Shown one piece after another: positions 1-64,000 of a stretch of 64,000 nucleotides of DNA. The position numbers and the translations under genes are program-made. The stretch covers positions 311,501 through 375,500 of the forward strand of contig NZ_JAMCCO010000002.1 of NCBI RefSeq assembly GCF_023371205.1. Direction: 5' to 3'. The notes under the pieces were generated by a model, which ran no database searches, had not been told where the DNA came from, and saw only the letters and a list, made by a program, of their open reading frames with translations. Position 1 is the stretch's first letter. Each line of letters opens with the position of its first letter. This DNA is from Parvivirga hydrogeniphila (GTDB lineage: Bacteria; Actinomycetota; Coriobacteriia; Anaerosomatales; Anaerosomataceae).

Positions 1-215
1 CAGGCAAGCCCGTCGACCTGAAGCGGCCCTTCGCGCCATGCCCGGACGCGAACGGCGAGGTCGCGCTTCACGCGGCGCACGAAGTGCAGCGGCGAGATGG
101 GGTGCGAGAGCCACAGCACGTCGTGCCCTTCGCGCGCGAAGCGGGCCGCGTAGTGGTGGCTTCCCACGCGCACGTCGGACTCGTACGGCAGGTTCTCCAG
201 GAACAGTACCTTCAC
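1..215 (-). CDS. Glycosyltransferase, N-terminal fragment (runs off window edge)
   Basis: Reading leftward from a GTG at 215, an open frame reaches the window edge (about 71 codons). It opens with VKVLFLENLPYESDVRVGSH and continues with an HHYAARFAREGHDVLWLSHP segment. A beta strand followed by a 'HYLA..F...GH.V.W.S.P' helix is typical of the N-terminal Rossmann lobe of GT-B (GT1/GT4-like) glycosyltransferases. The GTG overlaps the TGA of the heparinase-like gene upstream (GTGA), so it belongs to the same exopolysaccharide operon. The catalytic C-terminal lobe is outside the window, so family and donor cannot be given. Confidence 0.6.
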   Translation of the reverse strand, partial: MKVLFLENLPYESDVRVGSHHYAARFAREGHDVLWLSHPISPLHFVRRVKRDLAVRVRAWREGPLQVDGLA

Positions 216-2185
216 GACTCCTCCAGCGTCCCGTAGGCCGGCGAGTACGGCGGCGGACGATGCTCGCGCAGGTCTTCGAGATCGAGCCTGCTCGCGTCGG
301 TGACGACGACCGCGTCGTCGCGCACCTCGATCATGCGCCACACGGGCTCGCCGTAGCCGTCGTGGCGGCCGACGAAGACGTCCGCGCCAGCGCACTCGCA
401 CACGCCCGGCTTCGCGCCAGGCAACACGAACAACCCGAAGTCGAGCCGGGCCGGCTCGCGGCCAGGCACGCGCGGCACGAAGTGCGCCGCGGCCGAACGG
501 TACTCGTTGCGCCGCTCCGGCAGCGGCGTGTACAGGTACGTCCCTGGGTCGCGCACCACGGGCGCGCCATCGATCCACAGCTCGATGCCGAGCTGGTCGC
601 AGTGGTCGTGCCCGCCCGCGCCGTTCTGGCCGATAGCGCCGCAGCGGATCGCCAGGTACAGCCGCTTCGAGCGGTACACGTACACCCCGCTGTCCGGAAA
701 GCACGCCACTGACAGGCCCTCGGCCAGCCGCTCGCCAGGAAACTCATACTCCCGAGCGCGAAGCTCGCCCTGGCTGATGCGCTGACGCAGCCGGTCCCGC
801 GCGCTGGGGTCGCCCACCGACCTCGCAAGCGGCGGGAGCCCTTCGCGCGCAGCGTCGAGCGCGGCAGAAGCGCTCGGCGGTTCGAGGCGTGCGAACGTCC
901 CCGAGTCGTTGTCGCCGAACTGCGGCAGCGCTCCGTCAGGACGCCGCAGTTCGTGGGCGAACCGCTCCCCGGCCGCCACGCGACACGCGATCGCTTCTCG
1001 GACGGACGCGAGATCGAGCGGCGGGGTCTCGAGGCCAGGCGCGACGCGCAGCGCCGTCGGGTCGTACGTTTCAAGCGCCGCCAGGCGCTCCGCAGGCAGC
1101 AGGTCGAGAAGCGCCATCGACCACGCCATCATGCTGAGCGACAGCAGGTGGTACGACGTCGAGCCCTCGAAGTTGCCGCCGTCCGGATAGAACTGCTCGC
1201 GCGCCGCCTTCGCGAGCTCCTGCGCGGCGAACGCGAGCCACGCGTCGGTCTCCCGCGTCCTCTCGAGGTGCGCGGCGATGAACAGCAGCCCTGCGACGTC
1301 GGCGAGGTAGTGGTTGCTCCGCAGATCGGGCGACCACTCGAGGTTCGCGACGATGTGCCGGCCGTGCTCGAGCAAGCTGCGCGCGAACAGCCGCTCGAAG
1401 TCTGCACCGAGGACGACGCCGCCTTCGCGCAGCAGGTCCATGGCGAGCGTCCAGTTCGCGGCCCGGATGCCGACGTCCATCGGGCACGCCCAGTCGACGC
1501 CGAAACCGGGCGGGTTCTGCGCGATGAAGTCGAGAATCTCGTCGAACACCTCACGCGCGTACCGCTCGCGCGCGGCCGCATCGGCGGCCTGGCCAGCGAG
1601 CGCAGCCAGCACCGGCAGGTGTTCGCAGCGCGCGAGCTCCCACGGCACCTTCACGTCCACGCCCGGCAGGTGCCCGTACCGCACGTCGCGGTGCCATGTC
1701 TGCGCGCTCCAGCGGAAGCCGCTCTTGAAGTCGAGCTGCCAGTCGATAGGAAGGTACTCCGCCGAGACGAGCGACCACACGCGGCGCGACTCGGCCAGAT
1801 TCGGCGGTGTGACCACGTGCGCGAGCCACGCGCCGTCCCGGTCGGGCAGCACCGGCTCGCCTGGAGGATAGCGGTGGCCTTCCACGCCCCGGCAGGCAGT
1901 GCCATACGCGACTGCCACCGGCCCGGAGCCCAGGAGCGAGAAGGTGTGGGCGAGCCACTCCTCGGCGTGCTCTTCCGCAGCGGGCGGCACGCGGACCGCT
2001 CCGCGCAGGCCCGCGAGGGGCGCCGCAAGCGCAATGCCGTCACGCGCGTATGCACACCTGCGCATCGCCCGCGCGCGTTCGCGGCTCGCCTCGAAGGCCC
2101 GCTTCGCACGACCGACCGCCTTGCGCACCACGACGTGCGGCGGAAGCGAGGCGGCGCGCTTGATGTCGCGCACGAGGTCAGGCAT
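212..2185 (-). CDS. Heparinase II/III-family protein (alginate lyase-like)
   Basis: A 657-residue protein from the ATG at 2185, which overlaps the previous stop by 8 bp; a longer in-frame start at 2299 would run deep into the preceding gene. The N-terminal half has the tryptophan-rich alpha-barrel pattern of this family (for example NWTLAMDLL and SNHYLADVAGLLF). The C-terminal half has the beta-sandwich signature GGHDHCDQLGIELWIDG followed by RDPGTYLYT. Relatives cleave uronate-containing polysaccharides, and in exopolysaccharide clusters they are thought to edit or release the polymer. No signal peptide is obvious, as in many cluster-encoded members. It sits between two glycosyltransferases, so a role in polymer trimming or length control is likely but inferred. 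Confidence 0.85.
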   Translation of the reverse strand: MPDLVRDIKRAASLPPHVVVRKAVGRAKRAFEASRERARAMRRCAYARDGIALAAPLAGLRGAVRVPPAAEEHAEEWLAHTFSLLGSGPVAVAYGTACRGVEGHRYPPGEPVLPDRDGAWLAHVVTPPNLAESRRVWSLVSAEYLPIDWQLDFKSGFRWSAQTWHRDVRYGHLPGVDVKVPWELARCEHLPVLAALAGQAADAAARERYAREVFDEILDFIAQNPPGFGVDWACPMDVGIRAANWTLAMDLLREGGVVLGADFERLFARSLLEHGRHIVANLEWSPDLRSNHYLADVAGLLFIAAHLERTRETDAWLAFAAQELAKAAREQFYPDGGNFEGSTSYHLLSLSMMAWSMALLDLLPAERLAALETYDPTALRVAPGLETPPLDLASVREAIACRVAAGERFAHELRRPDGALPQFGDNDSGTFARLEPPSASAALDAAREGLPPLARSVGDPSARDRLRQRISQGELRAREYEFPGERLAEGLSVACFPDSGVYVYRSKRLYLAIRCGAIGQNGAGGHDHCDQLGIELWIDGAPVVRDPGTYLYTPLPERRNEYRSAAAHFVPRVPGREPARLDFGLFVLPGAKPGVCECAGADVFVGRHDGYGEPVWRMIEVRDDAVVVTDASRLDLEDLREHRPPPYSPAYGTLEES

Positions 2186-3776
2186 CCGCACTCCCCCGAC
2201 CGCAGCGCTCACGGAGCGCTTCGACGATGCGCCGCGTGTGCTCGCGCCAGGTGTGCTTGGCGACCGCCTGTTCGCGGGCCGCCGCCCCGAGCCGCGCACG
2301 CAGTTCGGGATCGTCGACCAGACGCTCGATGCCGCGGCTCAGGTCCTCCGCGTCGCCTGGCTTCACCAGCCACGCCGTCCGGTCGTGCTCGAGCACTTCG
2401 CCGATCTGGTCGAGGTCGCTCGCGACGATGCCGCGCCCCATCGCCATGTACTCGAAAAGCTTGGTGGGCGAGCCGAAGAACGGCGTGCCGTCCGGGTTGG
2501 GAACGTGCGGCGAGACGAGCACGTCCATTGCGGCAAGATGCACCGGACCGAGCTCCTGCGGCACGGTTCCGGTGAAGATCACGTTGTCGGCGATGCCGTG
2601 ATGCTGTGCAGCGGCACGCGCCTCGGAAGCGGTGATACCGTCGCCCACCATCAGCAACCGCGTGCGCCCCCGCAGGTCTTCACGGCGCTCGAGCAGCCGG
2701 CCGTACGCGTCCACGAGGACTTCGGCGCCATGCCACCGTCCGAAGGTCCCGATGAAACCGACGACGGTGAGCCCCTCAAGCCCGTAGCGGCACCGGACCT
2801 CGGAGCCGTCCAGATCAGGGCGGTAGACGTCGGGATCGACGCCGTTCGGATTCACGAGGATCTTTGTTGGGTCGATCCCGCGAGCCACGAGCTCATCGCG
2901 CATGGCTTTCGAGACGACCACCACGAGGTCGGCGCCGCGCAGGTTCGCCAGCTCTATCTTCTCGGCGAGCCGCTCGTGCTTCAGCGGCCGCCCCCAGTGC
3001 CGCGCCATCCAGACCTCAGAGCCGTTGTACTCGAGCACGAAAGGCACGCCGAGCGCGGACGAGAGCGCCAAGCCGCAGTAGTTGTTGTGGCTGTAGCGCT
3101 GGTATACGAAGCGGACGCGGCGCGGCCCCACGATCTCGCGTGCGCGTGCCAGGAAGTGCTCGTTGTACGCTGCCGACCACAGCTCGCCGATGTCTCGGAA
3201 CTCCGGCTGCGGCCAGACCACGTGCGTCTCGATATCGGACCGTATCGTCGGGATGAAGTCCGAGGAGATGAAAACCGGCTTCTCGCCGAACGCGTCGAGT
3301 TTGTTGAGCACTCCTGCGATGTGCCCGACCGATCCGCCGCCTCTCAGACCGAACGCGAAATCGGTTCGCAGGTAGAGCGGCGCCCCGGAGTCGGGAAGCA
3401 CGCAGGCCGAGCGGGCACCGAGGGCGTCGACCGCGCGGCCTACCCTCCTGACGAGCGAGCCACTGCGCAGGGCGTCGCGGGCCCACTGGAACCCCAGCCG
3501 CACGATGCGAGCTGCGTCGATGCGCTCACGAGCGCCGGCCTCGTCCGTGAACTCTACGGGCCCGCACGTGAGCGCACGCATGAGGAGCGCCGTCGGCAGC
3601 CACCGGCCCAGAGCCGGCAGAGCGTAGGTGCGCAGCTCGGCGGAGCGGTACCGCAGGACCTTCCCGAGAACGCGCCCGTTCGACACCCAGCTCCTGAGCT
3701 CCTCGAACGAGATGACCTCGACTCCCGAAAGCCGACCTGATTCAAAGTCGGCATTCTTTAGCACGACGAGTCTCAT
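2178..3776 (-). CDS. Glycosyltransferase family 4 protein
   Basis: A 532-residue GT-B fold glycosyltransferase. The N-terminal part carries a glycine-rich segment (LRGGGSVGHIAGVLN) and the acceptor-side region SHNNYCGLALSSALGVPFVLEYNGSE (split here as SHNNYCGLALS and LEYNGSE). The C-terminal donor lobe has ILVNPNGVDPDVY, FIGTFGRWHG and the E-x7-E-like segment near SPTKLFEYMAMGRGIVASD. These are classic GT4 features for a retaining enzyme using a nucleotide sugar. The ATG at 3776 has an AGGAGGAGAAGG ribosome site. It overlaps the downstream heparinase-like gene by 8 bp and follows the flippase, consistent with assembling an undecaprenyl-linked repeat unit. Substrate cannot be read from the sequence. 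Confidence 0.9.
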   Translation of the reverse strand: MRLVVLKNADFESGRLSGVEVISFEELRSWVSNGRVLGKVLRYRSAELRTYALPALGRWLPTALLMRALTCGPVEFTDEAGARERIDAARIVRLGFQWARDALRSGSLVRRVGRAVDALGARSACVLPDSGAPLYLRTDFAFGLRGGGSVGHIAGVLNKLDAFGEKPVFISSDFIPTIRSDIETHVVWPQPEFRDIGELWSAAYNEHFLARAREIVGPRRVRFVYQRYSHNNYCGLALSSALGVPFVLEYNGSEVWMARHWGRPLKHERLAEKIELANLRGADLVVVVSKAMRDELVARGIDPTKILVNPNGVDPDVYRPDLDGSEVRCRYGLEGLTVVGFIGTFGRWHGAEVLVDAYGRLLERREDLRGRTRLLMVGDGITASEARAAAQHHGIADNVIFTGTVPQELGPVHLAAMDVLVSPHVPNPDGTPFFGSPTKLFEYMAMGRGIVASDLDQIGEVLEHDRTAWLVKPGDAEDLSRGIERLVDDPELRARLGAAAREQAVAKHTWREHTRRIVEALRERCGRGSADA

Positions 3777-3787
3777 GCCTTCTCCTC

Positions 3788-5095
3788 CTACGCATTATCT
3801 CGTCGAGATTGACGAGAGCGTAGATACGCAAGACTGAACATGAGCATCGAGCAGTAGGCCAGGCTCGACGCGACCCCAGCGCCCTGTATCCCCATCTGTG
3901 GCAGCAACCACAGGTTCAGCCCGATGTTGACGAGCGACGCAAGCGCTGGCGACCACACCGCAACCGCCGGCATGCCCTCAGAAGCGAAGTAGTTCATCAG
4001 GATCGCATTGACGCCGAGCGCGACGATGCCTGGCAGAAGCCAGAGGAACGCGGGCACGGCCGGAAGAAAGGCATCGCCGTACAGAAGACGCACTGCCGGA
4101 GCAGCGAGGAGACCAGCCAGCAGCGCCAGCCCGACCAACAATACACCCATCCACTTAGCTGCCCGCTTCGCCTTCATCCAGCGGTCCGCCGCATCAGCAG
4201 TCGCAGAAAGCCGCGGGAACATGATGGTCCCGGCAACGACGGGGAGCATGTAGACGAGGTCGGCCATCGAAGCGGCGATGGAGTACTGGCCCGTCGGCTC
4301 AGCGCCCAGAATGTATTTACACATCAGGATGTCGGCTCGCAACACGGTGTATGCGAAGAGCGCTGAGAAATACGCCTTCACGCCATACGAAAGATGCTGC
4401 CGCAGAATCGGCAGCGCTACCGTGACCTTCGCATTAAGATGCCGACGCAGTCTGGCCAGGGCCCACCATCCAGAGATGGCAGAAACGGCCAATCCCACAA
4501 GCGCCACGCCCTCGACCGAGACCCGCTTACCTACGATGAGCACGGCGAGAACGAGCACCATCACAATCCTCATCACGAGCTCGATGGTGTTGTACGCTCG
4601 GACCTCGCCGACGCCCAGCAGCAGGTTCTGGAGCAGCAGGTAGCTTAGGCCTATGGGCACCCCTGCAAGAGCGAGTGCCAACAGAGTCGGGGCCAGAGGT
4701 GAGATGTCAGGACGCACCGCAATTGCTGCTGCAACGGCAAGGCAAATGATCGAGCCGACTCCGAGACCCACCAGCATACTGTTGCCAACAAGCACCGGCA
4801 GCAGTCGCTTGTCTTTGGCCACGTAGTACGTGTTGGATGAATGCAGCCCGAGGTTTCCGAACTGCACGCCGAGGGCCGTGATCGCTGCCACTGTGGCTTG
4901 CAGCCCTCGGCCTGCGGGCCCCAGCGAGCGAGCGATCAGCACGCTCGTTACCAAGCCTATCCCGAGCAGCGCGACCCTCGTCGCCATCGTTTCGGCGACC
5001 TTGCGGGCGAAGTCCGATGCCGCGACCTCGCGAAGCCGAACGCGGATCCAGCCCGCGGCCTCACTGATCGCTCGCATGGTTCCTCGGTCACCCAT
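3788..5095 (-). CDS. Wzx-type polysaccharide flippase (MATE/MVF superfamily)
   Basis: About 435 residues from the ATG at 5095, which overlaps the asnB stop by 8 bp; an ATG at 5077, with GAGG just upstream, gives 429 residues and may be the true start. The N terminus holds the family pattern ATRVALLGIGLVTSVLIARSLGPAGRG, followed by roughly a dozen hydrophobic helices. Such proteins move undecaprenyl-diphosphate-linked oligosaccharides to the outer membrane leaflet. By eye the gene is less GC-rich and uses more A/T-ending codons than its neighbours, a pattern often seen for polysaccharide genes acquired by transfer. Confidence 0.88.
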   Translation of the reverse strand: MGDRGTMRAISEAAGWIRVRLREVAASDFARKVAETMATRVALLGIGLVTSVLIARSLGPAGRGLQATVAAITALGVQFGNLGLHSSNTYYVAKDKRLLPVLVGNSMLVGLGVGSIICLAVAAAIAVRPDISPLAPTLLALALAGVPIGLSYLLLQNLLLGVGEVRAYNTIELVMRIVMVLVLAVLIVGKRVSVEGVALVGLAVSAISGWWALARLRRHLNAKVTVALPILRQHLSYGVKAYFSALFAYTVLRADILMCKYILGAEPTGQYSIAASMADLVYMLPVVAGTIMFPRLSATADAADRWMKAKRAAKWMGVLLVGLALLAGLLAAPAVRLLYGDAFLPAVPAFLWLLPGIVALGVNAILMNYFASEGMPAVAVWSPALASLVNIGLNLWLLPQMGIQGAGVASSLAYCSMLMFSLAYLRSRQSRRDNA

Positions 5096-6998
5096 CGGCC
5101 ACGAACCGCTTCCACCACAGCGCGAAGTTGAGCAGGTACCAGATCTCGCTCTGGTAGCCGGCGTCGAACAGACGCAGCACCTCGCTCCTGTCGAGGAAGT
5201 CCGTCTGTTCGCAGAACTCTTCCAGCTCGCGGCGCGCGCGATCGCCCAGCTCCGCGAACATCCACTCGTACACCGGCACGCCGAAGCCCTGTTTCGGGCG
5301 GTCGATGAGCTCGTCGGGGATGAGACCGCGCACGGCCTTCTTGAGCACCCGCTTGAACTCGTGGCCATCGCCGATCTTCATGCGCTCAGGGATCCCCATC
5401 GCGAACTCCACGAAGCTATGGTCCAAGAACGGCACGCGGCCCTCGAGCGAAACACCCATGCTCATCTTGTCGACGCGCATGAGCAGCAGCTCCGGCAGCC
5501 GCATGTTGAGGTCGACGTACGACATCCACCCGAGCCGCGATGGCGTCGCTGCGCTCTCGCGGTACCGGCTCCAGATGGGCTCGACGGCCTCCCACGAGGT
5601 ACGCCCCGCGAACCGCTCTCGAAGACGCGGCGAGAGCAACCGGTGCTTCATCGTGTCCGTGAACGCCTCGGCCCCGCCCCAGAAGATGCGCTCGTTGCGC
5701 GCGCTGCGGCTCAGGTACTCGTACGGCAGCCCCCGGTCCTTGCCGGCTGCTCGCAACGCGGCCAGCCCCGCGCGCTTCACGAACGCAGGCACAGGCAGCG
5801 TGTCGTGCCAGCGCTGGAGGTCCAAGCGCGTCTTCCACCACGGATAGCCGTAGAAGAGCTCGTCCGATCCCTCGCCCACCTGGCAGACGATGACGCCATT
5901 CTCGCGCGCCAGTTTGCTCACGTAGTACACGGGCACGCACACCGGGTCAGCGATCGGTTCGTCTTGCAGCCACACCATGCGCGGCAGGAAATCGATGAGG
6001 TCACGCGGCGTAAGCAGAAGTTCGTGATGGTCCGCGCCCACGGCCTGGGCCATGCGACGCGCGTAGTGCAGCTCGTTCTTGTACGAGCCGTATTCGCCTT
6101 CGTAGCCGATGGAGAACGTCTTGACCGGCCCACCTTCGCCCTCGCTGAACAGCGCGGCGTTGGTGGACGAGTCGATGCCGCCGGACAGGAAGACCCCCAC
6201 CGGCACGTCGGCGATCTTGCGCAGCCGCACCGACTGCCGGAGCTCCTCGAGCAAGCGCTCGACCACGTCGCTCTCGCTCCATCCGCTCAGGTCCTCGGCA
6301 TCGGCGGCCGCGTCCCAGTACCGGCGCTCCTCGACGGCGCCGTCGTGGCGGACGCGCATCCACGTCGCGTTCGGCAGCTTGCAGATGCCGGCGAACAGCG
6401 TCATCGGCGCAGGGGTCGTGAGGAACGACAGGTAGTGGAAGAACGCCTCCTCGTCCACTGCGCGCACCTGGTCCGGGTCTTCGAGGAGCGCCTTTATCTC
6501 GCTCGCGAAGACCAGGCGGCCGTCGTGCACGCCGTAGTACAGCGGCTTGATACCGATGCGGTCGCGCACCAGCCACAGCTCGCCGGAGCGGCCGTCCCAG
6601 ATGCCGATGGCGAACATCCCGCGGAAACGGTGCACGCATTCGATACCCCACTCCTCGAACGCGTGCACGATCACCTCGGTGTCGGAGTGGTCGGTGCGCC
6701 AGACATGACCGCCCCGAGCCTCGAGCTCGCGGCGGATCTCGGTGTGGTTGTAGATCTCGCCGTTGAAGACGACCTGCACCGAGCCGTCCTCGTTGCCCAT
6801 GGGCTGATTGGCGGCGTCCGAGAGGTCGATGATGGAGAGCCGGCGGTGGCCGAGCCCCACACGCCCGTCAGGCGACGTCCACGCGCCTGCGCCGTCCGGC
6901 CCGCGGTGCGCCATCGTGTCGCGCATGCGCGTGATGTACGGCTCGCTCACCTGAAACGGCGAGCCGTCGAAGACGAGCGCCCCGACGATGCCGCACAT
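5088..6998 (-). CDS. asnB: Asparagine synthetase-like amidotransferase (AsnB family)
   Basis: A 636-residue protein. Start chosen at 6998 so that Cys2 (MCGIVGALVF) is the processed N-terminal nucleophile of a class II glutaminase; the glutaminase half includes HRGPDGAG, GHRRLSIIDL and NGEIYN. The synthetase half has the PP-loop VFLSGGIDSSTNAAL and later GEGSDELFYGYPWW. The family transfers glutamine-derived ammonia to an acyl-adenylate, making asparagine or, in exopolysaccharide clusters, probably amidating a sugar uronate or another acid. The start overlaps the previous stop by one base (TGATG). Its place between a flippase and a sugar oxidoreductase favours the polymer-modification role, though a housekeeping role cannot be excluded. 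Confidence 0.92.
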   Translation of the reverse strand: MCGIVGALVFDGSPFQVSEPYITRMRDTMAHRGPDGAGAWTSPDGRVGLGHRRLSIIDLSDAANQPMGNEDGSVQVVFNGEIYNHTEIRRELEARGGHVWRTDHSDTEVIVHAFEEWGIECVHRFRGMFAIGIWDGRSGELWLVRDRIGIKPLYYGVHDGRLVFASEIKALLEDPDQVRAVDEEAFFHYLSFLTTPAPMTLFAGICKLPNATWMRVRHDGAVEERRYWDAAADAEDLSGWSESDVVERLLEELRQSVRLRKIADVPVGVFLSGGIDSSTNAALFSEGEGGPVKTFSIGYEGEYGSYKNELHYARRMAQAVGADHHELLLTPRDLIDFLPRMVWLQDEPIADPVCVPVYYVSKLARENGVIVCQVGEGSDELFYGYPWWKTRLDLQRWHDTLPVPAFVKRAGLAALRAAGKDRGLPYEYLSRSARNERIFWGGAEAFTDTMKHRLLSPRLRERFAGRTSWEAVEPIWSRYRESAATPSRLGWMSYVDLNMRLPELLLMRVDKMSMGVSLEGRVPFLDHSFVEFAMGIPERMKIGDGHEFKRVLKKAVRGLIPDELIDRPKQGFGVPVYEWMFAELGDRARRELEEFCEQTDFLDRSEVLRLFDAGYQSEIWYLLNFALWWKRFVADG

Positions 6999-9151
6999 CA
7001 GCGCTCGCCCCTGAGCGCGTCCTCGACGTCGAACGCCATCCGCATCGCCTGCTCCTGCTGCCAGAGCGGGATCGGCCAATCCCCGCCCTCGCGGACCGCG
7101 CGTGCGAACGCCGCGATCTCCGCAGCCTGCCCCTTGTCGACGACCTTCGTCTCGACGCCTTTGGCGGGTGAACCCACGACCCGGAGCGCCTTGTAGTCAT
7201 CGAGGACGTAGATCTTGCCGTCGGAGAAGACCTCCGCTTGCTCTTTCGGGTAGTCCGCAGAACCCAGCGCCGTGTACACGAGCGTCGCGACAGACCCGTC
7301 TTCGAAGGTGAATGTGGCGGTGAAGTTGTCGTTGCGTGCGTACGTCCCGGTGCGAGGCTCGACAGCCGCGACCTGCACGCCGGTCACGCGTGCGTCCGTG
7401 AGGTAGGTGAACAGGTCGTAGATGTGGCACGCCTCGCCGATATTCCGACCGCCGCCTTCGGGCCCGTGCACCCAGTGATCGAGCGGGATGTAGCCGGCGT
7501 TCATGCGGTAGACGATGTGCATGGGGTCGCTGCGCCGCGCGGTAAGCTCCTTCAGGCGCACGGCGAACGGTGAGAAGCGGCGATTGAAGCCGGTGAGCAG
7601 CACAGGAGCGGCCGCGCCTTCCCGCTCGCGTTCCTCGAAGAACGCCACGACGCGCTCGACCTCGTCGCGCGTGATGCCGAGCGGCTTCTCGACGAGCACG
7701 TGCTTGCCCGCCGCAAGCGCTTTGAGGGCAAGGCCAGCGTGGAGGTCGTGCCGCGTCGCGATGAGCACGGCGTCCGCCTCAGGGTCAGCGAGCACCTGCT
7801 CGACGTCCGTCGTCGCATACCTCGCTCCGTACTGCCGGGCGGTCGCCTGTGCGTTGTGGCCGGTCCGCGTGCAGACGGCATGCAACGTCATGAGCTCTGG
7901 CTGCGCCTTGATGTTCGGCAAGTGCATGCCCTTCGCGAAGCCTCCCGCCCCGATGAGCGCGATACGAACGGAACCGTCGTGCGCAGGCGTCGCGAGGGGG
8001 TTCGGCACGACACGCTGCGCGCGCTCCTTCACGGGACGCGGGTACGACAGCAGCACCATCAGGGGCCGAGGCTCGCCGTGCTTGAGCGCTTCGTACGCCC
8101 CGGCGGCTTCGTCCACCGGATAGACCGCGGAGATCATCGCATCGAGGTCGATCTTCCCGTCCGCCACGAGCCGGAGGTACTCGGCCATGTTGCGGTTCTC
8201 GGTCCACCGCACGTAGCCGATGGGGTAGTCGAGGCCGTGCTCCTCGTACCGCGCATCGTAGCGTCCTGGCCCGTACGAGGTCGAGATGCGGAAGTCGAGC
8301 TCCTTCGCATAGATGTCCTCGCGTTTGATGTCGAGCCCGACGTCTCCGACCAGCACCACACGCCCCTTGCGGCGACACATCTTGAACGCGCTCGAGACGA
8401 CCTCGCTCGACTTCGTCGCGGCCGTGATGATCACGCCGTCTGCGCCGTAGCCGTCGGTCAGCCGGGCCACGCGCTCGATCGCGTCGCCGTCTTCCTGCCG
8501 CAGGCCGATGTCCGCTCCCAACCGCTCGGCCAGCGCCACGCGGGAGGCGTCGAGGTCGAGCGCGATGACGCGGCACCCATCGGCTTTCAGCATCTGGACC
8601 GTGAGCTGACCGAGGATGCCGAGCCCGATCACCACGAACGATTCGCCGAGCGTCGGCTCCAGACGGCGGACGCCTTGCAGCGCGATGGCGCCCAGCGTGA
8701 CCGTGCTCGCGTGCGCGAGCGACACGCCGTCCGGCACCTTCACGACCAGGTTCCGTGGCACGCGCACCACCTCGGCGTGGTGCGCAGCCTGCGCCCCCGC
8801 GCACGCCACCCGCTCGCCTGGGGCGATGTCCGCGACGCCGGCGCCCACCTCCATCACGGTGCCGGCCACCGAGTAGCCGGTCGGGTCCCCGGACGCCAGC
8901 CGCCCCTCAACGACCGCCTTCGTCCGACCGACGCCTTCGGTGGTCACCATCTTGAGCACGGTGAGCACCTTGTCGGGGTTGCGGAGCGCCCGCTTCCACA
9001 GCGGCACCGCGCTCGCCTGCATGCCGCTCAGCTCGGTGCCAGCCGAGATGCACGAGTGATCGATGGCGACCACCACCGTGCCCGGTTCGGCCTTCGGAGC
9101 GGGCACCTCTTCGACAAGCACCTGTCCTTGCTTCACGAGAACCTGCTTCAT
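6998..9151 (-). CDS. Two-domain oxidoreductase: zinc-type alcohol dehydrogenase fused to Gfo/Idh/MocA
   Basis: A 717-residue fusion. Residues 1 to about 360 resemble medium-chain dehydrogenases (HSCISAGTELSGM, GYSVAGTVMEVG, Rossmann motif VIGLGILGQLTVQML). Residues from about 390 form a Gfo/Idh/MocA domain with IALIGAGGFAKGMHLPN and the conserved HVLVEKPLG. This architecture recurs in exopolysaccharide clusters next to heparinase-like and AsnB-like genes and is annotated there as a bi-domain oxidoreductase; the substrate is thought to be a nucleotide sugar, but this has not been shown. The ATG at 9151 overlaps the regulator stop (ATGA), so the gene is translationally coupled to it. Confidence 0.88.
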   Translation of the reverse strand: MKQVLVKQGQVLVEEVPAPKAEPGTVVVAIDHSCISAGTELSGMQASAVPLWKRALRNPDKVLTVLKMVTTEGVGRTKAVVEGRLASGDPTGYSVAGTVMEVGAGVADIAPGERVACAGAQAAHHAEVVRVPRNLVVKVPDGVSLAHASTVTLGAIALQGVRRLEPTLGESFVVIGLGILGQLTVQMLKADGCRVIALDLDASRVALAERLGADIGLRQEDGDAIERVARLTDGYGADGVIITAATKSSEVVSSAFKMCRRKGRVVLVGDVGLDIKREDIYAKELDFRISTSYGPGRYDARYEEHGLDYPIGYVRWTENRNMAEYLRLVADGKIDLDAMISAVYPVDEAAGAYEALKHGEPRPLMVLLSYPRPVKERAQRVVPNPLATPAHDGSVRIALIGAGGFAKGMHLPNIKAQPELMTLHAVCTRTGHNAQATARQYGARYATTDVEQVLADPEADAVLIATRHDLHAGLALKALAAGKHVLVEKPLGITRDEVERVVAFFEEREREGAAAPVLLTGFNRRFSPFAVRLKELTARRSDPMHIVYRMNAGYIPLDHWVHGPEGGGRNIGEACHIYDLFTYLTDARVTGVQVAAVEPRTGTYARNDNFTATFTFEDGSVATLVYTALGSADYPKEQAEVFSDGKIYVLDDYKALRVVGSPAKGVETKVVDKGQAAEIAAFARAVREGGDWPIPLWQQEQAMRMAFDVEDALRGER

Positions 9152-9759
9152 GATCCCGTCCTTTGCACAGGCCGGCCGTTCAGGTCTATGACCGGGGCTT
9201 TCCAGGCGACATCCGAGGGACCGGCAGTCCCTGCGAGAGATACGATAGCGTCGACCCTTTCGGCATCCAGCTCGTCAGGCCGAAGCACCGGCACGCCCGC
9301 GAGCGCGTCGCCGATGCGCCTGCCGCCAGCATCGATGGCTGCGATGACCGACATGCCGCACTCCGGCGCCACCAGCGCCACGAGCTCTGCCGCTTCGTCG
9401 GCCCCGAGGACCGCGATGCGCGTGAAGCCGTGGCCTGCGAGCGCTTCCATCTGGGCGCGAAGCCGTGTTCGCGCTGCGACGTAATCGTTGATGGTGTTGT
9501 TGGTCCACTCCAGAGCGAGCGCGGCTTTCCGCAACAGGCCCTCTTTGGTGAGGTGGTAGGTGATGGAGCGGTTGCTTTCGCCGCGGATCTTCACAAGGCC
9601 CTTGCGCACCAGCGTTCGCACGCAGGCGTTCGCGACGCCGAGCGCGACGCCGAGCTCGCGTGCGAGCTGGCGCTGGGAGATCTCCGGGTTGCGCTCGATC
9701 TGCTCGAGAGCAAGCAGCTCTCGGAGCTCGGCGTCCTTGCCTGCGGCAGTGGCTCGCAT
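9148..9759 (-). CDS. Winged-helix regulator with C-terminal Rossmann-like domain, first gene of the polysaccharide operon
   Basis: A 203-residue protein from the ATG at 9759; an ATG at 9810 would add 17 residues. Residues 10-75 form a MarR/Lrp-like winged helix (ISQRQLARELGVALGVANACVRTLVRKGLVKIRG), like the exopolysaccharide-associated MarR regulators. After a linker helix, residues 115-200 have a nucleotide-binding pattern (IAVLGADEAAELVALV, then GVPVLRPDEL and VDAIVSLAG) like PglD or Rex-type Rossmann domains. This suggests a regulator that senses a dinucleotide or nucleotide sugar and controls the operon it heads; ligand and operator are unknown. GTTC-N7-GAAC at 9773-9787 could be its operator (weak). 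Confidence 0.75.
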   Translation of the reverse strand: MRATAAGKDAELRELLALEQIERNPEISQRQLARELGVALGVANACVRTLVRKGLVKIRGESNRSITYHLTKEGLLRKAALALEWTNNTINDYVAARTRLRAQMEALAGHGFTRIAVLGADEAAELVALVAPECGMSVIAAIDAGGRRIGDALAGVPVLRPDELDAERVDAIVSLAGTAGPSDVAWKAPVIDLNGRPVQRTGS

Positions 9760-9881
9760 GCACGCTCCGAACTGTTCAGAACCCGAACGGTTGAATCTTC
9801 GCGCATGCACGCCGATGCGTCAAATAGCCTTGACTGTGCGACGATGTGCGAGAATCGGAACGGCACGCGGAAAGGACGGGG
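9760..9881. promoter_or_regulatory. Divergent promoter region, polysaccharide operon and methyltransferase
   Basis: This gap separates the leftward regulator/exopolysaccharide operon from the rightward methyltransferase. On the minus strand there is a TTGACG hexamer at 9816-9821, on the plus strand a TTGACT at 9832-9837. Neither has a convincing TATAAT-like partner at 17 bp, so promoter positions are tentative. A short GTTC-N7-GAAC inverted repeat lies near 9773-9787, just upstream of the regulator start. Confidence 0.35.
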
Positions 9882-10625
9882 ATGGACGAAGGGCTACTGC
9901 TGAAGATCGGCAGCGTGGAAGACCGCCACTGGTGGTTCGCGGTCCGCCGCCGGATCGTGCTGGACGCCCTCGACAGCGTGAGCCTCCCAGACACCGCCCG
10001 CGTCATCGAGATCGGCTGCGGAACAGGTGGCTTTCTCTCGTACCTGCAACAGGCTCACCCGAACTGGCATCTCGCCGGCATCGAGCCGAGCGCGGCGGCA
10101 GTCGAAGTCGCCCTGGGCAGAGGCTGCCGCGTCACGGAAGGCGCGTTGCCGAGGCTCGACCTTCCCAACGGGATCGCTGACGCCGTGCTGGCGCTCGACG
10201 TCCTCGAGCACTGCGACAACGACACGGTCGCCGCGGCCGAGATCGCCCGCGTGCTCAAGCCGGGCGGATGGCTGGTAGCGACGGTACCGGCCTTGCCTTC
10301 TTTGTGGAGCGTCCACGACGAAGATAACGCGCACTTCAGACGCTATACACAACGGACGCTGGAAAGCGCGCTTGCATCGTCTGGATTCGCGTCCTGGCGC
10401 ATCACCTACTTCAACATGTTCCTGCTGCCCGTGGGATACGCCTCTCGGTTCGCAGCGAACCTCACGGGCTCGCGACGCGCCCTTGGCGTCGATGCGCCGC
10501 CCGGATGGCTGAACGCGGGGCTCCGCACGGTCTTCTCGCTCGAGGTCCCCGTGCTGCGGCGGGCGCGGATGCCCGTGGGGATGTCGCTACTTGTCGTGGC
10601 CAGGACATCGGAGGAACGCAGTTGA
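9882..10625 (+). CDS. Class I SAM-dependent methyltransferase
   Basis: A 247-residue protein from the ATG at 9882, which has GGAAAGGA upstream; an ATG at 9846 would add 12 unconserved residues. Motif I is VIEIGCGTGGFLSYL, followed by the acidic post-I strand LAGIEPS, motif IV-like DAVLALDVLEHC and the motif VARVLKPGGWLVATVPA region. These mark a Methyltransf_11/23-type enzyme as found in polysaccharide and polyketide clusters. The substrate is unknown. Its stop overlaps the TTG start of the next gene (TTGA), so the two are co-translated. Confidence 0.87.
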   Translation: MDEGLLLKIGSVEDRHWWFAVRRRIVLDALDSVSLPDTARVIEIGCGTGGFLSYLQQAHPNWHLAGIEPSAAAVEVALGRGCRVTEGALPRLDLPNGIADAVLALDVLEHCDNDTVAAAEIARVLKPGGWLVATVPALPSLWSVHDEDNAHFRRYTQRTLESALASSGFASWRITYFNMFLLPVGYASRFAANLTGSRRALGVDAPPGWLNAGLRTVFSLEVPVLRRARMPVGMSLLVVARTSEERS

Positions 10626-11800
10626 TAAACATAGACATCATGCAGTGCAGGCTTGCTGAGCTTGCCGCGACGTACCAAGGGCTTCTGAGAACCGGCATGC
10701 CGCTCGTAGCGTACAGAAACGGCGCCCTCGCCCCCGCTGGCTTCAGCGACGACCCTGGGCTGTACCTGATCGTGCCGTGGATCGCCCGAATCCTGCGGCT
10801 CGACGTGTACTCCGCATATCAGGTGTTCGTGGTGTTCCTGATCGCTGTCGCAGCGGTCGTCGGGGTGCTCGGGTTATTCCGGCTCACACGCAGTACGCTC
10901 GCGCGACTGTACGCCCTGGGGGTCGCGGCGGTGCTGTGTCTCGGAGCGTTCAAGATCGCTGACGTCTACACGGTGTGCTTCGCGTACGCCTTCGCGTTCG
11001 TCCCGTGGCTTCTCGTGCGGCTGCGCGATAGAGCGTCCGACTGGAGGACTGTGCTCTTCATGGTTGCGCTCGGAGCGCTCGGCGCCGCGAGCCATCTCGT
11101 GCGCAGCCAATCAGCGACGTCTATGGTCCTGTTCGCCGTGATCCTTGTCGTGTTCTGGCTCAAGGACGGCTGGAAGAAGAAGCTCGCCGCCCTGCTAGCG
11201 CTTGCCATCGGAGCGGCCGTGGTCCTGGCGGGGTTCTCGGCGTTGCTGGACCGCCGCGAGAGCTACCTCGCTGTGCACGTCGCAGGCTACCGCAGCATGC
11301 CCGTCGGCCACCCCTTCTGGCACAGCGCGTACATCGGGCTCGCCTACCTGCCGAACCCATACGTCTCCGCGTGGGACGACAGCGTGGCGGCGCGGAAGGC
11401 CGCCGAGCTCGCGCCTGACGCCCCGTACCTTTCTCGCGAGTACGAAGCCGCGCTGAGATCGGAAGTGCTCAGGATCGTCCGCACCGACCCCGTATTCGTC
11501 GTGCGGACTGTGGCCGCGAAGCTGGCGACGGAGGTGTTTCGAGCGCTGCTTCTCGTCGGCCTCGGCCTCGTCGCCCTCATCAGACGCAGACCGCCAGCCG
11601 CTGTCGTCGCTGCCTTCGCAGCAGCCGTGGCCTTTGAGATGTTGCCGGCGCTGCTCACGATGCCATTCCACCCATACATGCTGGGACTGTACACGTGGTC
11701 GGCGACCTTCGGCATCGTGTGCGTCGTCGTGGCGCTCGACGACCGCGTCAGCCAGCGGCAGGCTTCCGGAACACCCAGTGGTTCGCAAGCAGGTAGTTGA
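10622..11800 (+). CDS. Polytopic membrane protein of unknown function (TTG start)
   Basis: 392 residues starting at a TTG at 10622 that overlaps the preceding stop (TTGA) and has an ideal GGAGG seven bases upstream; the first ATG (10640) has no comparable site. It starts MINIDIMQCRLAEL after initiation. About eight to ten hydrophobic helices follow, with a soluble extracytoplasmic loop around residues 210-280 containing HPFWHSAYIGLAYLPNPY. The layout recalls GT-C or O-antigen-type membrane enzymes, but no catalytic motif is recognisable. The 3' end overlaps the convergent gtrA-like gene by 53 bp. Confidence 0.75.
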   Translation: MINIDIMQCRLAELAATYQGLLRTGMPLVAYRNGALAPAGFSDDPGLYLIVPWIARILRLDVYSAYQVFVVFLIAVAAVVGVLGLFRLTRSTLARLYALGVAAVLCLGAFKIADVYTVCFAYAFAFVPWLLVRLRDRASDWRTVLFMVALGALGAASHLVRSQSATSMVLFAVILVVFWLKDGWKKKLAALLALAIGAAVVLAGFSALLDRRESYLAVHVAGYRSMPVGHPFWHSAYIGLAYLPNPYVSAWDDSVAARKAAELAPDAPYLSREYEAALRSEVLRIVRTDPVFVVRTVAAKLATEVFRALLLVGLGLVALIRRRPPAAVVAAFAAAVAFEMLPALLTMPFHPYMLGLYTWSATFGIVCVVVALDDRVSQRQASGTPSGSQAGS

Positions 11801-12161
11801 GGAGCACCGAGGGCACGAGGACGAGCGCTTCGAGCCCCGCATACGACTGTTCCTGGCTCACACCGACCCCGCGACCGAGCTCATCTGCGGGCCCTTTGAG
11901 CAGCGCGATCGCGACCGTGCCCACGAGCAGCACGAACGCGTTCGCCGCGATGAACCGAACAAACGCTCGGCCTGAGGAGTCCCTGTCTTTGAACGTCCAC
12001 GACCGGTTGAGCACGAAGGAATTGATGACGCCCAACGTCCACCCGGCAGCGTGCGCTGTCGCCGGGTCAGCCCCGAGCCCGGCGTTCAGCAGCACGAACA
12101 CGACGTACGTGACGAAGGTGTTCGCCACACCGACGAGACCGAATCTCAGCACACGCGACAC
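11748..12161 (-). CDS. GtrA-family membrane protein
   Basis: 137 residues with four hydrophobic helices and the family pattern LRFGLVGVANTFVTYVVFVLL, SFVLNRSWTF and a basic C-terminal HWVFRKP. Starts at a GTG (12161) with AAGGAGCGGGC upstream. GtrA proteins are small four-helix membrane proteins that help translocate polyprenyl-phosphate-linked sugars, usually working with a GtrB-type glycosyltransferase. Such a glycosyltransferase is encoded divergently at 12246. The gene end overlaps the convergent membrane-protein gene. Confidence 0.9.
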   Translation of the reverse strand: MSRVLRFGLVGVANTFVTYVVFVLLNAGLGADPATAHAAGWTLGVINSFVLNRSWTFKDRDSSGRAFVRFIAANAFVLLVGTVAIALLKGPADELGRGVGVSQEQSYAGLEALVLVPSVLLNYLLANHWVFRKPAAG

Positions 12162-12245
12162 GCCCGCTCCTTCTGCGGCAGACCTGCTATATCATTGAGC
12201 AAGTAGCCGCGTCGGCCAAGAGCGGGCTCATCGATCGGGGAGACG

Positions 12246-13202
12246 ATGGCAAGAGAAGAGCTGCACAGCATCGTAGTGCCGATGTACAACGAGCGGGAGG
12301 TAGCCCTGACCTTCCTTGAGCGCGCAACTGCTGCGCTCTCCGCCCTGCCGGCCTACGAGATCATCGTCGTCGATGACGGAAGTACGGACGGCACCTGGGA
12401 GATCCTCGATTCGGCACGGGCCGCCTACCCCAACCTGCGGCTGATACGCTTCTCGAGGAACTTCGGCCACCAGACAGCGATCACGGCAGGCATCGACGCG
12501 GCGCGCGGAGACACCGTGACGGTGATCGACGCCGATCTCCAAGACCCGCCGGAACTCATCCCGAAGATGGTGGAGAAGTGGCGGGAGGGCGCCGACATCG
12601 TCTTCGCGGTCAGGCGGGCGCGACGCGGGGAGAGCCTCTTCAAGAAGGCCACGGCGGCAGCGTTCTATCGCCTGATGCGCTCGTTGGCCGCAGTCGACAT
12701 CCCGCTCGATTCAGGCGACTTCCGCTTGATGAGCCGCCGAACAGCGGACGCGCTCATCTCCATGCGGGAGCGCAGCCGCTTCATCCGGGGGCTGGTCGCG
12801 TGGCTCGGCTTCCAGCGAGCGTATGTCCACTACGATCGGGAAGAGCGGGCCGCGGGACGAACGAAGTACCCGCTCGGCAAGATGCTCCGGCTGGCCGCGG
12901 ACGGCATCGTGTCCTTCTCGCTGAGACCGCTGCAGCTCGCGGCGCTCTTCGGAGCGCTGTCGGCGCTCATCGGCTTCGGCGTCATCGTCTACGCGATCGT
13001 CGAGCGGCTGCGCGGCGGCGACGTCGTCCCCGGCTGGACCTCGCTCATGGTCGCGGTGCTGTTCATGGGAGGCGTGCAGCTGCTGTCGCTCGCGATACTT
13101 GGCGAGTACGTCGGCAGGATCTACGACGAGGTCCGCGGCAGACCGCTGTACGTCGTGCATGAGAGGGTGGGCTTCGACGACGAGGACGGCGCGCGGGACT
13201 GA
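12246..13202 (+). CDS. GT2 polyprenyl-phosphate glycosyltransferase (GtrB/DPM1-like)
   Basis: 318 residues. The N-terminal GT-A domain has SIVVPMYNE, EIIVVDDGSTDGTWE, FSRNFGHQTAITAGI and the metal-binding VIDADLQDPPEL. The QxxRW-like region is replaced by SRFIRGLVAWLGF, typical of DPMS-like family 2 enzymes. Two C-terminal transmembrane helices (about 230-255 and 265-290) are followed by GEYVGRIYDEVRGRPLY. These enzymes move a hexose from a nucleotide sugar to undecaprenyl phosphate. The divergent GtrA-like protein would be its flipping partner. The ATG at 12246 follows a GGGGAGACG ribosome site. Confidence 0.92.
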   Translation: MAREELHSIVVPMYNEREVALTFLERATAALSALPAYEIIVVDDGSTDGTWEILDSARAAYPNLRLIRFSRNFGHQTAITAGIDAARGDTVTVIDADLQDPPELIPKMVEKWREGADIVFAVRRARRGESLFKKATAAAFYRLMRSLAAVDIPLDSGDFRLMSRRTADALISMRERSRFIRGLVAWLGFQRAYVHYDREERAAGRTKYPLGKMLRLAADGIVSFSLRPLQLAALFGALSALIGFGVIVYAIVERLRGGDVVPGWTSLMVAVLFMGGVQLLSLAILGEYVGRIYDEVRGRPLYVVHERVGFDDEDGARD

Positions 13203-13208
13203 GCCCTC

Positions 13209-14081
13209 CTACTCCTCGCCTCGCGTCCCCCGCCCGAGCAGCGCCTCCAAGCGCTCCCGCAGGTCTGCGCCGAACTCGGGGCTTTCCAGCCCGAGCGCGA
13301 TGTTCGCCTCGATCCACGAGAGCACGTTGCCGGTGTCGTAGCCCTCGCACTCCAGCGAGATCGCGTACAGCTCCTCGCTCTTCAGCAGCTCGCGTAGCGC
13401 GTCGGTGAGCTGGATCTCGCCTCCCCGGCCGGGCTCGACGTGCGGCAGGATCTCCATCACCTTCGGCGTCAGAAGGTAGCGGCCGAAGATGGCCAAGTTG
13501 CTCGGCGCCGTGTTGATGGCGGGCTTCTCCACCAGGTCGGTGACCTTCCACACGCCCGGCTCCACCTCGTGCCCGGCGATGACACCGTACCGGCTCACGT
13601 ACTGTTCTTCCACCGGCGTGACGGCAATGACCGACGCCCCGTATCGCTCGTGGACCTCGCGAAGCCGTTTCAGGCACGAGGCATTCGGCATGATGACGTC
13701 GCCGAGCAGCACGAAGAACGGCTGGTCGCCCGTGTGCGCGGCGCCGCATAGCACTGCGTGACCGAGGCCGCGCGGCCGCTTCTGGCGCACGTAGAAGACC
13801 TCCGCGAGCTCGGAGATGCCGCGCACCTGCCGAAGCTTCTCCGTGTCGCCTGCGCGCTCGAGCAGGTCTTCCAGCTCCACCGAGCGGTCGAAGTGGTCCT
13901 CGATCGCGCGCTTGCCGCGCCCGGTGATGATCAAGACGTCGTCGACGCCGGCCGCCACGGCCTCCTCGACGACGTACTGGATCACCGGCTTGTTCAGCAC
14001 CGGCAGCATCTCTTTGGGCTGCGCCTTGGTGGCCGGCAAGAAGCGGGTGCCGAGACCCGCTGCCGGGATGATCGCCTTCAT
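13209..14081 (-). CDS. galU: UTP-glucose-1-phosphate uridylyltransferase
   Basis: 290 residues. The N terminus MKAIIPAAGLGTRFLPATKAQPKEMLPV is the nucleotidyltransferase signature with the expected Arg and Lys. PRGLGHAVLCGA, LVEKP and GGEIQLTDALREL match bacterial GalU. It makes UDP-glucose from glucose 1-phosphate and UTP, a precursor for the polysaccharide genes nearby and probably the donor of the GtrB-like enzyme. It is convergent with that gene (6 bp between stops) and lies about 285 bp downstream of hemL, so it may have its own promoter. Confidence 0.95.
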   Translation of the reverse strand: MKAIIPAAGLGTRFLPATKAQPKEMLPVLNKPVIQYVVEEAVAAGVDDVLIITGRGKRAIEDHFDRSVELEDLLERAGDTEKLRQVRGISELAEVFYVRQKRPRGLGHAVLCGAAHTGDQPFFVLLGDVIMPNASCLKRLREVHERYGASVIAVTPVEEQYVSRYGVIAGHEVEPGVWKVTDLVEKPAINTAPSNLAIFGRYLLTPKVMEILPHVEPGRGGEIQLTDALRELLKSEELYAISLECEGYDTGNVLSWIEANIALGLESPEFGADLRERLEALLGRGTRGEE

Positions 14082-14366
14082 CGTCGCTTTTCACACCCTT
14101 CGTGACCCCGCGCCGCGGAAACAGCGCTGACGGCAACCTCCACAGGGTACACCAGCGGCACGAGACGTAGAAGTGGTCAGCCGTTCGCTTCTGCCGCACC
14201 GGCCCCTGCGATGAGATGCCACGGCAGCGCGATGATCTTGCTCCATGCGAGCACGAAGTCTGCTCGACGGCTTGGTGCGTCCTCGAGCAGGAATCCATCA
14301 CCCCCTGAATGATTTTCATTCACGGGGTGAATGGTTTTCCCGAACGGAGCTTGGTAACCGCCCCGC
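14082..14366. other. Intergenic gap between galU and hemL
   Basis: 285 bp. It holds the tandem palindromes at 14296-14333 and little else. A minus-strand frame ending at 14177 encodes a plausible hydrophobic tail (VLAWSKIIALPWHLIAGAG) but has no convincing start or ribosome site, so I do not call a gene. A galU promoter is expected here but none stands out. Confidence 0.5.
14296..14333. repeat. Tandem palindromes, 3' of hemL
   Basis: On the plus strand an imperfect palindrome, CATCACCCCCTGAATG (14296-14311), is followed by ATTTT and then by a perfect one, CATTCAC-GGG-GTGAATG (14317-14333); starts are 21 bp apart. Bases 14299-14311 and 14317-14329 also form a 13-bp stem with one mismatch. The element sits 34 bp beyond the hemL stop and about 215 bp before galU. 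It could be a pair of operators two helical turns apart or an mRNA 3' hairpin. A structurally similar array occurs at 22063-22100. Confidence 0.6.
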
Positions 14367-15653
14367 TCACTCGATGCTCGCAAGCACCTCCGCGGCAGCG
14401 GCCGTCATGCGGTCGATGTCGTCGTCTGTGTGCGCGAGCCCGACGAAGGTCGCCTCGAACTGGCTCGGCGCGAGCATGACGCCCCGCTCCAGCATGCCGC
14501 GGAAGTACCGCGCGTACCGGTCGGTGTCGCTCGTCGAGGCGGTCTTCCAGTCCCGCACCTGCTCCGCGGTGAAGAACATGCACGCCATCGACCCCACGCG
14601 CGTCAGGAACGCGTCCACGCCCGCCTGCTCGACCGCCGCGCGCAGGCCGGCCTCCAGCCGCGCGCCCTTGCGCTCGAGCTCGTCGTACACGCCCGGCTGC
14701 TTGAGGGCCTCGATCAGCGCGAGGCCAGCGACCATCGCGACCGGGTTGCCCGAGAGCGTGCCGGCCTGGTAGACGGGGCCGACAGGAGCCAGACGCTCCA
14801 TGATCTCACGCTTGCCGCCGAATGCGCCCACCGGGAAACCGCCACCGATGATCTTGCCGAGCGTCGTGAGGTCGGGCATCACGCCGTAGCGCTCCTGCGC
14901 ACCGCCCAGGGCAACGCGGAAGCCCGTGATGACCTCGTCGAAAATGAGAACCGCGCCGTACTCGTCGCACACCACGCGCAGCCCCTCGAGGAACCCTTCC
15001 GCTGGGGGAACCACGCCCATGTTGCCGGCCACCGGCTCGACGATCACCGCCGCGATCTGCTCGCCCTGCTCCGCGAACGCAGCTCGCACGGCCTCGATGT
15101 CGTTGTACGGCAAGACGATCGTGTCGGCGGCCGCGCCCTTGGTCACGCCCGGCGTGCTCGGGATGCCGAGCGTGAGCAGACCGCTCCCTGCCGCCACCAG
15201 AAGGGCGTCGGAGTGACCGTGGTAGCAGCCGTCGAACTTGACGAACTTCTCACGGCCCGTGTACCCGCGCGCGAGCCGGATGGCGCTCATGGTGGCTTCC
15301 GTGCCGCTCGACACCATGCGCACCATCTCGATGGACGGCACGGCCTCGACGACCGCCTCGGCCATCAGCACCTCGGCCTCGCACGGGGCGCCGTACGAGG
15401 TGCCAAGCTCGAGCTGTTCGCGAACGGCGTCGAGCACCGCGTCCGGCGCATGCCCGAGGATCATCGGGCCCCACGATGCCACGAAGTCGACGTACTCGTT
15501 GCCGTCGACGTCCCACACGCGCGAACCTTTCGCACGCTCGTAGAACACCGGCTCGCCACCCACGCTCCGGAACGCGCGGACAGGCGAGTTCACGCCGCCA
15601 GGGATGACGCGCTGTGCGCGGTCAAGAAGCTCGTGCGAGCGGTCGGTCCTCAT
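14367..15653 (-). CDS. hemL: Glutamate-1-semialdehyde 2,1-aminomutase
   Basis: 428 residues from the ATG at 15653, two bases after the ahbD stop. A PLP class III aminotransferase fold with [38 protein letters not shown] and the Schiff-base lysine K267 in [17 protein letters not shown]. It converts glutamate 1-semialdehyde, the product of HemA, to 5-aminolevulinate. It is the last gene of the haem operon that begins with hemA at 21783, so the two C5-pathway enzymes flank the other pathway genes. Confidence 0.96.
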
Positions 15654-15655
15654 GC

Positions 15656-17167
15656 TCAGCAGCTCCCTTCCGGGGTCTTCGGCTCGTAGATGCAGTAGGG
15701 TTCGGCCTCCAGGTAGTCGCCGGTGATCTCGAGCGCACGGGCACGGCACCCGCCGCAGACCGCCTTGTACTCGCACCGGCCGCACTTGCCCTTGAGCTTG
15801 CTGTAGTCGCGCAGGTCGTTGAAGACCGGCGAGTTCGTCCAGATGTCGGAGAACCGCTGCTCTTTGACGTTGCCGAGCTGCATGTCGAAGTAGCCGCACG
15901 GCTGGATGTCGCCGGTGTGGCTGATGAAGCAGAAGGTGATGCCGCCCAGGCAGCCGCGCGTCATGGCGTCGAGGCCGTACTCCTCGCGCGTGACCTTGCG
16001 GCCCTCGGCCTTCGCCAGCTGCCGGATGATGCGGTAGTAGTGCGGCGAGTCCGTGGGCTTGAAGTGCAGCGGGCTCGTCTTCTGGCGGTGGTACGCCCAG
16101 GTGAGCACGCGCTCGTACTCCTCGGGCGGGAGCTCCTTGTCCAGAAGGTCGGCGCCGCGGCCGGTCGGCACGAGCATGAAGATGTGGAACGCGTCCACGC
16201 CGAGCGACTCCGCCAGGTCGTGCACCTCGGCGACCTTGGTGTGGTTGAGCGTCGTGACGGTCATGTTGATCTGCACGCCGATGCCGTGGCGTTTGGCGAT
16301 CTTGATGCCTTCGATGCTCGCATCGAAGCACCCCGGCTGGCCGCGGAACGCGTCGTGCTCCTCGGCGGTCGGAAAGTCGATCGAGACGCTGATGCGCGGG
16401 ATCCTGTGCTCCGCCATCTTGGCGGCGATCTCCTCGGTGATGAGCGTTGCGTTGGTGCCGATGACCGGCATGCAGCCCTTCTCGTGCGCGTAGTCGATGA
16501 TGTCCCAGATGTCCGGCCGCATCAGCGGCTCGCCGCCGGTGAGGATGATGATGGGATTGCTGATGGTGGCGATATCGTCGATGACGGCCTTGATCTCGTC
16601 GAGAGACAGCTCGCCCGGATAGTAGCCGAACTCAGCAGCCGCACGGCAGTGCGCGCAGCTCAAGTTGCACGAGCGCGTGATCTCCCACGCGATGATGCGT
16701 GGCGCCTTGATGCCCGTGCGCTCCTCGTATGCGAGGGCGGCAGGCCCGCCGCCGGGTCGGAAGCCCACCGAGCGCGCCCCGCCGTGACGCTGGCGCGGCA
16801 CGCCCGCAGGGTGACCACCGGGGCCGCCCGGCACGCCCGCCGGATGCCCGCCGGCGGCGGGCGCGTGCGGCGAGGGGGAGGCGCTCGACGAAGCCTCTGC
16901 AGCCGCCGGAGGCGGAGGGCCTGCGAGGGCATGCGCGTGCGGCGAGGGGGAGGCGCTCGACGAAGCCTCTGCAGCCGCCGGAGGCGGCGAAGCCAGCGAG
17001 GAGAGCGCCTCCCCCTCGCCGCTCCCCATCACGATCGCGACGCCGGTCCCACACCCGGCCTCGGCGGCCGCAAGCTCGCTCTCATCGAGCACGGGCCGGT
17101 CGTCGCCGAGGTCCTGCTCGAGATCAAGGTCGGGTCGCGCGTCTGCGTTTCCCACGTTCTCAGCCAT
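15656..17167 (-). CDS. ahbD: Radical SAM haem synthase-like protein (AhbD family) with long low-complexity N terminus
   Basis: 503 residues from the ATG at 17167 (GGAGAGG upstream); a GTG at 17191 that overlaps the hemB stop is an alternative. The conserved part begins near residue 155 with [21 protein letters not shown], the radical SAM CxxxCxxC typical of AhbD/NirJ, then [12 protein letters not shown]. It ends with a SPASM-type cysteine cluster ([35 protein letters not shown]). AhbD oxidatively decarboxylates two propionates of Fe-coproporphyrin III to give protohaem. The first 150 residues are Ala/Ser/Pro/Gly-rich and contain a duplicated block. NirJ is the alternative, but no nirS/nirE-type genes are nearby. 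Confidence 0.85.
16861..16915. repeat. 55-bp direct repeat, copy 1 (inside ahbD)
   Basis: An exact 55-bp copy of 16933-16987, 72 bp apart, in the part of ahbD encoding the low-complexity N terminus ([15 protein letters not shown] twice). The 72-bp period is a multiple of three, so the repeat keeps frame and duplicates 24 residues. A 16-bp inverted match of its GCGGCGAGGGGGAGGC block lies at 17007-17022, so the region could also form a hairpin. Confidence 0.9.
16933..16987. repeat. 55-bp direct repeat, copy 2 (inside ahbD)
   Basis: Second exact copy of the 55-bp unit at 16861. The pair suggests slippage or unequal recombination in a non-essential linker, and copy number may vary between strains. 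Confidence 0.9.
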
Positions 17168-17187
17168 CGAGTCCCTCTCCGTTCGCG

Positions 17188-18171
17188 TCACGCGTCGGCC
17201 AGCCAGCGCGCGACGTCTTTGGCGTGGTAGGTCAAGATGAGGTCGGCGCCTGCGCGCTTCATGCTCGTGAGCGTCTCGAGCACCACACGGCGCTCGTCGA
17301 TCCAGCCGCGGGCAGCAGCCGCCTTCACCATCGCGTACTCGCCGCTCACGTTGTAGGCGGCAGTGGGGTAACCGAACTCGTCTTTCACGCGGCGGACGAT
17401 GTCGAGGTACGCGAGCGCAGGCTTCACCATGACGATGTCCGCGCCCTCCTCGATGTCGAGCAGCACCTCGCGCAGCGCCTCCTCGCCGTTCGCCGGATCC
17501 ATCTGGTACGCCCGGCGGTCGCCGAACGCGGGAGCGCTGTCCGCAGCGTCACGGAATGGGCCGTAGTACGCGCTCGCGTACTTCGCCGAGTACGCCATGA
17601 TCGGGACATCGGTGAAGCCCTCGGCGTCCAGCGCGGACCGGATCGCGCCCACGCGCCCATCCATCATGTCGGACGGAGCGACCATGTCGGCCCCCGCCTC
17701 GGCGTGGCTCACGGCGGTCTGGGCGAGCATTTCGAGCGTGACGTCGTTCATCACACAGCCGCCCTCGTCGAGGATGCCGCAGTGGCCGTGCGAGGTGTAC
17801 TCGCACATGCATACGTCGGTGATGACGAAGAAGTCCGGGTCGTGCGCCTTGATGGTACGGATTGCCTGCTGCACGATCCCGTCTTCCGCGTACGCGCCGC
17901 TTCCGGCCTCGTCTTTCGAGGCAGGGATGCCGAACAGGATGACCGCGGGGATGCCGAGCGCTTTGAGCTCGTCGATCTCGGCAGGGAGCTGGTCGAGCGA
18001 CATGTTGTAGACGCCGGGCATGGACGGGACCTCGCGCTTCACGCCCTCGCCGAACTCGACGAACAGCGGGTAGATGAGGTCGCGCACGTCAAGCGACGTC
18101 TCTCGCACCATCGCACGCAGCGTCTCGCTCCGGCGCAAGCGCCGCGGACGGTACACCGGGAACTCAGGCAT
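17188..18171 (-). CDS. hemB: Porphobilinogen synthase (5-aminolevulinate dehydratase)
   Basis: 327 residues. Cys121, Cys123 and Cys131 in [14 protein letters not shown] form the catalytic zinc site. The two Schiff-base lysines lie in [18 protein letters not shown] and [14 protein letters not shown]. It condenses two 5-aminolevulinate molecules to porphobilinogen. It is the fifth protein gene of the haem operon, and its stop overlaps an alternative GTG start of ahbD. The zinc-type cysteines distinguish it from magnesium-dependent versions. Confidence 0.97.
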
Positions 18172-18207
18172 CGTGCCTCGCCTCGCTTTCGTTGCTCGGA
18201 CCGGACG

Positions 18208-18426
18208 TCACTCGACGAACGGCTCGATGTCGACTGTCGGCTCGTCTGCCTCGGCACCATCGCCAGAGGCGCTCGCATCGCGCGTCGCGTGGTCGACCCA
18301 GCGCTTGAGCAGCAGCACTGCCGAGACTGCAGCCACGGCCATGACGATCCAGTACAGCATCTGGATGATCGGCCCTGCGTAGTACACGAACTGCTCGAAC
18401 CCGTTCGCGGCACCACTCGTGACCAC
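18208..18426 (-). CDS. Small single-span membrane protein of unknown function
   Basis: 72 residues from a GTG at 18426 with GAGGAGG six bases upstream; an ATG at 18450 is possible but lacks such a site. One hydrophobic helix (IIQMLYWIVMAVAAVSAVLLL) is followed by a basic stop-transfer KRW and an acidic tail (AEADEPTVDIEPFVE). It sits between tRNA-Ala and hemB within the haem operon. It could be a small membrane partner of the pathway or of cytochrome assembly, but no family was recognised. Confidence 0.6.
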   Translation of the reverse strand: MVTSGAANGFEQFVYYAGPIIQMLYWIVMAVAAVSAVLLLKRWVDHATRDASASGDGAEADEPTVDIEPFVE

Positions 18427-18509
18427 GACGCACCTCCTCGCTTCTCGCACCTGTCACAGAAACAGTCGAGGCGCCCTGCGTTCACAGGCCGCCTCGACAT
18501 CGTATACGT

Positions 18510-18585
18510 TGGTGGAGATGAGCGGACTCGAACCGCCGGCCTCTACCGTGCGAAGGTAGCGCTCTCCCAGCTGAGCTACATCCCC
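18510..18585 (-). tRNA. tRNA-Ala (anticodon CGC)
   Basis: A 76-nt cloverleaf on the minus strand. The acceptor GGGGATG pairs with CATCTCC and includes the G3-U70 wobble that identifies alanine tRNAs. The D arm is GCTCAGCTGGGAGAGC, the anticodon arm CTACC-TTCGCAC-GGTAG reads CGC at positions 34-36, and the T arm contains GTTCGAGTC. The terminal CCA is encoded (18510-18512). It decodes GCG, a frequent codon in this GC-rich genome. It lies inside the haem operon, between hemD and the small membrane protein. Confidence 0.95.
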
Positions 18586-18617
18586 GTCGTCCGACCCGGC
18601 CCTGCCGGGGCAGATGT

Positions 18618-18648
18618 ATACAATGCCGACCTCGGCGCGCTTTGTCAA
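18618..18648 (-). promoter_or_regulatory. Probable promoter of tRNA-Ala
   Basis: A perfect TTGACA (-35) on the minus strand at 18643-18648 overlaps the stop codon of hemD. A T/A-rich TTGTATACA stretch about 19-22 bp downstream could supply the -10. The spacing is longer than ideal, so the exact -10 is uncertain. It would allow the tRNA to be transcribed independently of the haem operon. Confidence 0.45.
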
Positions 18649-19457
18649 TCCGTCCCGACCTCGAACGTGCGCCTCCGGGCGTGCCGCTCGATGGCTTCGA
18701 CCAACGCGGGTGCCGTGTACTCCACCGGCTCGATCACCGTCGCAAAACCCGCCTCCCTGGCGACCTTCGCGGTGATCGGCCCGATGCAGGCAGCGATGAG
18801 CCGCTCGCGATCCGCATCGGGAGCGAGCTCGACGAAGTTGCGCACCGTCGAACCCGAGGTGAAGGTCACGTAGTCAACCTCGCCCGCCTCGAGGGCCGCG
18901 AGCGTCGCCGGATCGCCAGGACCAAGAACCGTGCGGTACGCCACCACCACGTCTACCAGGGCTCCGGCCTGCCGGAGCGCGTCCGGCAGCACCTCGCGCG
19001 CCTCCTCGGCGCGCGGCAGGAGCACCCGCGATCCCTCGCGCACGCCGCGCGCGAGCAGCCCTTCAGCGAGCGCTTCACCGATGTGCTTCTCGGCCACGTA
19101 GTCCGCTCGGATGCCGTTGCGTTCGCACGCGGCGGCCGTCGCCGGCCCCACGCACGCGACGCGCAGCCCCGCGACGTGGCGCGCGTCCCGCCCGCTCGCG
19201 TACAGGCGCGCGAAGAACCGATCGACCGCGTTCGCCGAGGTGAACACCACCCACGAGTACACCCCCAGGTGGCGGATGGCCTCGTCGAGCGGACCGGCGT
19301 CTTCGGGATCCGCAATCTGAATCGTCGGGAACGGCAAGACCTCGGCGCCGCGCTCGAGAAGCATCGTCACGAGCTGCTCGGACTGCTCAGGAGCGCGCGT
19401 CACGGCGACGGTGACGCCTGTAAGCGGACCTTCGATGGTGCCGGGAAGCGCGCTCAT
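18645..19457 (-). CDS. hemD: Uroporphyrinogen-III synthase
   Basis: 270 residues with the weakly conserved HemD fold: VTVAVTRAPEQSEQLVTMLLERGAEVLPFPTIQIADP at the N terminus (in pieces), YSWVVFTSANAVDRFFARL, and VDYVTFTSGSTVRNF plus ACIGPITAKVAREAGF near the C terminus. It closes the linear hydroxymethylbilane made by HemC with inversion of ring D. Placed three bases after the hemC stop. The assignment rests on these motifs and on position; sequence identity in this family is generally low. Confidence 0.9.
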   Translation of the reverse strand: MSALPGTIEGPLTGVTVAVTRAPEQSEQLVTMLLERGAEVLPFPTIQIADPEDAGPLDEAIRHLGVYSWVVFTSANAVDRFFARLYASGRDARHVAGLRVACVGPATAAACERNGIRADYVAEKHIGEALAEGLLARGVREGSRVLLPRAEEAREVLPDALRQAGALVDVVVAYRTVLGPGDPATLAALEAGEVDYVTFTSGSTVRNFVELAPDADRERLIAACIGPITAKVAREAGFATVIEPVEYTAPALVEAIERHARRRTFEVGTD

Positions 19458-19460
19458 CGC

Positions 19461-20420
19461 TCAGGTCCCCAGGAGCTCGTCGGCGCTCTCTGCGCCGCGG
19501 ATGGCCTCGAGTATCGCGCCCGCGCCGCCCTCGAGGAGCTCGCGCACCATGCGCTCGCCCAGACCGATGGGGTCTTCGGCAGGGCCTTCGACGCGCCGAC
19601 GGACGATGGTCGAGCCATCGAGCGATCCGACCATGGCGTCCATGACTATCCTCGCGCCCTCGATGCGCGCGTATGCGCCGATGGGCACCTGGCATCCGCC
19701 CTCGAGGCGCCGCATCACGACCCGCTCGGCGGTGACGCACTCCATCGTCTCCGGATGGCCGATATGCTCCATCACGTGGCGCATCTTCTCGTCGTCTTCG
19801 CGGATCTCCACACCGATCGCGCCTTGGCCGACCGCGCTGATCATCTGGCCGGGCTCGATGTAGTGCGTGATGCGGTCCGCCCAGCCCATGCGCGTGATGC
19901 CGGCCGCCGCGAGGATGACAGCGTCGACTTGCCCTTCTTCCGCCTTGCGCATGCGCGTGTCGAGGTTGCCCCGGACGTCCACGATCTCCACGTCCGGCCG
20001 CAGGTGACGGACCTGGGCCACGCGGCGCAGACTCGACGTGCCGACGCGCCCGCCTTCAGGAAGCGAGTCGAGCGTGTAGCCCTTGCCGCTCACGATGACG
20101 TCGCGCGGATCCACCCGCTCGGGCATCGCAGCGATGTACAGCCCTTCGGGGAGCTCGGTCGGGACATCTTTCATCGAGTGGACGCACATGTCCACCTCGC
20201 CGGCCATAAGCGCAACCTCGAGCTCCTTGGTGAACAGCCCCTTGCCGCCCACCTTCGCGAGCGGGACGTCGAGGATCTTGTCGCCGGTGGTCTTGATGAC
20301 CTTCAGCCGCACCGGTAGCCCGGTGATCTCCTCCACCATGCCTTTGATGTGCTCGGCCTGCCAGAGGGCGAGCTTGCTGCCCCTCGTGCCGATCACGAGC
20401 TCCGTGCGCTCAGCAGCCAA
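19461..20420 (-). CDS. hemC: Hydroxymethylbilane synthase (porphobilinogen deaminase)
   Basis: 319 residues. Signature segments are VIGTRGSKLALWQAEHIK, KGLFTKELEVALMAGEVDMCVHSMKDVPTELPEG (in pieces) and GTSSLRRVAQV. Cys243 in EGGCQVPIGAYA attaches the dipyrromethane cofactor. It polymerises four porphobilinogens into hydroxymethylbilane. The start overlaps the hemA end by 11 bp, so translation is coupled. Confidence 0.97.
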   Translation of the reverse strand: MAAERTELVIGTRGSKLALWQAEHIKGMVEEITGLPVRLKVIKTTGDKILDVPLAKVGGKGLFTKELEVALMAGEVDMCVHSMKDVPTELPEGLYIAAMPERVDPRDVIVSGKGYTLDSLPEGGRVGTSSLRRVAQVRHLRPDVEIVDVRGNLDTRMRKAEEGQVDAVILAAAGITRMGWADRITHYIEPGQMISAVGQGAIGVEIREDDEKMRHVMEHIGHPETMECVTAERVVMRRLEGGCQVPIGAYARIEGARIVMDAMVGSLDGSTIVRRRVEGPAEDPIGLGERMVRELLEGGAGAILEAIRGAESADELLGT

Positions 20421-21783
20421 GTCCGTCTCCCGTTTCGTTCGCAGCGTGCGTGTCGTGCATCTCGCGGGCCTTCCGGTTCAGAAGCGTCCGCAGAAGCCCC
20501 GGGCCGCGGCCGCCTTCGGCCTCGTCCAGCCCGTAGAGCTCCCGCGCCGCCTCGACCACGAGGTAGCCGTCGGCCTCCTCGGCGGCGGCCTTCAGACGCG
20601 CCGTCGGGCCGTGCAGCATCTTGTTGACAATCGCGCAGGTGAGCGCGTCGATCGTGGCGAGCTCCTTCTCCGAGAGGCCGCCTAAGCGCTTGAGGGCGCG
20701 CTCGAGCTCCGCCTGACGTATCGCTTCGGCCTTCGCACGGATGGCAGCGACCGTCGGGACCACCTCGAGCGACTCCTGCCACCGCAGGAACTCCGAGATC
20801 TCCTCCTCGATGATCGCCTCGGCGCGCTCGGCCTCCCGCATCCGCTCTTCGAGGTTCGACTCGACGACGCCGTTCAGGTCGTCGATGTCGTAGACGTACA
20901 CGTCCGAGAGGTCGTTCACCGCCGGGTCGATGTCGCGAGGCACCGCGATGTCGATGAAGAACAGCGGCCTGCCGCGGCGCCCCTTCATGACCTCGGCGAC
21001 ATCGGGTTTCCTCACCACGAAGTCCTGCGCTGCCGTGGATGAGATCACGATGTCCGCGTCGTGCATCCGCTCGAAAAGCGAGCCGTACTCGATCGCGCGC
21101 CCGGAGAACCGTTCGGCAAGCTCGACCGCGCGCTCGTAGGTGCGGTTCGCGACGAGCACGTCCACCGCGCCGTTGCACACCAGGTGCTTGGCCGTGAGCT
21201 CGCTCATCTTGCCAGCGCCGATGATGAGCACCGTGCGGCCTTCAAGCGAGTCGAAGACCTTCTTGGCGAGCTCCACCGCGGCGTAGCTGATGGACACGGC
21301 GTTCTCGCCGATGGCCGTCTCGGTGCGTACACGCTTACCGACCTCGAACGACTGCCGGAACAAGCGGTTGAACGCGCGACCGGTCGCGCCGTTCTCGAAC
21401 GCGTGCTCGTACGCCTCTTTGACCTGCCCGAGGATCTGCGCCTCGCCGATGACCATCGAGTCGAGCGATGAGACGACTCGGAACAGGTGCCGCACGACCG
21501 CCTCGCCCTTGACGATGTAGAGGTAGCGGACAAGGTCGTGACGGTCGAGGTCGTGGTAGTCGGCAAGGAAGCCCAGGACGGCGTCCACGCCGCGGTCGAC
21601 GTCGGACGAAAGCGCGTAGACCTCCGTTCGATTGCACGTGGAGAGGATGACCGCCTCGGCGATGGCTGCATCGCCAGTGAGGAGGGAGAGGGCCTCCGCC
21701 TGCCGAGCAGCAGGGAAGGTCAGCTTCTCCCTCATCTCTATGGGCGCGGTCTTGTGGCTCAGACCGACGAGGACCAGGTGCAT
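20410..21783 (-). CDS. hemA: Glutamyl-tRNA reductase
   Basis: 457 residues with the full three-domain layout. The catalytic domain has the nucleophile Cys50 in LSTCNRTEVYA and GEAQILGQVKEAYE. The NADPH domain has TVLIIGAGKMSELTAKHL. A C-terminal dimerisation helix region follows (VPTVAAIRAKAEAIRQAELERAL in part). It makes glutamate 1-semialdehyde from Glu-tRNA and is the usual control point of haem synthesis. Here the start lies only 35 bases downstream of a strong hairpin plus T-run, so expression is probably controlled by attenuation in the leader. Confidence 0.96.
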   Translation of the reverse strand: MHLVLVGLSHKTAPIEMREKLTFPAARQAEALSLLTGDAAIAEAVILSTCNRTEVYALSSDVDRGVDAVLGFLADYHDLDRHDLVRYLYIVKGEAVVRHLFRVVSSLDSMVIGEAQILGQVKEAYEHAFENGATGRAFNRLFRQSFEVGKRVRTETAIGENAVSISYAAVELAKKVFDSLEGRTVLIIGAGKMSELTAKHLVCNGAVDVLVANRTYERAVELAERFSGRAIEYGSLFERMHDADIVISSTAAQDFVVRKPDVAEVMKGRRGRPLFFIDIAVPRDIDPAVNDLSDVYVYDIDDLNGVVESNLEERMREAERAEAIIEEEISEFLRWQESLEVVPTVAAIRAKAEAIRQAELERALKRLGGLSEKELATIDALTCAIVNKMLHGPTARLKAAAEEADGYLVVEAARELYGLDEAEGGRGPGLLRTLLNRKAREMHDTHAANETGDGLGC

Positions 21784-21817
21784 GTCGCCCGCTTCGTCAC
21801 GTCTCTGCCTGCATCAC

Positions 21818-21880
21818 AAAAAGGGTCGCCCCCGCCGGTGCGGTGCGTTGTTGTTCAGGCAAGCAGGCCCGGCGGGGGCG
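21818..21880 (-). terminator. Intrinsic terminator in the hemA leader (attenuator)
   Basis: On the minus strand CGCCCCCGCCGG (21869-21880) pairs perfectly over 12 bp with CCGGCGGGGGCG (21827-21838). The 30-nt loop is followed after four bases by TTTTT (21818-21822). It ends 35 nt before the hemA start codon and downstream of the hemA promoter, so it would terminate hemA transcripts unless disrupted. The loop contains GCTTGCCTGAACA, exactly complementary to an upstream leader segment, which provides an alternative fold. Confidence 0.75.
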
Positions 21881-21923
21881 GTATACGCCTCGCATCTGCG
21901 CACACGCTACGCTTGCCTGAACA
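21852..21923 (-). promoter_or_regulatory. 13-bp inverted repeat in the hemA leader (possible antiterminator)
   Basis: On the minus strand TGTTCAGGCAAGC (21911-21923) is followed 46 bases later by its exact complement GCTTGCCTGAACA (21852-21864). The second copy lies in the loop of the terminator hairpin, and pairing of the two copies would enclose the terminator's 5' arm. The two folds are therefore mutually exclusive in a simple secondary structure. Alternatively the copies are protein-binding sites in opposite orientation. A third copy lies at 29002-29014 in the ccmE promoter region. Confidence 0.6.
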
Positions 21924-21928
21924 CGCAC

Positions 21929-21973
21929 ATGCTACCACCCGTGCTAGCCCTCGCACAATGCAAGCGCCGTGCC
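21929..21973 (-). promoter_or_regulatory. hemA promoter
   Basis: On the minus strand TTGTGC (21953-21958), an 18-bp spacer and TAGCAT (21929-21934). It is preceded by the block GGCACGGCGCTTGC (21960-21973) and preceded directly at the -10 by GGTGG. The same blocks, with TTGGCG-N17-TAGTAT, lie upstream of ccmE, which supports a shared promoter design. The start of transcription would fall just before TGTTCAGGCAAGC. Confidence 0.55.
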
Positions 21974-22062
21974 AGGCACCGGTCCGCTCGTCAGCTGAGC
22001 CACCGCTCGACCGGCTGGCGCAAGAAGTCGTCACGCGGTATCGGAGGAGTGTCGAATCGTAT

Positions 22063-22100
22063 GCTCAGCCCACTGAGTAATTTTGCTCAGCCCACTGAGT
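22063..22100. repeat. Tandem CTCAG-N4-CTGAG palindromes, 3' of the SDR gene
   Basis: Two exact copies of GCTCAGCCCACTGAGT (22063-22078 and 22085-22100), starts 22 bp apart, linked by AATTTT. Each contains the palindrome CTCAG-CCCA-CTGAG. The spacing is two helical turns, as for paired operators. The array begins 40 bp beyond the SDR stop, like the 14296-14333 array beyond hemL. Read on the plus strand each hairpin is followed by a short T-run, but no rightward gene ends here. Confidence 0.7.
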
Positions 22101-22139
22101 GGATCAACCGCACCGTTGCTGGCCTCGCCCTTTGCCGCC

Positions 22140-22973
22140 TCAGCCGCGCTTGGTCGAGCGGACCTCAGCGATCTGGCGGTCGAAGACGAAGAAGAAGAGC
22201 TCAGGCCAGACGCCCTTCAAGCGGTACAGCAGCGCGTTGCTCGCACCAGGTATCCATAGGTGCTTCTTGCTGCGCGCAGCCTTGAGGATCACGCGGGCGA
22301 TGTCATCTGCCGAGACGGTCTTGGCGCTCCCAGCGATCTTCGCGGTCTCGGGTGGACGGATGGCTCGCTCGGCAGCGAAACCGGGCGTGTCGACGTCCGG
22401 CGGGCACACCACGCTCACCCGCACGCCGTGCGGCGCAAGCTCGCTGCGCAGTACTTCCGAGAACCCCATCACGCCGTACTTCGCAGCGCTGTACGCGGAG
22501 TACCCGTACACCCCGACGAAGCCCGCCATCGACGAGACGTTGACGATCGCGCCGCTGCCACGCTCCACCATGCCCGGCGCGACGGCCCGCGTCACGTGCG
22601 CGACGCCCATCAAGTCCACCTCGATGTGCGCGCGGAACAGCTCCGGCGGCATCTCGAGGAACGCCTGCGGCACGTAGATGCCCGCGCAGTTCACGAGCAC
22701 GTCGATGCGCTCAAGATCCGCACGCGTCTGCGCTACGGCATCCCGCACCGCCTGCTCGTCAGCGACGTCCGCCGGGAATGCCAGCACCCGCTGGCTGCTC
22801 GCGAGCGCCGCGGCGCGCACTGCCGACGCGGCCTGCTCGAGACGCTCGGGGTTCCGCGCGATGAGCGCCACGTGCGCTCCTTGCGCCGCGAACGCGCGCG
22901 CTGTCGCAAGCCCGATCCCGCTCGACGCGCCGGTGATGAGGACGACAGAGCCCTCGAACTGAGCGGCCGCCAC
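22140..22973 (-). CDS. Short-chain dehydrogenase/reductase
   Basis: 277 residues from a GTG at 22973, one base after the stop of the CcsA/HemX-like gene. Classical SDR motifs are TGASSGIGLATA (NADP(H) loop), VNCAGIY, the Ser of VNVSSMAG and the YSAAK catalytic pair. The C terminus is hydrophobic and aromatic (ALLYRLKGVWPELFFFVFDRQ), suggesting membrane association as in 3-ketodihydrosphingosine reductase-like SDRs. The substrate is unknown. It is the last gene of the cytochrome c maturation operon, where an SDR is unexpected. Confidence 0.85.
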   Translation of the reverse strand: MAAAQFEGSVVLITGASSGIGLATARAFAAQGAHVALIARNPERLEQAASAVRAAALASSQRVLAFPADVADEQAVRDAVAQTRADLERIDVLVNCAGIYVPQAFLEMPPELFRAHIEVDLMGVAHVTRAVAPGMVERGSGAIVNVSSMAGFVGVYGYSAYSAAKYGVMGFSEVLRSELAPHGVRVSVVCPPDVDTPGFAAERAIRPPETAKIAGSAKTVSADDIARVILKAARSKKHLWIPGASNALLYRLKGVWPELFFFVFDRQIAEVRSTKRG

Positions 22974-22974
22974 G

Positions 22975-23802
22975 CTACACCCCGAAGACGTGGAAGCCTG
23001 CAGGCACCGTGCGGGCGACGATCGCGAGCACGACCACCAGCGCGGCGCCGAGAAGCGCAAGCCGCGCCGTCGTCCGCGCCGTGGCGCGCTCGGAGTAGTG
23101 GAGGCCGAGGTATGCGCCGAAGACGGCCCACACCAGTCCGGCGAGCATGACGCGCGGGTCGGCCCACCAGCCGGCCTGATCGGTCTCATACGCCCGCACG
23201 ATCCCGAGCATGAGGCCGGCCGTGTACGCCGGGAACGCGAACGCGATGGCGCGGCGCGCGAGCAGGTCGATGCTCGCGAGCGGCGGGAGGCGCTTGAACA
23301 GCATGCTCGTCTTGCGGCGCTTCAGCTGGCGCTCCTGGAGCAGGTACGCGAGCGAAGCGACGGCGCCGACGATGAATCCGGCGTTCGCGAACACGATCAT
23401 CGCCACGTGGATGCCGATCTTCCAGTTCTCCACGAGCGGCGAGACCGGAGCGGCCCCCTTGCGCGCGAAGAACTGCGAGACAACCATGAGCAGCGTGCCG
23501 CCGGGCACCAAGAGCACTCCGTAGACCTTGATCTTCACGAGATGCTCGATCACGAAGTAGACAAGGATAAGAGCCCACGCTAGCAAGATGAGCTGGTTCT
23601 GCCCGTCCAGGCGCGTCCCGTCCTCGGCGATTGAGCGCATACCGACGGACGCCGTGTGGCACAGGAAGCCCGCGCCCGTGAAGAAGGTCGCATACCAAGA
23701 GTACGCCGGCCGCTTGCTCAAGAAGTGGTAGGCGTACAGGACCGTCGCGGCACCGTACAGCAGCGTCGCGAACCAGAACGCTATGACGGCCGCAGTGGCC
23801 AC
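22975..23802 (-). CDS. CcsA/HemX-type cytochrome assembly membrane protein
   Basis: 275 residues, about eight transmembrane helices, GTG start at 23802 with AAGGAG. It carries the CcsA/CcmC-family tryptophan-rich region in short form (YETDQAGWWADPRVMLAGLVWAVF, in pieces) and conserved histidines (YAYHFLSKR, HTASVGMRS, GLHYSERAT). Length and position just before hemA resemble HemX of Bacillus, which influences HemA; full-length system II CcsA proteins are longer. Since a full set of system I haem-handling proteins lies upstream, a HemX-like or accessory haem-handling role is more likely than a second synthetase. Confidence 0.8.
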   Translation of the reverse strand: MATAAVIAFWFATLLYGAATVLYAYHFLSKRPAYSWYATFFTGAGFLCHTASVGMRSIAEDGTRLDGQNQLILLAWALILVYFVIEHLVKIKVYGVLLVPGGTLLMVVSQFFARKGAAPVSPLVENWKIGIHVAMIVFANAGFIVGAVASLAYLLQERQLKRRKTSMLFKRLPPLASIDLLARRAIAFAFPAYTAGLMLGIVRAYETDQAGWWADPRVMLAGLVWAVFGAYLGLHYSERATARTTARLALLGAALVVVLAIVARTVPAGFHVFGV

Positions 23803-23811
23803 CTGTGCTCC

Positions 23812-23988
23812 TTAGCTCTGCTGCTCGCGGCGCCTGACGGCCTCCTCGAGCACCTGCATCTGCTTGTCGAGTCGGCGCAAGCGTGCGAACACCATGCCGA
23901 CGAACCCCAGCAGCGACACCCAGATGAGCGCGTACGCCCAGATCACGTACGGCGCCTGAGGGAGCACCTGCGAGTAGATGTCCTGCAT
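23812..23988 (-). CDS. ccmD: CcmD-like small membrane protein
   Basis: 58 residues starting MQDIYSQVLPQAPYVIWAYA. One transmembrane helix (YVIWAYALIWVSLLGFVGMVF) is followed by a basic, coiled-coil-prone tail (ARLRRLDKQMQVLEEAVRRRE). Size, topology and position directly after ccmC match CcmD, which helps release holo-CcmE from CcmC. The ATG at 23988 follows TAGGAGGCTGACGCG. It lies between ccmC and the CcsA/HemX-like gene with only a few bases on either side. Confidence 0.8.
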   Translation of the reverse strand: MQDIYSQVLPQAPYVIWAYALIWVSLLGFVGMVFARLRRLDKQMQVLEEAVRRREQQS

Positions 23989-23992
23989 CGCG

Positions 23993-24676
23993 TCAGCCTC
24001 CTAGCCCGATCTTGAGCGCTTCGAGACGCTCCTTGAGTTCTTCTTCTTTCAGACGGAGCTGGTAGAACGCGTACCCCAGCATGAGCATGCCGATCTGGCC
24101 CACGATGAACGTTGCCAGCATCGGCGGCTCGAGCCCCCCGCTCTTGAACACCACGGGATGCGTGCTCTGCACGACGCGCGTGATGAAGAACGAGATCGGC
24201 GCGTCGATGAACGCGAGGATCCCGAACGCCGCCGCATAGGTCGCACGCCGCTCCTCGTCATCGACGGAGTTCCGGAGCACGAAGTACCCGATGACGAGCA
24301 GCGTCATGATGAAGTACGTGGTGAGACGCGGCTCCCACTGCCACCACACGTTCCACTCGACGCGCGTCCACAGGATGCCCGTCGCCATCGTCAGAAGCAC
24401 GAAGAAGAGCGTCACCTCCGTGGCGATGCGCGCCTTGACGTCGTACTCCTTGCGCTTCGTCATCAAGAACCGCACGCCGTAGTACGCGGTGAAGAAGAAC
24501 ACGAGGAACGACGCCTCGGCGACCGGCACGTGGAAGTAGAAGATCTTCTGTGCGAAGTCCACGCGACCGTCGGGATACACGCTCGGCGGCGCCCAGAAGA
24601 AGGTCAAGAGGAACGTCGCGGTGGTGATGACCGCCCCGAGCGCCAGCATGACCTCCGCGAGGTAGCCACGCTTCAT
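23993..24676 (-). CDS. ccmC: Haem exporter/ligation protein CcmC
   Basis: 227 residues with six transmembrane helices. The tryptophan-rich periplasmic motif WTRVEWNVWWQWEPRLTTYF (WWD domain) is flanked by conserved histidines in YFHVPVAEASF and VVQSTHPVVF. CcmC presents haem to the chaperone CcmE. The ATG at 24676 has GGAAGGAG upstream and follows ccmB by 19 bp. It ends with a charged cytoplasmic tail (RLKEEELKERLEAL). Confidence 0.93.
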   Translation of the reverse strand: MKRGYLAEVMLALGAVITTATFLLTFFWAPPSVYPDGRVDFAQKIFYFHVPVAEASFLVFFFTAYYGVRFLMTKRKEYDVKARIATEVTLFFVLLTMATGILWTRVEWNVWWQWEPRLTTYFIMTLLVIGYFVLRNSVDDEERRATYAAAFGILAFIDAPISFFITRVVQSTHPVVFKSGGLEPPMLATFIVGQIGMLMLGYAFYQLRLKEEELKERLEALKIGLGG

Positions 24677-24695
24677 GCGAGACTCCTTCCTGCGC

Positions 24696-25400
24696 TCACG
24701 CTTCGATGACGAACTCGTACAGCCCGAAGGCCGCAAGCACCATTATGATATCGAATCCGCCGATCCAGCCCATCCAGGTCCAGAATGAGGCCATCGCATC
24801 AGGGCCGCCGATGACTGCCGCAAACGTCGCGCCGACCGCCGCGCGGAGCAGCGGGTACTGCAGCGGAACGAACAGCACGGCGAGCATGATGTCCTTGCCG
24901 GTGGTGTTCACCGAGATGGTCGCAAGCAGCGTGCCGATACCGGAGATGCCGATCGATGCGCCCACCAAGACGAGCGCGAGCATCCACAACGGCCCGCCGA
25001 ACCCGGCCCGACCTTGCAAGAAGAGGAACGCGAACACCGGCAAGGTGAGCACCTCGACGACGAGCAAGAACAGCAGGTTGCCGGTGAACTTCGAGAGGAA
25101 GATCACCGGCCGGTCGATCGGAGAAAGCAGAAGCGCCTCTAAGCACCCCTGGTCTTTCTCGTGCACGAACGAGCGGTTCAGGCCGAGCATCGACATGAAG
25201 ATGAACGCCACCCACACGAGCCCTGGCATGACCAGGCGCACGTCGAGCCCCTCGCCTGCTTCGACGAGCGCGATCTGGTAGACGACCATCGTGAGGATCG
25301 CGTACAGGCCCATCGAGGTGAGCATCTCGCGCGTGCGGAGCTCCATCACGATGTCCTTGCGCAGGATCGCCGTGAACTGACGCCACGAGAGCGAGCCCAT
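24696..25400 (-). CDS. ccmB: Haem exporter permease CcmB
   Basis: 234 residues, six predicted membrane helices. It opens MGSLSWRQFTAILRKDIVMELRTREML, the CcmB cytoplasmic N terminus, and has LNRSFVHEKDQGCLEALLLSPIDRP (in pieces), a family hallmark. It forms the permease of the CcmAB ABC transporter that powers release of holo-CcmE. The start overlaps the ccmA stop by one base (TGATG). Confidence 0.93.
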   Translation of the reverse strand: MGSLSWRQFTAILRKDIVMELRTREMLTSMGLYAILTMVVYQIALVEAGEGLDVRLVMPGLVWVAFIFMSMLGLNRSFVHEKDQGCLEALLLSPIDRPVIFLSKFTGNLLFLLVVEVLTLPVFAFLFLQGRAGFGGPLWMLALVLVGASIGISGIGTLLATISVNTTGKDIMLAVLFVPLQYPLLRAAVGATFAAVIGGPDAMASFWTWMGWIGGFDIIMVLAAFGLYEFVIEA

Positions 25401-26128
25401 CACGACACCCCCATGCCGACGACCGACCGGTAGGTGGCACGGAACTCGCGCTCGTCTATGTCCTCGCGTCGCTCGAAGAGCACCACCCGGCCCTGCGCGA
25501 GGATCAGCGCGTGCGTGCACAGCTCGAGGCCTTTGTCGAGATCGTGGCTCACCATCACGAACGTGTGGTGCTGCCTGATGCTCGTCAGAAGCGAGTCAAG
25601 GATGTCCATCGCGTGCGGATCGAGGCCGGAGTACGGCTCGTCCAGGAAGAGCACGTCAGGCCGGTGGAGCAGCGCACGGGCGATCGACAAGCGCTGCAGC
25701 ATGCCGCGCGAGAAAGTGCGGGCCGCGTCAAGGCGGCGGTGATCGAGCTCGACCGCCTCGAGGAGCTCGCGCGCGCGCTCCTGCGGCCGCTCGACGCCGT
25801 ACATCTCCGCGAAGAAGAGCAGGTTCTCTTCGGCAGTGAGATCGGGGTATAGGAGTGGGTTGTGGCTGATGAGGCCGATGCGCGAACGCAGCTCGACTGC
25901 ACCTTCGACGACGTCCAAGCCGCAGACGCGAGCGCTCCCACTCGACGGCGCAACGAGCGTCGTCAGCACCTTGAGCAGCGTGGTCTTGCCCGCTCCATTC
26001 GGGCCGAACACGGACAGGAAGGCGCCGTCCGGGATCGAGAAGCTCACTCCGTCGAGCGCCTTGCGAACGCCGAACGCCCGCGTGAGATCGCGGGCTTCGA
26101 CGACGGGCTGGTCGACGGCCTCAGGCAT
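25400..26128 (-). CDS. ccmA: Haem exporter ATP-binding protein CcmA
   Basis: 242 residues from the ATG at 26128, seven bases after the ccmF stop, with GAGG upstream. ABC ATPase motifs: Walker A GPNGAGKTT, Q-loop region LISHNPLLYPDLTAEEN, a variant signature FSRGMLQRLSIARALL (SRGM in place of SGGQ), Walker B VLFLDEPYSGLD and H-loop VMVSHD. It energises CcmB. The variant signature is common in this subfamily. Confidence 0.92.
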   Translation of the reverse strand: MPEAVDQPVVEARDLTRAFGVRKALDGVSFSIPDGAFLSVFGPNGAGKTTLLKVLTTLVAPSSGSARVCGLDVVEGAVELRSRIGLISHNPLLYPDLTAEENLLFFAEMYGVERPQERARELLEAVELDHRRLDAARTFSRGMLQRLSIARALLHRPDVLFLDEPYSGLDPHAMDILDSLLTSIRQHHTFVMVSHDLDKGLELCTHALILAQGRVVLFERREDIDEREFRATYRSVVGMGVS

Positions 26129-26135
26129 CGGGTCC

Positions 26136-28187
26136 TCACGCCGCCTGGAGCTGTCGCTTCGGCCACGACGCAAGCGCGGTGCCGATGATCGTCACGATGA
26201 AGCCGGTCCACACCCACCACTGCATCGGGAAGAACTTCACCGTCACGGACGCCGCGTCGTTGTCATCGACGCCGTGGAACGACACGAATACGTCCTTGAG
26301 CGGCTCCTGGATGAGCGCCACTTTCTGCGTGCTCTGATTCTTGCTCTGCAGCTGGATCGGGAAGACGATCTTCGGCTTGAGCACGCCTATCTCGCGAGAA
26401 CCTCGCTTGGCGTCGAGCTCGAACGTGTAGACCACGTCCCCGTTCGGTTCGGTGGCCTCATTGAGCCCGCGCACCGTGAAGGTGTAGCCGTGCGCTTCGG
26501 TGCTCGAGCCGGGCTTCGTCGCAACAGTGAGCTCGTGCGTCTCCACGAACATCGTCGAGCCGACGAGGCCGACGAGAATGATGCCCATGCCGAGGTGCGT
26601 AAGGTACCCGCCCGACTGCGTGCGCGCCTTCGTGATGATGCGGCCAAGCGCGGCGAAGAAGCTCTCACCGCGTGCGGCCGCACGCTTACGCGCCCCGTCG
26701 TAGAAGAGGAACAGCGGGAGCGCGATCGCCAGCGCGGCGGTGAGCAGTCCCGCGACTGCGATGAGGTGATGCCAGAATGCCATCTCACCAGCAGGCTGGT
26801 AGTACGGCAGCATCGCGCGGAAGAAGATGGCCATCAGCCCCGCGAACAGCACGAGGCCGCCCACCAGCGGCCCTTTCGCGCGCTTCCAGAACTCGGCCCA
26901 TCCCTGACCGCCCCACGAGAGAATGGGACACACGGTCATCACCAGGATGTAGAAGATGCCGAGCGGACGCGCCAGCAGATTGTAGTCGTCGATACCGTAC
27001 GTCTTGCCGCCGCCGAGCCACACAGGCAGCGACTGCGCAAGCGTCATGTACGCGACGAGGAGCGTCGCCAACAGCATGATCAAGTTGTTGAAGTAGTACG
27101 AGCCCTCTTTCGACAGCACGCGCTCGAAGGAGTCGTCGCCGCGCAGCATGTCGCGCCGCCACCAGATCGCGCCGACCATCACGACGAGCGACCCCACCAT
27201 CATCGACAAGAAGAGCCAGAACGACAGCGGGTCCTGCTCGAAGGCGTGCACCGACTGCACGATGCCGGAGCGCGTGATGAACGTGCCGAGCAACACGACG
27301 ACGAAGGTGACGGCGGACATGAACATCGTCCAGCCCTTGAAGCCCTCGCGACGACGATACACGGTCATCGAGTGGATGAGCGCGACGCCCGTGAGCCACG
27401 GCAGGAGCGAAGCGTTCTCGACCGGGTCCCACGCCCAGTAGCCGCCGAACGCAAGCTCGATGTACGCCCAGATAGCACCGAGCCCGATTCCGACGCCGAG
27501 CATGAGCCACGAGAACACGGTGATCCGGTCGGACATCTGCACCCAGCGCTTGGAGGCGTCGCCCAAGAAGAGCGCGGCCAGAGCGAAGGCGAATGGTACC
27601 GCCAGGCCGGCATAGCCGACGAACAGGGTCGGCGGGTGCGCGATCATCGCCCAGGTCTGCAGCAGCGGGTTCATACCGGCCTCGATGAGCAGCCGGCCGG
27701 TCTGCGGATCCAGGTACTCGGGCGGAAGGAGCTTGAAGGGGTTGTTGAGCGGGATGAACAGCGCCGCCAGGAAGAACAGCTGGATGAAGTTCAGCACGCC
27801 GGTGGCGGCGAACCCAAGGCCGTCATCGTGCTTGAGCGCCTTGTGGCCGACGTAGGCCGCATACACCGCCACCAGCCACTCCCACAGGAGCAGTGACCCT
27901 TCCCGGCCTGCCCACAACCCGGAGATGCGGAACAGCCACGCCCAGGGCCCGACGATCGTCGGGTGGTTGTAGGCGACGTACTCGAGCGTGAAGTTCTCGC
28001 CGAGGAACGCCGAGACGACGAGCACGACCGCGAGCGTCGTGAAGGCGAGGGTCCCGTAGGTGAGGTACGTCGCGAGCGGCCGCGCTCCCTTTCCTGACGT
28101 GCTCGCCATGGCCGCGGCCACGATCGAGCCGAGCGCACAGATGCTCGCGAATGCGAGAAGCAGGTTGCCGAGGGTGTCGAGCCCCAT
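26136..28187 (-). CDS. ccmF: Cytochrome c haem lyase CcmF
   Basis: 683 residues from the ATG at 28187 (TAGGAG upstream); a TTG at 28190 is adjacent. About fifteen transmembrane helices, with the WWD motif FGGYWAWDPVENASLLPWL and histidine-bearing loops such as YNHPTIVGPWAWLFR. A C-terminal periplasmic domain (about residues 510-660) ends with a final helix. CcmF takes haem from CcmE and ligates it to CxxCH cysteines. Neither CcmH/CcmI nor CcmG is encoded here, so apocytochrome reduction and handling must come from elsewhere or work differently. Confidence 0.95.
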   Translation of the reverse strand: MGLDTLGNLLLAFASICALGSIVAAAMASTSGKGARPLATYLTYGTLAFTTLAVVLVVSAFLGENFTLEYVAYNHPTIVGPWAWLFRISGLWAGREGSLLLWEWLVAVYAAYVGHKALKHDDGLGFAATGVLNFIQLFFLAALFIPLNNPFKLLPPEYLDPQTGRLLIEAGMNPLLQTWAMIAHPPTLFVGYAGLAVPFAFALAALFLGDASKRWVQMSDRITVFSWLMLGVGIGLGAIWAYIELAFGGYWAWDPVENASLLPWLTGVALIHSMTVYRRREGFKGWTMFMSAVTFVVVLLGTFITRSGIVQSVHAFEQDPLSFWLFLSMMVGSLVVMVGAIWWRRDMLRGDDSFERVLSKEGSYYFNNLIMLLATLLVAYMTLAQSLPVWLGGGKTYGIDDYNLLARPLGIFYILVMTVCPILSWGGQGWAEFWKRAKGPLVGGLVLFAGLMAIFFRAMLPYYQPAGEMAFWHHLIAVAGLLTAALAIALPLFLFYDGARKRAAARGESFFAALGRIITKARTQSGGYLTHLGMGIILVGLVGSTMFVETHELTVATKPGSSTEAHGYTFTVRGLNEATEPNGDVVYTFELDAKRGSREIGVLKPKIVFPIQLQSKNQSTQKVALIQEPLKDVFVSFHGVDDNDAASVTVKFFPMQWWVWTGFIVTIIGTALASWPKRQLQAA

Positions 28188-28238
28188 CAACTCTCCTATC
28201 GTCGAAGCAGCACGGGCATGCGGGGCGGCACGCAGCCG

Positions 28239-28910
28239 CTACTTCTCGTTCTCGTCGACCGCCACGTCGGTGGCCACGAACACGCCGTTCATGAGCTCGC
28301 CGGAGATGACCATCTTGGCGCCCGAGGTCGCGCCCTGGGGCATCGCACCAGCCCAGGAGACCTCGATCGTCTCGCCGCCCTTGGATGTCGTGCCGAGTGT
28401 GAACCGCGGCTCGGCGCCCGAGGGCTTGACGCTGCCCTCGACCACGTAGCCCGTGATCTTGACAGGCTTGCCTTCAAGTTCGCTGCTCAGCAGCTTGTCG
28501 ACGGTGAGCGCGTCTTTCGCCGACGCATACTTGCTGGGGCACTGTGTGATGAGCTGCTTGGCCTCGATGGTCGAATCCTCACCGACGATGCCAGTCACGA
28601 TCGCAACGGTGCCATCGCCGAAGGCGCTCGGGACGGGACCTCCCCACACGACCTTCAGGGTGGGACCGTTCGGATCGTCCATCTGGCGGATGGAGAAGGT
28701 GAGCGGCTTGGCGTTAGGGGTCCACGACCCGGCCACGACCGGCCCTTGCACCTGGACCTGCTTGCCGACGAGGGACGGATCCGACACGACGTCGGCCACG
28801 GATTTCTTGTACGCACCGCCCTGCGTCATGACGAGGAGCACGAGAGCTCCCACGACGATGAGGATGAGCACCGTCACGCCGACGAGGCGCTGCTTGGCTC
28901 GCTTGTTCAA
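28239..28910 (-). CDS. ccmE: CcmE-type haem chaperone, CxxxY type, with two OB-fold domains
   Basis: 223 residues. An N-terminal anchor helix (VGVTVLILIVVGALVLLVM) is followed by a CcmE OB-fold (VQVQGPVVAGSW, LKVVWGGPVPSAFGDG). The haem-binding position is Cys124 in QCPSKY with Tyr128, i.e. CxxxY in place of the usual HxxxY. This variant is known from some anaerobes and archaea. Residues 135-218 look like a second OB-fold (VKITGYVVEGSVKPSG, IEVSWAGAMPQGATSG, FVATDV) lacking the haem residue. Usual CcmE proteins have one domain of about 150 residues. It heads the maturation operon. Confidence 0.85.
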   Translation of the reverse strand: MNKRAKQRLVGVTVLILIVVGALVLLVMTQGGAYKKSVADVVSDPSLVGKQVQVQGPVVAGSWTPNAKPLTFSIRQMDDPNGPTLKVVWGGPVPSAFGDGTVAIVTGIVGEDSTIEAKQLITQCPSKYASAKDALTVDKLLSSELEGKPVKITGYVVEGSVKPSGAEPRFTLGTTSKGGETIEVSWAGAMPQGATSGAKMVISGELMNGVFVATDVAVDENEK

Positions 28911-29091
28911 CGGGCCTCACTCCATTCGTATGCCTGACACCGAACAGGGCGACGGAAGCTTCCGATGCGATCGCATCTGCACGAAGCACCGCTCGTCGCC
29001 TGCTTGCCTGAACACCCGGATACTACCACCTGACGCCGATTGCGCCAATGCAGGCGCCCAGCTCGCCATCTGAAGCAAGCAAGCGCCGTGC
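28911..29091 (-). promoter_or_regulatory. ccmE promoter and leader, sharing blocks with the hemA promoter
   Basis: On the minus strand TTGGCG (29043-29048), a 17-bp spacer and TAGTAT (29020-29025) are followed by GTGTTCAGGCAAGC (29002-29015). Upstream is GGCACGGCGCTTGC (29079-29092), which begins at the coaX stop. All these blocks recur in the same order before hemA. The leader then has two adjacent perfect palindromes, GATGCGATCGCATC (28966-28979) and CGGAAGCTTCCG (28955-28966). No T-run follows, so attenuation is not evident here. Confidence 0.55.
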
Positions 29092-29856
29092 CTACGCGTT
29101 TCGACGATACAGCACGAGCAGACCTCGCAAGGTCAGGTCCGGGTCGACTGCGTCGATCGTCTCGCACAACGGCGCCATGCGTGCCGCGAGGCCTCCTGTG
29201 GCGACGACGCGGCACGGCGCTTCGAGCTCTTGTTGGATGCGCCTCACAAGCCCGTCGACCATCGCGGCCTCCCCGAGCAGAAGCCCCGCCTGGACAGACT
29301 CCGTGGTGTTGCGCCCGATGGCGCGCGACGGCGGCTCGAGGTCGACTTTCGCGAGCCTGGCCGCGCGCGCGAACAGCGCCTCGGCGCTCGTCTCGACGCC
29401 AGGCGCGATGGCGCCGCCGATGTACGCGCCGGACGGGTCGACGACGTCGAAGGTGGTGGCCGTCCCGAAGTCCACGACGATCACGGGCGCCCCGTACGCC
29501 TCGATCGCCGCGACCGCGTTCACGATGCGGTCGGCGCCGACCTCGCGGGGGTCGTCGTACCGTATGGGGATGCCCGTCTTGATGCCCGGCCCGACGACCA
29601 TCGGCGGCTTCCCGGTGGCACGGCTCGCCATGACCTCGTACTGGTCGGTGAGCGCAGGCACCACCGATGAGAGCACCACGCGCTCGACGTCAGCGAACGC
29701 GACGCCTTCCAGCTCGAGCAGCCCCGCCACCTTCACGCGAAGCTCGTCGGCAGTCATCGAAGCGTCCGTCGCGATGCGCCAGTGCCCGTCGAGCTCGTCG
29801 CCGCTGAACAGCCCGAGCACGGTCTGGGTGTTGCCCACGTCGATACCGAGGATCAT
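29092..29856 (-). CDS. coaX: Type III pantothenate kinase
   Basis: 254 residues from the ATG at 29856 with GGAGG four bases upstream. ASKHA-fold motifs: MILGIDVGNTQTVLGLF, SSVVPALT, DPREVGADRIVNAVAA, VVDFGTATTFDVV and IGGAIAPGVETSAEALF (in pieces). It phosphorylates pantothenate in the first step of CoA synthesis and, unlike CoaA, needs a monovalent cation. It is divergent from the response-regulator gene. Confidence 0.95.
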   Translation of the reverse strand: MILGIDVGNTQTVLGLFSGDELDGHWRIATDASMTADELRVKVAGLLELEGVAFADVERVVLSSVVPALTDQYEVMASRATGKPPMVVGPGIKTGIPIRYDDPREVGADRIVNAVAAIEAYGAPVIVVDFGTATTFDVVDPSGAYIGGAIAPGVETSAEALFARAARLAKVDLEPPSRAIGRNTTESVQAGLLLGEAAMVDGLVRRIQQELEAPCRVVATGGLAARMAPLCETIDAVDPDLTLRGLLVLYRRNA

Positions 29857-30025
29857 CGCGCCTCCCTCGTACGTCGTCCGCGCGTACCATACCACCCGAC
29901 GACCGTGCCGAGCGACTGGAGCAGCTCTCCGGCCGCACGCAACGGGCCGGCAACGCCGCAGGTGGAAGCGTGCGCCGGGTGCTATCATCGAAGCGTCCGG
30001 GACCGTTCGAACCGGGAGGGATCCG
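29857..30025. promoter_or_regulatory. Divergent promoter region, coaX and response regulator
   Basis: 169 bp between divergent genes. On the plus strand TATCAT at 29982-29987 is a plausible -10 for the two-component operon. On the minus strand TATGGT near 29887-29892 could serve coaX. No strong -35 elements accompany them and I see no PhoB-box-like direct repeats. Confidence 0.35.
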
Positions 30026-30727
30026 ATGACGCTTCCGCAGGCCCGCATACTCGTGGTGGACGACGAAGACTCCATCTTGCAGTTCGTGTCGTACAACCTG
30101 AAGAAAGAAGGGTACGCAGTCGAGTGCGCGCACGACGGCGACGAGGCGCTCGCGCTGTTCGACGCCGCGCCGTTCGACCTCGTCATCCTCGACATCATGC
30201 TCCCTGGGACTGACGGCTACGAGGCGTGCCGCCGCCTGCGCGAACGAAGCGCGGTGCCGGTGCTGTTCTTGTCCGCACGCGACACCGAGCTCGACAAGGT
30301 GGTCGGCCTCGAGCTGGGGGCAGACGACTACCTCGCCAAGCCCTTCGGGATCCGCGAGCTGCAAGCGCGCGTGAAGGCGCTGCTGCGCCGCGCGACGGCA
30401 CACGAGTCGCGCCCTTCTGGCGGGCACGATGTCCTGCAGGCAGCAGGCATCACGCTCGATGAAGACGCGCACGAGGCCCGCTACGGCGAGACCCTGATCG
30501 ACCTCACGCCGCGGGAGTTCGAGCTGCTGGCGTGCCTGATGCGGCACGCGGGCAAGGTGCTCTCCCGGGAGCACCTGCTTCGCGAGGCATGGGGCTGGCA
30601 GTACCTGGTGGAGACGAAGACCGTCGACACGCACGTGAAGCGACTGCGCGACAAGCTGTCGCAGGCCGGCGTCGACCCGGGCGTCGTCGAGACCGTGCGC
30701 GGGTACGGGTACCGCATCTCCGCGTAG
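30026..30727 (+). CDS. OmpR/PhoB-family response regulator
   Basis: 233 residues from the ATG at 30026 with GGGAGGG upstream; the frame is open further left but over coaX. The receiver domain has the acidic pair VVDDED, phosphoacceptor Asp56 in LVILDIMLPG, and the conserved Lys in DYLAKPFG. The C-terminal winged helix contains LTPREFELLACLMRHAGKVLSREHLLREAWG and VDTHVKRLRDKL. It pairs with the histidine kinase that follows three bases later. PhoB-like by sequence, but no phosphate-uptake genes are nearby, so the signal is unknown. Confidence 0.92.
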   Translation: MTLPQARILVVDDEDSILQFVSYNLKKEGYAVECAHDGDEALALFDAAPFDLVILDIMLPGTDGYEACRRLRERSAVPVLFLSARDTELDKVVGLELGADDYLAKPFGIRELQARVKALLRRATAHESRPSGGHDVLQAAGITLDEDAHEARYGETLIDLTPREFELLACLMRHAGKVLSREHLLREAWGWQYLVETKTVDTHVKRLRDKLSQAGVDPGVVETVRGYGYRISA

Positions 30728-30730
30728 CGC

Positions 30731-32185
30731 GTGATGCCAAAGACCTCCATACGCACCCGCCTGCTCGTCGCGCTGCTCGCGACCGCGCTCGTCTCGGCGG
30801 TGGGGCTGTCCGCCTACTTCCTGCACGAGCTGGAATCGTTCGCGCTGAGGAAGCTCGAGGAGCGGCTGCACACCCAGGCGCGGCTGACTGCCGCCCTGGT
30901 GGCCGAGACTGCGCTCGCCGATTCGAGCCGCTTCGACACTTCGGACGCTGCCGCGATCCAGCGCGCGTTCGAGCAGGCGGCTCCCTACGCCGCGTCTCGC
31001 ATGCGCGTGCTCGACGCTGACGGCGTGGTCGTCGCGGACTCCGGCGGCAAGCCAGGCGTCTCCTACGCGAGCAGGCCCGAAGTGAAGCAAGCGCTTTCGG
31101 GCGAGTACGGCGCGACGACGCGCATCACCGAGACCGGGCGCGTGGCGCTGTACGTCGCGGTCCCGATCATGGCAGGCGACGAGATCGCAGGGGTCTCGTA
31201 CGCGTCCTCGACGACCTTCTCCATCATGAGCCTGCTCTCTGACTACCGGATGCGCCTCGCGCTCGTCATCGCGGCGTTCGCTGCGCTGACGTTCTTGCTC
31301 GCCGAAGTGCTGTCGCGCTGGCTTTCGAGACCGTTGACCGAGCTTGCCGCGGTCGCCTCTCGGTTCGCCGGCGGCGATCACTCTGCCCGCGCCGTCCCAG
31401 CGGGATCGGTCGAGACGCGCGCGCTCGGTCAGGCGTTCAACGCCATGGCCGACGAGGTCGAGCGGGCGATCGTCGAGCTGAAGGAGGAGGAGCGGCGCAA
31501 GAGCCGGTTCGTCTCGGACGTGAGCCACGAGCTCCGGACCCCGCTCACCGCGATCCGCGGCGCGGCAGAGACGCTGCTCGACGGAGACGTGCCCGAAGAC
31601 GACCAACGGCAGTTCCTCGCGTCCATCGTGCGGGAAGCCGAGAGGCTGACGCGGCTGGCGAACGACCTGCTCACGCTGCAGCGCATCGAGGGAGCCACCG
31701 GCGAGCTGCCGCTCGGACGGGTGATGCTGAAGGAGGTGGCCGAGCGCGCCGCCGAAGCGCTCCAGCCGCTCACCGAGTCGCGCGGCGTGCGCGTGACCGT
31801 GACAGGCGATGCGCCCGTCGTGCTCGGCGACGCCGACCGCCTCCAGCAGGTGGTCGCGAACCTGCTCGACAACGCGACGCGCGTCACGCCTGCGGGCGGC
31901 ACGGTCGAGGTGCGGATCTCCGCTTCTCCGAACGACGTCGCACTCGAGGTGCTGGACGAAGGACCAGGCATCCCGCCCGAGGCGCTGCCGCACATCTTCG
32001 AGCGCTTCTATCGGGCGCAAATCAGCCGCGACCGCTCCACCGGCGGTGCGGGTCTCGGGCTCGCCATCGTCGCCGCGATCGTCAGGGCGCACGCCGGCAC
32101 GATCGAGGCCGCGAACCGGCCCGAGGGCGGCAGCGTGTTCACGGTGCGGCTCCCCGCGATCGACCTCGACCGCCAAAAGCGCTAG
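30731..32185 (+). CDS. PhoR-like sensor histidine kinase
   Basis: 484 residues (GTG at 30731, ATG at 30734). Two transmembrane helices (about 11-31 and 176-195) flank an extracytoplasmic sensor of PAS/Cache type with DADGVVVADSGG. HAMP follows (SRPLTELAAVASRFAGGD). The phosphorylated His266 is in VSDVSHELRTPL. The ATPase domain has N box LLDNATRVTP, G1 LDEGPGIPPE and G2 GGAGLGLAIV. Its stop shares the bases CTAG with the stop of the convergent YhaN-like gene. Confidence 0.93.
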   Translation: MMPKTSIRTRLLVALLATALVSAVGLSAYFLHELESFALRKLEERLHTQARLTAALVAETALADSSRFDTSDAAAIQRAFEQAAPYAASRMRVLDADGVVVADSGGKPGVSYASRPEVKQALSGEYGATTRITETGRVALYVAVPIMAGDEIAGVSYASSTTFSIMSLLSDYRMRLALVIAAFAALTFLLAEVLSRWLSRPLTELAAVASRFAGGDHSARAVPAGSVETRALGQAFNAMADEVERAIVELKEEERRKSRFVSDVSHELRTPLTAIRGAAETLLDGDVPEDDQRQFLASIVREAERLTRLANDLLTLQRIEGATGELPLGRVMLKEVAERAAEALQPLTESRGVRVTVTGDAPVVLGDADRLQQVVANLLDNATRVTPAGGTVEVRISASPNDVALEVLDEGPGIPPEALPHIFERFYRAQISRDRSTGGAGLGLAIVAAIVRAHAGTIEAANRPEGGSVFTVRLPAIDLDRQKR

Positions 32186-34830
32186 ATGCGCGCCGAAAGA
32201 TCGATGCGCACGGCGTCCGTGCCGCCGGCTTCGAGGAGCATCTCGGCGATGCGTTCGTGGCAGGTGAAGAACACGACCTGGCGCGTGCGCGAAAGGTCTG
32301 CGATCGCCTGGACCGCGCCGTCGAGCCGCTCGGGATCGAAGTTCGCGAGCACGTCGTCGATGAGCATCGGCAGCCCCGGCCCCACGCCGTCCAGCCGCCC
32401 GACGAGCCCCAGCCGCAAAGCGAGGTACAGCGCCTCCGCCGTGCCCTTGGAGAGCTTGCCGCTGTCTTTCGCTGCAGCCCGGTCGTCGTAGACCTCGATG
32501 CGCCCCGTCCGGATCGGGACGATGACCTGGGCGTAACGGCCCCCGGTGATGCCCCGGAAGATGCGCTCGGCGTCCTTGATGACGTCCGGTTGCCGCTCGC
32601 GCTCGTAGAGGTCCTGCGCCTGCGCCAGAAGCCGTGCGCCGAGAGCCGCAACGAGGTACTCCTCTGCGGCCTGCTCGATGCGCTGCGTGAGCGCGGCCTC
32701 GTCGAGCCGCGCCTGCGCGGCCTGGTCGTCGTCGCTCAAGGCGCGCAACCGCTCTTCCAGGCGCGAGCGCTCGGACGCGACCTCCTCCCGGCGGGACGCG
32801 ATCTCGGCCTCGTTCCGCTGCGCTTCTTCGAGCATCGCGCGCAGCCCTTCGAGCGACGCGTACGCTTGCTCGTAGCGTTCGAGCACGGCACGAGCTTCTG
32901 ACTCGGCCTCGGTCTGCTGACGCGCGATCTCCGAGAGCTGCGCCTCGATCTGTGCGACCTGCGCCTGGATGGCGCGGACGCGCTCCTCGCCGTTCCGCGC
33001 TTGCTTCAAGCGCTCGGCGAGCACCGAAAGCACGCTCGTCGCGTCCTCGAACGTCGCGACCAGCCGCGCATAGCCGACCCCCTCCGCCACTGAACCGACT
33101 TCATGCACGAAGCGGTCAACGCTCTCCTGCAGCCGCTCGGCCTCCGCCTTGGCGGTGCACGCCTCGGCGTCGTGGCGCTGCGCTTCACGGACGGCCTCGA
33201 GGAGCGCGGCAGCCGCCCGCGCTTCGAGGTCCCTCGGAAGCCCGTGCTTCGCAAGCTCCTGAGCGAGGATCTCCTTGCGGGCCGCAAGCGTATCTTCCGC
33301 GAGCTTTGCGTCGATTCTCGCGCGCTCGGCTTCCGCGCGCGCTGACTCGTACCGCTGGACCGCGACGCGAGCGACGTCGAGCAGCCGACGACGCCTCGCG
33401 GCCTCAGGCCCGCTCGCACGCGCGGCACCGGTGCGGAGCTCTTTGATCAGCGCCAGGATCCCAAGCACGGTGAACACCGGGCCGGCGACGAGCGACACCT
33501 TCTCTTTCAGCCACACGCCGCCGACAACGAAGATGAACAGGCCGAGCAACGCGACGACGGCAGCGAGCGTGATGTTCCGGCGACCACCGTGCGCCGTCGG
33601 CTCCTCAGCGGGCTCTATCTCTGCGAGCGCACGGTCGATGTCCTCCTGCGTGGCGTTTCCGTCAAGCCCCGCCTGCTCGAGAGCACGGGCCGCCGCCTGA
33701 CGCTCTCGCTCGGCGCTCGCCTCAGCGTTCTCGTGTTCGCGGCGACGTGCAGCGACTTCGGCCTCCAGCCCTGCGATGTCATCGCGAGCGCCGCTCACCG
33801 CGGAGGCGAGCGGCCCGGAGGCCGGGATGGCCCGTACCGTCTCCGGCGACAGACCAGCTGCGGCGCACGCGCGCTCGAATGAGTCGGCCTCTCGGCGGGC
33901 CTGCTCGCGACGGCGCTCCGCCTCCTGGACGGTCTGCTGCGTCGGCGCCTGTCGGTGCACGAGCGCCTCGATGTCGTCGGCGGCGCTCAAGACCTGCTCG
34001 TCGACCTCGATCGAAGCGGCGTCCGCACGAAGAGCTGCGAGCGTCTCACCCACGCGCTGCCGCTCCGCCGCCAGCTTCTCGGCGCGCTCAAGAGCGCCTT
34101 TCACTCGCTCATGATCGGCCGAGATACGGCGAGTGACGCCTTGCGCCTCCTCGGCCCGGAGCTTCAGCTCCTCGAGTTCCCGCTCCAGGTCCTCGAGCCT
34201 TGCGCGGTCCTCGGCGTAACGCTGGCCGGCCTCCCGCGCTTCTTTGATGCGCGTGCGCGCTTCGGCCAGACTACGCAACAGCTTGCTTATCTCGCGTTCT
34301 CCCCGCGGCAGGAACAGCGCGTCCCGCTCCGACTCGAGCTCCTTGCGCACCTCGTCCGGGTTCACGGAAAGCCCGGCGCTCGCCGCGTACAGCGCGCCAG
34401 CGATGCTTTCGTTGTTGCCCCGCGCTTCCTCGATCTTCGCCATCTCGTCGAGCCCGAAGCCGAAGACCACCCGGTATGCGTTCTCGTCGACGCCGCGCGT
34501 GATCTCCGCGAGGAGGTCCGGGCGGTCGGGACCCCTGAGCGTGCGCACGACGACAGGACCGCCCTTCGGGCCGTCACGGCGCTCGATCGCCCACTGGCCG
34601 TTCTCGTCCTCCACGATGAGCCGACCCGCTCGCTCGCCTCCAAGCGGCAGATAGGCGTCGGGCCTGCTTTTCGTCGGGAAGCCGTACAGCACGCTTCGCA
34701 CGAACGCGATGAGCGTGGACTTGCCGGCCTCGTTCGGCCCGTGCACGACGGTAAGCCCGTCCGACAGGTCGCCGACGGTGCGATCCTCCAGGGCGCCGAA
34801 CCGGACGACCTCGATGCGCCGCAGTCTCAC
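32182..34830 (-). CDS. SbcC/YhaN-like ATPase with internal membrane segment
   Basis: 882 residues from the GTG at 34830, which overlaps the stop of the nuclease gene (GTGA) and has AAGGAGGGG upstream. The N terminus MRLRRIEVVRFGALEDRTV leads to Walker A GPNEAGKST. Long coiled coils follow, with two hydrophobic spans in the middle (LAAVVALLGLFIFVVGGVW and VAGPVFTVLGILALI). The C terminus carries the signature-like LSKGTAEALYLALRLG and Walker B LPMLIDDVLANFD. YhaN of Bacillus has the same membrane-interrupted SMC-like layout. It is expected to act with the adjacent exonuclease in DNA end processing. Confidence 0.87.
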   Translation of the reverse strand: MRLRRIEVVRFGALEDRTVGDLSDGLTVVHGPNEAGKSTLIAFVRSVLYGFPTKSRPDAYLPLGGERAGRLIVEDENGQWAIERRDGPKGGPVVVRTLRGPDRPDLLAEITRGVDENAYRVVFGFGLDEMAKIEEARGNNESIAGALYAASAGLSVNPDEVRKELESERDALFLPRGEREISKLLRSLAEARTRIKEAREAGQRYAEDRARLEDLERELEELKLRAEEAQGVTRRISADHERVKGALERAEKLAAERQRVGETLAALRADAASIEVDEQVLSAADDIEALVHRQAPTQQTVQEAERRREQARREADSFERACAAAGLSPETVRAIPASGPLASAVSGARDDIAGLEAEVAARRREHENAEASAERERQAAARALEQAGLDGNATQEDIDRALAEIEPAEEPTAHGGRRNITLAAVVALLGLFIFVVGGVWLKEKVSLVAGPVFTVLGILALIKELRTGAARASGPEAARRRRLLDVARVAVQRYESARAEAERARIDAKLAEDTLAARKEILAQELAKHGLPRDLEARAAAALLEAVREAQRHDAEACTAKAEAERLQESVDRFVHEVGSVAEGVGYARLVATFEDATSVLSVLAERLKQARNGEERVRAIQAQVAQIEAQLSEIARQQTEAESEARAVLERYEQAYASLEGLRAMLEEAQRNEAEIASRREEVASERSRLEERLRALSDDDQAAQARLDEAALTQRIEQAAEEYLVAALGARLLAQAQDLYERERQPDVIKDAERIFRGITGGRYAQVIVPIRTGRIEVYDDRAAAKDSGKLSKGTAEALYLALRLGLVGRLDGVGPGLPMLIDDVLANFDPERLDGAVQAIADLSRTRQVVFFTCHERIAEMLLEAGGTDAVRIDLSARI

Positions 34831-36089
34831 TGCCCCTCCTTCTCCAGCACGAGGTCGAGCACCCGGTCCCGCGCACGCTCGACGAGAGCCGCCGCGGCCT
34901 GCGTCGGGCCCATCTCGATCCCGGCGTGCCCAAGCTTCGACGTGAGCGGCCCGAAGACCGCCTCGATCTCGCGCGCCGCGGCTTCGGGGCTCGCCAGCAT
35001 CCGATCCGCGATCCGCACGATGTCGGCAGCGAGGTCCGACCCTTCTCTGAGCGCGTCCAGGTCGATCGCCGGAGCCGTCTTGTCGGTAAGGAGGTCGACC
35101 CACACCCACGGGTCGAGCTCTTTCGCCCTCGCGCGCACCCGCGCACGGATCTCGGCACGCGCACCGGGAGCGTTCAGCGCAGCGTGCGCCTCGCCCCGGC
35201 CCGTGAGCGTGAGCCGCACGACCGTCGGACGACCCCGCGACGCCGAGATGTCTGCGCATGCCTCTGCCACGCGATCCTCGATCGCATCGAGCGTGCTGAT
35301 ATCGCTCACGTCGAGCGAGCGGGCCTCCCACAGAACGCTCGCCAGCGGCACGAACTCGGCCTCCACGTGCCCCGGCTCGGCGCTCACGAGATAGCAGCCG
35401 CGCTCGCCTACCTGCGTCGGATCCACCCCCTGCGGCGCCCCGGCGTACACGGCGAGCGGAGAAGCGCTCACGACCCCAGGCTCGTGGATGTGGCCGAGCG
35501 CCCAGTAGTCCATGCCGACAGCAGCAAGGTCGCCGACAGAGCACGGCGCGTAATCGTCGTATCCGGCCCTCCCGCCGACATTCGCGTGGACGACGGCGAC
35601 GGCGAGCGCGTCTGCCTGCTCGCGCCGGAACCCGGCCACGAGGTTCTCAGTGACCTGGCGCGTGCCGAAGCTCCGCCCGTAGACAGCGCACACCGCCTCT
35701 CCCTCGCGCTCGAGAACGACGCGCTCGACGCGGTCGTGCGCGAAGACGTGCACGTTCGCCGGCAGCCCGACGAGCGCACGGGCGTCGTTCGCCGGGTCGT
35801 GGTTGCCGTGGACGACGAAGACCCGTATCTCTGCGCTCTCAAGCCGCTTGAAGGCGTCAGCGAGCGCGAGCTGCGGTCGCACCGGACGCTCTGCGCTGTT
35901 GTAGAGGTCGCCCGCGATCACCAGGAAGTCGACCTGCTCGCTCAGGCAGAGGTCGACGATGGCGTCCAGCGCACGGTACGGCGCCTCCACGAGCGCGCGC
36001 CGCACGCCTTCGTCCTCCGCGGCGACGCCCTTGAACGGAGCCCCCAGGTGAAGGTCGGCCGCGTGCACGAATCTGACCCTGCCGCTCAT
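34827..36089 (-). CDS. SbcD/YhaO-like DNA repair exonuclease
   Basis: 420 residues from the ATG at 36089 (GGAGGGCGC upstream). Metallophosphoesterase motifs: HAADLHLGAPF, VIAGDLYNSAER, VVHGNHDPAN and ALGHIHEPG, giving the two-metal nuclease site. The C-terminal region is the capping/partner-binding part. It is translationally coupled to the SbcC/YhaN-like ATPase, the usual arrangement of this repair complex. Confidence 0.92.
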   Translation of the reverse strand: MSGRVRFVHAADLHLGAPFKGVAAEDEGVRRALVEAPYRALDAIVDLCLSEQVDFLVIAGDLYNSAERPVRPQLALADAFKRLESAEIRVFVVHGNHDPANDARALVGLPANVHVFAHDRVERVVLEREGEAVCAVYGRSFGTRQVTENLVAGFRREQADALAVAVVHANVGGRAGYDDYAPCSVGDLAAVGMDYWALGHIHEPGVVSASPLAVYAGAPQGVDPTQVGERGCYLVSAEPGHVEAEFVPLASVLWEARSLDVSDISTLDAIEDRVAEACADISASRGRPTVVRLTLTGRGEAHAALNAPGARAEIRARVRARAKELDPWVWVDLLTDKTAPAIDLDALREGSDLAADIVRIADRMLASPEAAAREIEAVFGPLTSKLGHAGIEMGPTQAAAALVERARDRVLDLVLEKEGQ

Positions 36090-36158
36090 GCGCCCTCCAT
36101 CGATAGCCGCCATGCGCTCGCGACTATCCTACGCGGAGGGTCTGACAGAAAGAAGACG

Positions 36159-36698
36159 CTAGCGCGAAACGATCCCCGCGGCGCGCAGGACCCGTGCCAC
36201 GGCGATAGCGCCGGCCGCCTTCGCCGCGTCGAGGGCCACGAACGGAAGCACGCCCGCTGCGAACGCCGCAACGGGTCCAGCGGCCACCACGAAGGCGATG
36301 TGCGCCCACCCGACCAGATACACAGCGGCGATCACCGCGACGGACGCGACGACGTCGGCCGCCACCTCGCTCGCACGGCCGCGGAGCGCCTGGCGCAGCC
36401 ACGCTCCTGCGACGGCGCCGAGCAGGAAGCCGACGAGGTACCCGCCGCTCGGCCCCGCGAAGACCTGCAGCCCCGCTCGGCCGCCCGAGAACACCGGCGC
36501 GCCCACCGCCCCCGCGAGCAGGTAGACGGCGACCGCCATGCCGGCCTCGTACGGCGGGAGCACGAGTGCGACCAGCACCACGACGAGCACCTGCAAGGTG
36601 AACGGCACCTGCCCGATCGGCAGCGAGATCCACGCGCCCGCAGCGATGAGAGCAGCGAGAAGCGCGATGCGGGCGAGCGAGCGGACGCGAGAGGCCAT
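36159..36698 (-). CDS. bioY: Biotin transporter substrate-binding subunit BioY
   Basis: 179 residues, about six membrane helices, with the BioY hallmarks GAWISLPIGQVPFTLQVLVVVL (in pieces), GAPVFSGGRAGLQVFAGPSGGYLVGF (in pieces) and the C-terminal FVALDAAKAAGAIAVARVL. BioY is the biotin-specific S component of ECF transporters. No EcfA/EcfT genes are adjacent, so it probably uses a shared energising module. A BirA-type operator and promoter lie directly upstream. Confidence 0.94.
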   Translation of the reverse strand: MASRVRSLARIALLAALIAAGAWISLPIGQVPFTLQVLVVVLVALVLPPYEAGMAVAVYLLAGAVGAPVFSGGRAGLQVFAGPSGGYLVGFLLGAVAGAWLRQALRGRASEVAADVVASVAVIAAVYLVGWAHIAFVVAAGPVAAFAAGVLPFVALDAAKAAGAIAVARVLRAAGIVSR

Positions 36699-36712
36699 GC
36701 GGACGCCTTTCC

Positions 36713-36766
36713 GTAAACCTGTACCGAGTAGTGGTTTACTTTATCCGCACGCGACGTCGGCGTCAA
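36713..36766 (-). promoter_or_regulatory. bioY promoter with BirA-type operator
   Basis: On the minus strand TTGACG (36761-36766), a 17-bp spacer and TAAAGT (36738-36743) form a good promoter. The inverted repeat GTAAACC-N13-GGTTTAC (36713-36739) overlaps the -10 and the start region. It matches the half-sites of the BirA box (TTGTAAACC-N14/15-GGTTTACAA), with a slightly shorter spacer. Biotin-bound BirA would be expected to repress bioY here; birA is not in the window. Confidence 0.8.
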
Positions 36767-36789
36767 CAGAGCGGCTCTGCGACACGCTC

Positions 36790-39723
36790 CTACGGACGGG
36801 TGTACGACGCGCCGGGCGCCGGATGGCAGGCGTTCGTGCACGCCCCGCCGGTGGCCTCGAGCGAGAACCCGACGTCCGCTCGCGCGAGGCGCGCCTCTGT
36901 CGGTGAGCCGTGGCTGACGTGGCACGCGCCGCACGAGATCCCCGCACCGTCCGTGTGCGCCGCGTGAAGCGCGCCCGCCGTGGCATCGTAGAACAGGCTC
37001 GCCGTGCCGGTGTCGTCCACGCCCGTGAAGTACACCGACCGCTTGTGGCATGCGTAGCACAGCATCCCTGCATCGCCGGTGTCCACACCAGCGTACGGCC
37101 GCGCGAGCAGCGGCGATGCGCTCGATGCGTGCACGCCGGCAGGCGCGCCCGCGTCTGCGGTGCCGTGGCAGTCGATGCAGTACAGCACCGAGTCCGCGGC
37201 CCACCCGCTCTCGAAGGTCGAAGCGGGAGCGCTCGTGAGATGCGACTCCTCGATCGAGTGCACCGAAGCGTTGCGCGTGTTCACTTCGCTCGCGATGTCG
37301 CGGACGCCGCTGAACCCGGCGTACGCGGAGTGGCACTTGAAGCAGACCTGGTACTCGTACGCCACCGGCTGTGCGTCCGAGTACGTCGAGGTGCCTGGCC
37401 CGGTGTTCGTCACGGCCGCACCGAAGACCCCCTTGAGCTGCCCGTAGACCGCGGGCGCCGCCGCCGCGGTGCTCGTCGCCTCGTGCGGGTCGTGGCAGTC
37501 CGCGCACTCCACGTGCTGCGCGAACGGTGGGGTCTCGGTGGAGTTGTGCGCTCCTGCGACCGCTCCCACGGGGTGCCGCGAGATGCCGACGGCCCCCAGG
37601 TCGCCGACGGCGAGCGGCACCGTCCCGGCGCGCTCCGTGCCGCCGAGCGGCAGGTGCTGCGCGAGCGAGAGCACGCCGTCGAAGACCTCCACGCTCGGCC
37701 CGACGCCTGAGGCCCACCAGCCGCCGTTGCCGACGACGAGCTCCGGCGAACCATCGCCGTCCACGTCGCCTGACGCGAGCGTCGAGGTGGCCTTCGCCGT
37801 TCCCGTGTCGACGCGCACCGGTGTCGCGTCGAGCCCCCCGCCGCTCTGGCGGAAGACGTTCACCGAGCTCGTGCCTTCGAAGCCGTTCACCGCTACGGCG
37901 AGCTCCGTGCCCGCGGATCCGCTGTCGAGCTCGACTGCGTGCGTGTCCCACGCGCGAGCACCTGCAGCGCCGTCTATGGCACGCACGCCAAGCAGAGCGC
38001 CGCTGCCGTCGTACACCGCGACCGTGTCGCTCGTCTCTCCCGCGTTCGCGACGACGATCTCCGGACCGGCCGACGCGCCCCAGACGTCGCCGACGCTCGG
38101 GCCGCGCGGGCCAGCGAACGAGCTCGCGACCGTCGTCGTCACCTGGAGCTGGTCGACGCCGGTCTCGGTGATGATGCGGATCTCGTCGGCTCCGTCGTCG
38201 GTGACGACCACATCATCGGACAGGCCGCCCGTCACGTCTCCGAACGCCATGCCGCTCGACGACAGGCCGAGCGGGCCGACCGAGGTCACGGACGCGAGCG
38301 TGCTGCCGTTCCAGCGGTAGACGTAGAGCGTCCGACCGTCGCGGTCGAGCGCGAGGACCTCCGGCAGGTCGTCCACGTCGCCCAAGACGTCGGCCACGCC
38401 CACGAACTCCATCCCTGCCGGCACCGCGATGTCCGTCCGCGCGAGCCCGGAGATGGAATCGGCGCGCAGTATGCTGATCGTCGCCGTGTCCGAATAGCCG
38501 ACGATCGCTTCTGCAGCGCCGTCGCCGTCGATGTCGCCGATCGCGACGTCTGAGACGACGCCGGCCGGCGCGAACTCCTGCGGCCTGGAGAACGCCCACG
38601 GCGCCGCCATCGCCTCGCTTGCAGCAAGCGCAAGCGTGCTGTACGCGGTCCCCGTCGTCTCGGGCGATACGCCCGCCAGCAGCTCCAGGTGCGTCGAAGC
38701 AGCGGCAGGATAGGCGGTCGAGGAGATGTCGGTGCTCGCTGGGCCGTCCGCGTCATGGCAGCGGTCGCACAGCGCGCGCCCGGCCACTTCGAGCAGCTTC
38801 GGCACCGCGGTGCCCGACCCGTCGTCCGACCCCATCGGCGCGTGGCAGTTCTGACACTCGCCCACAAGTCGCGACGAGCCCGGCGCGGGCCACTCGCCAG
38901 CAATCGCCACCGTCGCGACGGAGCTCCCGTGAGCCGAAGCGGGATACGTCGCCTCGCCCGGATACGTACCGTACGCAGCCGGATGGCATGCGAAACACAG
39001 TGTGCGATCGTTCGCGGCGACCGTCACCGTGGCGGGGACCGCTGGCGAGGCGATCTGGCTCGCGATCAGCGGCGCGACGGCCGAACCGTGCGCCACGTGG
39101 CAGTTCGAGCAGCGGATCTTCGTGCCGTTCGCCGGCTCGGGAAGCACGGTGAAGTGCGCCGTCTGCGTGAAGATCGCAAGCCCGTCCCAGACGTCGTCCG
39201 GCCGGTTCGCGAAGTGGCAGGTCGCGCAATACTCCTCGCCCGCGAAGACGGCGGCTCCTGTCGAGGTGCGCGCACGGAGCAGGTATGGGTACGGCACGCC
39301 AGTGGCCGTCTTGTCCGCGCCGTGGGAATCGTGGCAGCTGCTGCACTGGATGACGCTCGGCCCGTACGGAGCAGAGGCCGGTGCAAGATCGTGGGCGGAC
39401 GTCGCGAGGAACGACGACTGCACGTCCGTTCCCGACCCGAGCGCGTCGACGCCATGGCATGCGTAGCACAGCAGCGTATCGCCTGCGGTCCCGGTCGCGT
39501 CGACCGTCGCGAGGACGAGCGCGTTGCCGGTCGGCTCCCAGCTATCGGTTGCCGAGCGCCCGAACGGCGCTGTCGCGGTGTGCGCGCGGTGGCACATCGA
39601 GCACGTGTCAGGCGCGGCCTCAGCGGCCACGTGGGGCGCAGTCTCGGCGAGCGCTGGAGCCGCAAGCAGGCACTGAAGCGTCGTCAGCGCCACCAAGATT
39701 GCCCAGGATCGCCGGAGTCCCAT
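36790..39723 (-). CDS. Large multihaem c-type cytochrome with inserted FG-GAP propeller
   Basis: 977 residues from the ATG at 39723 (AAGGGGCGGG upstream) with a signal peptide (SWAILVALTTLQCLLAAPALAE). Eight CxxCH motifs precede about residue 350 (CSMCH, CYACH, CSSCH, CATCH, CSNCH, CFACH, CQNCH, CDRCH). About residues 390-720 form an FG-GAP/VCBS-type beta-propeller with calcium-binding-like DGDG loops (GDIDGDGAAEAIVG, GDVDGDGSPELVVG). Five more CxxCH follow, and a final CTNACH (CX3CH). It should be exported and bear 13-14 haems. No CWB2 or LPXTG anchor is seen. It has its own promoter, downstream of the surface-protein gene. Confidence 0.87.
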   Translation of the reverse strand: MGLRRSWAILVALTTLQCLLAAPALAETAPHVAAEAAPDTCSMCHRAHTATAPFGRSATDSWEPTGNALVLATVDATGTAGDTLLCYACHGVDALGSGTDVQSSFLATSAHDLAPASAPYGPSVIQCSSCHDSHGADKTATGVPYPYLLRARTSTGAAVFAGEEYCATCHFANRPDDVWDGLAIFTQTAHFTVLPEPANGTKIRCSNCHVAHGSAVAPLIASQIASPAVPATVTVAANDRTLCFACHPAAYGTYPGEATYPASAHGSSVATVAIAGEWPAPGSSRLVGECQNCHAPMGSDDGSGTAVPKLLEVAGRALCDRCHDADGPASTDISSTAYPAAASTHLELLAGVSPETTGTAYSTLALAASEAMAAPWAFSRPQEFAPAGVVSDVAIGDIDGDGAAEAIVGYSDTATISILRADSISGLARTDIAVPAGMEFVGVADVLGDVDDLPEVLALDRDGRTLYVYRWNGSTLASVTSVGPLGLSSSGMAFGDVTGGLSDDVVVTDDGADEIRIITETGVDQLQVTTTVASSFAGPRGPSVGDVWGASAGPEIVVANAGETSDTVAVYDGSGALLGVRAIDGAAGARAWDTHAVELDSGSAGTELAVAVNGFEGTSSVNVFRQSGGGLDATPVRVDTGTAKATSTLASGDVDGDGSPELVVGNGGWWASGVGPSVEVFDGVLSLAQHLPLGGTERAGTVPLAVGDLGAVGISRHPVGAVAGAHNSTETPPFAQHVECADCHDPHEATSTAAAAPAVYGQLKGVFGAAVTNTGPGTSTYSDAQPVAYEYQVCFKCHSAYAGFSGVRDIASEVNTRNASVHSIEESHLTSAPASTFESGWAADSVLYCIDCHGTADAGAPAGVHASSASPLLARPYAGVDTGDAGMLCYACHKRSVYFTGVDDTGTASLFYDATAGALHAAHTDGAGISCGACHVSHGSPTEARLARADVGFSLEATGGACTNACHPAPGASYTRP

Positions 39724-39757
39724 ACCCGCCCCTTGGAATTCGTCCACTTCCTGCACC

Positions 39758-39763
39758 AGTATA
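39758..39763 (-). promoter_or_regulatory. -10 box upstream of the propeller cytochrome gene
   Basis: On the minus strand TATACT lies 35 bp upstream of the ATG at 39723. It suggests that this cytochrome gene is transcribed separately from the surface-protein gene. No clear -35 is seen 17 bp upstream. Confidence 0.45.
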
Positions 39764-39840
39764 CTTCATTCACGGTCGCACGCGGCACTCCTGCGCCATG
39801 CGCCTTCGCGCTGCGACAACGGCTCCTCTGGGGCACGCCT

Positions 39841-42800
39841 TTAGTGGTGGAGCAGGCCCAGCGCAACGTCGCGGACCGCCTGGCTCACGGCACCCGTACC
39901 GCCAAGGAACCGCAGCGTCCCGATCCAGTCGCGGTTGTCCCGGAGCGCAGTCCCCGTCTCCGGAGAGAGGACTGCTGGGTCCGTGAGCAGCATCACCGAG
40001 TGCGAGCGGCCTTGCAGCGCTCCGCCTGCGAGCGCGTCCGGGTAGTTCTTGCCGTTGGTGAGCGCGACGCTGTCCCACAAGAACCCCCACTCGGCCACGG
40101 CCGTCGCCGAGACCTTCACCGCCGTCTCGTAACGGTTCATCCCTTCGATACGCTCCACCGCACCCGCGCCGAGACGGCTCTTGAGCGCGCTCTCGTAACC
40201 GCTGCTCACGACAGCGGTCCCGCCAAGGATGACGCCCGAGGTAACCTTCGGGTCGATGTCGACCGCTGTCGTCGCCGGGTTCACGAGGTACACCGGCCAG
40301 CGCTTCGCCGCGGCGACCGGCGAGGCCGCGAGCGCGTCCGGAAAGTTCTCGCCGGTGGCGAAGAACGCTTTACCGTCGTACGAGGAGCCCTGCAGCCTGA
40401 TGACCTCGGAGGCGACCGCGTTCGCGGTGAGGTAACGGTTTGCCCCGGAGACGCGCGTCGTGTCGTAACTGCTCTTCAGAGTGTTGTACACCGCGTTGCT
40501 CACGACGCCCGAGCCGCCGACCACGTACACTTTGAACTGCGTGCACGAGCCCTTGAGCCGCGCGATCTCTGTCTTGACCGCGTCTGGGAGCACGTCTTTC
40601 TCAGTGAGCAGCAGCGGCCCGCCGATAGCTCCGGCCAGCGCCGCGCCGCCAAGCGCGTCCGGCCAATTCCTGCCGTACGCGATCACCACGCCTGCGGCGC
40701 TGCCGGAGATCGGGTATGCCTCCTTCGACGCAGCGACGGCAGTGAGGAAGCGGTCATCGCCCTGGATCGGCTCCAAGGTGGAGAACGATGCGACGACGTC
40801 GAAGGCGGCCGTCTTCGGCGTCGCCTCGTTCCCCACGTTGTCGCGAGACGCACACTCCAGGACGTAGCGTCCCGGGCGCGTCACGTTCACGGTGGTCCCG
40901 CTCTGACGGGGCCAGCCGTTCAGCGACCACCAGGTCGACGCCACGCCAGAGCCGATGCCGTCATCGGCGGAGAGCGCGATCGTCGCGCTGTCTTTGTACG
41001 GCGAGAACAGGAGCGCCCAGGTGGACGGTGGAGTGACGTCGATGCGCACGCGTCTGTGGTACGCGGGGCTCCAGTTCCCATGGGTATCGACCGCGCGAAG
41101 GTGGAGCCACCACTCGCCCGTCTCGACGCCGCTGAGCGAGAGCGTCGACGCAACGGTGTCCACGACCTCGTCTGGAACGGTATCTGCGACTGCGTCGAAG
41201 GCGTACGAGAAACCGGCGACCCCGAACGAGTCGGACGCGGACCACGCGAACGATGGGTCCTGATCGGTGTACCACGCGTCAATGCCCGGATGCGTCGAGG
41301 AAGAGAGCGAGGTGATGACAGGTGGCGTGGAGTCGATCACGAACTGCACGGTCTTGGTGGCCTCTTCGTTGCCGGCCGCATCCACCGACGCGTACGAGAG
41401 CGTGTGGGTGCCGTCCGAGCTCGCCGAGACCACGGTGCCGGTGCCAGGCGTGCCGTCGAGCGTCCAGCGCGTGAGCGCGACGCCGGAGAGAGCATCGGCG
41501 GGCGAAAGCGTCACGACCACGGGCGTGCTCGTGCTGAGCGCGGAGGAGTCGTCGGTGGTGACTGGCGGCGTTCGATCGACGTGCACGGCACGCCGCTGCG
41601 CACTTCCCCACCTGTCGAGGACGTCCTTCGCCCGCACGCAGAAGTACCAGACGCCCTCGCCCGGAACTGTCACGGTGGCTTCGCCGGAAACGGTGTCCAC
41701 TACCTGGTCTGGAACGCACCCAGCGTCCGGACTGAGCTCGTACGAGTACCCGACGACGCCGACGTTCGACGACGAGCCCCATGTGAAGCTCGCGCTCAAC
41801 GAACGGTACCAGGCGTTCGCATCCGGGTGGGTGGCCGAGGTCAGGTCCGTCACCACCGGGAGCACCGTGTCTATCACGAACTGCACGGTCTTGGTGGCCT
41901 CTTCGTTGCCGGCCGCGTCCACCGACGCGTACGCGAGCGTGTGGGTGCCGTCCGAGCTCGCCGAGACCACCGTGCCGGTGCCAGGCGTGCCGTCGAGCGT
42001 CCAGCGCGTGAGCGCGACGCCGGAGTGCGCGTCTGCCGGCGAAAGCGTGATCGTCGCCGGACCAGGATAGAGGCTCGACGCGTCGTCGGTCGTCACCGGC
42101 GGCAGCGCGTCGATGCGCACCTTCAGGTGCGACGCCCCGCTCCAGTTCCCGTAGGCGTCGACCGCGCGCAGGTGGAACCACCACTCGCCCGTCGGCTTGC
42201 CGCTGAACGCGACGGAGGACTGCGTCGAGTCGATGCTCGTGTCAGGGACGGTGTCCGGCGAAGCGTCGAGCACGTATGAGAAGCCGCTGACCCCGGAGGC
42301 GTCGCTAGCGATCCACGAGAAGGCGGGATCGGTGTTCTTGTACCACGCGTCGGCGCTCGGGTGCGTCGGCGATGAAAGCGAGGTGATGACAGGTGGCGTG
42401 GAGTCCGGTTGCGCTCTCCGCCACGTGCTGCCGTCCGTCGTGAGCACCACCGTCCCGTAGCGGCCCACGGCCCACGCTCTCGTCCCGAAGCTCGTGATGT
42501 CCAGAAGATCGTTCGTCGTTGGGCTCGTCACGGCCGCCCACGTCGCGCCGCCGTCGGTCGTCTTGATGATCTTCCCGGCCGCGCCGACCGCCCAGGCCGT
42601 CGAGGAGTCGATCATCTCGACAGCGTACAGCGCCGAAGTGGTGCCAGAGACGCCCTCCTGCCAGGTGGCGCCGCCGTTGCGGGTGTAGAACACGCGGCCC
42701 TGGGCGCTCACGGCCACGCCGGTCGCCGTCGTCGCGAACGACACATCACGGAGCGCGACCGGCGCCCCGACCGACTGCTGCGACCAGGTGTTGCCGCCAT

Positions 42801-43512
42801 CGGCAGTCGCGTACACGGTCGCGGTGGGCGTCGAGGGGAAGTAGTCGACGCCGACGGCCCAGCCCCGCGACGCGTCCACGAAGTCGATGCCGAAGAACTC
42901 GCCGCGGCCCACGTTATCACCGCCGGTATCGCCGCTCGGATCCGGATACCGGCACGGCCTGAGGACCGGAGCGGGGCTTCCACCGGGGATGCCCCAGTAC
43001 GCACCGCCGTTCCCGTACGTCCGGTACACCTGTTCCGGCACGTAGGAAAGACCGCTCATCGGGCTGTAGCCGCCCGCCGCGAACGCGAGCCGGTCTGTCG
43101 GCCCGGGCGGCGCAGCGATGCGATCGATGCCGATGTACTCCAGGTACGGCTCTGCGGTCATCTCGGCAGTCAGGAGCTGCCAGGTCGCGCCGCCGTCGTT
43201 GGTGCCGAACGCCTTGCGGTCGTAGGTGACGGCCAGACCTTGCAACGAGTTCCAGAAGACGATGCCCCGGAAGTCCTCGCTCCCGCTGCGCACCACCGTC
43301 CAGTTGTCGCCCCCGTCCGTCGTCTTGGCGATCACGCCGTTCGCGCCCGCCGCGAAGCCCGTGCTTGCATCGAGGAACGTCACGGCCTTCAGGTCCACCG
43401 ACGGGTTTGCGGCGAACGCGGGCGCAGGCGCAAGTGTGAGCGGCACCAGCCCGGACAGGATGCTCACGAGAAGAGCGATGCTTAGGCCGCGTCGCGCAGC
43501 CAGACCGTTCAT
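39841..43512 (-). CDS. Giant surface protein: YCF48-like propeller, Ig-like repeats and three CWB2 repeats
   Basis: 1223 residues from the ATG at 43512 (AAAGGA upstream), with a signal peptide ending near APAFAA. The first 370 residues hold YCF48/BNR-like propeller repeats (GVIAKTTDGGDNWTVV, TRNGGATWQEGVSG, KIIKTTDGGATWAAV). Then come alternating Ig-like modules with PPVTTDD...LSPADAHSGVALTRWTLDG, two nearly identical. The C terminus has three cell-wall-binding type 2 repeats (GRNWPDALGGAALAG, GENFPDALAASPVAA, GKNYPDALAGGALQG), which bind secondary wall polymers in Gram-positives. Function is unknown; it is probably a wall-anchored adhesin or scaffold. Confidence 0.88.
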   Translation of the reverse strand: MNGLAARRGLSIALLVSILSGLVPLTLAPAPAFAANPSVDLKAVTFLDASTGFAAGANGVIAKTTDGGDNWTVVRSGSEDFRGIVFWNSLQGLAVTYDRKAFGTNDGGATWQLLTAEMTAEPYLEYIGIDRIAAPPGPTDRLAFAAGGYSPMSGLSYVPEQVYRTYGNGGAYWGIPGGSPAPVLRPCRYPDPSGDTGGDNVGRGEFFGIDFVDASRGWAVGVDYFPSTPTATVYATADGGNTWSQQSVGAPVALRDVSFATTATGVAVSAQGRVFYTRNGGATWQEGVSGTTSALYAVEMIDSSTAWAVGAAGKIIKTTDGGATWAAVTSPTTNDLLDITSFGTRAWAVGRYGTVVLTTDGSTWRRAQPDSTPPVITSLSSPTHPSADAWYKNTDPAFSWIASDASGVSGFSYVLDASPDTVPDTSIDSTQSSVAFSGKPTGEWWFHLRAVDAYGNWSGASHLKVRIDALPPVTTDDASSLYPGPATITLSPADAHSGVALTRWTLDGTPGTGTVVSASSDGTHTLAYASVDAAGNEEATKTVQFVIDTVLPVVTDLTSATHPDANAWYRSLSASFTWGSSSNVGVVGYSYELSPDAGCVPDQVVDTVSGEATVTVPGEGVWYFCVRAKDVLDRWGSAQRRAVHVDRTPPVTTDDSSALSTSTPVVVTLSPADALSGVALTRWTLDGTPGTGTVVSASSDGTHTLSYASVDAAGNEEATKTVQFVIDSTPPVITSLSSSTHPGIDAWYTDQDPSFAWSASDSFGVAGFSYAFDAVADTVPDEVVDTVASTLSLSGVETGEWWLHLRAVDTHGNWSPAYHRRVRIDVTPPSTWALLFSPYKDSATIALSADDGIGSGVASTWWSLNGWPRQSGTTVNVTRPGRYVLECASRDNVGNEATPKTAAFDVVASFSTLEPIQGDDRFLTAVAASKEAYPISGSAAGVVIAYGRNWPDALGGAALAGAIGGPLLLTEKDVLPDAVKTEIARLKGSCTQFKVYVVGGSGVVSNAVYNTLKSSYDTTRVSGANRYLTANAVASEVIRLQGSSYDGKAFFATGENFPDALAASPVAAAKRWPVYLVNPATTAVDIDPKVTSGVILGGTAVVSSGYESALKSRLGAGAVERIEGMNRYETAVKVSATAVAEWGFLWDSVALTNGKNYPDALAGGALQGRSHSVMLLTDPAVLSPETGTALRDNRDWIGTLRFLGGTGAVSQAVRDVALGLLHH
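41336..41513. repeat. Near-identical Ig-like module repeat, copy 1
   Basis: About 178 bp that match 41874-42051 almost base for base (538 bp apart), with only scattered differences. They encode successive Ig-like modules of the surface protein. Identity at synonymous sites points to a recent duplication or ongoing gene conversion. Confidence 0.85.
41874..42051. repeat. Near-identical Ig-like module repeat, copy 2
   Basis: Second copy of the 178-bp unit at 41336. Recombination between the copies would delete or add exactly one 538-bp period, which is not a multiple of three, unless the breakpoints shift; this may select against simple loss. Confidence 0.8.
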
Positions 43513-43582
43513 GCGATGCACGTCCTTTCGGCGTTGCCGGCCGCCGCAAGGCGAGAGGAGCCCTTACACTGCTCGGATTCTA

Positions 43583-44884
43583 TCACGCTTCCTGGTCGCC
43601 TGTAGCCGGCGCCTCCTCACGAGAGCCAGCGAGCAACTCCCGTTCCAAGAGCGCTCGGCGCCTGAGCGAGACCGACGAGACCGCACTTGCCGCAGCAACG
43701 AAGAAGGCGATGAGCGCCGCCCCGACGTACGGCGCGCGGTTGCTTGCGTCCACGTCTCCCTGCGGTCCGAATGGACGCTCGGCGTCAGCGGGCTCCACAC
43801 GCCAGATCTGGATCCTCCGGTTGCCGGTGTCTGCGACGTACAGCCGTGTGCCGTCGGAGGAGAACGCGACGTCGTTCGGATACTGGAGACGGCCGGCCGT
43901 CACGCCGGCCTCTCCGACCCTGCCGACCTCGGTGCCCGAGGCGTCCCACATGACGATCGCCTGGCCGAGCGTGTCCACGCCCGCCACCACGGCCTTCGAG
44001 CCGTCCGCCGCTGGCACAGCGGTGAGACCTCTCACGAGCCCTGACAGGCTCACGACGCGCTTGAACGCGCCTGCGCGGTCGAAGACGACGACCCGCATGT
44101 TGTTGCTGTCCGACACCCAGATCTCGTCGCCGACGACCGCGACGTCGTTCGGGAAGTCCAACGCGACCGCGACTCCCGTGGACTCCATCGCCGAGCGCTC
44201 GCCCCCGATCTCGGCTTCGATGACGCCGCGTGCGTCCATCACGAGCACCCGATGGCGCGAGGCCACGTCCGTCACGTACACGGCGCCGGACGGGTCCGTC
44301 TCGACCCCGAGCGGCGCGAACGCCAGCGGCGGCGCAGTCGCCTCGCGAGCGCTTGCCGGCGCTGTCGCGGCAGCCGCCGCCTTCTCGCGAGGCTCGACCT
44401 TGCGCAGCGTGCCGCTCGCCGGCTCGAAGCGGTAGAGCGCATCGGCCTTGCGATCCGTGATGTAGACCGCGCCGCGCTCGCTGTCGCACGCCACGTACGC
44501 TGGGGCGATGAGCGTCCCGCTGCCGATGACGCTTTCCGGCACGCCTCGCTCGTCGAAGACCCGCACCACGCCGGCGACGGAATCGGCGACGTACACGCGC
44601 GACCCGCACACCGCCACGCTCACGGGGCGCCCGAGCGGCTCATCGCCTGGCGTCGGGAACGCGGCCTCGTAGTAGAGGCGCAGCCCCGCGATCTCGTCGG
44701 GCGCGCCGGGGACCGCTTTGAGCGGTTCGGGCATCAGGGCGAGCGAGAGCGCGCCTGCTGCAGCGCACGTCACTGCGACGCCGGCAAGGACGAGGGGGGT
44801 CCGCGCGGCCCTGTCCGCCCAGACCTGCTGCACGCGTCCGAGGACGCCGGCCACGGAGCGCGCTTTGGCCCACGGACGCGTCAC
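43583..44884 (-). CDS. Membrane-anchored NHL-repeat protein
   Basis: 433 residues, GTG start one base after the lipoprotein stop. An N-terminal helix (LVLAGVAVTCAAAGALSLAL) precedes an extracytoplasmic NHL beta-propeller with repeats such as PVSVAVCGSRVYVADSVAGVVRVF (in pieces), FPNDVAVVGDEIWVSDSNNMRVVVF and YPNDVAFSSDGTRLYVADTGNRRIQIW. A second helix near residue 395 and a short cytoplasmic tail follow. NHL propellers generally serve as binding scaffolds. A related NHL gene ends the 53-60 kb cytochrome operon, suggesting a role tied to these electron-transfer complexes. Confidence 0.85.
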   Translation of the reverse strand: MTRPWAKARSVAGVLGRVQQVWADRAARTPLVLAGVAVTCAAAGALSLALMPEPLKAVPGAPDEIAGLRLYYEAAFPTPGDEPLGRPVSVAVCGSRVYVADSVAGVVRVFDERGVPESVIGSGTLIAPAYVACDSERGAVYITDRKADALYRFEPASGTLRKVEPREKAAAAATAPASAREATAPPLAFAPLGVETDPSGAVYVTDVASRHRVLVMDARGVIEAEIGGERSAMESTGVAVALDFPNDVAVVGDEIWVSDSNNMRVVVFDRAGAFKRVVSLSGLVRGLTAVPAADGSKAVVAGVDTLGQAIVMWDASGTEVGRVGEAGVTAGRLQYPNDVAFSSDGTRLYVADTGNRRIQIWRVEPADAERPFGPQGDVDASNRAPYVGAALIAFFVAAASAVSSVSLRRRALLERELLAGSREEAPATGDQEA

Positions 44885-44885
44885 G

Positions 44886-45728
44886 CTAGCTGCCGATGAT
44901 CCCGCCGACTTTCAGCACCGCCGGCTTGAGGTCGAGCGGCTTGCCGGTCTTCACGTGCATCTCGATCGTCACCAGCAACGACCCGTCCACGAACGCGGCG
45001 GCCGCGAAGCCGGAGCGCGTACCGAACCTGCCGCTCTTGCCGGCGATCGTCACGGTGGCGAAGTTGTCGGGGTAGGTCTGCTTGAATGCGTCGAGGCCGG
45101 CGGCGGCGCGCTTCGCATCCACCATCTGCTCCACCGAGATGACCATCAGGTCCGCAGTGCCCGAAAGCGGGATGTAGTTGCGGGTGATCGACGCAGGATC
45201 GGCGGTGAGGCCCTGCGCGGTGTAGCCCTCGATCTCGTCTGGCACGTACTTCAGCAGGTTGGCGACCGGACCGACAGGCTCCTCCCCGTCCGACGGAGGC
45301 GTACCTCCCCCGCCGGCCGTCGAGGTCCCGGACTGCGAGCCGTCCGCCGACGGGCTCCCGCCACCTGAGATCTCGTCGAGCTGCTGCTTGGCCTTGCCCC
45401 CCGCGTACGTCGGATCCTTCGCGACGATCGCAGCGAGCTTCGCGCGCGCGGCATTCGTGTCGCCTTGCGCGAGCGCTTGCTGCGCCGCTTCCCACAGCCC
45501 AGCGAGCCCCTGATGGCGCTCGCAGGTGATCACCTTGGTCGTGACGGAGTACTTCGAGACGTCCTTGACCGGCACTTCGATCTCTTTGGTGTTGTCCTCG
45601 ATGACCTCGCCTGCCGTGCACAGCACCACTTCGCCGGTGCGGACGGTCACCATCTTCCTCGCACAGCCCGTACCAGGAAGGGCGATGAGGAGAAGCAGAG
45701 CCACCACCACACGCACGGAACGCTTCAC
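44886..45728 (-). CDS. Putative lipoprotein of unknown function
   Basis: 280 residues from a GTG at 45728 overlapping the upstream stop (GTGA). The N terminus MKRSVRVVVALLLLIALPGTGC looks like a lipoprotein signal, though the lipobox is weak (no Leu/Val at -3). A short TPR-like helical stretch (LWEAAQQALAQGDTNAARAKLAAIVAKDP, in pieces) is followed by a Gly/Ser/Pro-rich linker. A C-terminal domain of about 110 residues was not recognised. It lies between a membrane protein and an NHL protein in the formate dehydrogenase operon. Confidence 0.7.
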   Translation of the reverse strand: MKRSVRVVVALLLLIALPGTGCARKMVTVRTGEVVLCTAGEVIEDNTKEIEVPVKDVSKYSVTTKVITCERHQGLAGLWEAAQQALAQGDTNAARAKLAAIVAKDPTYAGGKAKQQLDEISGGGSPSADGSQSGTSTAGGGGTPPSDGEEPVGPVANLLKYVPDEIEGYTAQGLTADPASITRNYIPLSGTADLMVISVEQMVDAKRAAAGLDAFKQTYPDNFATVTIAGKSGRFGTRSGFAAAAFVDGSLLVTIEMHVKTGKPLDLKPAVLKVGGIIGS

Positions 45729-47182
45729 GAGACCTCACCTCTTCGTTGCGATGCCGGTCGCTCTGCCAACAGTAGCGCGATGGCGAGCGCGACGCCACCC
45801 ACGGCCACGAGCATGCCGGGCGCGAAAAGCGGCCGGAAAGCGATCGTGGCGAACTCGCTCCCGTAGTCCACCTGGATCTCCCACGGTATCGCAGACGAGA
45901 GCGTGTGGAGCGGGGTGGACCAGACGAACGGCCATGCCGCCAGCCCTGCCGCGAGAGGAGTCCACGCGCGCGGGCGGCGGTCGTGGCTGCGCGCGACGGC
46001 GAGCGCCGCAACCGCGAGACCCACGGCGAGCCAGCCGCCGACGGTCTCCAGACCGAGCAGCGTGAACGACGCCTGGAACCGCGAGCTGTCCGCGCGTGTC
46101 GCAACGACCGACGCTTCGAGCGCGGGAAGCGCGAGCGAGACCAAGGACGCGATGAGCGCCACGACGGCTGCGAGCGACGCCCGGCGCGAGCCGGCGCCAC
46201 GCGACGAGCTCTGCGCGCCATCCGACACGAGCGCAGCGCCTGCGAGGACCGCCACAGCGCCTGCAACGGCCGGCCCGAGCAGTATCGGCTGGATGCCGAA
46301 CGGTTTGACGGTCTGTTCCACGACGGTGAACGCCGTCAGAAGAACGGCCGGCGTGAACCACGAAGCCGCCACGAGCGGGACCCCGCCGTGTCGAAGCGCG
46401 AACGACGCGCTGAGAGCGAGCGCCGCTGACGCTGCGACGATGAGCCACCACAGCAGCTGTCCCACCGCGTGGCCAAGAGCGGCCGCCTGCCACCGCGAGA
46501 CGGCGAGTGCCACGGCCGCCGCCAGCCCTCCTGCGGCGGCGCTCGCTGCCGCAGCCATCAACCGCCCCTCGCGCCTCGCGCGATCAAGCAGGCGCCACAG
46601 CGCCGCCCAGAGCACGCCTGCGGCGACGATGGCCGCTTCTTCTGCCCGGTACCGCACGAACAGCGAGAACGAGCTCGGGCGCTCCCAGTTCGCCACGACG
46701 CCGGCCACACCGGCAGCGGCCACGATCGCCCCCGCGACGCGGGCCAGAACCGAATCGCCTGGCCGCAGCGATGCGACCGCAAGCAGCAGGCCCCACCCGG
46801 CTGTGATGAGGAACAGCACCTCGCTCCCAGATGGGGCGTCGCTGTAGCGGTTGGAGGCGACGAGAAGCGGCGCGGCCGCGAACCCGACAGCGCCGAGGAA
46901 GAACGCCACGGTGGCGTCTTTTCGCGAGGCGGCGGTGCCACGCCGAAGGCTCGTGGAGGCAAGAAGCCCGACACCCGCCCCTGACGCCGTTGCAACAGCC
47001 ACCGCAACAGGCGCCAGCGTCCGCACCGCTGCTGTCGTGAGCGCGAACCACGCCGCCAGCGCGATTGCGAGCGCAAGGCCGAAGAGCAGGCCCGGCGAGA
47101 AGGAGGGGCCGGTCGCCCGGCCCCTCCCGTCGCTTCGGCCGCCATCAGGCTGGCCTGTGCGTGTCGCTACTTGTTGTGGCAT
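45725..47182 (-). CDS. Polytopic membrane protein of unknown function
   Basis: About 485 residues from the ATG at 47182; an alternative start is at 47191. It overlaps the cytochrome gene end by 16 bp. Twelve or so hydrophobic helices rich in Ala, Leu and Val, with few polar motifs. Conserved-looking spots include VANWERPSSFSLFVRYRAEE and WSTPLHTLSSAIPWEIQVDYGSEF (in pieces). No transporter or enzyme signature is evident. Its place after a multihaem cytochrome suggests a membrane part of the same respiratory complex, but that is inference. Confidence 0.7.
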   Translation of the reverse strand: MPQQVATRTGQPDGGRSDGRGRATGPSFSPGLLFGLALAIALAAWFALTTAAVRTLAPVAVAVATASGAGVGLLASTSLRRGTAASRKDATVAFFLGAVGFAAAPLLVASNRYSDAPSGSEVLFLITAGWGLLLAVASLRPGDSVLARVAGAIVAAAGVAGVVANWERPSSFSLFVRYRAEEAAIVAAGVLWAALWRLLDRARREGRLMAAAASAAAGGLAAAVALAVSRWQAAALGHAVGQLLWWLIVAASAALALSASFALRHGGVPLVAASWFTPAVLLTAFTVVEQTVKPFGIQPILLGPAVAGAVAVLAGAALVSDGAQSSSRGAGSRRASLAAVVALIASLVSLALPALEASVVATRADSSRFQASFTLLGLETVGGWLAVGLAVAALAVARSHDRRPRAWTPLAAGLAAWPFVWSTPLHTLSSAIPWEIQVDYGSEFATIAFRPLFAPGMLVAVGGVALAIALLLAERPASQRRGEVS

Positions 47183-48327
47183 GCCTCGCACACGTAGCGG
47201 TTGTTGCCGCGCAGCAGCGCGTTGCCGTCCTCAGGCGGGACACCGTTGGTGCCGGTGTCCGGCTGCGGGTCGAGCGGGTTCGCGATGCTCGCGTACCCCG
47301 TCATCACCGCGGACGAGCCGTGGGCGACGTGGCAGGTCAGGCAGTCCATCCAGTCCGTGGCGTCGTTGCTGGTCGCGTCGGTCCACCCGTCGTGCGCCAG
47401 GGGCAGCGGGTTGGTCGTCACGATGATCGACCGGTAGCCGGCGAAGTTCGACAGCGGGACGTTCACGGGGTGGCGGTACCGCATGACGTAACCGAAGCCG
47501 TCAGCGGCGTCGTAGGTGCTCTCAGCGCTCGTGTACTGCGTGTGGCACGCGGCGCACCACGCACTGATGCCCTTGCTCGTGTCCGCACCTGGCGCCTTGG
47601 CGTACCGAGGCGTCGTGTAGTCCGGCTTGTAGGTCGCCACCTGCGAAGCGCCTGGCTCGTGCAGCAACCAGCCGATTCCAGGATAGCCCTCCTCAGCCGA
47701 TACGACGTACGGCTGCGGAGTCGGGTTCTGCGGATCGACGCTGCCGTCGTAGCCGCCGACCGTCACGCCGTTGACGGTGTCCTTGAGCAAGCGGTAGTTC
47801 GACGAGCCGTGCACGTCGTGGCAGACCGTGCAGGAGATCTGCACCTGCGTGCCGCCGACAGAGATGATGCCGTCGCGGCCGGTGGTGCCACCGCCGTAGG
47901 CGACCCACGTCGTCCCGTTGGGGTAGTGGATCGTCGGGAACACGGCCGGGTCGAAGCCGCCGCCGTTCAGAGGCTCCCCGAACGTGTTGTACGTCCGGTC
48001 GGAGCCGGTGTCGGCGCCGTCGTCGGCCTCGAAGATGCCGTCGTACACGTTGGTGTCAGCACCGAGCATCGCCGAGCCGTGGCAGGTGTAGCAGAACTCG
48101 TCGATCGTCGTCGCCGTGCCGAGAAGCAGGGCGGACTGGTTCTGCGAGTTCAGATCGACCCACGTGATCGGGCTGGCCGCGGTGTGGGCCCGGTGGCAGC
48201 CTGCGCACGCATCGGTGCTCATGGTGTAGCTGCCGTGGACCGAGTAGTTCGCGAATGCGACGCCGGGCGCGAGGAGCAGGCCGGCTGCAACCGCGACAGC
48301 GAGGATCGCAAGCGCATGTCGCTTCAC
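47167..48327 (-). CDS. Hexahaem c-type cytochrome
   Basis: 386 residues from the GTG at 48327, which has AGGAGG ten bases upstream; the GTG at 48336 is too close to that site. A signal peptide (KRHALAILAVAVAAGLLLAPGVAFA, in pieces) precedes six CxxCH motifs (CAGCH, CYTCH, CTVCH, CAACH, CLTCH, CEACH), several followed by xxHG typical of cytochrome c3/554-like folds. As third gene after formate dehydrogenase alpha and beta it probably accepts electrons from the beta subunit or passes them outward. Confidence 0.88.
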   Translation of the reverse strand: MKRHALAILAVAVAAGLLLAPGVAFANYSVHGSYTMSTDACAGCHRAHTAASPITWVDLNSQNQSALLLGTATTIDEFCYTCHGSAMLGADTNVYDGIFEADDGADTGSDRTYNTFGEPLNGGGFDPAVFPTIHYPNGTTWVAYGGGTTGRDGIISVGGTQVQISCTVCHDVHGSSNYRLLKDTVNGVTVGGYDGSVDPQNPTPQPYVVSAEEGYPGIGWLLHEPGASQVATYKPDYTTPRYAKAPGADTSKGISAWCAACHTQYTSAESTYDAADGFGYVMRYRHPVNVPLSNFAGYRSIIVTTNPLPLAHDGWTDATSNDATDWMDCLTCHVAHGSSAVMTGYASIANPLDPQPDTGTNGVPPEDGNALLRGNNRYVCEACHNK

Positions 48328-48332
48328 AGTCT

Positions 48333-49187
48333 TCACACCTCCTCTTCGACGCCTGCTGCCAGCGCCTGCCGGCGAGCGATGACGGCCGCGAGGCCGCCCG
48401 CCAGCAGAGTAGGCACGAGCGCCGCTTTAGCGAACGGACCGGAGACCAAGGACGAGATGAGCGGGGTCACATGGTCTTCCACGTACGGATCTGCCTTCGG
48501 CGGAACGAGCAGGACCTTCCGGCTCGCCCAGAACATGCTACCGTCTCCGACCGCGGAGATGAAGCCGTTGGCCGGATCGTTGATGTAAGCGATGATGTTG
48601 TCGCGCGTGTCCCACATCATGGCGCGCGCCGGGCAGGTGAACACGCAGCTCGGCTGGTGCGCTTTCTCGGGCACAGCGGCGATCTCCTCTGCAGTCGCCT
48701 TGGTCGGCAACGGCGGTCCGTAGGAGGGGATGAGGCTCTCGCCTGCGCCCGCACGGCCGTAGCACAGCGTGCACTTCCACGCCTTGGCCGTCGAGTACAG
48801 GTCGGATCCGACGCCGATCTTCGGATAGCCGCCGCGGCCGCAGTCGATCTGGCACTGGTAGATGCACTTCACGCCGTTAGCGTTCGTGCCGCCCGGATTA
48901 CACTTCTCCGGATCGATGGCCACAGCGCCGTTCGGCATCTTCTTGATGGCGCCGAACGGGCAGCGCTTCTCGCACGGCGGGTTGGAGCAGTGCCAGCAGC
49001 TGAACCGCATGAACGGCCCCATGTCGACGCGCTTCTGGGACTTGATGATGACCCGCTGGTCCGGAGCGGTCTTGTGGACGCCCGGGTTGAGGGCCTTCAT
49101 CTTCCAGGTGCGCTTGCAGGAGATCACGCATCCGTTGCACCGCATGCACTTATCGACGTCCTGCAGGATTGCCATCACATTACCCAT
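48333..49187 (-). CDS. Formate dehydrogenase iron-sulfur subunit (beta)
   Basis: 284 residues; the ATG at 49187 has an ideal GGAGGTGAT. Ferredoxin-type cysteine clusters are CMRCNGCVISC, CSNPPCEKRCP, CIYQCQIDC, CTLCYGR and CVFTCPARA, enough for four [4Fe-4S] centres as in FdnH/DmsB-type subunits. A C-terminal transmembrane anchor (FAKAALVPTLLAGGLAAVIA) precedes RRQ. It relays electrons from the catalytic subunit to the membrane or to the next cytochrome. No separate cytochrome b gamma subunit follows. Confidence 0.92.
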   Translation of the reverse strand: MGNVMAILQDVDKCMRCNGCVISCKRTWKMKALNPGVHKTAPDQRVIIKSQKRVDMGPFMRFSCWHCSNPPCEKRCPFGAIKKMPNGAVAIDPEKCNPGGTNANGVKCIYQCQIDCGRGGYPKIGVGSDLYSTAKAWKCTLCYGRAGAGESLIPSYGPPLPTKATAEEIAAVPEKAHQPSCVFTCPARAMMWDTRDNIIAYINDPANGFISAVGDGSMFWASRKVLLVPPKADPYVEDHVTPLISSLVSGPFAKAALVPTLLAGGLAAVIARRQALAAGVEEEV

Positions 49188-49201
49188 TGCTCATCACCTC
49201 C

Positions 49202-52200
49202 TTAAGCCTTCTCGATCCTGCACAGGCAGACCTTGTACTCTGGGATCTTCGTGTTCGCGTCCCATGAGTCGATGCACAGGTCGTTCGCACGCGATCCGGT
49301 GCCGAGGCCGCGATCGCCCCAGTGCCACGGGATGGCCACGACGCCGGGAGCCACACGCTGGTTCGCCAGCGTGCCGACACCGACGCGCGCCTTGAAGCCC
49401 TTGGCCCAGCCGGAAACCGTCGTCCGGCCTTCCTCGTCTCCCGTGCTGTTGGACCGTGCCGTGATGACGTTGACATAGTCGCCGTCCTTGATGCCGTACT
49501 TCAAGGCATCGACCGAGTTAAGCTCGATCCACGGCTCGGGCTCCATCTCCACGTTCCACGGGTTGTTGCGGGTGATCGGGCCGCCCTGGAAGTGCTCGAC
49601 GCACCGGATGGTCGTGAGCACCAGCGGGTACTGGTCGACCGTACCGACCGGGGTGGTGACCCCGACCGTGCTGAGCAAAGAACTGCCGTTCGCGGTGTTC
49701 TTGCCCCAGCGGGCGACCAGGTCAGGCCGCGGCGACTCGTACGGCTCGGTGTAGGCCGGGAAGCGGCCGGGCAAGATGTGCGGATCGCCGATGCCGGTGT
49801 CCGGCGTGTCTGCCAGTGTGCTGTACTTGCGGTACAGGCCCGACCAGTCCGCAAGCAGGTTCGTGTTGTTCACGAACAGGCGCGCGAGGTAGCCCGGCGC
49901 GACGAAGACGTCTGCCACATCGCCCGAAAGCTCGCCGTTGTTGTAGAAGATCCGGCGGTTCAGGAGCCACGCCCAGCCGTACCGCGGGTACTGGAGCGAG
50001 GTGCCTGCGAGGTCGCCGTTCCGAGACTTCGCACGGTTGGCCTTGCCCCAGCCAGCGCCGACGGAAGGCTGCACATCGTCGGTGTTCGTGTTGTAGCCGG
50101 ACGCAGAACCGTTGCCGGAGTAGATCCACAGCGTGCCTGCGGGGCCGCTTGCAGCGTCGAGCGGAGAAGCCATCTCCTTGAAGATGTTCTCGGCAACGAC
50201 CTCGCTGCCGTACATCAGCACGCCTTCGGCGTCTGGCGCCGACAGGCTCTCGAAGTCGGTCGTGCCATCCCACCCGTACTTGGCGTACAGCACCGTCCAC
50301 GGGTCAGCACCTGCACCGCCGTTGTACAGCGACAGCACGGCGGTCAACGTGGCCCACACCGCCTTGATGTGGTCGAAAGCACCAGCGGCATTGAGCGCCT
50401 TGGCGAAGCGGAGCAGCAGCTCGAGGTCGGACTTGCTGTTGCCCTTCGGAGCACGCGCACGGTCACGCCACTGGATCCAGCGGCCGGAGCTCGTGACGGA
50501 GCCGGCTTCCTCCACGTGCGAACAGGCGGGAAGCAGGTACGTCACGCCGGTCGCCTTGCGCTTGCACTGCGCGGTCTCCGTGGCGAACATGTCGACCACC
50601 ACGAGCAGGTCGAGGTTCTCAAGACCCTGGCGGACAGCGCTCTGGTTCGGCTCCGTGACGGCGGGGTTCTGACCCCAGACCACGGCTGCCTTCACTTCTC
50701 CCGTGATCATCCGGCGGAACGCCTCGATGTGCTGGTAGCCGTTGCCCTTGGGCCAGCATGCGTACAGCGCGTCGAAGTCCGTACCGGTCACGTCGCGGTT
50801 GCCAAACCACTCACGGGTCATGTTGTAGAAGCCGCGCTGCTGCAAGCCGAGCTGCGATGGGTCGTACGGGTCCTTTGCTCCGGTTCCGACGACCCGGTTG
50901 CCGAACAGGCCGTTCGAGTAGTCGGGATAGGCCTGGCCGACGCCAGGGTTGCCCGAATAGCCCGGGATGAGGTCGAACAGCAGACCCATGTCGGTCGAGC
51001 CCTGGACATTGTGGATGCCGCGCAAGGCATTGATACCGCCGCCCGCACGACCCATGTTGCCCATGAGCGTCTGCGCGATCGCGTACGTGCGGATGCCCTG
51101 CGAGCCGGTGGTGAACTGCGTCGCGCCCATGGCGTACATGATGGTCGCCGCGCGGTACCCTGCGGCCGTCGGCGTCGCGGTCGCTGCGCCGAAGTCGATC
51201 GACGCGAAGCGGCTGTTCTCGATCCACGCTTGCGCGACCGCAGCGATGTCGGCCTCGGTGCAGCCGCAGATGTCGGCGACCGTCGCCGCATCGTACGGCG
51301 CCAGGTGTGAGCGCAGCTTCTGGAACACGCAGTCCGTGTCGTCGATGTTCGCAGCGAACTCCGGCATGTTGGAGAACGTCCAGCCGCTCGCGGTCTTGAG
51401 GATCACACGCTTGTAGTCGTCACCAGCAGCGTTCACCTTCGCACGCGAGTCGCAGTACTTGGGCCAGCCGTTCGCAAGCGGCGCCGCATACCAGGTGGTC
51501 CCGCCGTCGCTGCTGTACTCAGCCGTCGCCAGCTCAGCAGAGCTGAGGGTGCGCGACACGCCTGTGTCGTCGATGAACGAGCGGGTGAACGAACCAGAGT
51601 TCGACGCCGTGGTGTTGTGCCAGGCGAAGAAGTTGATCGACTTTTGATCCGTCGGATTCGCATACATCCAGTCGATGATGGCCTTCATCACGCCGTTCAT
51701 GAACGCGATGTTCGTGCCCGGACGGATGCGGACGTAGCGGTCGTGCTTGCGCTGGTCGTTCGGGTTCGACGCATCATGCGGCACGCCCGTGAGGCGCGCG
51801 GTGCGCGTCTGCCGCGGATCGACGACGATCAGCCCCGCGTTGCGCCCGCGGCCGTACGTGTCGAAGCGCGCGTGGTTGACGTGCGCAATGGAGGCCGGGT
51901 GGTTCTCAGCGGGGTTGGCGCCCAGCACCAGGAAGAGCGTGGAGTTGTCGAGGTCGACCCAGTTGTTGGTCATCGCGCCTCGTCCGAATGTGCGGCCAAG
52001 ACCGGCCACAGTGGACGAGTGTCATATACGGGCCTGGTGCTCGACGTTGCTGGTGCCGAAGTTCGCGACGATCTTGCGGTACAGGTAGTTCGCCTCGTTG
52101 CTTATGTGCGACGAGCCGAAGAACATGACCGACTTCGCGTTCGAAGCCGCCGTGCCTCCCGGCGTGACCGCACCGCGGATGGCGACAAGACCGGTGTGGT

Positions 52201-52663
52201 TGACGCCGTCGCCCGCTGCGATCTCGGTCATCGCGTCGTCGAGCGACATCTCGCTCCACGGGCCGTTGCCGATGCGCTTCCACGCGCGCCCGGTGAAGTC
52301 GTAGCCGTCGACCGCCGCCGTGTGCTCCGGGACGCCCAGGCGCCTCGGGTTCGTCACCAGCTGGTAGGAGCCTGCGCCCTTGGCGCACAGGCCGCCTCTG
52401 CTTGTCGGGGAGTTCGCGTCGCCGTAGATGTCGAGCACGGTGCCGTCGGCCGCGACGTCCACCTTCTGGCCGCACTGCGCTGAGCAGTACGGGCAGGTGG
52501 TGGTGTAGGTCGCTGCGACCTCAGCAGCATTGGCTCGAGACGGCGTGAACACGAGATCGGCGCCGGCCGCCCCGACGACAGCCGCTGCGGCGCCGGCCTT
52601 CAGGAAGTCGCGCCGAGTGAGCTCGAACTTCCCTCCAGTGCCTTGTTTGTCGTGTGTAGCCAT
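49202..52663 (-). CDS. fdhA: Selenocysteine-containing formate dehydrogenase, catalytic subunit
   Basis: 1153 residues when the in-frame TGA at 52022-52024 is read as selenocysteine (residue 214). Start at 52663 with GAGAGG upstream. A Tat signal (LTRRDFLK) is followed by the [4Fe-4S] site CPYCSAQCG...C93. Around the TGA the protein reads [30 protein letters not shown], matching the active site of FdnG-type enzymes (QARV-U-HGPTVASL). The rest carries the molybdopterin domains and the C-terminal PRITRNNPW-like and HWGDRGLG regions. It oxidises formate to CO2 outside the membrane using a Mo or W bis-MGD cofactor. Ordinary gene calling would split it in two. Confidence 0.93.
51979..52019 (-). 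promoter_or_regulatory. Bacterial SECIS hairpin directing selenocysteine insertion
   Basis: It begins two bases after the TGA on the minus strand. The lower stem CTCGTCC (52013-52019) pairs with GGACGAG (51979-51985). The upper stem TGTGGCC pairs with GGCCGCA, leaving the apical loop GGTCTT. The GGUCU loop resembles that of E. coli fdhF, which SelB recognises. Confidence 0.85.
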
Positions 52664-53051
52664 ACCCTTACCTCTCCGTTCAGTCGGTACTCCTGCGGGT
52701 CTTCCGCACCGAGTCCTTCGGTCCACACTCGACTACCTCGCCAGCGCCACCTCCTTCCTTCGGCCGTCATCGGGGGGAAACAAAGACCGGCCAGCACGCT
52801 CGCATCGGCGTCTGACCGGTCCTGTCGTCCGTATACGGCCTCCCTTACCCACATCGCGCACACATCGGCCCTCGTGAGGGCCTCCGGCTGCGCTCGTCCC
52901 CTTTCCGATGCGGGAGGCGCCGCGGTTTCCCACGACACCCTGTCGGCCCGAAGTCCGTGGCTTTCGCTGTAGGCGCTTGGGGCTCGGAGACGTCAACGGC
53001 CTTCTTCTGTTGCGTTCGACAGCGCCTGCCGGGGCCCCTGTCGAACGAGAG
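52664..53051 (-). promoter_or_regulatory. Long 5' leader of the formate dehydrogenase operon
   Basis: About 390 nt lie between the operator and the start codon with no convincing gene. It contains a 10-bp perfect hairpin, CGTTCGACAG...CTGTCGAACG (53013-53047), directly after the operator, and a GGCCCTC/GAGGGCC hairpin at 52871-52886. Between them is a GC-rich stretch with GCGAAAGCC and GGGAAACC segments that could be structured RNA. No T-run terminator is seen. Confidence 0.5.
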
Positions 53052-53071
53052 CTTGTAACTGTGATTACAAG
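53052..53071. promoter_or_regulatory. CTTGTAA-N6-TTACAAG operator, formate dehydrogenase operon
   Basis: A perfect 7-6-7 palindrome, CTTGTAA-CTGTGA-TTACAAG, 13-32 bp downstream of the -10 box. The half-site and spacing fit CRP/FNR-superfamily operators (TGTAA-N6-TTACA). Its location downstream of the promoter implies repression. A related site is at 60440-60459. Confidence 0.75.
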
Positions 53072-53083
53072 ACTCCGCCTACA

Positions 53084-53122
53084 AGGCTACCGCCGACAAT
53101 GCGCGGTGTCAACAACTTGTTG
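53084..53122 (-). promoter_or_regulatory. Promoter of the formate dehydrogenase operon
   Basis: On the minus strand TTGACA (53107-53112), a 17-bp spacer and TAGCCT (53084-53089). A second small palindrome, CAACAA-C-TTGTTG (53110-53122), overlaps the -35, so another regulator may act here. The promoter begins just after the stop of the upstream NHL gene (53145). Confidence 0.65.
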
Positions 53123-53144
53123 TCGAGAATCCTGGATCCGCGGC

Positions 53145-54659
53145 TCACCGCTTCGCCTTCCTGTCTCGCTCATCTACGAAGCTCGCTGCGTCGTACACCT
53201 GTGCGTCGAGCGCTCGGGCCACGCGCGCGAGCTCGGAGTACTGCGTGCCGAGGCGCCCGACGCGCTGCACGAGCGAAAGCAGGATGGCCGTATCGCGGTC
53301 GACGCCGGTCTTCTCGATCAGGTCCGCCACGTCGGATTCGGAGTGCGGCTCCCCGACGAGCAGGTCCCCGAGCCGCACGCCGCCGAGCACCGCGTCGGCG
53401 AGCCGCTCGTACTCAGAGTTCGGGACGATGAGCCGTAGACGCCTCTCTTGGAGCGCGTCCATCCGGTCCATCGCAGCGACCGCTTCGAGGAAGTCCTCGG
53501 TGACGACGATCTTGCGCTTCCGGAACGCAAGCGGCAGAAGAAGCAGCAGCAACGGCGAGAGGCACAGGCCCCACTGGGCCGGCTTCTCAGGGGGCGTGAC
53601 CGGCGGCACCACCGTGGTCGGCCACCCCCACACCTGGACTTGGTGGTTCTCGCGGTCCGTGATGTACATGCGGCCGCGCTTGTCGAGCGCGATGTCGTTC
53701 GGATACTGGAATTGGCCGGGACCCAGACCGGGCCCGCCGAAGGACACAAGGCGTTTCCCTTCCAGGTCGTACGCATCGATCATGTGTGCGAGCGGATCGA
53801 CGACGAGCAGGCGCTGCTCGCTGTCGATGACCATGCCTCGCGGCGTGCCGGACACCGGCAGGATGCGCAAGAACTGCCCCTGCGCATCGAAGACCTGCAC
53901 CCGCCTGTTGTTGCCGTCCGCGACGAAGATCTCACCTTCAGGCCCGATGGCGATGCTGTTCGGGAAGTAGAACGAGCCCGGCGAGTCCGTCATCCGGTTC
54001 GCCTGCACCGTCTTGCCGAAGCGCAGCACCTCGGTGCCGTCCTGCTCGAACACGAGCACGCGGTGGCCGCGGGTCTGACCGACGTCGCAGACGTACACCT
54101 TCCCGTCCGGACCGAACGTCACCGAGATCGGCGCCCACGTCTTGGCCGCGTCCGACTTCGGCACGAACCTGCGTTTGAAGACGCCGTCCTTGTCGAAGAC
54201 GAAGATCCCGCGGAGCAAGCGGTCCGTGACCCAGATCTCGCCAGACGGGCTTTGCGCGACGCGGCCCGGCTGCGCGAGGTGCGTGGCCTCATCGCTCGTC
54301 AGCGCACCGAAGCTGAAGAGGTACGAGCCGTCGGTGCGGTACACGCGCACGACGTCGCTCTTCAGGTCGGTGACATAGACCCGGTCGTCCTTCGTCACGT
54401 ACACGCCGATCGGCTTGGCGAGCGCATCTTTGCCCGCCGGTCCCGCGATCGCATACAGGAACTCCGGTGGCTGCACCGCTTGCGTACCGCCGGTCACGAA
54501 CGGGATGGGGAGCCGACGGTTCGCCTGGTAGTAGAGCGCCGAGTACGTCAGGAGCGCGAGGAGCAGCACCAGCACAACGAGCAGGATCGCTTTCCTGCGC
54601 TTTGCTCTGCGCTCTCTGTCTGCGAGGTACCGGTCGAGCCGAACGGATACATCAGCCAC
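53145..54659 (-). CDS. Membrane-anchored NHL-repeat protein with cytoplasmic tail
   Basis: 504 residues, GTG start at 54659. An N-terminal membrane helix (KAILLVVLVLLLALLTYSALYY, in pieces) is followed by an NHL propeller (PIGVYVTKDDRVYVTDLKSDVVRVY, FPNSIAIGPEGEIFVADGNNRRVQVF and YPNDIALDKRGRMYITDRENHQVQVW, all in pieces). A second helix (LCLSPLLLLLLPLAF) precedes an unusual cytoplasmic domain of about 120 residues rich in charged helices. It ends the multihaem cytochrome operon. It is a paralogue of the 43583 gene, which also ends a cytochrome operon. Confidence 0.86.
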   Translation of the reverse strand: MADVSVRLDRYLADRERRAKRRKAILLVVLVLLLALLTYSALYYQANRRLPIPFVTGGTQAVQPPEFLYAIAGPAGKDALAKPIGVYVTKDDRVYVTDLKSDVVRVYRTDGSYLFSFGALTSDEATHLAQPGRVAQSPSGEIWVTDRLLRGIFVFDKDGVFKRRFVPKSDAAKTWAPISVTFGPDGKVYVCDVGQTRGHRVLVFEQDGTEVLRFGKTVQANRMTDSPGSFYFPNSIAIGPEGEIFVADGNNRRVQVFDAQGQFLRILPVSGTPRGMVIDSEQRLLVVDPLAHMIDAYDLEGKRLVSFGGPGLGPGQFQYPNDIALDKRGRMYITDRENHQVQVWGWPTTVVPPVTPPEKPAQWGLCLSPLLLLLLPLAFRKRKIVVTEDFLEAVAAMDRMDALQERRLRLIVPNSEYERLADAVLGGVRLGDLLVGEPHSESDVADLIEKTGVDRDTAILLSLVQRVGRLGTQYSELARVARALDAQVYDAASFVDERDRKAKR

Positions 54660-54677
54660 GTTGCACGCTCCGAGGTC

Positions 54678-55694
54678 TCACTTCTTCTTCGACAGTGCTT
54701 CAAGCGCCGCGACCGCTTCCGGATCTTCCGGAGCGAGCTGCAGCACCTTCTCCCACGCGTCGGCCGCGTCCTTCGCGCTTCCCAGTTCTTGCAAGAGCCG
54801 TGCCTTGATGCGCGCAGCGTCCACGTTCTTCGGGTCGAGCGCCGCAGCGATCCTGGCCTGTTCGAGCGCCGCCTTCTTGTCGGTGGCGAGCAGCGCTTCA
54901 GCCTTCGCGAGCCTCTCCGAGAACGGCCCGAGCTTCTCCAGCTCCTTGAGCGGCTCCGGTTGCCCCGGCGCGCCGTCGATCGCTCGACGGAACGCCTCCG
55001 CCGCCCCAGCGAGGTCGCCGTCTTTCACCAGCAACCGCCCGAGGTCGTAGTTCGCTTCCGGCAGCAGCGGATCGAAGGCGAGCGCGGTCTCGAGCTCCTG
55101 GCGCGACTTGTCTAGGATGCCGAGCTCGCGGTACGCCACCGACAGCGCATAGTGCGTGTCCGAAGCGTCGCGCCGGATCCGAAGCGCCTCTTTGAGGTAA
55201 CCGGCGGCGTCCTCGTACTGCTTGCGCTTGATGAGCGTGACGCCGAGGTAGTAGTACGCACGCTCGAGCCGTTCGTCGGCACCGGCGATCTGCCCCCCGC
55301 TGAGCTTGTCGACGATCCGCCGGAAGTAGCCTTCCGCAGTCGCCCACTGCTGCTGCTTGAGCGCGATCATCCCCAGACCCTCGAGCGCGACGGGGTTGTC
55401 CTCGTCGAGCTTCAGCGCGGCCTGGAACTGCTCGATGGCCTCGTTCAGCCGGCCCTGGCCGGCAAGCGCCTGTCCGAGCAGGATCCGCGCGTCAGGGTTC
55501 CTCGGCTCTCTCCGGACGGCCTCGGCGAGGGTGTCCACGGCGCGCGCGGCGATCGTGGTTGTCTGCGTGCGCCGTTGGTAGTCCCAGGCGGTGTACGCCA
55601 GGTACAGCAACGCGACCACGACGAGAGCGGCGACTGCTTTGAGTGCGACGTCGAGCTGGCGGCTTGATACTCGGAACTTCACGGGACTGGTCAC
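54678..55694 (-). CDS. Membrane-anchored TPR protein
   Basis: 338 residues. One N-terminal helix (VALKAVAALVVVALLYLAYTAW) is followed by six or more tetratricopeptide units (PDARILLGQALAGQGRLNEAIEQF, NPVALEGLGMIALKQQQWATAEGYF and similar, in pieces). TPR proteins assemble partner complexes, and here the TPR face would be outside the membrane. Its neighbours are a 20-haem cytochrome and an NHL protein, so a scaffold for the cytochrome complex is likely. Confidence 0.85.
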   Translation of the reverse strand: MTSPVKFRVSSRQLDVALKAVAALVVVALLYLAYTAWDYQRRTQTTTIAARAVDTLAEAVRREPRNPDARILLGQALAGQGRLNEAIEQFQAALKLDEDNPVALEGLGMIALKQQQWATAEGYFRRIVDKLSGGQIAGADERLERAYYYLGVTLIKRKQYEDAAGYLKEALRIRRDASDTHYALSVAYRELGILDKSRQELETALAFDPLLPEANYDLGRLLVKDGDLAGAAEAFRRAIDGAPGQPEPLKELEKLGPFSERLAKAEALLATDKKAALEQARIAAALDPKNVDAARIKARLLQELGSAKDAADAWEKVLQLAPEDPEAVAALEALSKKK

Positions 55695-55703
55695 TCCTGC
55701 TCG

Positions 55704-57308
55704 TCAGATCTTCAGGTCGGTATGGCAGCGTCGGCAGAGCTCGGAGCCAGGCCACGGCGCTATCTGGAGCCGGTTCACGTCGAGGGCGCCGTGGCAATCA
55801 TAGCAGGCGCGCAAGTCGTGCGGGCCCGAGAGCTGGCTCGTGACGTGCACCTCGGAGAAGCCGAACCCGATGTGGCACTCCGAGCACTGGTACGGCTTGC
55901 CCTTCTTCTTGGCCACGTCGAAGTGCACGGCGTGCTCCGCGAGCGGCGCGTTCTTGATCTTCGTCGCCGGCTCCGTGCGCATCTCCGGATGGCACTTCAC
56001 GCAGTTCTCGCGCACGAGGTCTACGGAGCGCACACCTTGATGGTGGCATTCCTGGCAGGTGCGGCGGTCTTTGTGGCAGACGTTGCAGTCCTTGCCGAGC
56101 GCTCCGTTCTGCTTCGAGTGCGCGGCGAGCCAGTCCGCCGGGTGCGGCATGGCGGTCTGGTGGCACTTCGTGCACGACGGCGAGTCGTGGCACACGGCGC
56201 ACAGCCCTTCTTGCGCCAGGTACCGGCCGCCGTGGTCGGTCCGCCACTGCGTCTTCTTGTGATCGGCAGGCACGACCTTCGGGCTGACGCGCCCGTCGGC
56301 CATCTTCACGCCGCCGTTGTGGCACTTCACGCAGGCGCTCGACTTGTGGCACATCGAGCAGTACGTCGGCTCGCTTCGGGCGCGGTCGCGGTGACCGCCG
56401 CTCAGGAACTGCTTCGTGTGGTTCGCCGGAACGAGCTTGAACTCTTTCGGGTGGCACGCACTGCACGTCTCCGGCGCGACTTCGCCCTTGTCGCCGTGCA
56501 CGAGTCCATGGCAGCGATAGCAGTCCAGCATCGAGTTGTACAGCGTGCCCTGCGGCTGGTGCGGGAACTTCGGATGGCACGTCACGCACTTGTACGCACG
56601 CTTGAGGTGGGTGTCGTGCGTGAAGATGATGCGGCCCGGCGTGATGCCGTTGATGTCTGCGTGGCAGAAGACGCACTGCCCGACGGTCACAGGTTCGTCG
56701 ACGTCGATGAGCACAGATGGCTCGTCGGGCTTCACGGGCACCGTGCGGAGGTACACGGCGGGCATCGGCCCGATCCCCGGCTTCTCGCGCGCATGGCACT
56801 CGTCGCAGTCTTCTTTGGGCTCATGGCAGAGCAGGCAGCCGTTCACGTTCGGCTTCGCCGCGCGCGCGTGGGGCTCCGCCTTCCAGTCCTTGACGTGCGA
56901 GGCCGGTCTGAGCGGGAAGTCCTTGGTGTGGCAGTCGCGGCAGGTCCCGCTCGCGATGATGCCTGACGGACCGTGCGCAAGACCGTGGCACGAGAAGCAC
57001 GTCTGCATCGTGGGCCGCATCGTCGTGCCGTCGCGATGCGGCGTCGCTACGTGGCACGCGGAGCACTCCACAGTGAGGTGCGACGCGTGGCTGAATATCA
57101 GACCCTGTTGTTTCGCCGAGCCGATCGAAGGGTGGCACGGCATGCAGTTGCGCGGCTCGATCGGGCCGGTGAGGTCGATCGGCGGCGTGTCGGTCTGCGT
57201 GAGCGCGGTCTCGGAGGCGCCGGCGACGAAGGCGGCCGCCAGGAGCGCGGCGGCCGCCACCTTCAGAGATCGCCTCCACACGACGCTCGCACGCATCCTG
57301 TCAGTCAC
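55704..57308 (-). CDS. Twenty-haem c-type cytochrome
   Basis: 534 residues (GTG at 57308, overlapping the previous stop by 8 bp; an ATG at 57296 is possible). Signal peptide, then 20 CxxCH motifs from CMPCH to CRRCH. The first 12 fall into two related six-haem blocks with the order CxxCH, F[ST]HxxH, CxxCH, PHxxGT, CxxCHxLxHG, CxxCH, then two close CxxCH. Extra histidines between motifs suggest bis-His ligation. It should be an exported electron relay. The same six-haem block starts the 13-haem protein encoded upstream. Confidence 0.9.
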   Translation of the reverse strand: MTDRMRASVVWRRSLKVAAAALLAAAFVAGASETALTQTDTPPIDLTGPIEPRNCMPCHPSIGSAKQQGLIFSHASHLTVECSACHVATPHRDGTTMRPTMQTCFSCHGLAHGPSGIIASGTCRDCHTKDFPLRPASHVKDWKAEPHARAAKPNVNGCLLCHEPKEDCDECHAREKPGIGPMPAVYLRTVPVKPDEPSVLIDVDEPVTVGQCVFCHADINGITPGRIIFTHDTHLKRAYKCVTCHPKFPHQPQGTLYNSMLDCYRCHGLVHGDKGEVAPETCSACHPKEFKLVPANHTKQFLSGGHRDRARSEPTYCSMCHKSSACVKCHNGGVKMADGRVSPKVVPADHKKTQWRTDHGGRYLAQEGLCAVCHDSPSCTKCHQTAMPHPADWLAAHSKQNGALGKDCNVCHKDRRTCQECHHQGVRSVDLVRENCVKCHPEMRTEPATKIKNAPLAEHAVHFDVAKKKGKPYQCSECHIGFGFSEVHVTSQLSGPHDLRACYDCHGALDVNRLQIAPWPGSELCRRCHTDLKI

Positions 57309-58542
57309 GACCTCCGAGTATCGAGCCGACGAAGCGCAGCAGGCCGTTCTCCTGCCGCACGACCACCTTCTTGTGGATCAGGTCGCGCGAGGCGCGGACG
57401 AACGATTCGCTCGAGTCCTTGTGCTGGTGGCACCGCGCACACGTGGCCGGGAGGTTGGCCGGGTCGACCGGGGACGCGGGATCGCCAGCGGCCTTCACGT
57501 CGTGCGCATCGTGGCAGTCCCAGCACGCGGGAGCGTCCTTCGCGCCGCGCTTGTACGCAGCGCCGTGGTAATAGTCGCTGTACGAGTCCCAGTACTCCTT
57601 GTGGCACGTCCCGCACATCTGCTCAGCGGACGCGTGCAGCGCTTCGCTCGCTTCTTTCGTGTCCAGCCGCTGGATGTCGTGGCCCCCGTGGCACGAGCCG
57701 CACGTGGCGGAGCGGAGATTGCCCTTCGCGATCTCTTTCGCGTGCACCGAGGTCGCGTACGCCTTCGCCTGCGCGTCGTGGTCGTGGCATTCGGCACACG
57801 CAAGGCCGGCGTTGATGTTCCACAGCGGCGTGGGCGCCTGCACCTCGGCGTACGCGAAGTCCACGTGGCACTTCTGGCAGCTCAGGTCGCGGTGCGCCGA
57901 ACGCTCGAGGCCGGTGACCTGGAACGACTTGATGCCAGCGCTCGTGGTCCGCACGAGGTTCGGGCTTCCATGGCACGCCTGGCAGCCGGTGCCCGCATCG
58001 TACACGAACGGGACCGGCGGCTCCCACTGGACGCCCGTCTTCAGATGGCAGTCGTCGCACTCCTTGCGCGTATGGCACATCGCGCACTTCGTGGTGAGCT
58101 CATCGCGCGCCGGCTGCACGTGCGGCTTCTCCGCCCAGTCCTCGGTGTGGAACGCAGGGCGCAGCGGCTTGCCGGTGGCGTAGTGGCAGTCGAAGCACTT
58201 GCCTGTAGCGAGGACGCCCTGAGGACCGTGGTTAAGCGCGTGGCAGTTGAAGCACTGCTTCATGTCCATCTTGAGCGTGCCCTCAGGACGGTGCGGGAAC
58301 TGCGTATGGCAGCTCGAGCACGCGTACGTGATGTGGTTGCCGTGGCTGAACTTCACCGGGAACGTGGCCGGCGTCTTCGCCACGTTGCCGTGGCACGGAG
58401 CACACTTGTCGGCGAAGACGGTGCCGCCGATGTCGATCGTCAGGCCATACGCGGTCGCAGCCCACCCGAACGACACGCACGCGAGCACCATCGCAACGAG
58501 CGCTGCCGAGACAAGCCTGCCGGAGCGTGTCTCTGTCTTCAC
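57301..58542 (-). CDS. Thirteen-haem c-type cytochrome
   Basis: 413 residues with a signal peptide (LVSAALVAMVLACVSFGWAATA, in pieces) and 13 CxxCH motifs. The N-terminal six resemble the repeated block of the 20-haem protein. The C-terminal seven resemble the neighbouring smaller cytochrome, including a nearly identical YWDSYSDYYHGAAYKRGAKD segment followed by ACWDCH. It thus looks like a fusion of two modules. It is expected to be outside the cytoplasmic membrane, and ends with a short hydrophobic tail (GLLRFVGSILGG). Confidence 0.9.
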   Translation of the reverse strand: MKTETRSGRLVSAALVAMVLACVSFGWAATAYGLTIDIGGTVFADKCAPCHGNVAKTPATFPVKFSHGNHITYACSSCHTQFPHRPEGTLKMDMKQCFNCHALNHGPQGVLATGKCFDCHYATGKPLRPAFHTEDWAEKPHVQPARDELTTKCAMCHTRKECDDCHLKTGVQWEPPVPFVYDAGTGCQACHGSPNLVRTTSAGIKSFQVTGLERSAHRDLSCQKCHVDFAYAEVQAPTPLWNINAGLACAECHDHDAQAKAYATSVHAKEIAKGNLRSATCGSCHGGHDIQRLDTKEASEALHASAEQMCGTCHKEYWDSYSDYYHGAAYKRGAKDAPACWDCHDAHDVKAAGDPASPVDPANLPATCARCHQHKDSSESFVRASRDLIHKKVVVRQENGLLRFVGSILGGRD

Positions 58543-58591
58543 TGTCCTGTCCCCTACCCTTCTCGCACCTCGGATCCTCTGAAACCGTCAC

Positions 58592-59497
58592 TCAGCCCTT
58601 CAGCACGAACCCGAACAGCTTTCGCAGCAGTCGGTACACAGGGTTGTCCTGTTTCGCTTGGCGCTTCCCGTGTATGGCGTCCTTATACGACGACACGAAG
58701 TCTTCGTCGACCGTGCTGCGCTTGTGGCACCCTTCCTGGCCGCAGGTCTCGACGAGGTTGGCCTCGCTCACGCGAGACTTGCGGTCCTTGGCCGGCAGGA
58801 TGTCGTGCCAGCCGTGGCAGTCCCAGCAAGCAGGAGCATCTTCCGCTCCACGCTTGTACGCCGCGCCGTGGTAGTAGTCGTCGTAACTGTCCCAGTAGTC
58901 CTGATGGCACCGGCCGCACACCTCCCAGCCCGACGCGTGCATCGCGGCCTGTCCCGCCTTCGATTCCGTGAGCTTCTGGATGGCGTGGCTCCCGTGGCAG
59001 TCACCGCACAGCGGCTTGGATTCCTCCACGCTCGCTCGCGTGCCCGTCGCGTCCACAGCACGCTGGTGCGCTCCCTTGCCGAACGCCACGAACTGCTCGT
59101 CGTGGCAGTTGCGGCACGCGGTCTTCGCAGTCACTTGCCAGGCGACGTCGGTGTCGTGCGGCAGTTTGTACGCGAAGTCCAGATGGCACGCGACGCACTG
59201 CTCCTTGCCGTGAACCGAGGATCCGTACTCGTCAGGCGCCACGTAGTAGCTGGTGATCTTCCCGGCCTTCAGCCGTACCAGGTCGGGATCCCCGTGGCAC
59301 ACCAGGCACCCGGACTTGCTCTGCGTCGGCAGCGTGAAGTCGAGGTCGTAGCCTGACGTCGCTGACCGTGACGCAGGCACCGTCGCGACCAGCGATGGCG
59401 TTTGCGCATGCGCCGTCCCCGCCCACGCGGCGACGGCAACCAGGCAGAGCGCGAACGCTCGAGCAGGCCCCCAGTTTCCTCGTGCTCGAGTCGTCAC
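58592..59497 (-). CDS. Heptahaem-type c cytochrome (six CxxCH and one CX4CH)
   Basis: 301 residues with signal peptide ending near GTAHAQ. Haem motifs are CLVCH, CVACH, CRNCH, CGDCH, CGRCH, CWDCH and the longer CGQEGCH. The YWDSYDDYYHGAAYKRGAED segment before ACWDCH is shared with the 13-haem protein. The fold resembles NapC/NrfH- or c554-related cytochromes, but no membrane anchor remains after cleavage; the C terminus is amphipathic (LLRKLFGFVLKG). It follows the cytochrome b gene and probably takes its electrons. Confidence 0.88.
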   Translation of the reverse strand: MTTRARGNWGPARAFALCLVAVAAWAGTAHAQTPSLVATVPASRSATSGYDLDFTLPTQSKSGCLVCHGDPDLVRLKAGKITSYYVAPDEYGSSVHGKEQCVACHLDFAYKLPHDTDVAWQVTAKTACRNCHDEQFVAFGKGAHQRAVDATGTRASVEESKPLCGDCHGSHAIQKLTESKAGQAAMHASGWEVCGRCHQDYWDSYDDYYHGAAYKRGAEDAPACWDCHGWHDILPAKDRKSRVSEANLVETCGQEGCHKRSTVDEDFVSSYKDAIHGKRQAKQDNPVYRLLRKLFGFVLKG

Positions 59498-59500
59498 GAA

Positions 59501-60346
59501 CTAGTCTCCTTCTGCGTGGGCGGCTGCAAGTCCGGCCCGGGCATCCTCATGCTCGTCGTGGTGGGCGTACGCGTCCGGATAGACGGTCATCTTCTTGATG
59601 CCGAAGAAGTCGAGGGAGCACGGAAGATCCTCGGCAACAGCCAGATACATGTGGACCGTGACAAGGATGATGAACACCCAGTTGATGCTGTAATGGATGA
59701 TGCGGACCCACGCCCCTGCCAATGCGACGCTGCCGGGAAGCCACCCGAGAAGCACCTCGCGAGGCGAAAGCCCGAACAAGAACGGCTGCGTCAGGAGAGC
59801 GATACCCGTGATGCCCTGGAACAACATCAGCACGGCGAACAGGTCGTAGGTGATCTTCTGCATGACGTTGTACTTCGCGACGTGCGGCTTCTTGTTGCTG
59901 AGGTAGAAGTAGTACATCGCGACGCCGATCATCGACTGGAGATCCTTCTTGGTGATGGCGAACTCCTTGTAGTCGCGCTCCTTGGAGAAGAACGCGTACC
60001 ACAGCCGCCAGAAGTAGTTGATGCCCACGATGAACGCCGCAACGTAGTGCAGGTAGCGCATGGCCGTCCGGCCGCCATCGAAGAAGGGGAACCGGATGTA
60101 CATGCCAGAGAACGCGAGCAGGCCCATCATAGCCAGGTGCTGGAAATGCATGAACTTCGGCAGCGCAGGCGGCGCCCAATCGTGCTTCGGCCACTCGTGA
60201 TCGACCCACTTCTTCTTGAAGCGTCCGGTCGGGATGCCGAGCACGAACAGATGCACCACGAAGAACGCTACGAGCACCAGCAGCCAGACCGTGGTGAACA
60301 CCACGTCGAGCCACACGTTCACTTGAGTCAGCAGAATCGCCAACAC
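59501..60346 (-). CDS. Dihaem cytochrome b membrane subunit
   Basis: 281 residues (GTG at 60346, TTG at 60343 also possible). Four to five membrane helices with histidines placed for b-type haems: FMHFQHLAMMGLLAFSG, MRYLHYVAAFIVGINYFWRLW (in pieces) and WVRIIHYSINWVFIILVTVHMYL (in pieces). This resembles FdnI, hydrogenase cytochrome b and cytochrome b561-type subunits, which exchange electrons with menaquinone. As first gene of the multihaem operon it is the likely link between the quinone pool and the cytochromes. Confidence 0.87.
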   Translation of the reverse strand: MLAILLTQVNVWLDVVFTTVWLLVLVAFFVVHLFVLGIPTGRFKKKWVDHEWPKHDWAPPALPKFMHFQHLAMMGLLAFSGMYIRFPFFDGGRTAMRYLHYVAAFIVGINYFWRLWYAFFSKERDYKEFAITKKDLQSMIGVAMYYFYLSNKKPHVAKYNVMQKITYDLFAVLMLFQGITGIALLTQPFLFGLSPREVLLGWLPGSVALAGAWVRIIHYSINWVFIILVTVHMYLAVAEDLPCSLDFFGIKKMTVYPDAYAHHDEHEDARAGLAAAHAEGD

Positions 60347-60359
60347 CCCCTACCCGTCC

Positions 60360-60439
60360 GGTGCGGCCTTATGGCCGCACCAACCAACCACACGTCCGCT
60401 GGAGCCTGCGAGGCCGCTTCGCCGGAACGCGCCTCGCAG
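60360..60439 (-). promoter_or_regulatory. Leader hairpins of the multihaem cytochrome operon
   Basis: Two strong hairpins lie between the operator and the cytochrome b start. CTGCGAGG (60406-60413) pairs with CCTCGCAG (60432-60439), and GGTGCGGCC/GGCCGCACC (60360-60381) has a four-base loop. The first directly adjoins the operator, as in the formate dehydrogenase leader. No T-run follows either, so they are more likely mRNA-stabilising or regulatory than terminators. Confidence 0.5.
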
Positions 60440-60459
60440 CTTGTAACGCCTGCGACAAG
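60440..60459. promoter_or_regulatory. CTTGTAA-N6-cgACAAG operator, multihaem cytochrome operon
   Basis: The 20-bp site CTTGTAA-CGCCTG-CGACAAG shares the outer CTTGT/ACAAG and one full half-site with the perfect operator at 53052-53071. It abuts the -10 box of this promoter, again a repressor-like position. Confidence 0.65.
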
Positions 60460-60487
60460 CGTACGGTTCGCCGCATGAGCGTGTCAA
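60458..60487 (-). promoter_or_regulatory. Promoter of the multihaem cytochrome operon
   Basis: On the minus strand TTGACA (60482-60487), an 18-bp spacer and TACGCT (60458-60463). The operator overlaps the downstream edge of the -10. The arrangement mirrors the formate dehydrogenase promoter. Confidence 0.6.
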
Positions 60488-60510
60488 TGCGAGCGTGGCG
60501 GGGCTCACGC

Positions 60511-60945
60511 TTACCGCTCGACTATCTCCACCAGTTCTATCTCGAAGGTGAGTGTCCTGCCCGCGAGGGGATGATTGAAGTCGAGGGTGACGGTCATGAG
60601 GTCGTCGCTGATGGCGCTCACGGTGGCAGCGAGCTGCGAACCGTCGTCAGCTATCACGCTCACGACGTCGCCGATCTCCGGCGCAGCCTCGCCGAACAGA
60701 TCGATCGGCACTTCCTGGACTGCCTCCTCGTAGCGAGGGCCGTAGGCCTCTTCGGGCGGGATGGTCGCGACGGCCTTCTCGCCGACCTCGAGGCCGAGCA
60801 CCGCTGCCTCGAATCCAGGGATGACGTCGCCTTCGCCGAGCGTGAACAGAAGCGGGGCGCGACCTTCGCTCGCATCGAAGACCGTCCCGTCTTCGAGCAT
60901 GCCGCGGTAGTGGACGGTGACGGTGTCACCTGAGCGTGCTGGCAT
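60511..60945 (-). CDS. SlyD-type FKBP peptidyl-prolyl cis-trans isomerase
   Basis: 144 residues, ATG with AGGAGG seven bases upstream. FKBP motifs VTVHYRGMLEDGTVFDAS, GEGDVIPGFEAAVLGLEVGE (in pieces) and IPPEEAYGPR surround an inserted flap domain (residues about 65-120), and DFNHPLAGRTLTFEIEL closes the fold, as in SlyD. The metal-binding His-rich tail of E. coli SlyD is absent. It acts as a cytoplasmic folding helper. Confidence 0.93.
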   Translation of the reverse strand: MPARSGDTVTVHYRGMLEDGTVFDASEGRAPLLFTLGEGDVIPGFEAAVLGLEVGEKAVATIPPEEAYGPRYEEAVQEVPIDLFGEAAPEIGDVVSVIADDGSQLAATVSAISDDLMTVTLDFNHPLAGRTLTFEIELVEIVER

Positions 60946-61011
60946 CGTGAAGCCTCCTGTCGCCTCGTGCGGACCGATGACTCGCCCGGCTGCGGGCGAC
61001 CATGCGCTACC

Positions 61012-61752
61012 CTATCCCGACACGCCCGCTCCGTCAATGCGGTCGCGAAGGCCGGCGAGGTCCGCAAGACGGCCGGCGACCACCGGTTCGTCCCACCCAG
61101 GCTGCGGCGTCTCGCCGTACAGCGACAGCAGTTCCACGGCGACCTGCCAGCGGGCTTCCGGCGTGAGCTGCGGGCGGCGCGCGAGGAACTCGGCCACGAG
61201 CGCGTCTTCCGGCCGAAGCATCGTCACCGGGTCGGGAAGCGCGAGGTCCTCTGCGTCGCGGACGACGACGGTCCCCGCAGCCATGTCCCCGAGCCGCTTG
61301 CCAGACTTCGACAGCAGCGCTGCCACGATGCCGACCGCGTAGTACCCGGGCAGCATGTCGACGATCCGGAGCACGTTGCGGATGACCGAGTCGGTGAAGC
61401 TCACCGGCCCGCCGTCGTCACGGACGACCCTGATACCCACGCGACGTTTGCCTGGCGTGCGACCTCCGCGCAGCACCTCGCCGAAGAGGAAATAGCCCCA
61501 GTAGGTGACGAATGCGGCAGCGAGAGCCGCTCCCAGCACCCACGGCGTGGCGACCGATGCGCCTGCCGCTTCCAGGAGCGACGCGACGAGCACCGTGACG
61601 CCGCCCTCGACGAGCACGATCATGAGAAGCAGCGCTGTGTCGATCACGATCGCGGCTCCGCGCGAGCCGATGCCAGCAAGCTCGTACGAGAACGCCACGG
61701 CCTCGGGGGTCTCGACCAACAGCGTGGACGGGTGTCCCTGCTCGCCCGGCAT
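61012..61752 (-). CDS. RDD-family membrane protein
   Basis: 246 residues with two to three membrane helices. The RDD pattern is clear: IGSRGAAIVIDTALLLMIVL near the N terminus and GRTPGKRRVGIRVVRDDGGPVSFTDSVIRNVLRIVD (in pieces). A C-terminal soluble segment of about 90 residues follows. RDD genes often neighbour spoIIM-like, DUF58 and MoxR genes, as here. Function is not established. Confidence 0.9.
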   Translation of the reverse strand: MPGEQGHPSTLLVETPEAVAFSYELAGIGSRGAAIVIDTALLLMIVLVEGGVTVLVASLLEAAGASVATPWVLGAALAAAFVTYWGYFLFGEVLRGGRTPGKRRVGIRVVRDDGGPVSFTDSVIRNVLRIVDMLPGYYAVGIVAALLSKSGKRLGDMAAGTVVVRDAEDLALPDPVTMLRPEDALVAEFLARRPQLTPEARWQVAVELLSLYGETPQPGWDEPVVAGRLADLAGLRDRIDGAGVSG

Positions 61753-61835
61753 CCTCGCTCCTCACTTCGTGGCCGCAACGCGGCAAAGCCACAACGATGC
61801 TAGCATAGGCGCGTTGTCTGACATGGAGGAGCGGC
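61753..61835. promoter_or_regulatory. Divergent promoters with a shared palindromic -10
   Basis: The perfect palindrome ATGCTAGCAT (61797-61806) offers TAGCAT on both strands between the leftward RDD gene and the rightward SpoIIM-like gene. Only one polymerase could use it at a time. -35 elements are not obvious. Confidence 0.35.
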
Positions 61836-62801
61836 GTGGAGGAGCGCGAGTTCGTCGAGGGGTCGCGCGCGGCGTGGCAGCGGCTCGCCGAGCTGACCGA
61901 GCGAGCGCACGTCCGCGGGGTGGACGCCCTCGATGCGGCCACTCTCAAGCGCATGCACGAGGACTACCGCCGTGCGGCCGCCGATCTCGCGTACGCGCAG
62001 ACGCACTTCGCGGGCTCGCAGTCGGAGCGCGCGCTGAACGCTCTCGTCTCGCAGGCGCACGGCGTGCTGTACGGCAGGAGCCAAGGGCGTCTTTCGCAGG
62101 CGGTGCGGTTCATGGCGGTGGGCTACCCGCGCCTGGTCCGCGAGCACTGGCGCACCGTCGCGCTGTCCGCGCTCCTGCTGTTCGGCTCGGGCGTGCTCGG
62201 AGCGATCATCGCGGCCGTCGACCCGGCGCTCGCGCGGACGCTGCTGCCACAGATGCTCCGCGACGTGCTCGGCGAGAAGGAGTGGTCGGCCCCTTCGGAC
62301 GGGTTCGCGACGATGGCGCCGCTCGTGTCGGCCGCGATCACCACCAACAACATCCAGGTCTCGCTGTACGCGTTCGCGGGCGGTATCACGTTCGGCGCGC
62401 TCACCGCCTACGCGCTCGTGCAGAACGGGCTCATGCTGGGCATCCTCACCGGAGCCATCGGAACGGGCAGGCACGCGCTCGAATTCTGGTCGCTCATCGT
62501 CCCGCACGGCGCGCTGGAGCTGCCCGCGATCGTGCTTGCGGGCGCGTCTGGGCTCACGCTCGCACGCGCGCTCGTCGCGCCGGGCGACCTGCCGCGCGCC
62601 GACGCCCTACGAGCCGCGTCACAGCCGGCCGTCCTGCTCGTCCTCGGCGCGGTGCCGCTGCTTCTCGTGGCGGGCGCGATCGAGGGGTTCTTGACGCCGG
62701 CGCGGCTCGACCCGGCGGCGAAAGTGGCGTTCGGCGGAGCGATGGCGTTCCTTCTCGGGGTCTACGTGCTGCTGCCGGGGCGGGAGCGGCGAGCCCGCTA
62801 G
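61836..62801 (+). CDS. SpoIIM-family (stage II sporulation protein M-like) membrane protein
   Basis: 321 residues from a GTG at 61836 with GGAGGAGCGGC upstream. A cytoplasmic helical N terminus (EFVEGSRAAWQRLAELTERA, DYRRAAADLAYAQTHFAG) is followed by five to six membrane helices, including ITTNNIQVSLYAFAGGITFGAL (in pieces) and SLIVPHGALELPAIVLAGASG (in pieces), which are family marks. Such non-sporulation SpoIIM homologues cluster with RDD, DUF58 and MoxR genes. Its stop shares CTAG with the convergent DUF58 gene. Confidence 0.9.
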   Translation: MEEREFVEGSRAAWQRLAELTERAHVRGVDALDAATLKRMHEDYRRAAADLAYAQTHFAGSQSERALNALVSQAHGVLYGRSQGRLSQAVRFMAVGYPRLVREHWRTVALSALLLFGSGVLGAIIAAVDPALARTLLPQMLRDVLGEKEWSAPSDGFATMAPLVSAAITTNNIQVSLYAFAGGITFGALTAYALVQNGLMLGILTGAIGTGRHALEFWSLIVPHGALELPAIVLAGASGLTLARALVAPGDLPRADALRAASQPAVLLVLGAVPLLLVAGAIEGFLTPARLDPAAKVAFGGAMAFLLGVYVLLPGRERRAR

Positions 62802-64000
62802 AGCTGGCCGCGCGCCTTGACCTCCAAGAAGCGGTTGACCGCGGCCACCGAGAGGTCCTCGGGGTCCACGTCGAGAACGAGCGCGCCGCGTGACGCGAGC
62901 GTGCGCAGCGCCTCGGCCTTGTCGCGCAGCAGGTCCTCGGCGACGGCAGCGGCGAAGGCGTCCTCCGCGGTCGAGATCTCCGCTTTCGCCCGGCTCTCGA
63001 GCGCGCGGTTGCGCTGCGTGGCCACGAGCGCAAGATGCCGTGGCGCAAGCCCCGCCAGGACGCCGATAAGCCGCCTGGACGGCTCCGCTCCCGCGACGTC
63101 GGTGAACAGCACGATGAGCGAGCGCCGAGAGAGGTTCCGCGCCAGGTAGCGGAGCGCGCGCTCGTAGTCGGGCTCCTCCACGCGGGCACGCACGTCGTAG
63201 AGCGCTTCAAGGAGCACCCCGAGATGCCGGCGCCCCTTGCGCGGCGGTACGAACACTTCGACGTCGCGCCCGAAGACGAGCAGTCCCACGTGGTCGCCCA
63301 TCTCGAGCCCGAGGTACGAGAGCAGGAGCGCCGCGTTCACGGCCCGGTCGAGCTTCGTGAGCGCGCCCGCGTTCGCGGCCATCAGGCGCCCGGCGTCGAC
63401 GGCGATGACGAGCGTCTGGCTGCGCTCGGGCTCATACTGGCGCACCATGGGACGCCCTCGCCGGGCGGTGGCCTTCCAGTCGATGTCGCGGTACGGATCG
63501 CCCGGCTGGTACTCGCGGAGCGACTCGAACTCCGTGCCCGACCCGGCCAGCCGTGCCGCTCGGACGCCGATCTCGTGGAGCTTCCCACGGCGAGCGAGAA
63601 GCGCGTACCCGCGCACCGCGGTGATGTCGGGGTACACCGAGCACGGCTGCGCGCACGGAGCCGACTCCTGGCGGAACACGAGCCCGAGCGGCCCGAGCAG
63701 CCGCACGCCGACGTCGCCGAACGAGAACGCCCCACGCGACGGCGGCGTGAAGGCGAAGGCCGCCTCGGCCTCGCCGTACGGCGGCACCTCCAGCGGACCA
63801 GCGAGGCGCTCGCCGGCGAACCCCGGCGGCGGCGTCTCACGCACGAGCATCCGCGCGGAGCGATCGCTTGCGTTGCGCACCACGAGGGTGACGGGGTTCG
63901 CTACGCCGATCGACAGGCGTTCAGGCATCGTGCGCTCGACAGCGATGGCGCCGCGCGGCGGAAGCGAGCGCGCGTCGAAGACCGCGGCGGCCACGCAGCA
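62798..64000 (-). CDS. DUF58/vWA-domain protein, truncated at the window edge
   Basis: At least 398 residues; the frame stays open to the edge. It begins within the family (the usual one or two N-terminal membrane helices are missing), so the true start lies beyond 64000. The DUF58 core GSGTEFESLREYQPGDPYRDIDWKATARRGRPMVRQYEPERSQTL (in pieces) is unmistakable. A von Willebrand A-like fold follows (VIAVDAGRLMA, GDHVGLLVFG, LIVLFTDVAG). These proteins usually act with MoxR-type AAA ATPases, expected next to it outside the window. Confidence 0.9.
   Translation of the reverse strand, partial: CCVAAAVFDARSLPPRGAIAVERTMPERLSIGVANPVTLVVRNASDRSARMLVRETPPPGFAGERLAGPLEVPPYGEAEAAFAFTPPSRGAFSFGDVGVRLLGPLGLVFRQESAPCAQPCSVYPDITAVRGYALLARRGKLHEIGVRAARLAGSGTEFESLREYQPGDPYRDIDWKATARRGRPMVRQYEPERSQTLVIAVDAGRLMAANAGALTKLDRAVNAALLLSYLGLEMGDHVGLLVFGRDVEVFVPPRKGRRHLGVLLEALYDVRARVEEPDYERALRYLARNLSRRSLIVLFTDVAGAEPSRRLIGVLAGLAPRHLALVATQRNRALESRAKAEISTAEDAFAAAVAEDLLRDKAEALRTLASRGALVLDVDPEDLSVAAVNRFLEVKARGQL

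Follow-up and report, generated by a model that had tools for sequence, protein, structure and literature searches.

The window analyzed here, a 64,000-nt stretch of Parvivirga hydrogeniphila DNA, carries two heme-related operons on its minus strand. The first begins with hemA, which encodes glutamyl-tRNA reductase (20410-21783; TIGR01035, E=1.7e-151) and is the first gene behind a hairpin. It is followed (15656-20420, minus strand) by hemC, hemD, hemB, and a gene whose radical SAM product falls just under the AhbD heme b synthase cutoff; since these genes follow hemA, heme synthesis through siroheme is suggested. A tRNA-Ala(CGC) gene lies inside the hem cluster (18510-18585). Between an SDR gene and the hemA leader, positions 22060-22101 contain two tandem copies of CTCAGTGGGCTGAG (minus strand) with a TTTT-like spacer. 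They form an imperfect palindrome, a possible terminator or operator. The second is the ccm operon (ccmE-F-A-B-C), whose first gene, ccmE (28239-28910; PF03100, E=3.2e-25), is followed by genes for CcmF, an ABC ATPase, CcmB, and CcmC.

The hemA leader and its hairpin

Upstream of hemA, on the minus strand, a perfect 12-bp G+C stem is formed by a 5' arm, CGCCCCCGCCGG (T1, 21880-21869), and a 3' arm, CCGGCGGGGGCG (T2, 21838-21827), which enclose a 30-nt loop, GCCUGCUUGCCUGAACAACAACGCACCGCA. A 13-nt segment of the loop, GCTTGCCTGAACA (21864-21852), is the exact reverse complement of TGTTCAGGCAAGC (21923-21911), and a T5 tract, TTTTT (21822-21818, minus strand), starts 4 nt past the stem (stem-ACCC-TTTTT) and lies 34 nt before the hemA ATG. 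These elements, including the position of the complement near a predicted transcript start, had been described in the initial annotation, and all are confirmed. A promoter-like sequence recognized by eye, TTGTGC-N18-TAGCAT (21958-21929, minus strand), predicts a hemA +1 at ~21922, which falls inside the segment complementary to the loop. A strict-consensus scan of the hemA leader gave no promoter, after which promoters were judged from conserved spacing in relatives. The predicted 5' end of the hemA mRNA thus defined carries (T)GTTCAGGCAAGC (21911-21923, minus strand); GUUCAGGCAAGC at 21922-21911 is here named G1, and the order of segments in the leader is G1 - T1 - loop complement - T2. A perfect inverted repeat of at least 12 arose in 1 of 3000 shuffles of the leader, and two independent ones of at least 12 are present in 1 of the 1278 tiles of the window. 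Single-sequence folding of the leader gave a z of only -1.58, which probably results from competition among nested folds.

The initial annotation interpreted the leader as an attenuator or riboswitch in which the two pairings are mutually exclusive. The helices share no bases, and a mutually exclusive terminator/antiterminator pair is therefore rejected; they do cross, as in a pseudoknot, so that any mutual exclusion would be merely steric or kinetic. An attenuator or riboswitch that controls hemA in cis could still be envisaged, in which the hairpin terminates transcription, pairing of the loop with the 5' end (under the control of a metabolite, protein, or tRNA) affects either termination or translation, for hemA alone, and the similarity at ccmE is incidental or a separate promoter-region copy. 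Such a device would fit the T tracts that follow the stem in G000, G001, and a small number of other genomes (labels such as G000 for genomes and f17, f20, or f21 for families are internal to the analysis), the U7 directly after the stem in G609, and the cis target that accompanies the hairpin in almost every hemA leader of the order and in the ccm leaders of f46. However, most relatives lack a T tract, which occurs in ~6 of the 65 leaders of the order, 3-4 nt past the stem; the T5 tract is thus lineage-specific and a weak terminator at most. A U tract directly after the stem, the mark of an intrinsic terminator, is not conserved and appears only in scattered genomes, G609 being an example. 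The lack of common bases between the helices also speaks against a cis attenuator, as does the evidence from other loci considered below.

The part of the initial interpretation that stands is the existence of a conserved RNA element. BLAST searches with the leader identified a 60-nt core (21882-21823) that is mostly 93-100% identical within the family and mostly 82-95% identical within the order, while the HemA protein is ~66-80% identical outside the genus. The loop hardly changes among the 65 leaders of the order, and the differences in the stem are compensated. The initial annotation had named covariation as a check, and it supports the stem as well as the second pairing: in a covariance-model alignment, double changes are found at 10 of the 12 base pairs of the stem, pairing is kept in 99.7% of cells, and 0 of 500 shuffles were as good. 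In G077, a wholly different stem sequence, GUCUGUGCUGG, encloses the same loop core. A covariance-model search detected one copy of the hairpin per genome in 74 genomes of the Coriobacteriia (65 of the order and 9 others of the class) and also in 15 genomes from other classes of the phylum; those relatives that have a record title are mostly metagenome assemblies. Matches in G283 (29 bits) and in G090 were judged to be chance.

The view that this is not a described RNA class agrees with Rfam 15, in which no covariance model matched the element at its gathering score and matches at E up to 10 were at chance level. Nor was the element described in the open-access literature on hemA riboswitches and leader RNAs, ccm small RNAs, or Coriobacteriia small RNAs, where no regulatory RNA of this kind was found for this part of Actinomycetota. 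The hairpin is apparently the conserved core of an undescribed bacterial regulatory RNA. Elsewhere in the window, a Moco (molybdenum/tungsten) riboswitch aptamer is present at 52882-53001 on the minus strand (RF01055, 63.2 bits).

Sites complementary to the loop

The loop contains two recognition blocks. Block 1, GCCTGCTTGCCTGAAC (21853-21868, minus strand), is near-invariant and shows double substitutions together with its targets; block 2, CGCACCGC (21840-21847, minus strand), covaries with the hemA and ccmE leaders. The cis target of block 1 is the exact loop complement at the predicted hemA mRNA 5' end, and across the phylum its core, GUUCAGGC, is conserved and covaries with the loop. The window contains G1 once more, as GTTCAGGCAAGCAGGC (29013-28998, minus strand), where the ccm mRNA is predicted to start, and here the complementarity to the loop extends over 16 nt. 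Over the whole window and both strands, this site (-38.8 kcal/mol) is the best duplex partner of the loop besides the loop's own antisense. Across lineages, the loop complement GUUCAGGC(AAGC) is found at the predicted ccm +1, at the hemA +1 in most lineages, and just 5' of the Shine-Dalgarno sequence of a third gene.

This third predicted target encodes a 178-aa protein (L179 1734-2270, corresponding to G000 C1:169236-169769; minus strand) with an N-terminal membrane helix and no Pfam match. The gene is divergent from a serine dehydratase-like gene and is present in 59 of 71 relatives. Its 12-nt site, GUUCAGGCAAGC, lies beside the Shine-Dalgarno sequence in 24 of 30 genomes, 21 of which have the exact 12-mer, mostly 22-32 nt before the start codon.

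The positions of the hemA and ccm sites relative to the promoters are regular. In relatives, a TANNNT box is present 6-8 nt before GTTCAGG in 59 of 63 hemA leaders and in all 67 ccmE leaders; in the window, the ccm box is the -10-like TAGTAT at 29020-29025 (minus strand, by eye). Because this distance is a constant 6-8 nt, the GTTCAGG site should correspond to the 5' end of the RNA. The same regularity would also be expected if GTTCAGGCAAGC at the hemA and ccm +1 were the site of a transcription factor, with the hairpin copy serving as a second operator or an RNA decoy and the concerted changes following the specificity of the factor, and the sharing of one site by two heme-related operons is in keeping with such a DNA operator. 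However, the hairpin copy is displayed in the loop of an RNA whose stem covaries, in some lineages far from promoters (as in the ccm 3'UTR), and the site of the third gene is fixed relative to the Shine-Dalgarno sequence, ~19 nt after the -10 box. In addition, nearly every single change in the 8-nt core preserves pairing through a wobble, and complementarity to block 2 would not be expected of an operator. Although the sites are close to promoters, we consider a DNA operator highly improbable.

Pairing between RNAs is instead indicated by compensatory changes. In most genomes the target GUUCAGGC occurs with the loop GCCUGAAC. In f46 and f98, a double substitution in cis pairs GUUUAGGC with GCCUAAAC, and in one genus of f46 another pairs GUUUAGAC with GUCUAAAC, also in cis. 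In G675, where the target has the form GUCCAGG[C/U], the loop GCCUGGAC is accompanied by GUCCAGGC at hemA (cis) and GUCCAGGU at ccmE (trans). In G072 and G091, the loop ACCUGAAC occurs with GUUCAGGU at ccmE (trans), and related genomes show the G.U intermediate. The two signs of trans base pairing, conserved complementarity to mRNAs encoded elsewhere and compensatory changes, are found at the ccmE sites of 64 of 64 genomes with the hairpin and in G675 and G072/G091, respectively.

The second block provides a separate line of evidence. The loop sequence ACGCACCGC faces GGUGCGU in hemA leaders and AGCGGUGCGU in ccmE leaders. In the window, the cis site of block 2 is GTGCG (21899-21903, minus strand), complementary to the 3' half of the loop and short relative to the GGTGCGT of most relatives; the trans site is GCGGTGC in the ccm leader (28986-28992, minus strand), complementary to the loop segment GCACCGC. 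The fit of block 2 is better within a genome than between swapped genomes (p=0.0002 in hemA leaders and again in ccmE leaders, in a test inflated by relatedness). With altered-sequence controls, 5 of 6 were not significant, and the reverse-complement control for ccmE gave p=0.01. Examples of changed pairs are ACGCACCAAUC/GAUUGGUGCGU in G045 and ACGCACUGC/GCAGUGCGU in G029. By sequence, block 2 covaries independently of block 1. Block 2 is missing in f17, f20, and f21, and for this reason block 1 is probably the ancestral core.

The hairpin and the ccmE site also occur together. Among genomes of the class, GUUCAGG[C/U] is present in the ccmE leader of 64 of 64 that have the hairpin and of 3 of 12 that do not (Fisher p=1.5e-9, a value inflated by relatedness). 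The three exceptions come from incomplete assemblies or from ones in which a contig ends at hemA, and the complete hairpin-negative genomes have no ccmE site. G040, a genome of the same order that is 99% complete, has hemA and ccmE and has lost the hairpin and both G1 sites. The independent double substitutions, together with the relocated copies of the hairpin, are stronger evidence than the swap and co-occurrence tests.

Position of the hairpin in other lineages

Depending on the lineage, the hairpin is located in the 5'UTR of hemA, in the 3'UTR or 5'UTR of ccm, or in a stand-alone gene that has promoter-like and terminator sequences of its own (gene names at the loci of f21, f46, f98, f74, f93, f20, f87, and f96 were read from translations without a family search). 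In f20, f87, and f96, it precedes hemA, and the f20 hemA leaders contain no cis target. Promoter-like and terminator sequences around the hairpin are not apparent in most hemA leaders. In f46 and f98, the hairpin is part of a ccm operon leader, and the operon opens with a ccmC-type gene, ccmE, and a ccmF-type gene. The neighbors of the hairpin in f74 and f93 are moaC and mogA genes. All four genomes of these families (G542, G657, G730, and G648) have a promoter-like TTGATY-N17-TANNNT with a predicted start 12-39 nt before the hairpin, and a U-run directly after the hairpin stem. This order of promoter, hairpin, and U-run is, at the sequence level, the layout of a small RNA gene, and G1 is present in trans, in the hemA leader.

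In the three genomes of f21 (G085, G089, and G077), the hairpin comes after the last genes of the ccm operon (ccmC and a ccmD-like gene), and no hemA was found at the threshold used. A separate strong terminator is present behind the hairpin in G085 and G089. The ccm 3'UTR hairpin and the complementary ccm 5' region are on one contig in G085, and gene content places them likewise in G077 and G089; the ccmE site of this family is at most 37 nt from the start codon. Thus, in f21 only, a 3'UTR element is complementary to the 5' region of its own operon, the arrangement of 3'UTR-derived autoregulatory small RNAs.

These locations bear directly on the cis attenuator. A hairpin situated in the ccm 3'UTR where hemA was not found, hemA leaders of f20 that lack the cis target, and trans sites that covary with the loop do not fit a device that modulates hemA only, and the initial suggestion of a hemA-specific attenuator or riboswitch is not supported, given that most relatives lack the T tract, that the hairpin is also present away from hemA, and that the loop matches mRNAs in trans. 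Occurrence in the ccm 3'UTR and in stand-alone units argues against a riboswitch as the general function. As an account of the element, a cis attenuator is very unlikely.

Proposed function and related RNAs

The covarying stem, the pairings of both blocks, the position of the targets, co-occurrence, and relocation of the hairpin are documented by the sequence comparisons. From these we propose, with a probability of roughly three in four, a new family of antisense RNAs in which the hairpin loop pairs with the 5' ends of the hemA and ccm mRNAs. Block 1 (CCUGCUUGCCUGAAC) would pair with the first 8-16 nt of these mRNAs and with the 12-nt site of the third gene, and block 2 (ACGCACCGC) would pair with a stretch of the hemA and ccm leaders located ~5-15 nt farther downstream. 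In the present genome the hairpin would be made within the hemA 5'UTR and would have the hemA 5' end as its cis partner and the ccm mRNA as its trans partner; in other lineages, the 3'UTR or 5'UTR of ccm or a separate gene would supply the hairpin, which would pair with whichever hemA or ccm leader has a site. In hemA leaders G1 in cis would compete with the trans targets, so the hemA message may be both source and target. A free small RNA is presumably released in the lineages with the hairpin in the hemA leader. In a few lineages (G000/G001 with T5 and G609 with T7), premature termination at the hairpin is possible and could release it.

Pairing would probably lower expression of the targets, through blocked ribosome access or nuclease cleavage. 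Pairing beside the Shine-Dalgarno sequence of the third gene, or close to the ccmE start codon in f21, should hinder ribosome binding. At the far 5' ends of mRNAs, a duplex could be either a nuclease substrate or an end protection, and the sign of the effect is uncertain there. The same pairing might accordingly activate, with the duplex shielding the ccm and hemA mRNAs from 5'-end-dependent decay, as the location of the site at the predicted extreme 5' end of both mRNAs would allow. However, the sites of the third gene and of f21 ccmE have the usual geometry of translational repression, and a protecting RNA is rather unlikely. The antisense RNA may serve to keep the synthesis of tetrapyrroles in step with cytochrome c assembly. 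A single loop that is shared by several classes fits the gene for the first step of this synthesis as well as the operon for heme-using cytochrome c assembly, and the hairpin probably ties heme supply to heme use.

Blocks 1 and 2 occur in the same 5'-3' order in the loop and in the target. This order would be possible if the two helices lay side by side under the stem, an ABCABC arrangement whose geometry we infer. A fuller version of the proposal, to which we give somewhat less than an even chance, is an antisense family that spans several classes, has been relocated among the hemA 5'UTR, ccm 5'UTR, ccm 3'UTR, and its own gene while its targets were kept, and forms two same-order helices under one stem (ABCABC in cis and the two-molecule equivalent in trans). 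To our knowledge, no bacterial small RNA recognizes an mRNA 5' end by such a two-helix, same-order geometry. Recognition by hairpin loops with more than one contact block occurs in antisense RNAs of the OxyS-fhlA type. Unlike these, the present element has both blocks in one 30-nt loop, arranged in the 5'-3' order of their target sites, and it is directed at an mRNA 5' end.

For heme synthesis, most known cases of control by RNA involve iron-sparing small RNAs. IsrR of Staphylococcus aureus, an iron-regulated, iron-sparing small RNA with many targets, acts on heme synthesis; its likeness to the present element extends to this pathway only, no relation in sequence was apparent, and iron control is not indicated here (PMC12607789). 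OppZ and CarZ of Vibrio cholerae are autoregulatory small RNAs derived from 3'UTRs, and the f21 element, a hairpin of the ccm 3'UTR whose complement lies in the 5' region of that operon, resembles them in arrangement only (PMC7398697). The sequences and phyla are unrelated, and the present element, unlike OppZ and CarZ, is also found in 5'UTRs and as a stand-alone unit in other lineages. Vsr217, a small RNA found only in Vibrio, derives from the malK 5'UTR and has roles in cis and in trans; the hemA leaders, as RNAs in the 5'UTR of a metabolic operon with likely roles of both kinds, again resemble it in arrangement only (PMC8265627). The targets differ, and release of a free RNA from the hemA leader is presumed. 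We know of no relocation of Vsr217. A hairpin that changes location while its targets are kept and covary with it is an unusually clean evolutionary record of trans-acting RNA regulation.

Many other matches to GTTCAGGCAA in relatives fall within coding sequence and were dismissed as chance. Two sites outside this group are possible further targets. In G093 (f20), GTTCAGGCAAGC is present shortly before the Shine-Dalgarno sequence of a gene for a 489-aa proline/threonine-rich protein (L241 1495-1540, C138), a possible lineage-specific target. In G010, GTTCAGGCAAGC lies 6 nt after a TACGCT box, ahead of a short reading frame (L186 ~2033, minus strand, C1).

Follow-up and report, generated by a model that had tools for sequence, protein, structure and literature searches.

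A conserved in-frame UGA, predicted to be read as selenocysteine, in a formate dehydrogenase-type gene of the actinobacterium Parvivirga hydrogeniphila

The fdhA locus of Parvivirga hydrogeniphila raises the question of whether two consecutive ORFs on the minus strand represent two genes, one broken gene, or one gene with a recoded stop codon. The locus lies in a 64,000-nucleotide stretch of DNA analyzed here (the window) from a genome of 1,840,996 bases in 9 contigs, and a mechanical ORF listing places the two ORFs at 52726-52022 and 52009-49202. An initial annotation of this DNA had instead followed coding from 52663 through a TGA at 52022-52024 and on to 49202, and its coordinates proved exact. 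Once the TGA is read as U, fdhA (49202..52663, minus strand) is a single frame from an ATG at 52663 to a TAA ending at 49202, and the TGA, at residue 214, is its sole interruption. The product would be a putative Tat-exported formate dehydrogenase catalytic subunit of 1153 amino acids with a predicted selenocysteine (Sec) at residue 214. From the sequence evidence set out below, we infer with very high confidence that both reading frames form one intact formate-dehydrogenase-type gene in which the UGA is recoded as Sec.

Pfam matches above cut-offs placed a Tat signal, the PF04879 Fe4S4 domain, the PF00384 molybdopterin oxidoreductase domain (residues 175-755), and the PF01568 dinucleotide-binding domain in one frame spanning the TGA, and the domain order of the read-through protein is that of formate dehydrogenase catalytic subunits. 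The best named family for FdhA was TIGR01553 (formate-DH-alpha; E 7e-135), and the closest solved structure was Desulfovibrio gigas FdhA (1h0h; E 4e-97). In an unbroken stretch of the structural alignment, EHQARI-X-HSATVAAL, residue 214 aligned with the X denoting Sec in 1h0h, and the same region was also aligned with ARICHS of a selenocysteine-containing FdhA entry. U214-H215 and NALRG, in the conserved Arg region, likewise matched 1h0h. FdhA contains all of the features of its superfamily, namely, the Fe4S4, molybdopterin oxidoreductase, and dinucleotide-binding domains, the Sec-His pair, and the Arg region, and the in-frame UGA falls at a redox-active site at which homologs have Sec or Cys. 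Homology and the ability of the strain to grow on formate (PMC9686372) suggest that FdhA oxidizes formate or reduces CO2.

These alignments bear on whether the locus might produce two real proteins through termination at the TGA and reinitiation at a GTG at 52009. The GTG is within 12 bases of the TGA and opens a frame of 935 amino acids, but a split at this point would cut PF00384, leave the Fe4S4 and catalytic domains on different proteins, and forfeit the metal ligand. Furthermore, the GTG sits inside the hairpin described below, and Cys-containing homologs are single uninterrupted frames. We consider production of two proteins highly improbable and a single read-through enzyme the far better reading of the locus.

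The initial annotation had drawn a SECIS-like hairpin with a GGUCU apical loop and two stems at 51979..52019 (minus strand). This element folds as drawn at exactly those positions, with an energy of -24.1 kcal/mol compared to -16.8 +/- 2.6 for shuffled sequences (z -2.9). With the constraints of the bSECIS model taken from PMC13188914 (MFE threshold, -7.5), the hairpin conformed in having a 4-nt loop, GUCU, closed by G-U, an 8-bp upper stem, a UGA-to-loop distance of 19 nt, and an MFE far under the threshold. Of the 1315 TGAs that the window contains, 274 (21%) pass this loose model, so the model alone is weak evidence. A GGTCT apex combined with an energy of <= -21 was found at the fdhA TGA only (1 of 1315), and TGA-N18-GGTCT occurs a single time in the window. 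The covariance-model search that the initial annotation had proposed gave a match to Rfam SECIS_3 over the whole length of the element (35.1 bits; E 1.2e-6 in 201 nt), which was significant though below the gathering score of 63 and was the only SECIS match in positions 30000-64000 (E = 2e-4 in 34 kb). The element is also present in the orthologs of relatives L022, L023, L024, and L026.

A second line of evidence for the hairpin came from codon usage among homologs. We compared 30 sequences (431 pairs with less than 85% identity) and, wherever two of them had the same amino acid, scored whether the codon was also identical, subtracting the value expected for the amino acid concerned. This normalized synonymous codon identity was +0.336 above expectation over the 13 codons after the TGA, relative to 1016 background codon windows away from this site with a mean of about 0, a standard deviation of 0.044, and a maximum of 0.113. 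Codon windows over the SECIS thus ranked top by far with this measure, with a z of 7.6 that serves as a guide rather than a probability since the codon windows overlap and the sequences are related. Raw synonymous conservation was also tried and was set aside; the SECIS codon window ranked only fifth of 1043 in that analysis owing to a strong bias in two-fold codons elsewhere.

The apical structure also followed the identity of the codon at the active site. GGTCT was present at the apex in 32 of 33 distinct TGA-containing sequences, the exception being L073. These sequences had a mean of 6 contiguous apical pairs, and the pairs vary on both sides between groups (e.g., GUGGCC/GGCCGC to GUUGCC/GGCAAC). 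Among Cys homologs, GGTCT was found in 0 of 7 although Gly-Leu is still encoded, and apical stems had a mean of 1.4 contiguous pairs. The association of TGA or Cys with GGTCT gave a Fisher value of 4e-7, which overstates independence because the sequences are related.

In the class, 109 of 398 genomes contained an fdhA match at E <= 1e-50. Matches with 50% or higher identity spanning the site all reported one internal TGA, and when these relatives were read codon by codon (leaving out L061 and L062, in which the site pattern was not found), all had TGA at the residue-214 site. Dozens of relatives, some only about 35% identical, shared this TGA in an otherwise open frame. Cys codons (TGC or TGT) occupied the site within open frames in L072, L074, and L076-L080 and were found solely in more distant subfamilies. 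The splitting of fdhA by mechanical ORF callers might be taken to indicate a pseudogene, with a TGA that arose recently by nonsense mutation and a decaying frame beyond it. However, the retention of the TGA and an open frame across these relatives, codons after the TGA that are the most constrained in fdhA, and the status of FdhA as the sole PF00384 enzyme in an organism living on formate leave this explanation with a vanishingly small probability. Close relatives had the TGA in an intact frame rather than a sense codon in a decayed one.

Two observations concern the more distant homologs. In a second FDH subfamily within the same family, about 36-38% identical, Sec and Cys alternate between near neighbors with nearly equal flanks. 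L073 has a TGA, GGTTT in place of GGTCT, and a different hairpin, and its near neighbors L072 and L074 have TGC.

Recoding of fdhA would require Sec machinery, which the initial annotation had suggested looking for elsewhere in the genome. Family searches detected all four components over cut-off on contig C1: selD (C1:434766), selA (C1:437649), selB (C1:439077), and tRNA-Sec (C1:441032; 74.9 bits; anticodon TCA by ARAGORN). These genes cluster within 6.4 kb, and tRNA-Sec adjoins selB. Together with the intact, TGA-containing frames of close relatives, this complete set bears out the earlier argument that the locus is recoded and is not a pseudogene; neither of the two refuting findings named in the initial annotation was encountered. 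selD has its own in-frame TGA (L017, 1531-1533) in the context KSG-U-AAK, the UxxK context characteristic of Sec-containing SelD, and a hairpin conforming to the bSECIS model follows this TGA; the selD hairpin had no match in Rfam. SelD is therefore likely a selenoprotein itself, and with two genes containing in-frame TGA codons, the genome probably encodes at least two selenoproteins. Some genomes with a TGA-type fdhA lacked a SelA match, G045, G049, and G073 among others; in these three, all of high completeness, no SelB match exceeded the cut-off either. Perhaps these cases reflect assembly gaps, or the machinery may be altered.

An in-frame TGA would also be expected if the genome had reassigned this codon to a standard amino acid. 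TGA is the normal stop codon of eight neighboring genes, which indicates that the genetic code is not reassigned. Moreover, just one position is affected in fdhA, and a tRNA-Sec with anticodon TCA lies beside selB. Reassignment consequently has a negligible probability, as low as that of a pseudogene. We favor a mechanism in which the hairpin just downstream of the UGA would recruit SelB, so that ribosomes with SelB and Sec-tRNA would read the codon as selenocysteine. The product would be the catalytic subunit of a Mo/W formate dehydrogenase, exported through the Tat pathway, and by homology its Sec would ligate the metal.

The surrounding genes suggest how such an enzyme may be regulated and connected. 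A Moco (molybdenum/tungsten cofactor) riboswitch aptamer lies in the operon leader (52882..53001, minus strand; Rfam RF01055, 63.2 bits against a gathering score of 36, E 7.6e-13) and is likewise found upstream of fdhA in L022, L023, L024, and L026, so that operon expression probably responds to cofactor supply. Starting 14 bases after fdhA, fdhB (48333..49187, minus strand) encodes a predicted 4Fe-4S electron-transfer subunit of 284 amino acids (PF13247) with one hydrophobic C-terminal helix at residue 252 and weak matches, below cut-offs, to NF038355 (FDH3_beta) and TIGR01582 (FDH-beta). The next gene (47167..48336, minus strand) shares its first 4 bases with the end of fdhB and encodes a hexaheme c-type cytochrome with 6 CXXCH motifs (paired CXXCH, PF09699) that is 63-94% identical and adjoins fdhB in four relatives. 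The order fdhA-fdhB-hexaheme cytochrome is kept in L022, L023, L025, and L026. This arrangement of an iron-sulfur subunit and a hexaheme cytochrome right after fdhA suggests an FdhAB-plus-cytochrome complex; no gene for an FdnI-type b (gamma) subunit was adjacent.

Upstream of fdhA, a run of minus-strand genes at 53145..60346 encodes, from Pfam matches and CXXCH counts, a cytochrome b561-like protein, three multiheme cytochromes (6, 13, and 20 CXXCH), and TPR and NHL proteins, with gene order at 53145-58542 conserved in relatives. The b561-like PF01292 protein (59501-60346), about 7 kb upstream, heads this run and fits hydrogenase cytochrome b better than TIGR01583. The run at 53145-60346 resembles an extracellular electron conduit. 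Downstream, positions 39841-47191 (minus strand) encode a membrane protein, a putative lipoprotein, an NHL protein, and a 1226-amino-acid surface protein and are partly conserved in relatives.

Comparison with known systems places FdhA near the FdhAB enzymes of the D. gigas and D. vulgaris type (1h0h, 8cm4, and others), which share Sec in ARI-U-HS, the NALRG/NVQGSTD region, Fe4S4 and dinucleotide-binding domains, and a separate iron-sulfur subunit. In contrast to these proteins, Parvivirga FdhA is about 140-180 residues longer, with insertions, and has a hexaheme paired-CXXCH cytochrome as its partner, a Moco riboswitch leader, and an actinobacterial host. Desulfovibrio FdhABC3 is a three-subunit enzyme with a dedicated cytochrome c, and the Parvivirga locus has the same fdhA-fdhB-cytochrome c gene set. 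Whereas the dedicated cytochrome of FdhABC3 is a tetraheme cytochrome c3, that of Parvivirga has six CXXCH motifs of a doubled type and weak cytochrome c3 similarity (a Cytochrom_c3_2 match below cut-off). Escherichia coli FdnGHI (1kqf; TIGR01553) also shares Sec at the metal, a SECIS downstream of the UGA, and the domain order. The FdnG-type active site with Sec that the initial annotation proposed was upheld for the Sec alignment and membership in the FdhA/FdnG superfamily, but not for FdnG itself, as FdhA falls under the TIGR01553 FdnG equivalog cut-off (451.1 bits versus 814.2), is partnered by a c-type cytochrome, and has no adjacent FdnI.

P. hydrogeniphila Es71-Z0120T, of the Anaerosomatales (OPB41), can grow with Fe(III) on either formate or H2, with Fe(III) citrate in the case of formate, and had no detected quinones (PMC9686372). 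Since no PF00384 protein other than FdhA was found in the genome, fdhA almost certainly is, or contains, the FDH gene described as MCL4079382-3 in that study, in which the word selenocysteine is absent. The genome paper reported that only the catalytic domain of such an enzyme class is encoded (MCL4079383) and that other typical CISM genes are absent; contrary to this description, an Fe-S subunit and a cytochrome lie directly downstream of fdhA. With recoding accepted, the Sec molybdoenzyme could still be mainly a CO2 reductase of the reductive glycine pathway or part of Fe(III) reduction, rather than a respiratory formate oxidase. The same paper assigns FDH MCL4079382-3 to CO2 reduction in this pathway and lists a molybdopterin oxidoreductase within the multiheme cluster MCL4079376-90. 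However, the Tat signal and multiheme partners suggest an extracytoplasmic enzyme, for which formate oxidation is usual, formate is used as a donor, and the genome has no other PF00384 enzyme. We regard these alternative roles as unlikely, albeit with an appreciable chance, and both formate oxidation and CO2 reduction are chemically possible.

For a respiratory formate oxidase, electrons from formate would most likely pass from FdhA to FdhB, the adjacent hexaheme cytochrome, and then multiheme cytochromes for Fe(III) reduction, a route and direction to which our confidence in recoding does not extend. More tentatively, and with rather more doubt than belief, we propose that in this actinobacterial Fe(III) reducer, Sec-containing FdhAB may pass electrons straight to its own hexaheme cytochrome and then to a surface multiheme chain, bypassing quinones, under Moco-riboswitch control. 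In Coriobacteriaceae sp. EMTCatB1, a close relative (L026) that resembles Parvivirga in combining FDH with a multiheme cytochrome, FDH 1c0408/1c0407/1c0406 and the adjacent multiheme cytochrome were highly expressed on a biocathode (PMC7943316). This is probably the orthologous operon, and the word selenocysteine is absent from the text of that paper as well.

Among bacterial selenoproteins, Sec formate dehydrogenases form the most widespread family (PMC1794560, PMC13188914), and the event at fdhA is a textbook case of recoding. In this lineage, it has not been pointed out before within the literature searched; in the open-access literature, we found no paper combining formate dehydrogenase, selenocysteine, and Coriobacteriia. 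Recoding of fdhA restores a complete enzyme where mechanical annotation shows two fragments, so that the value of the finding lies in an annotation correction and a testable link from formate to multiheme cytochromes. On this reading, Anaerosomatales (OPB41) probably need selenium for iron reduction driven by formate.
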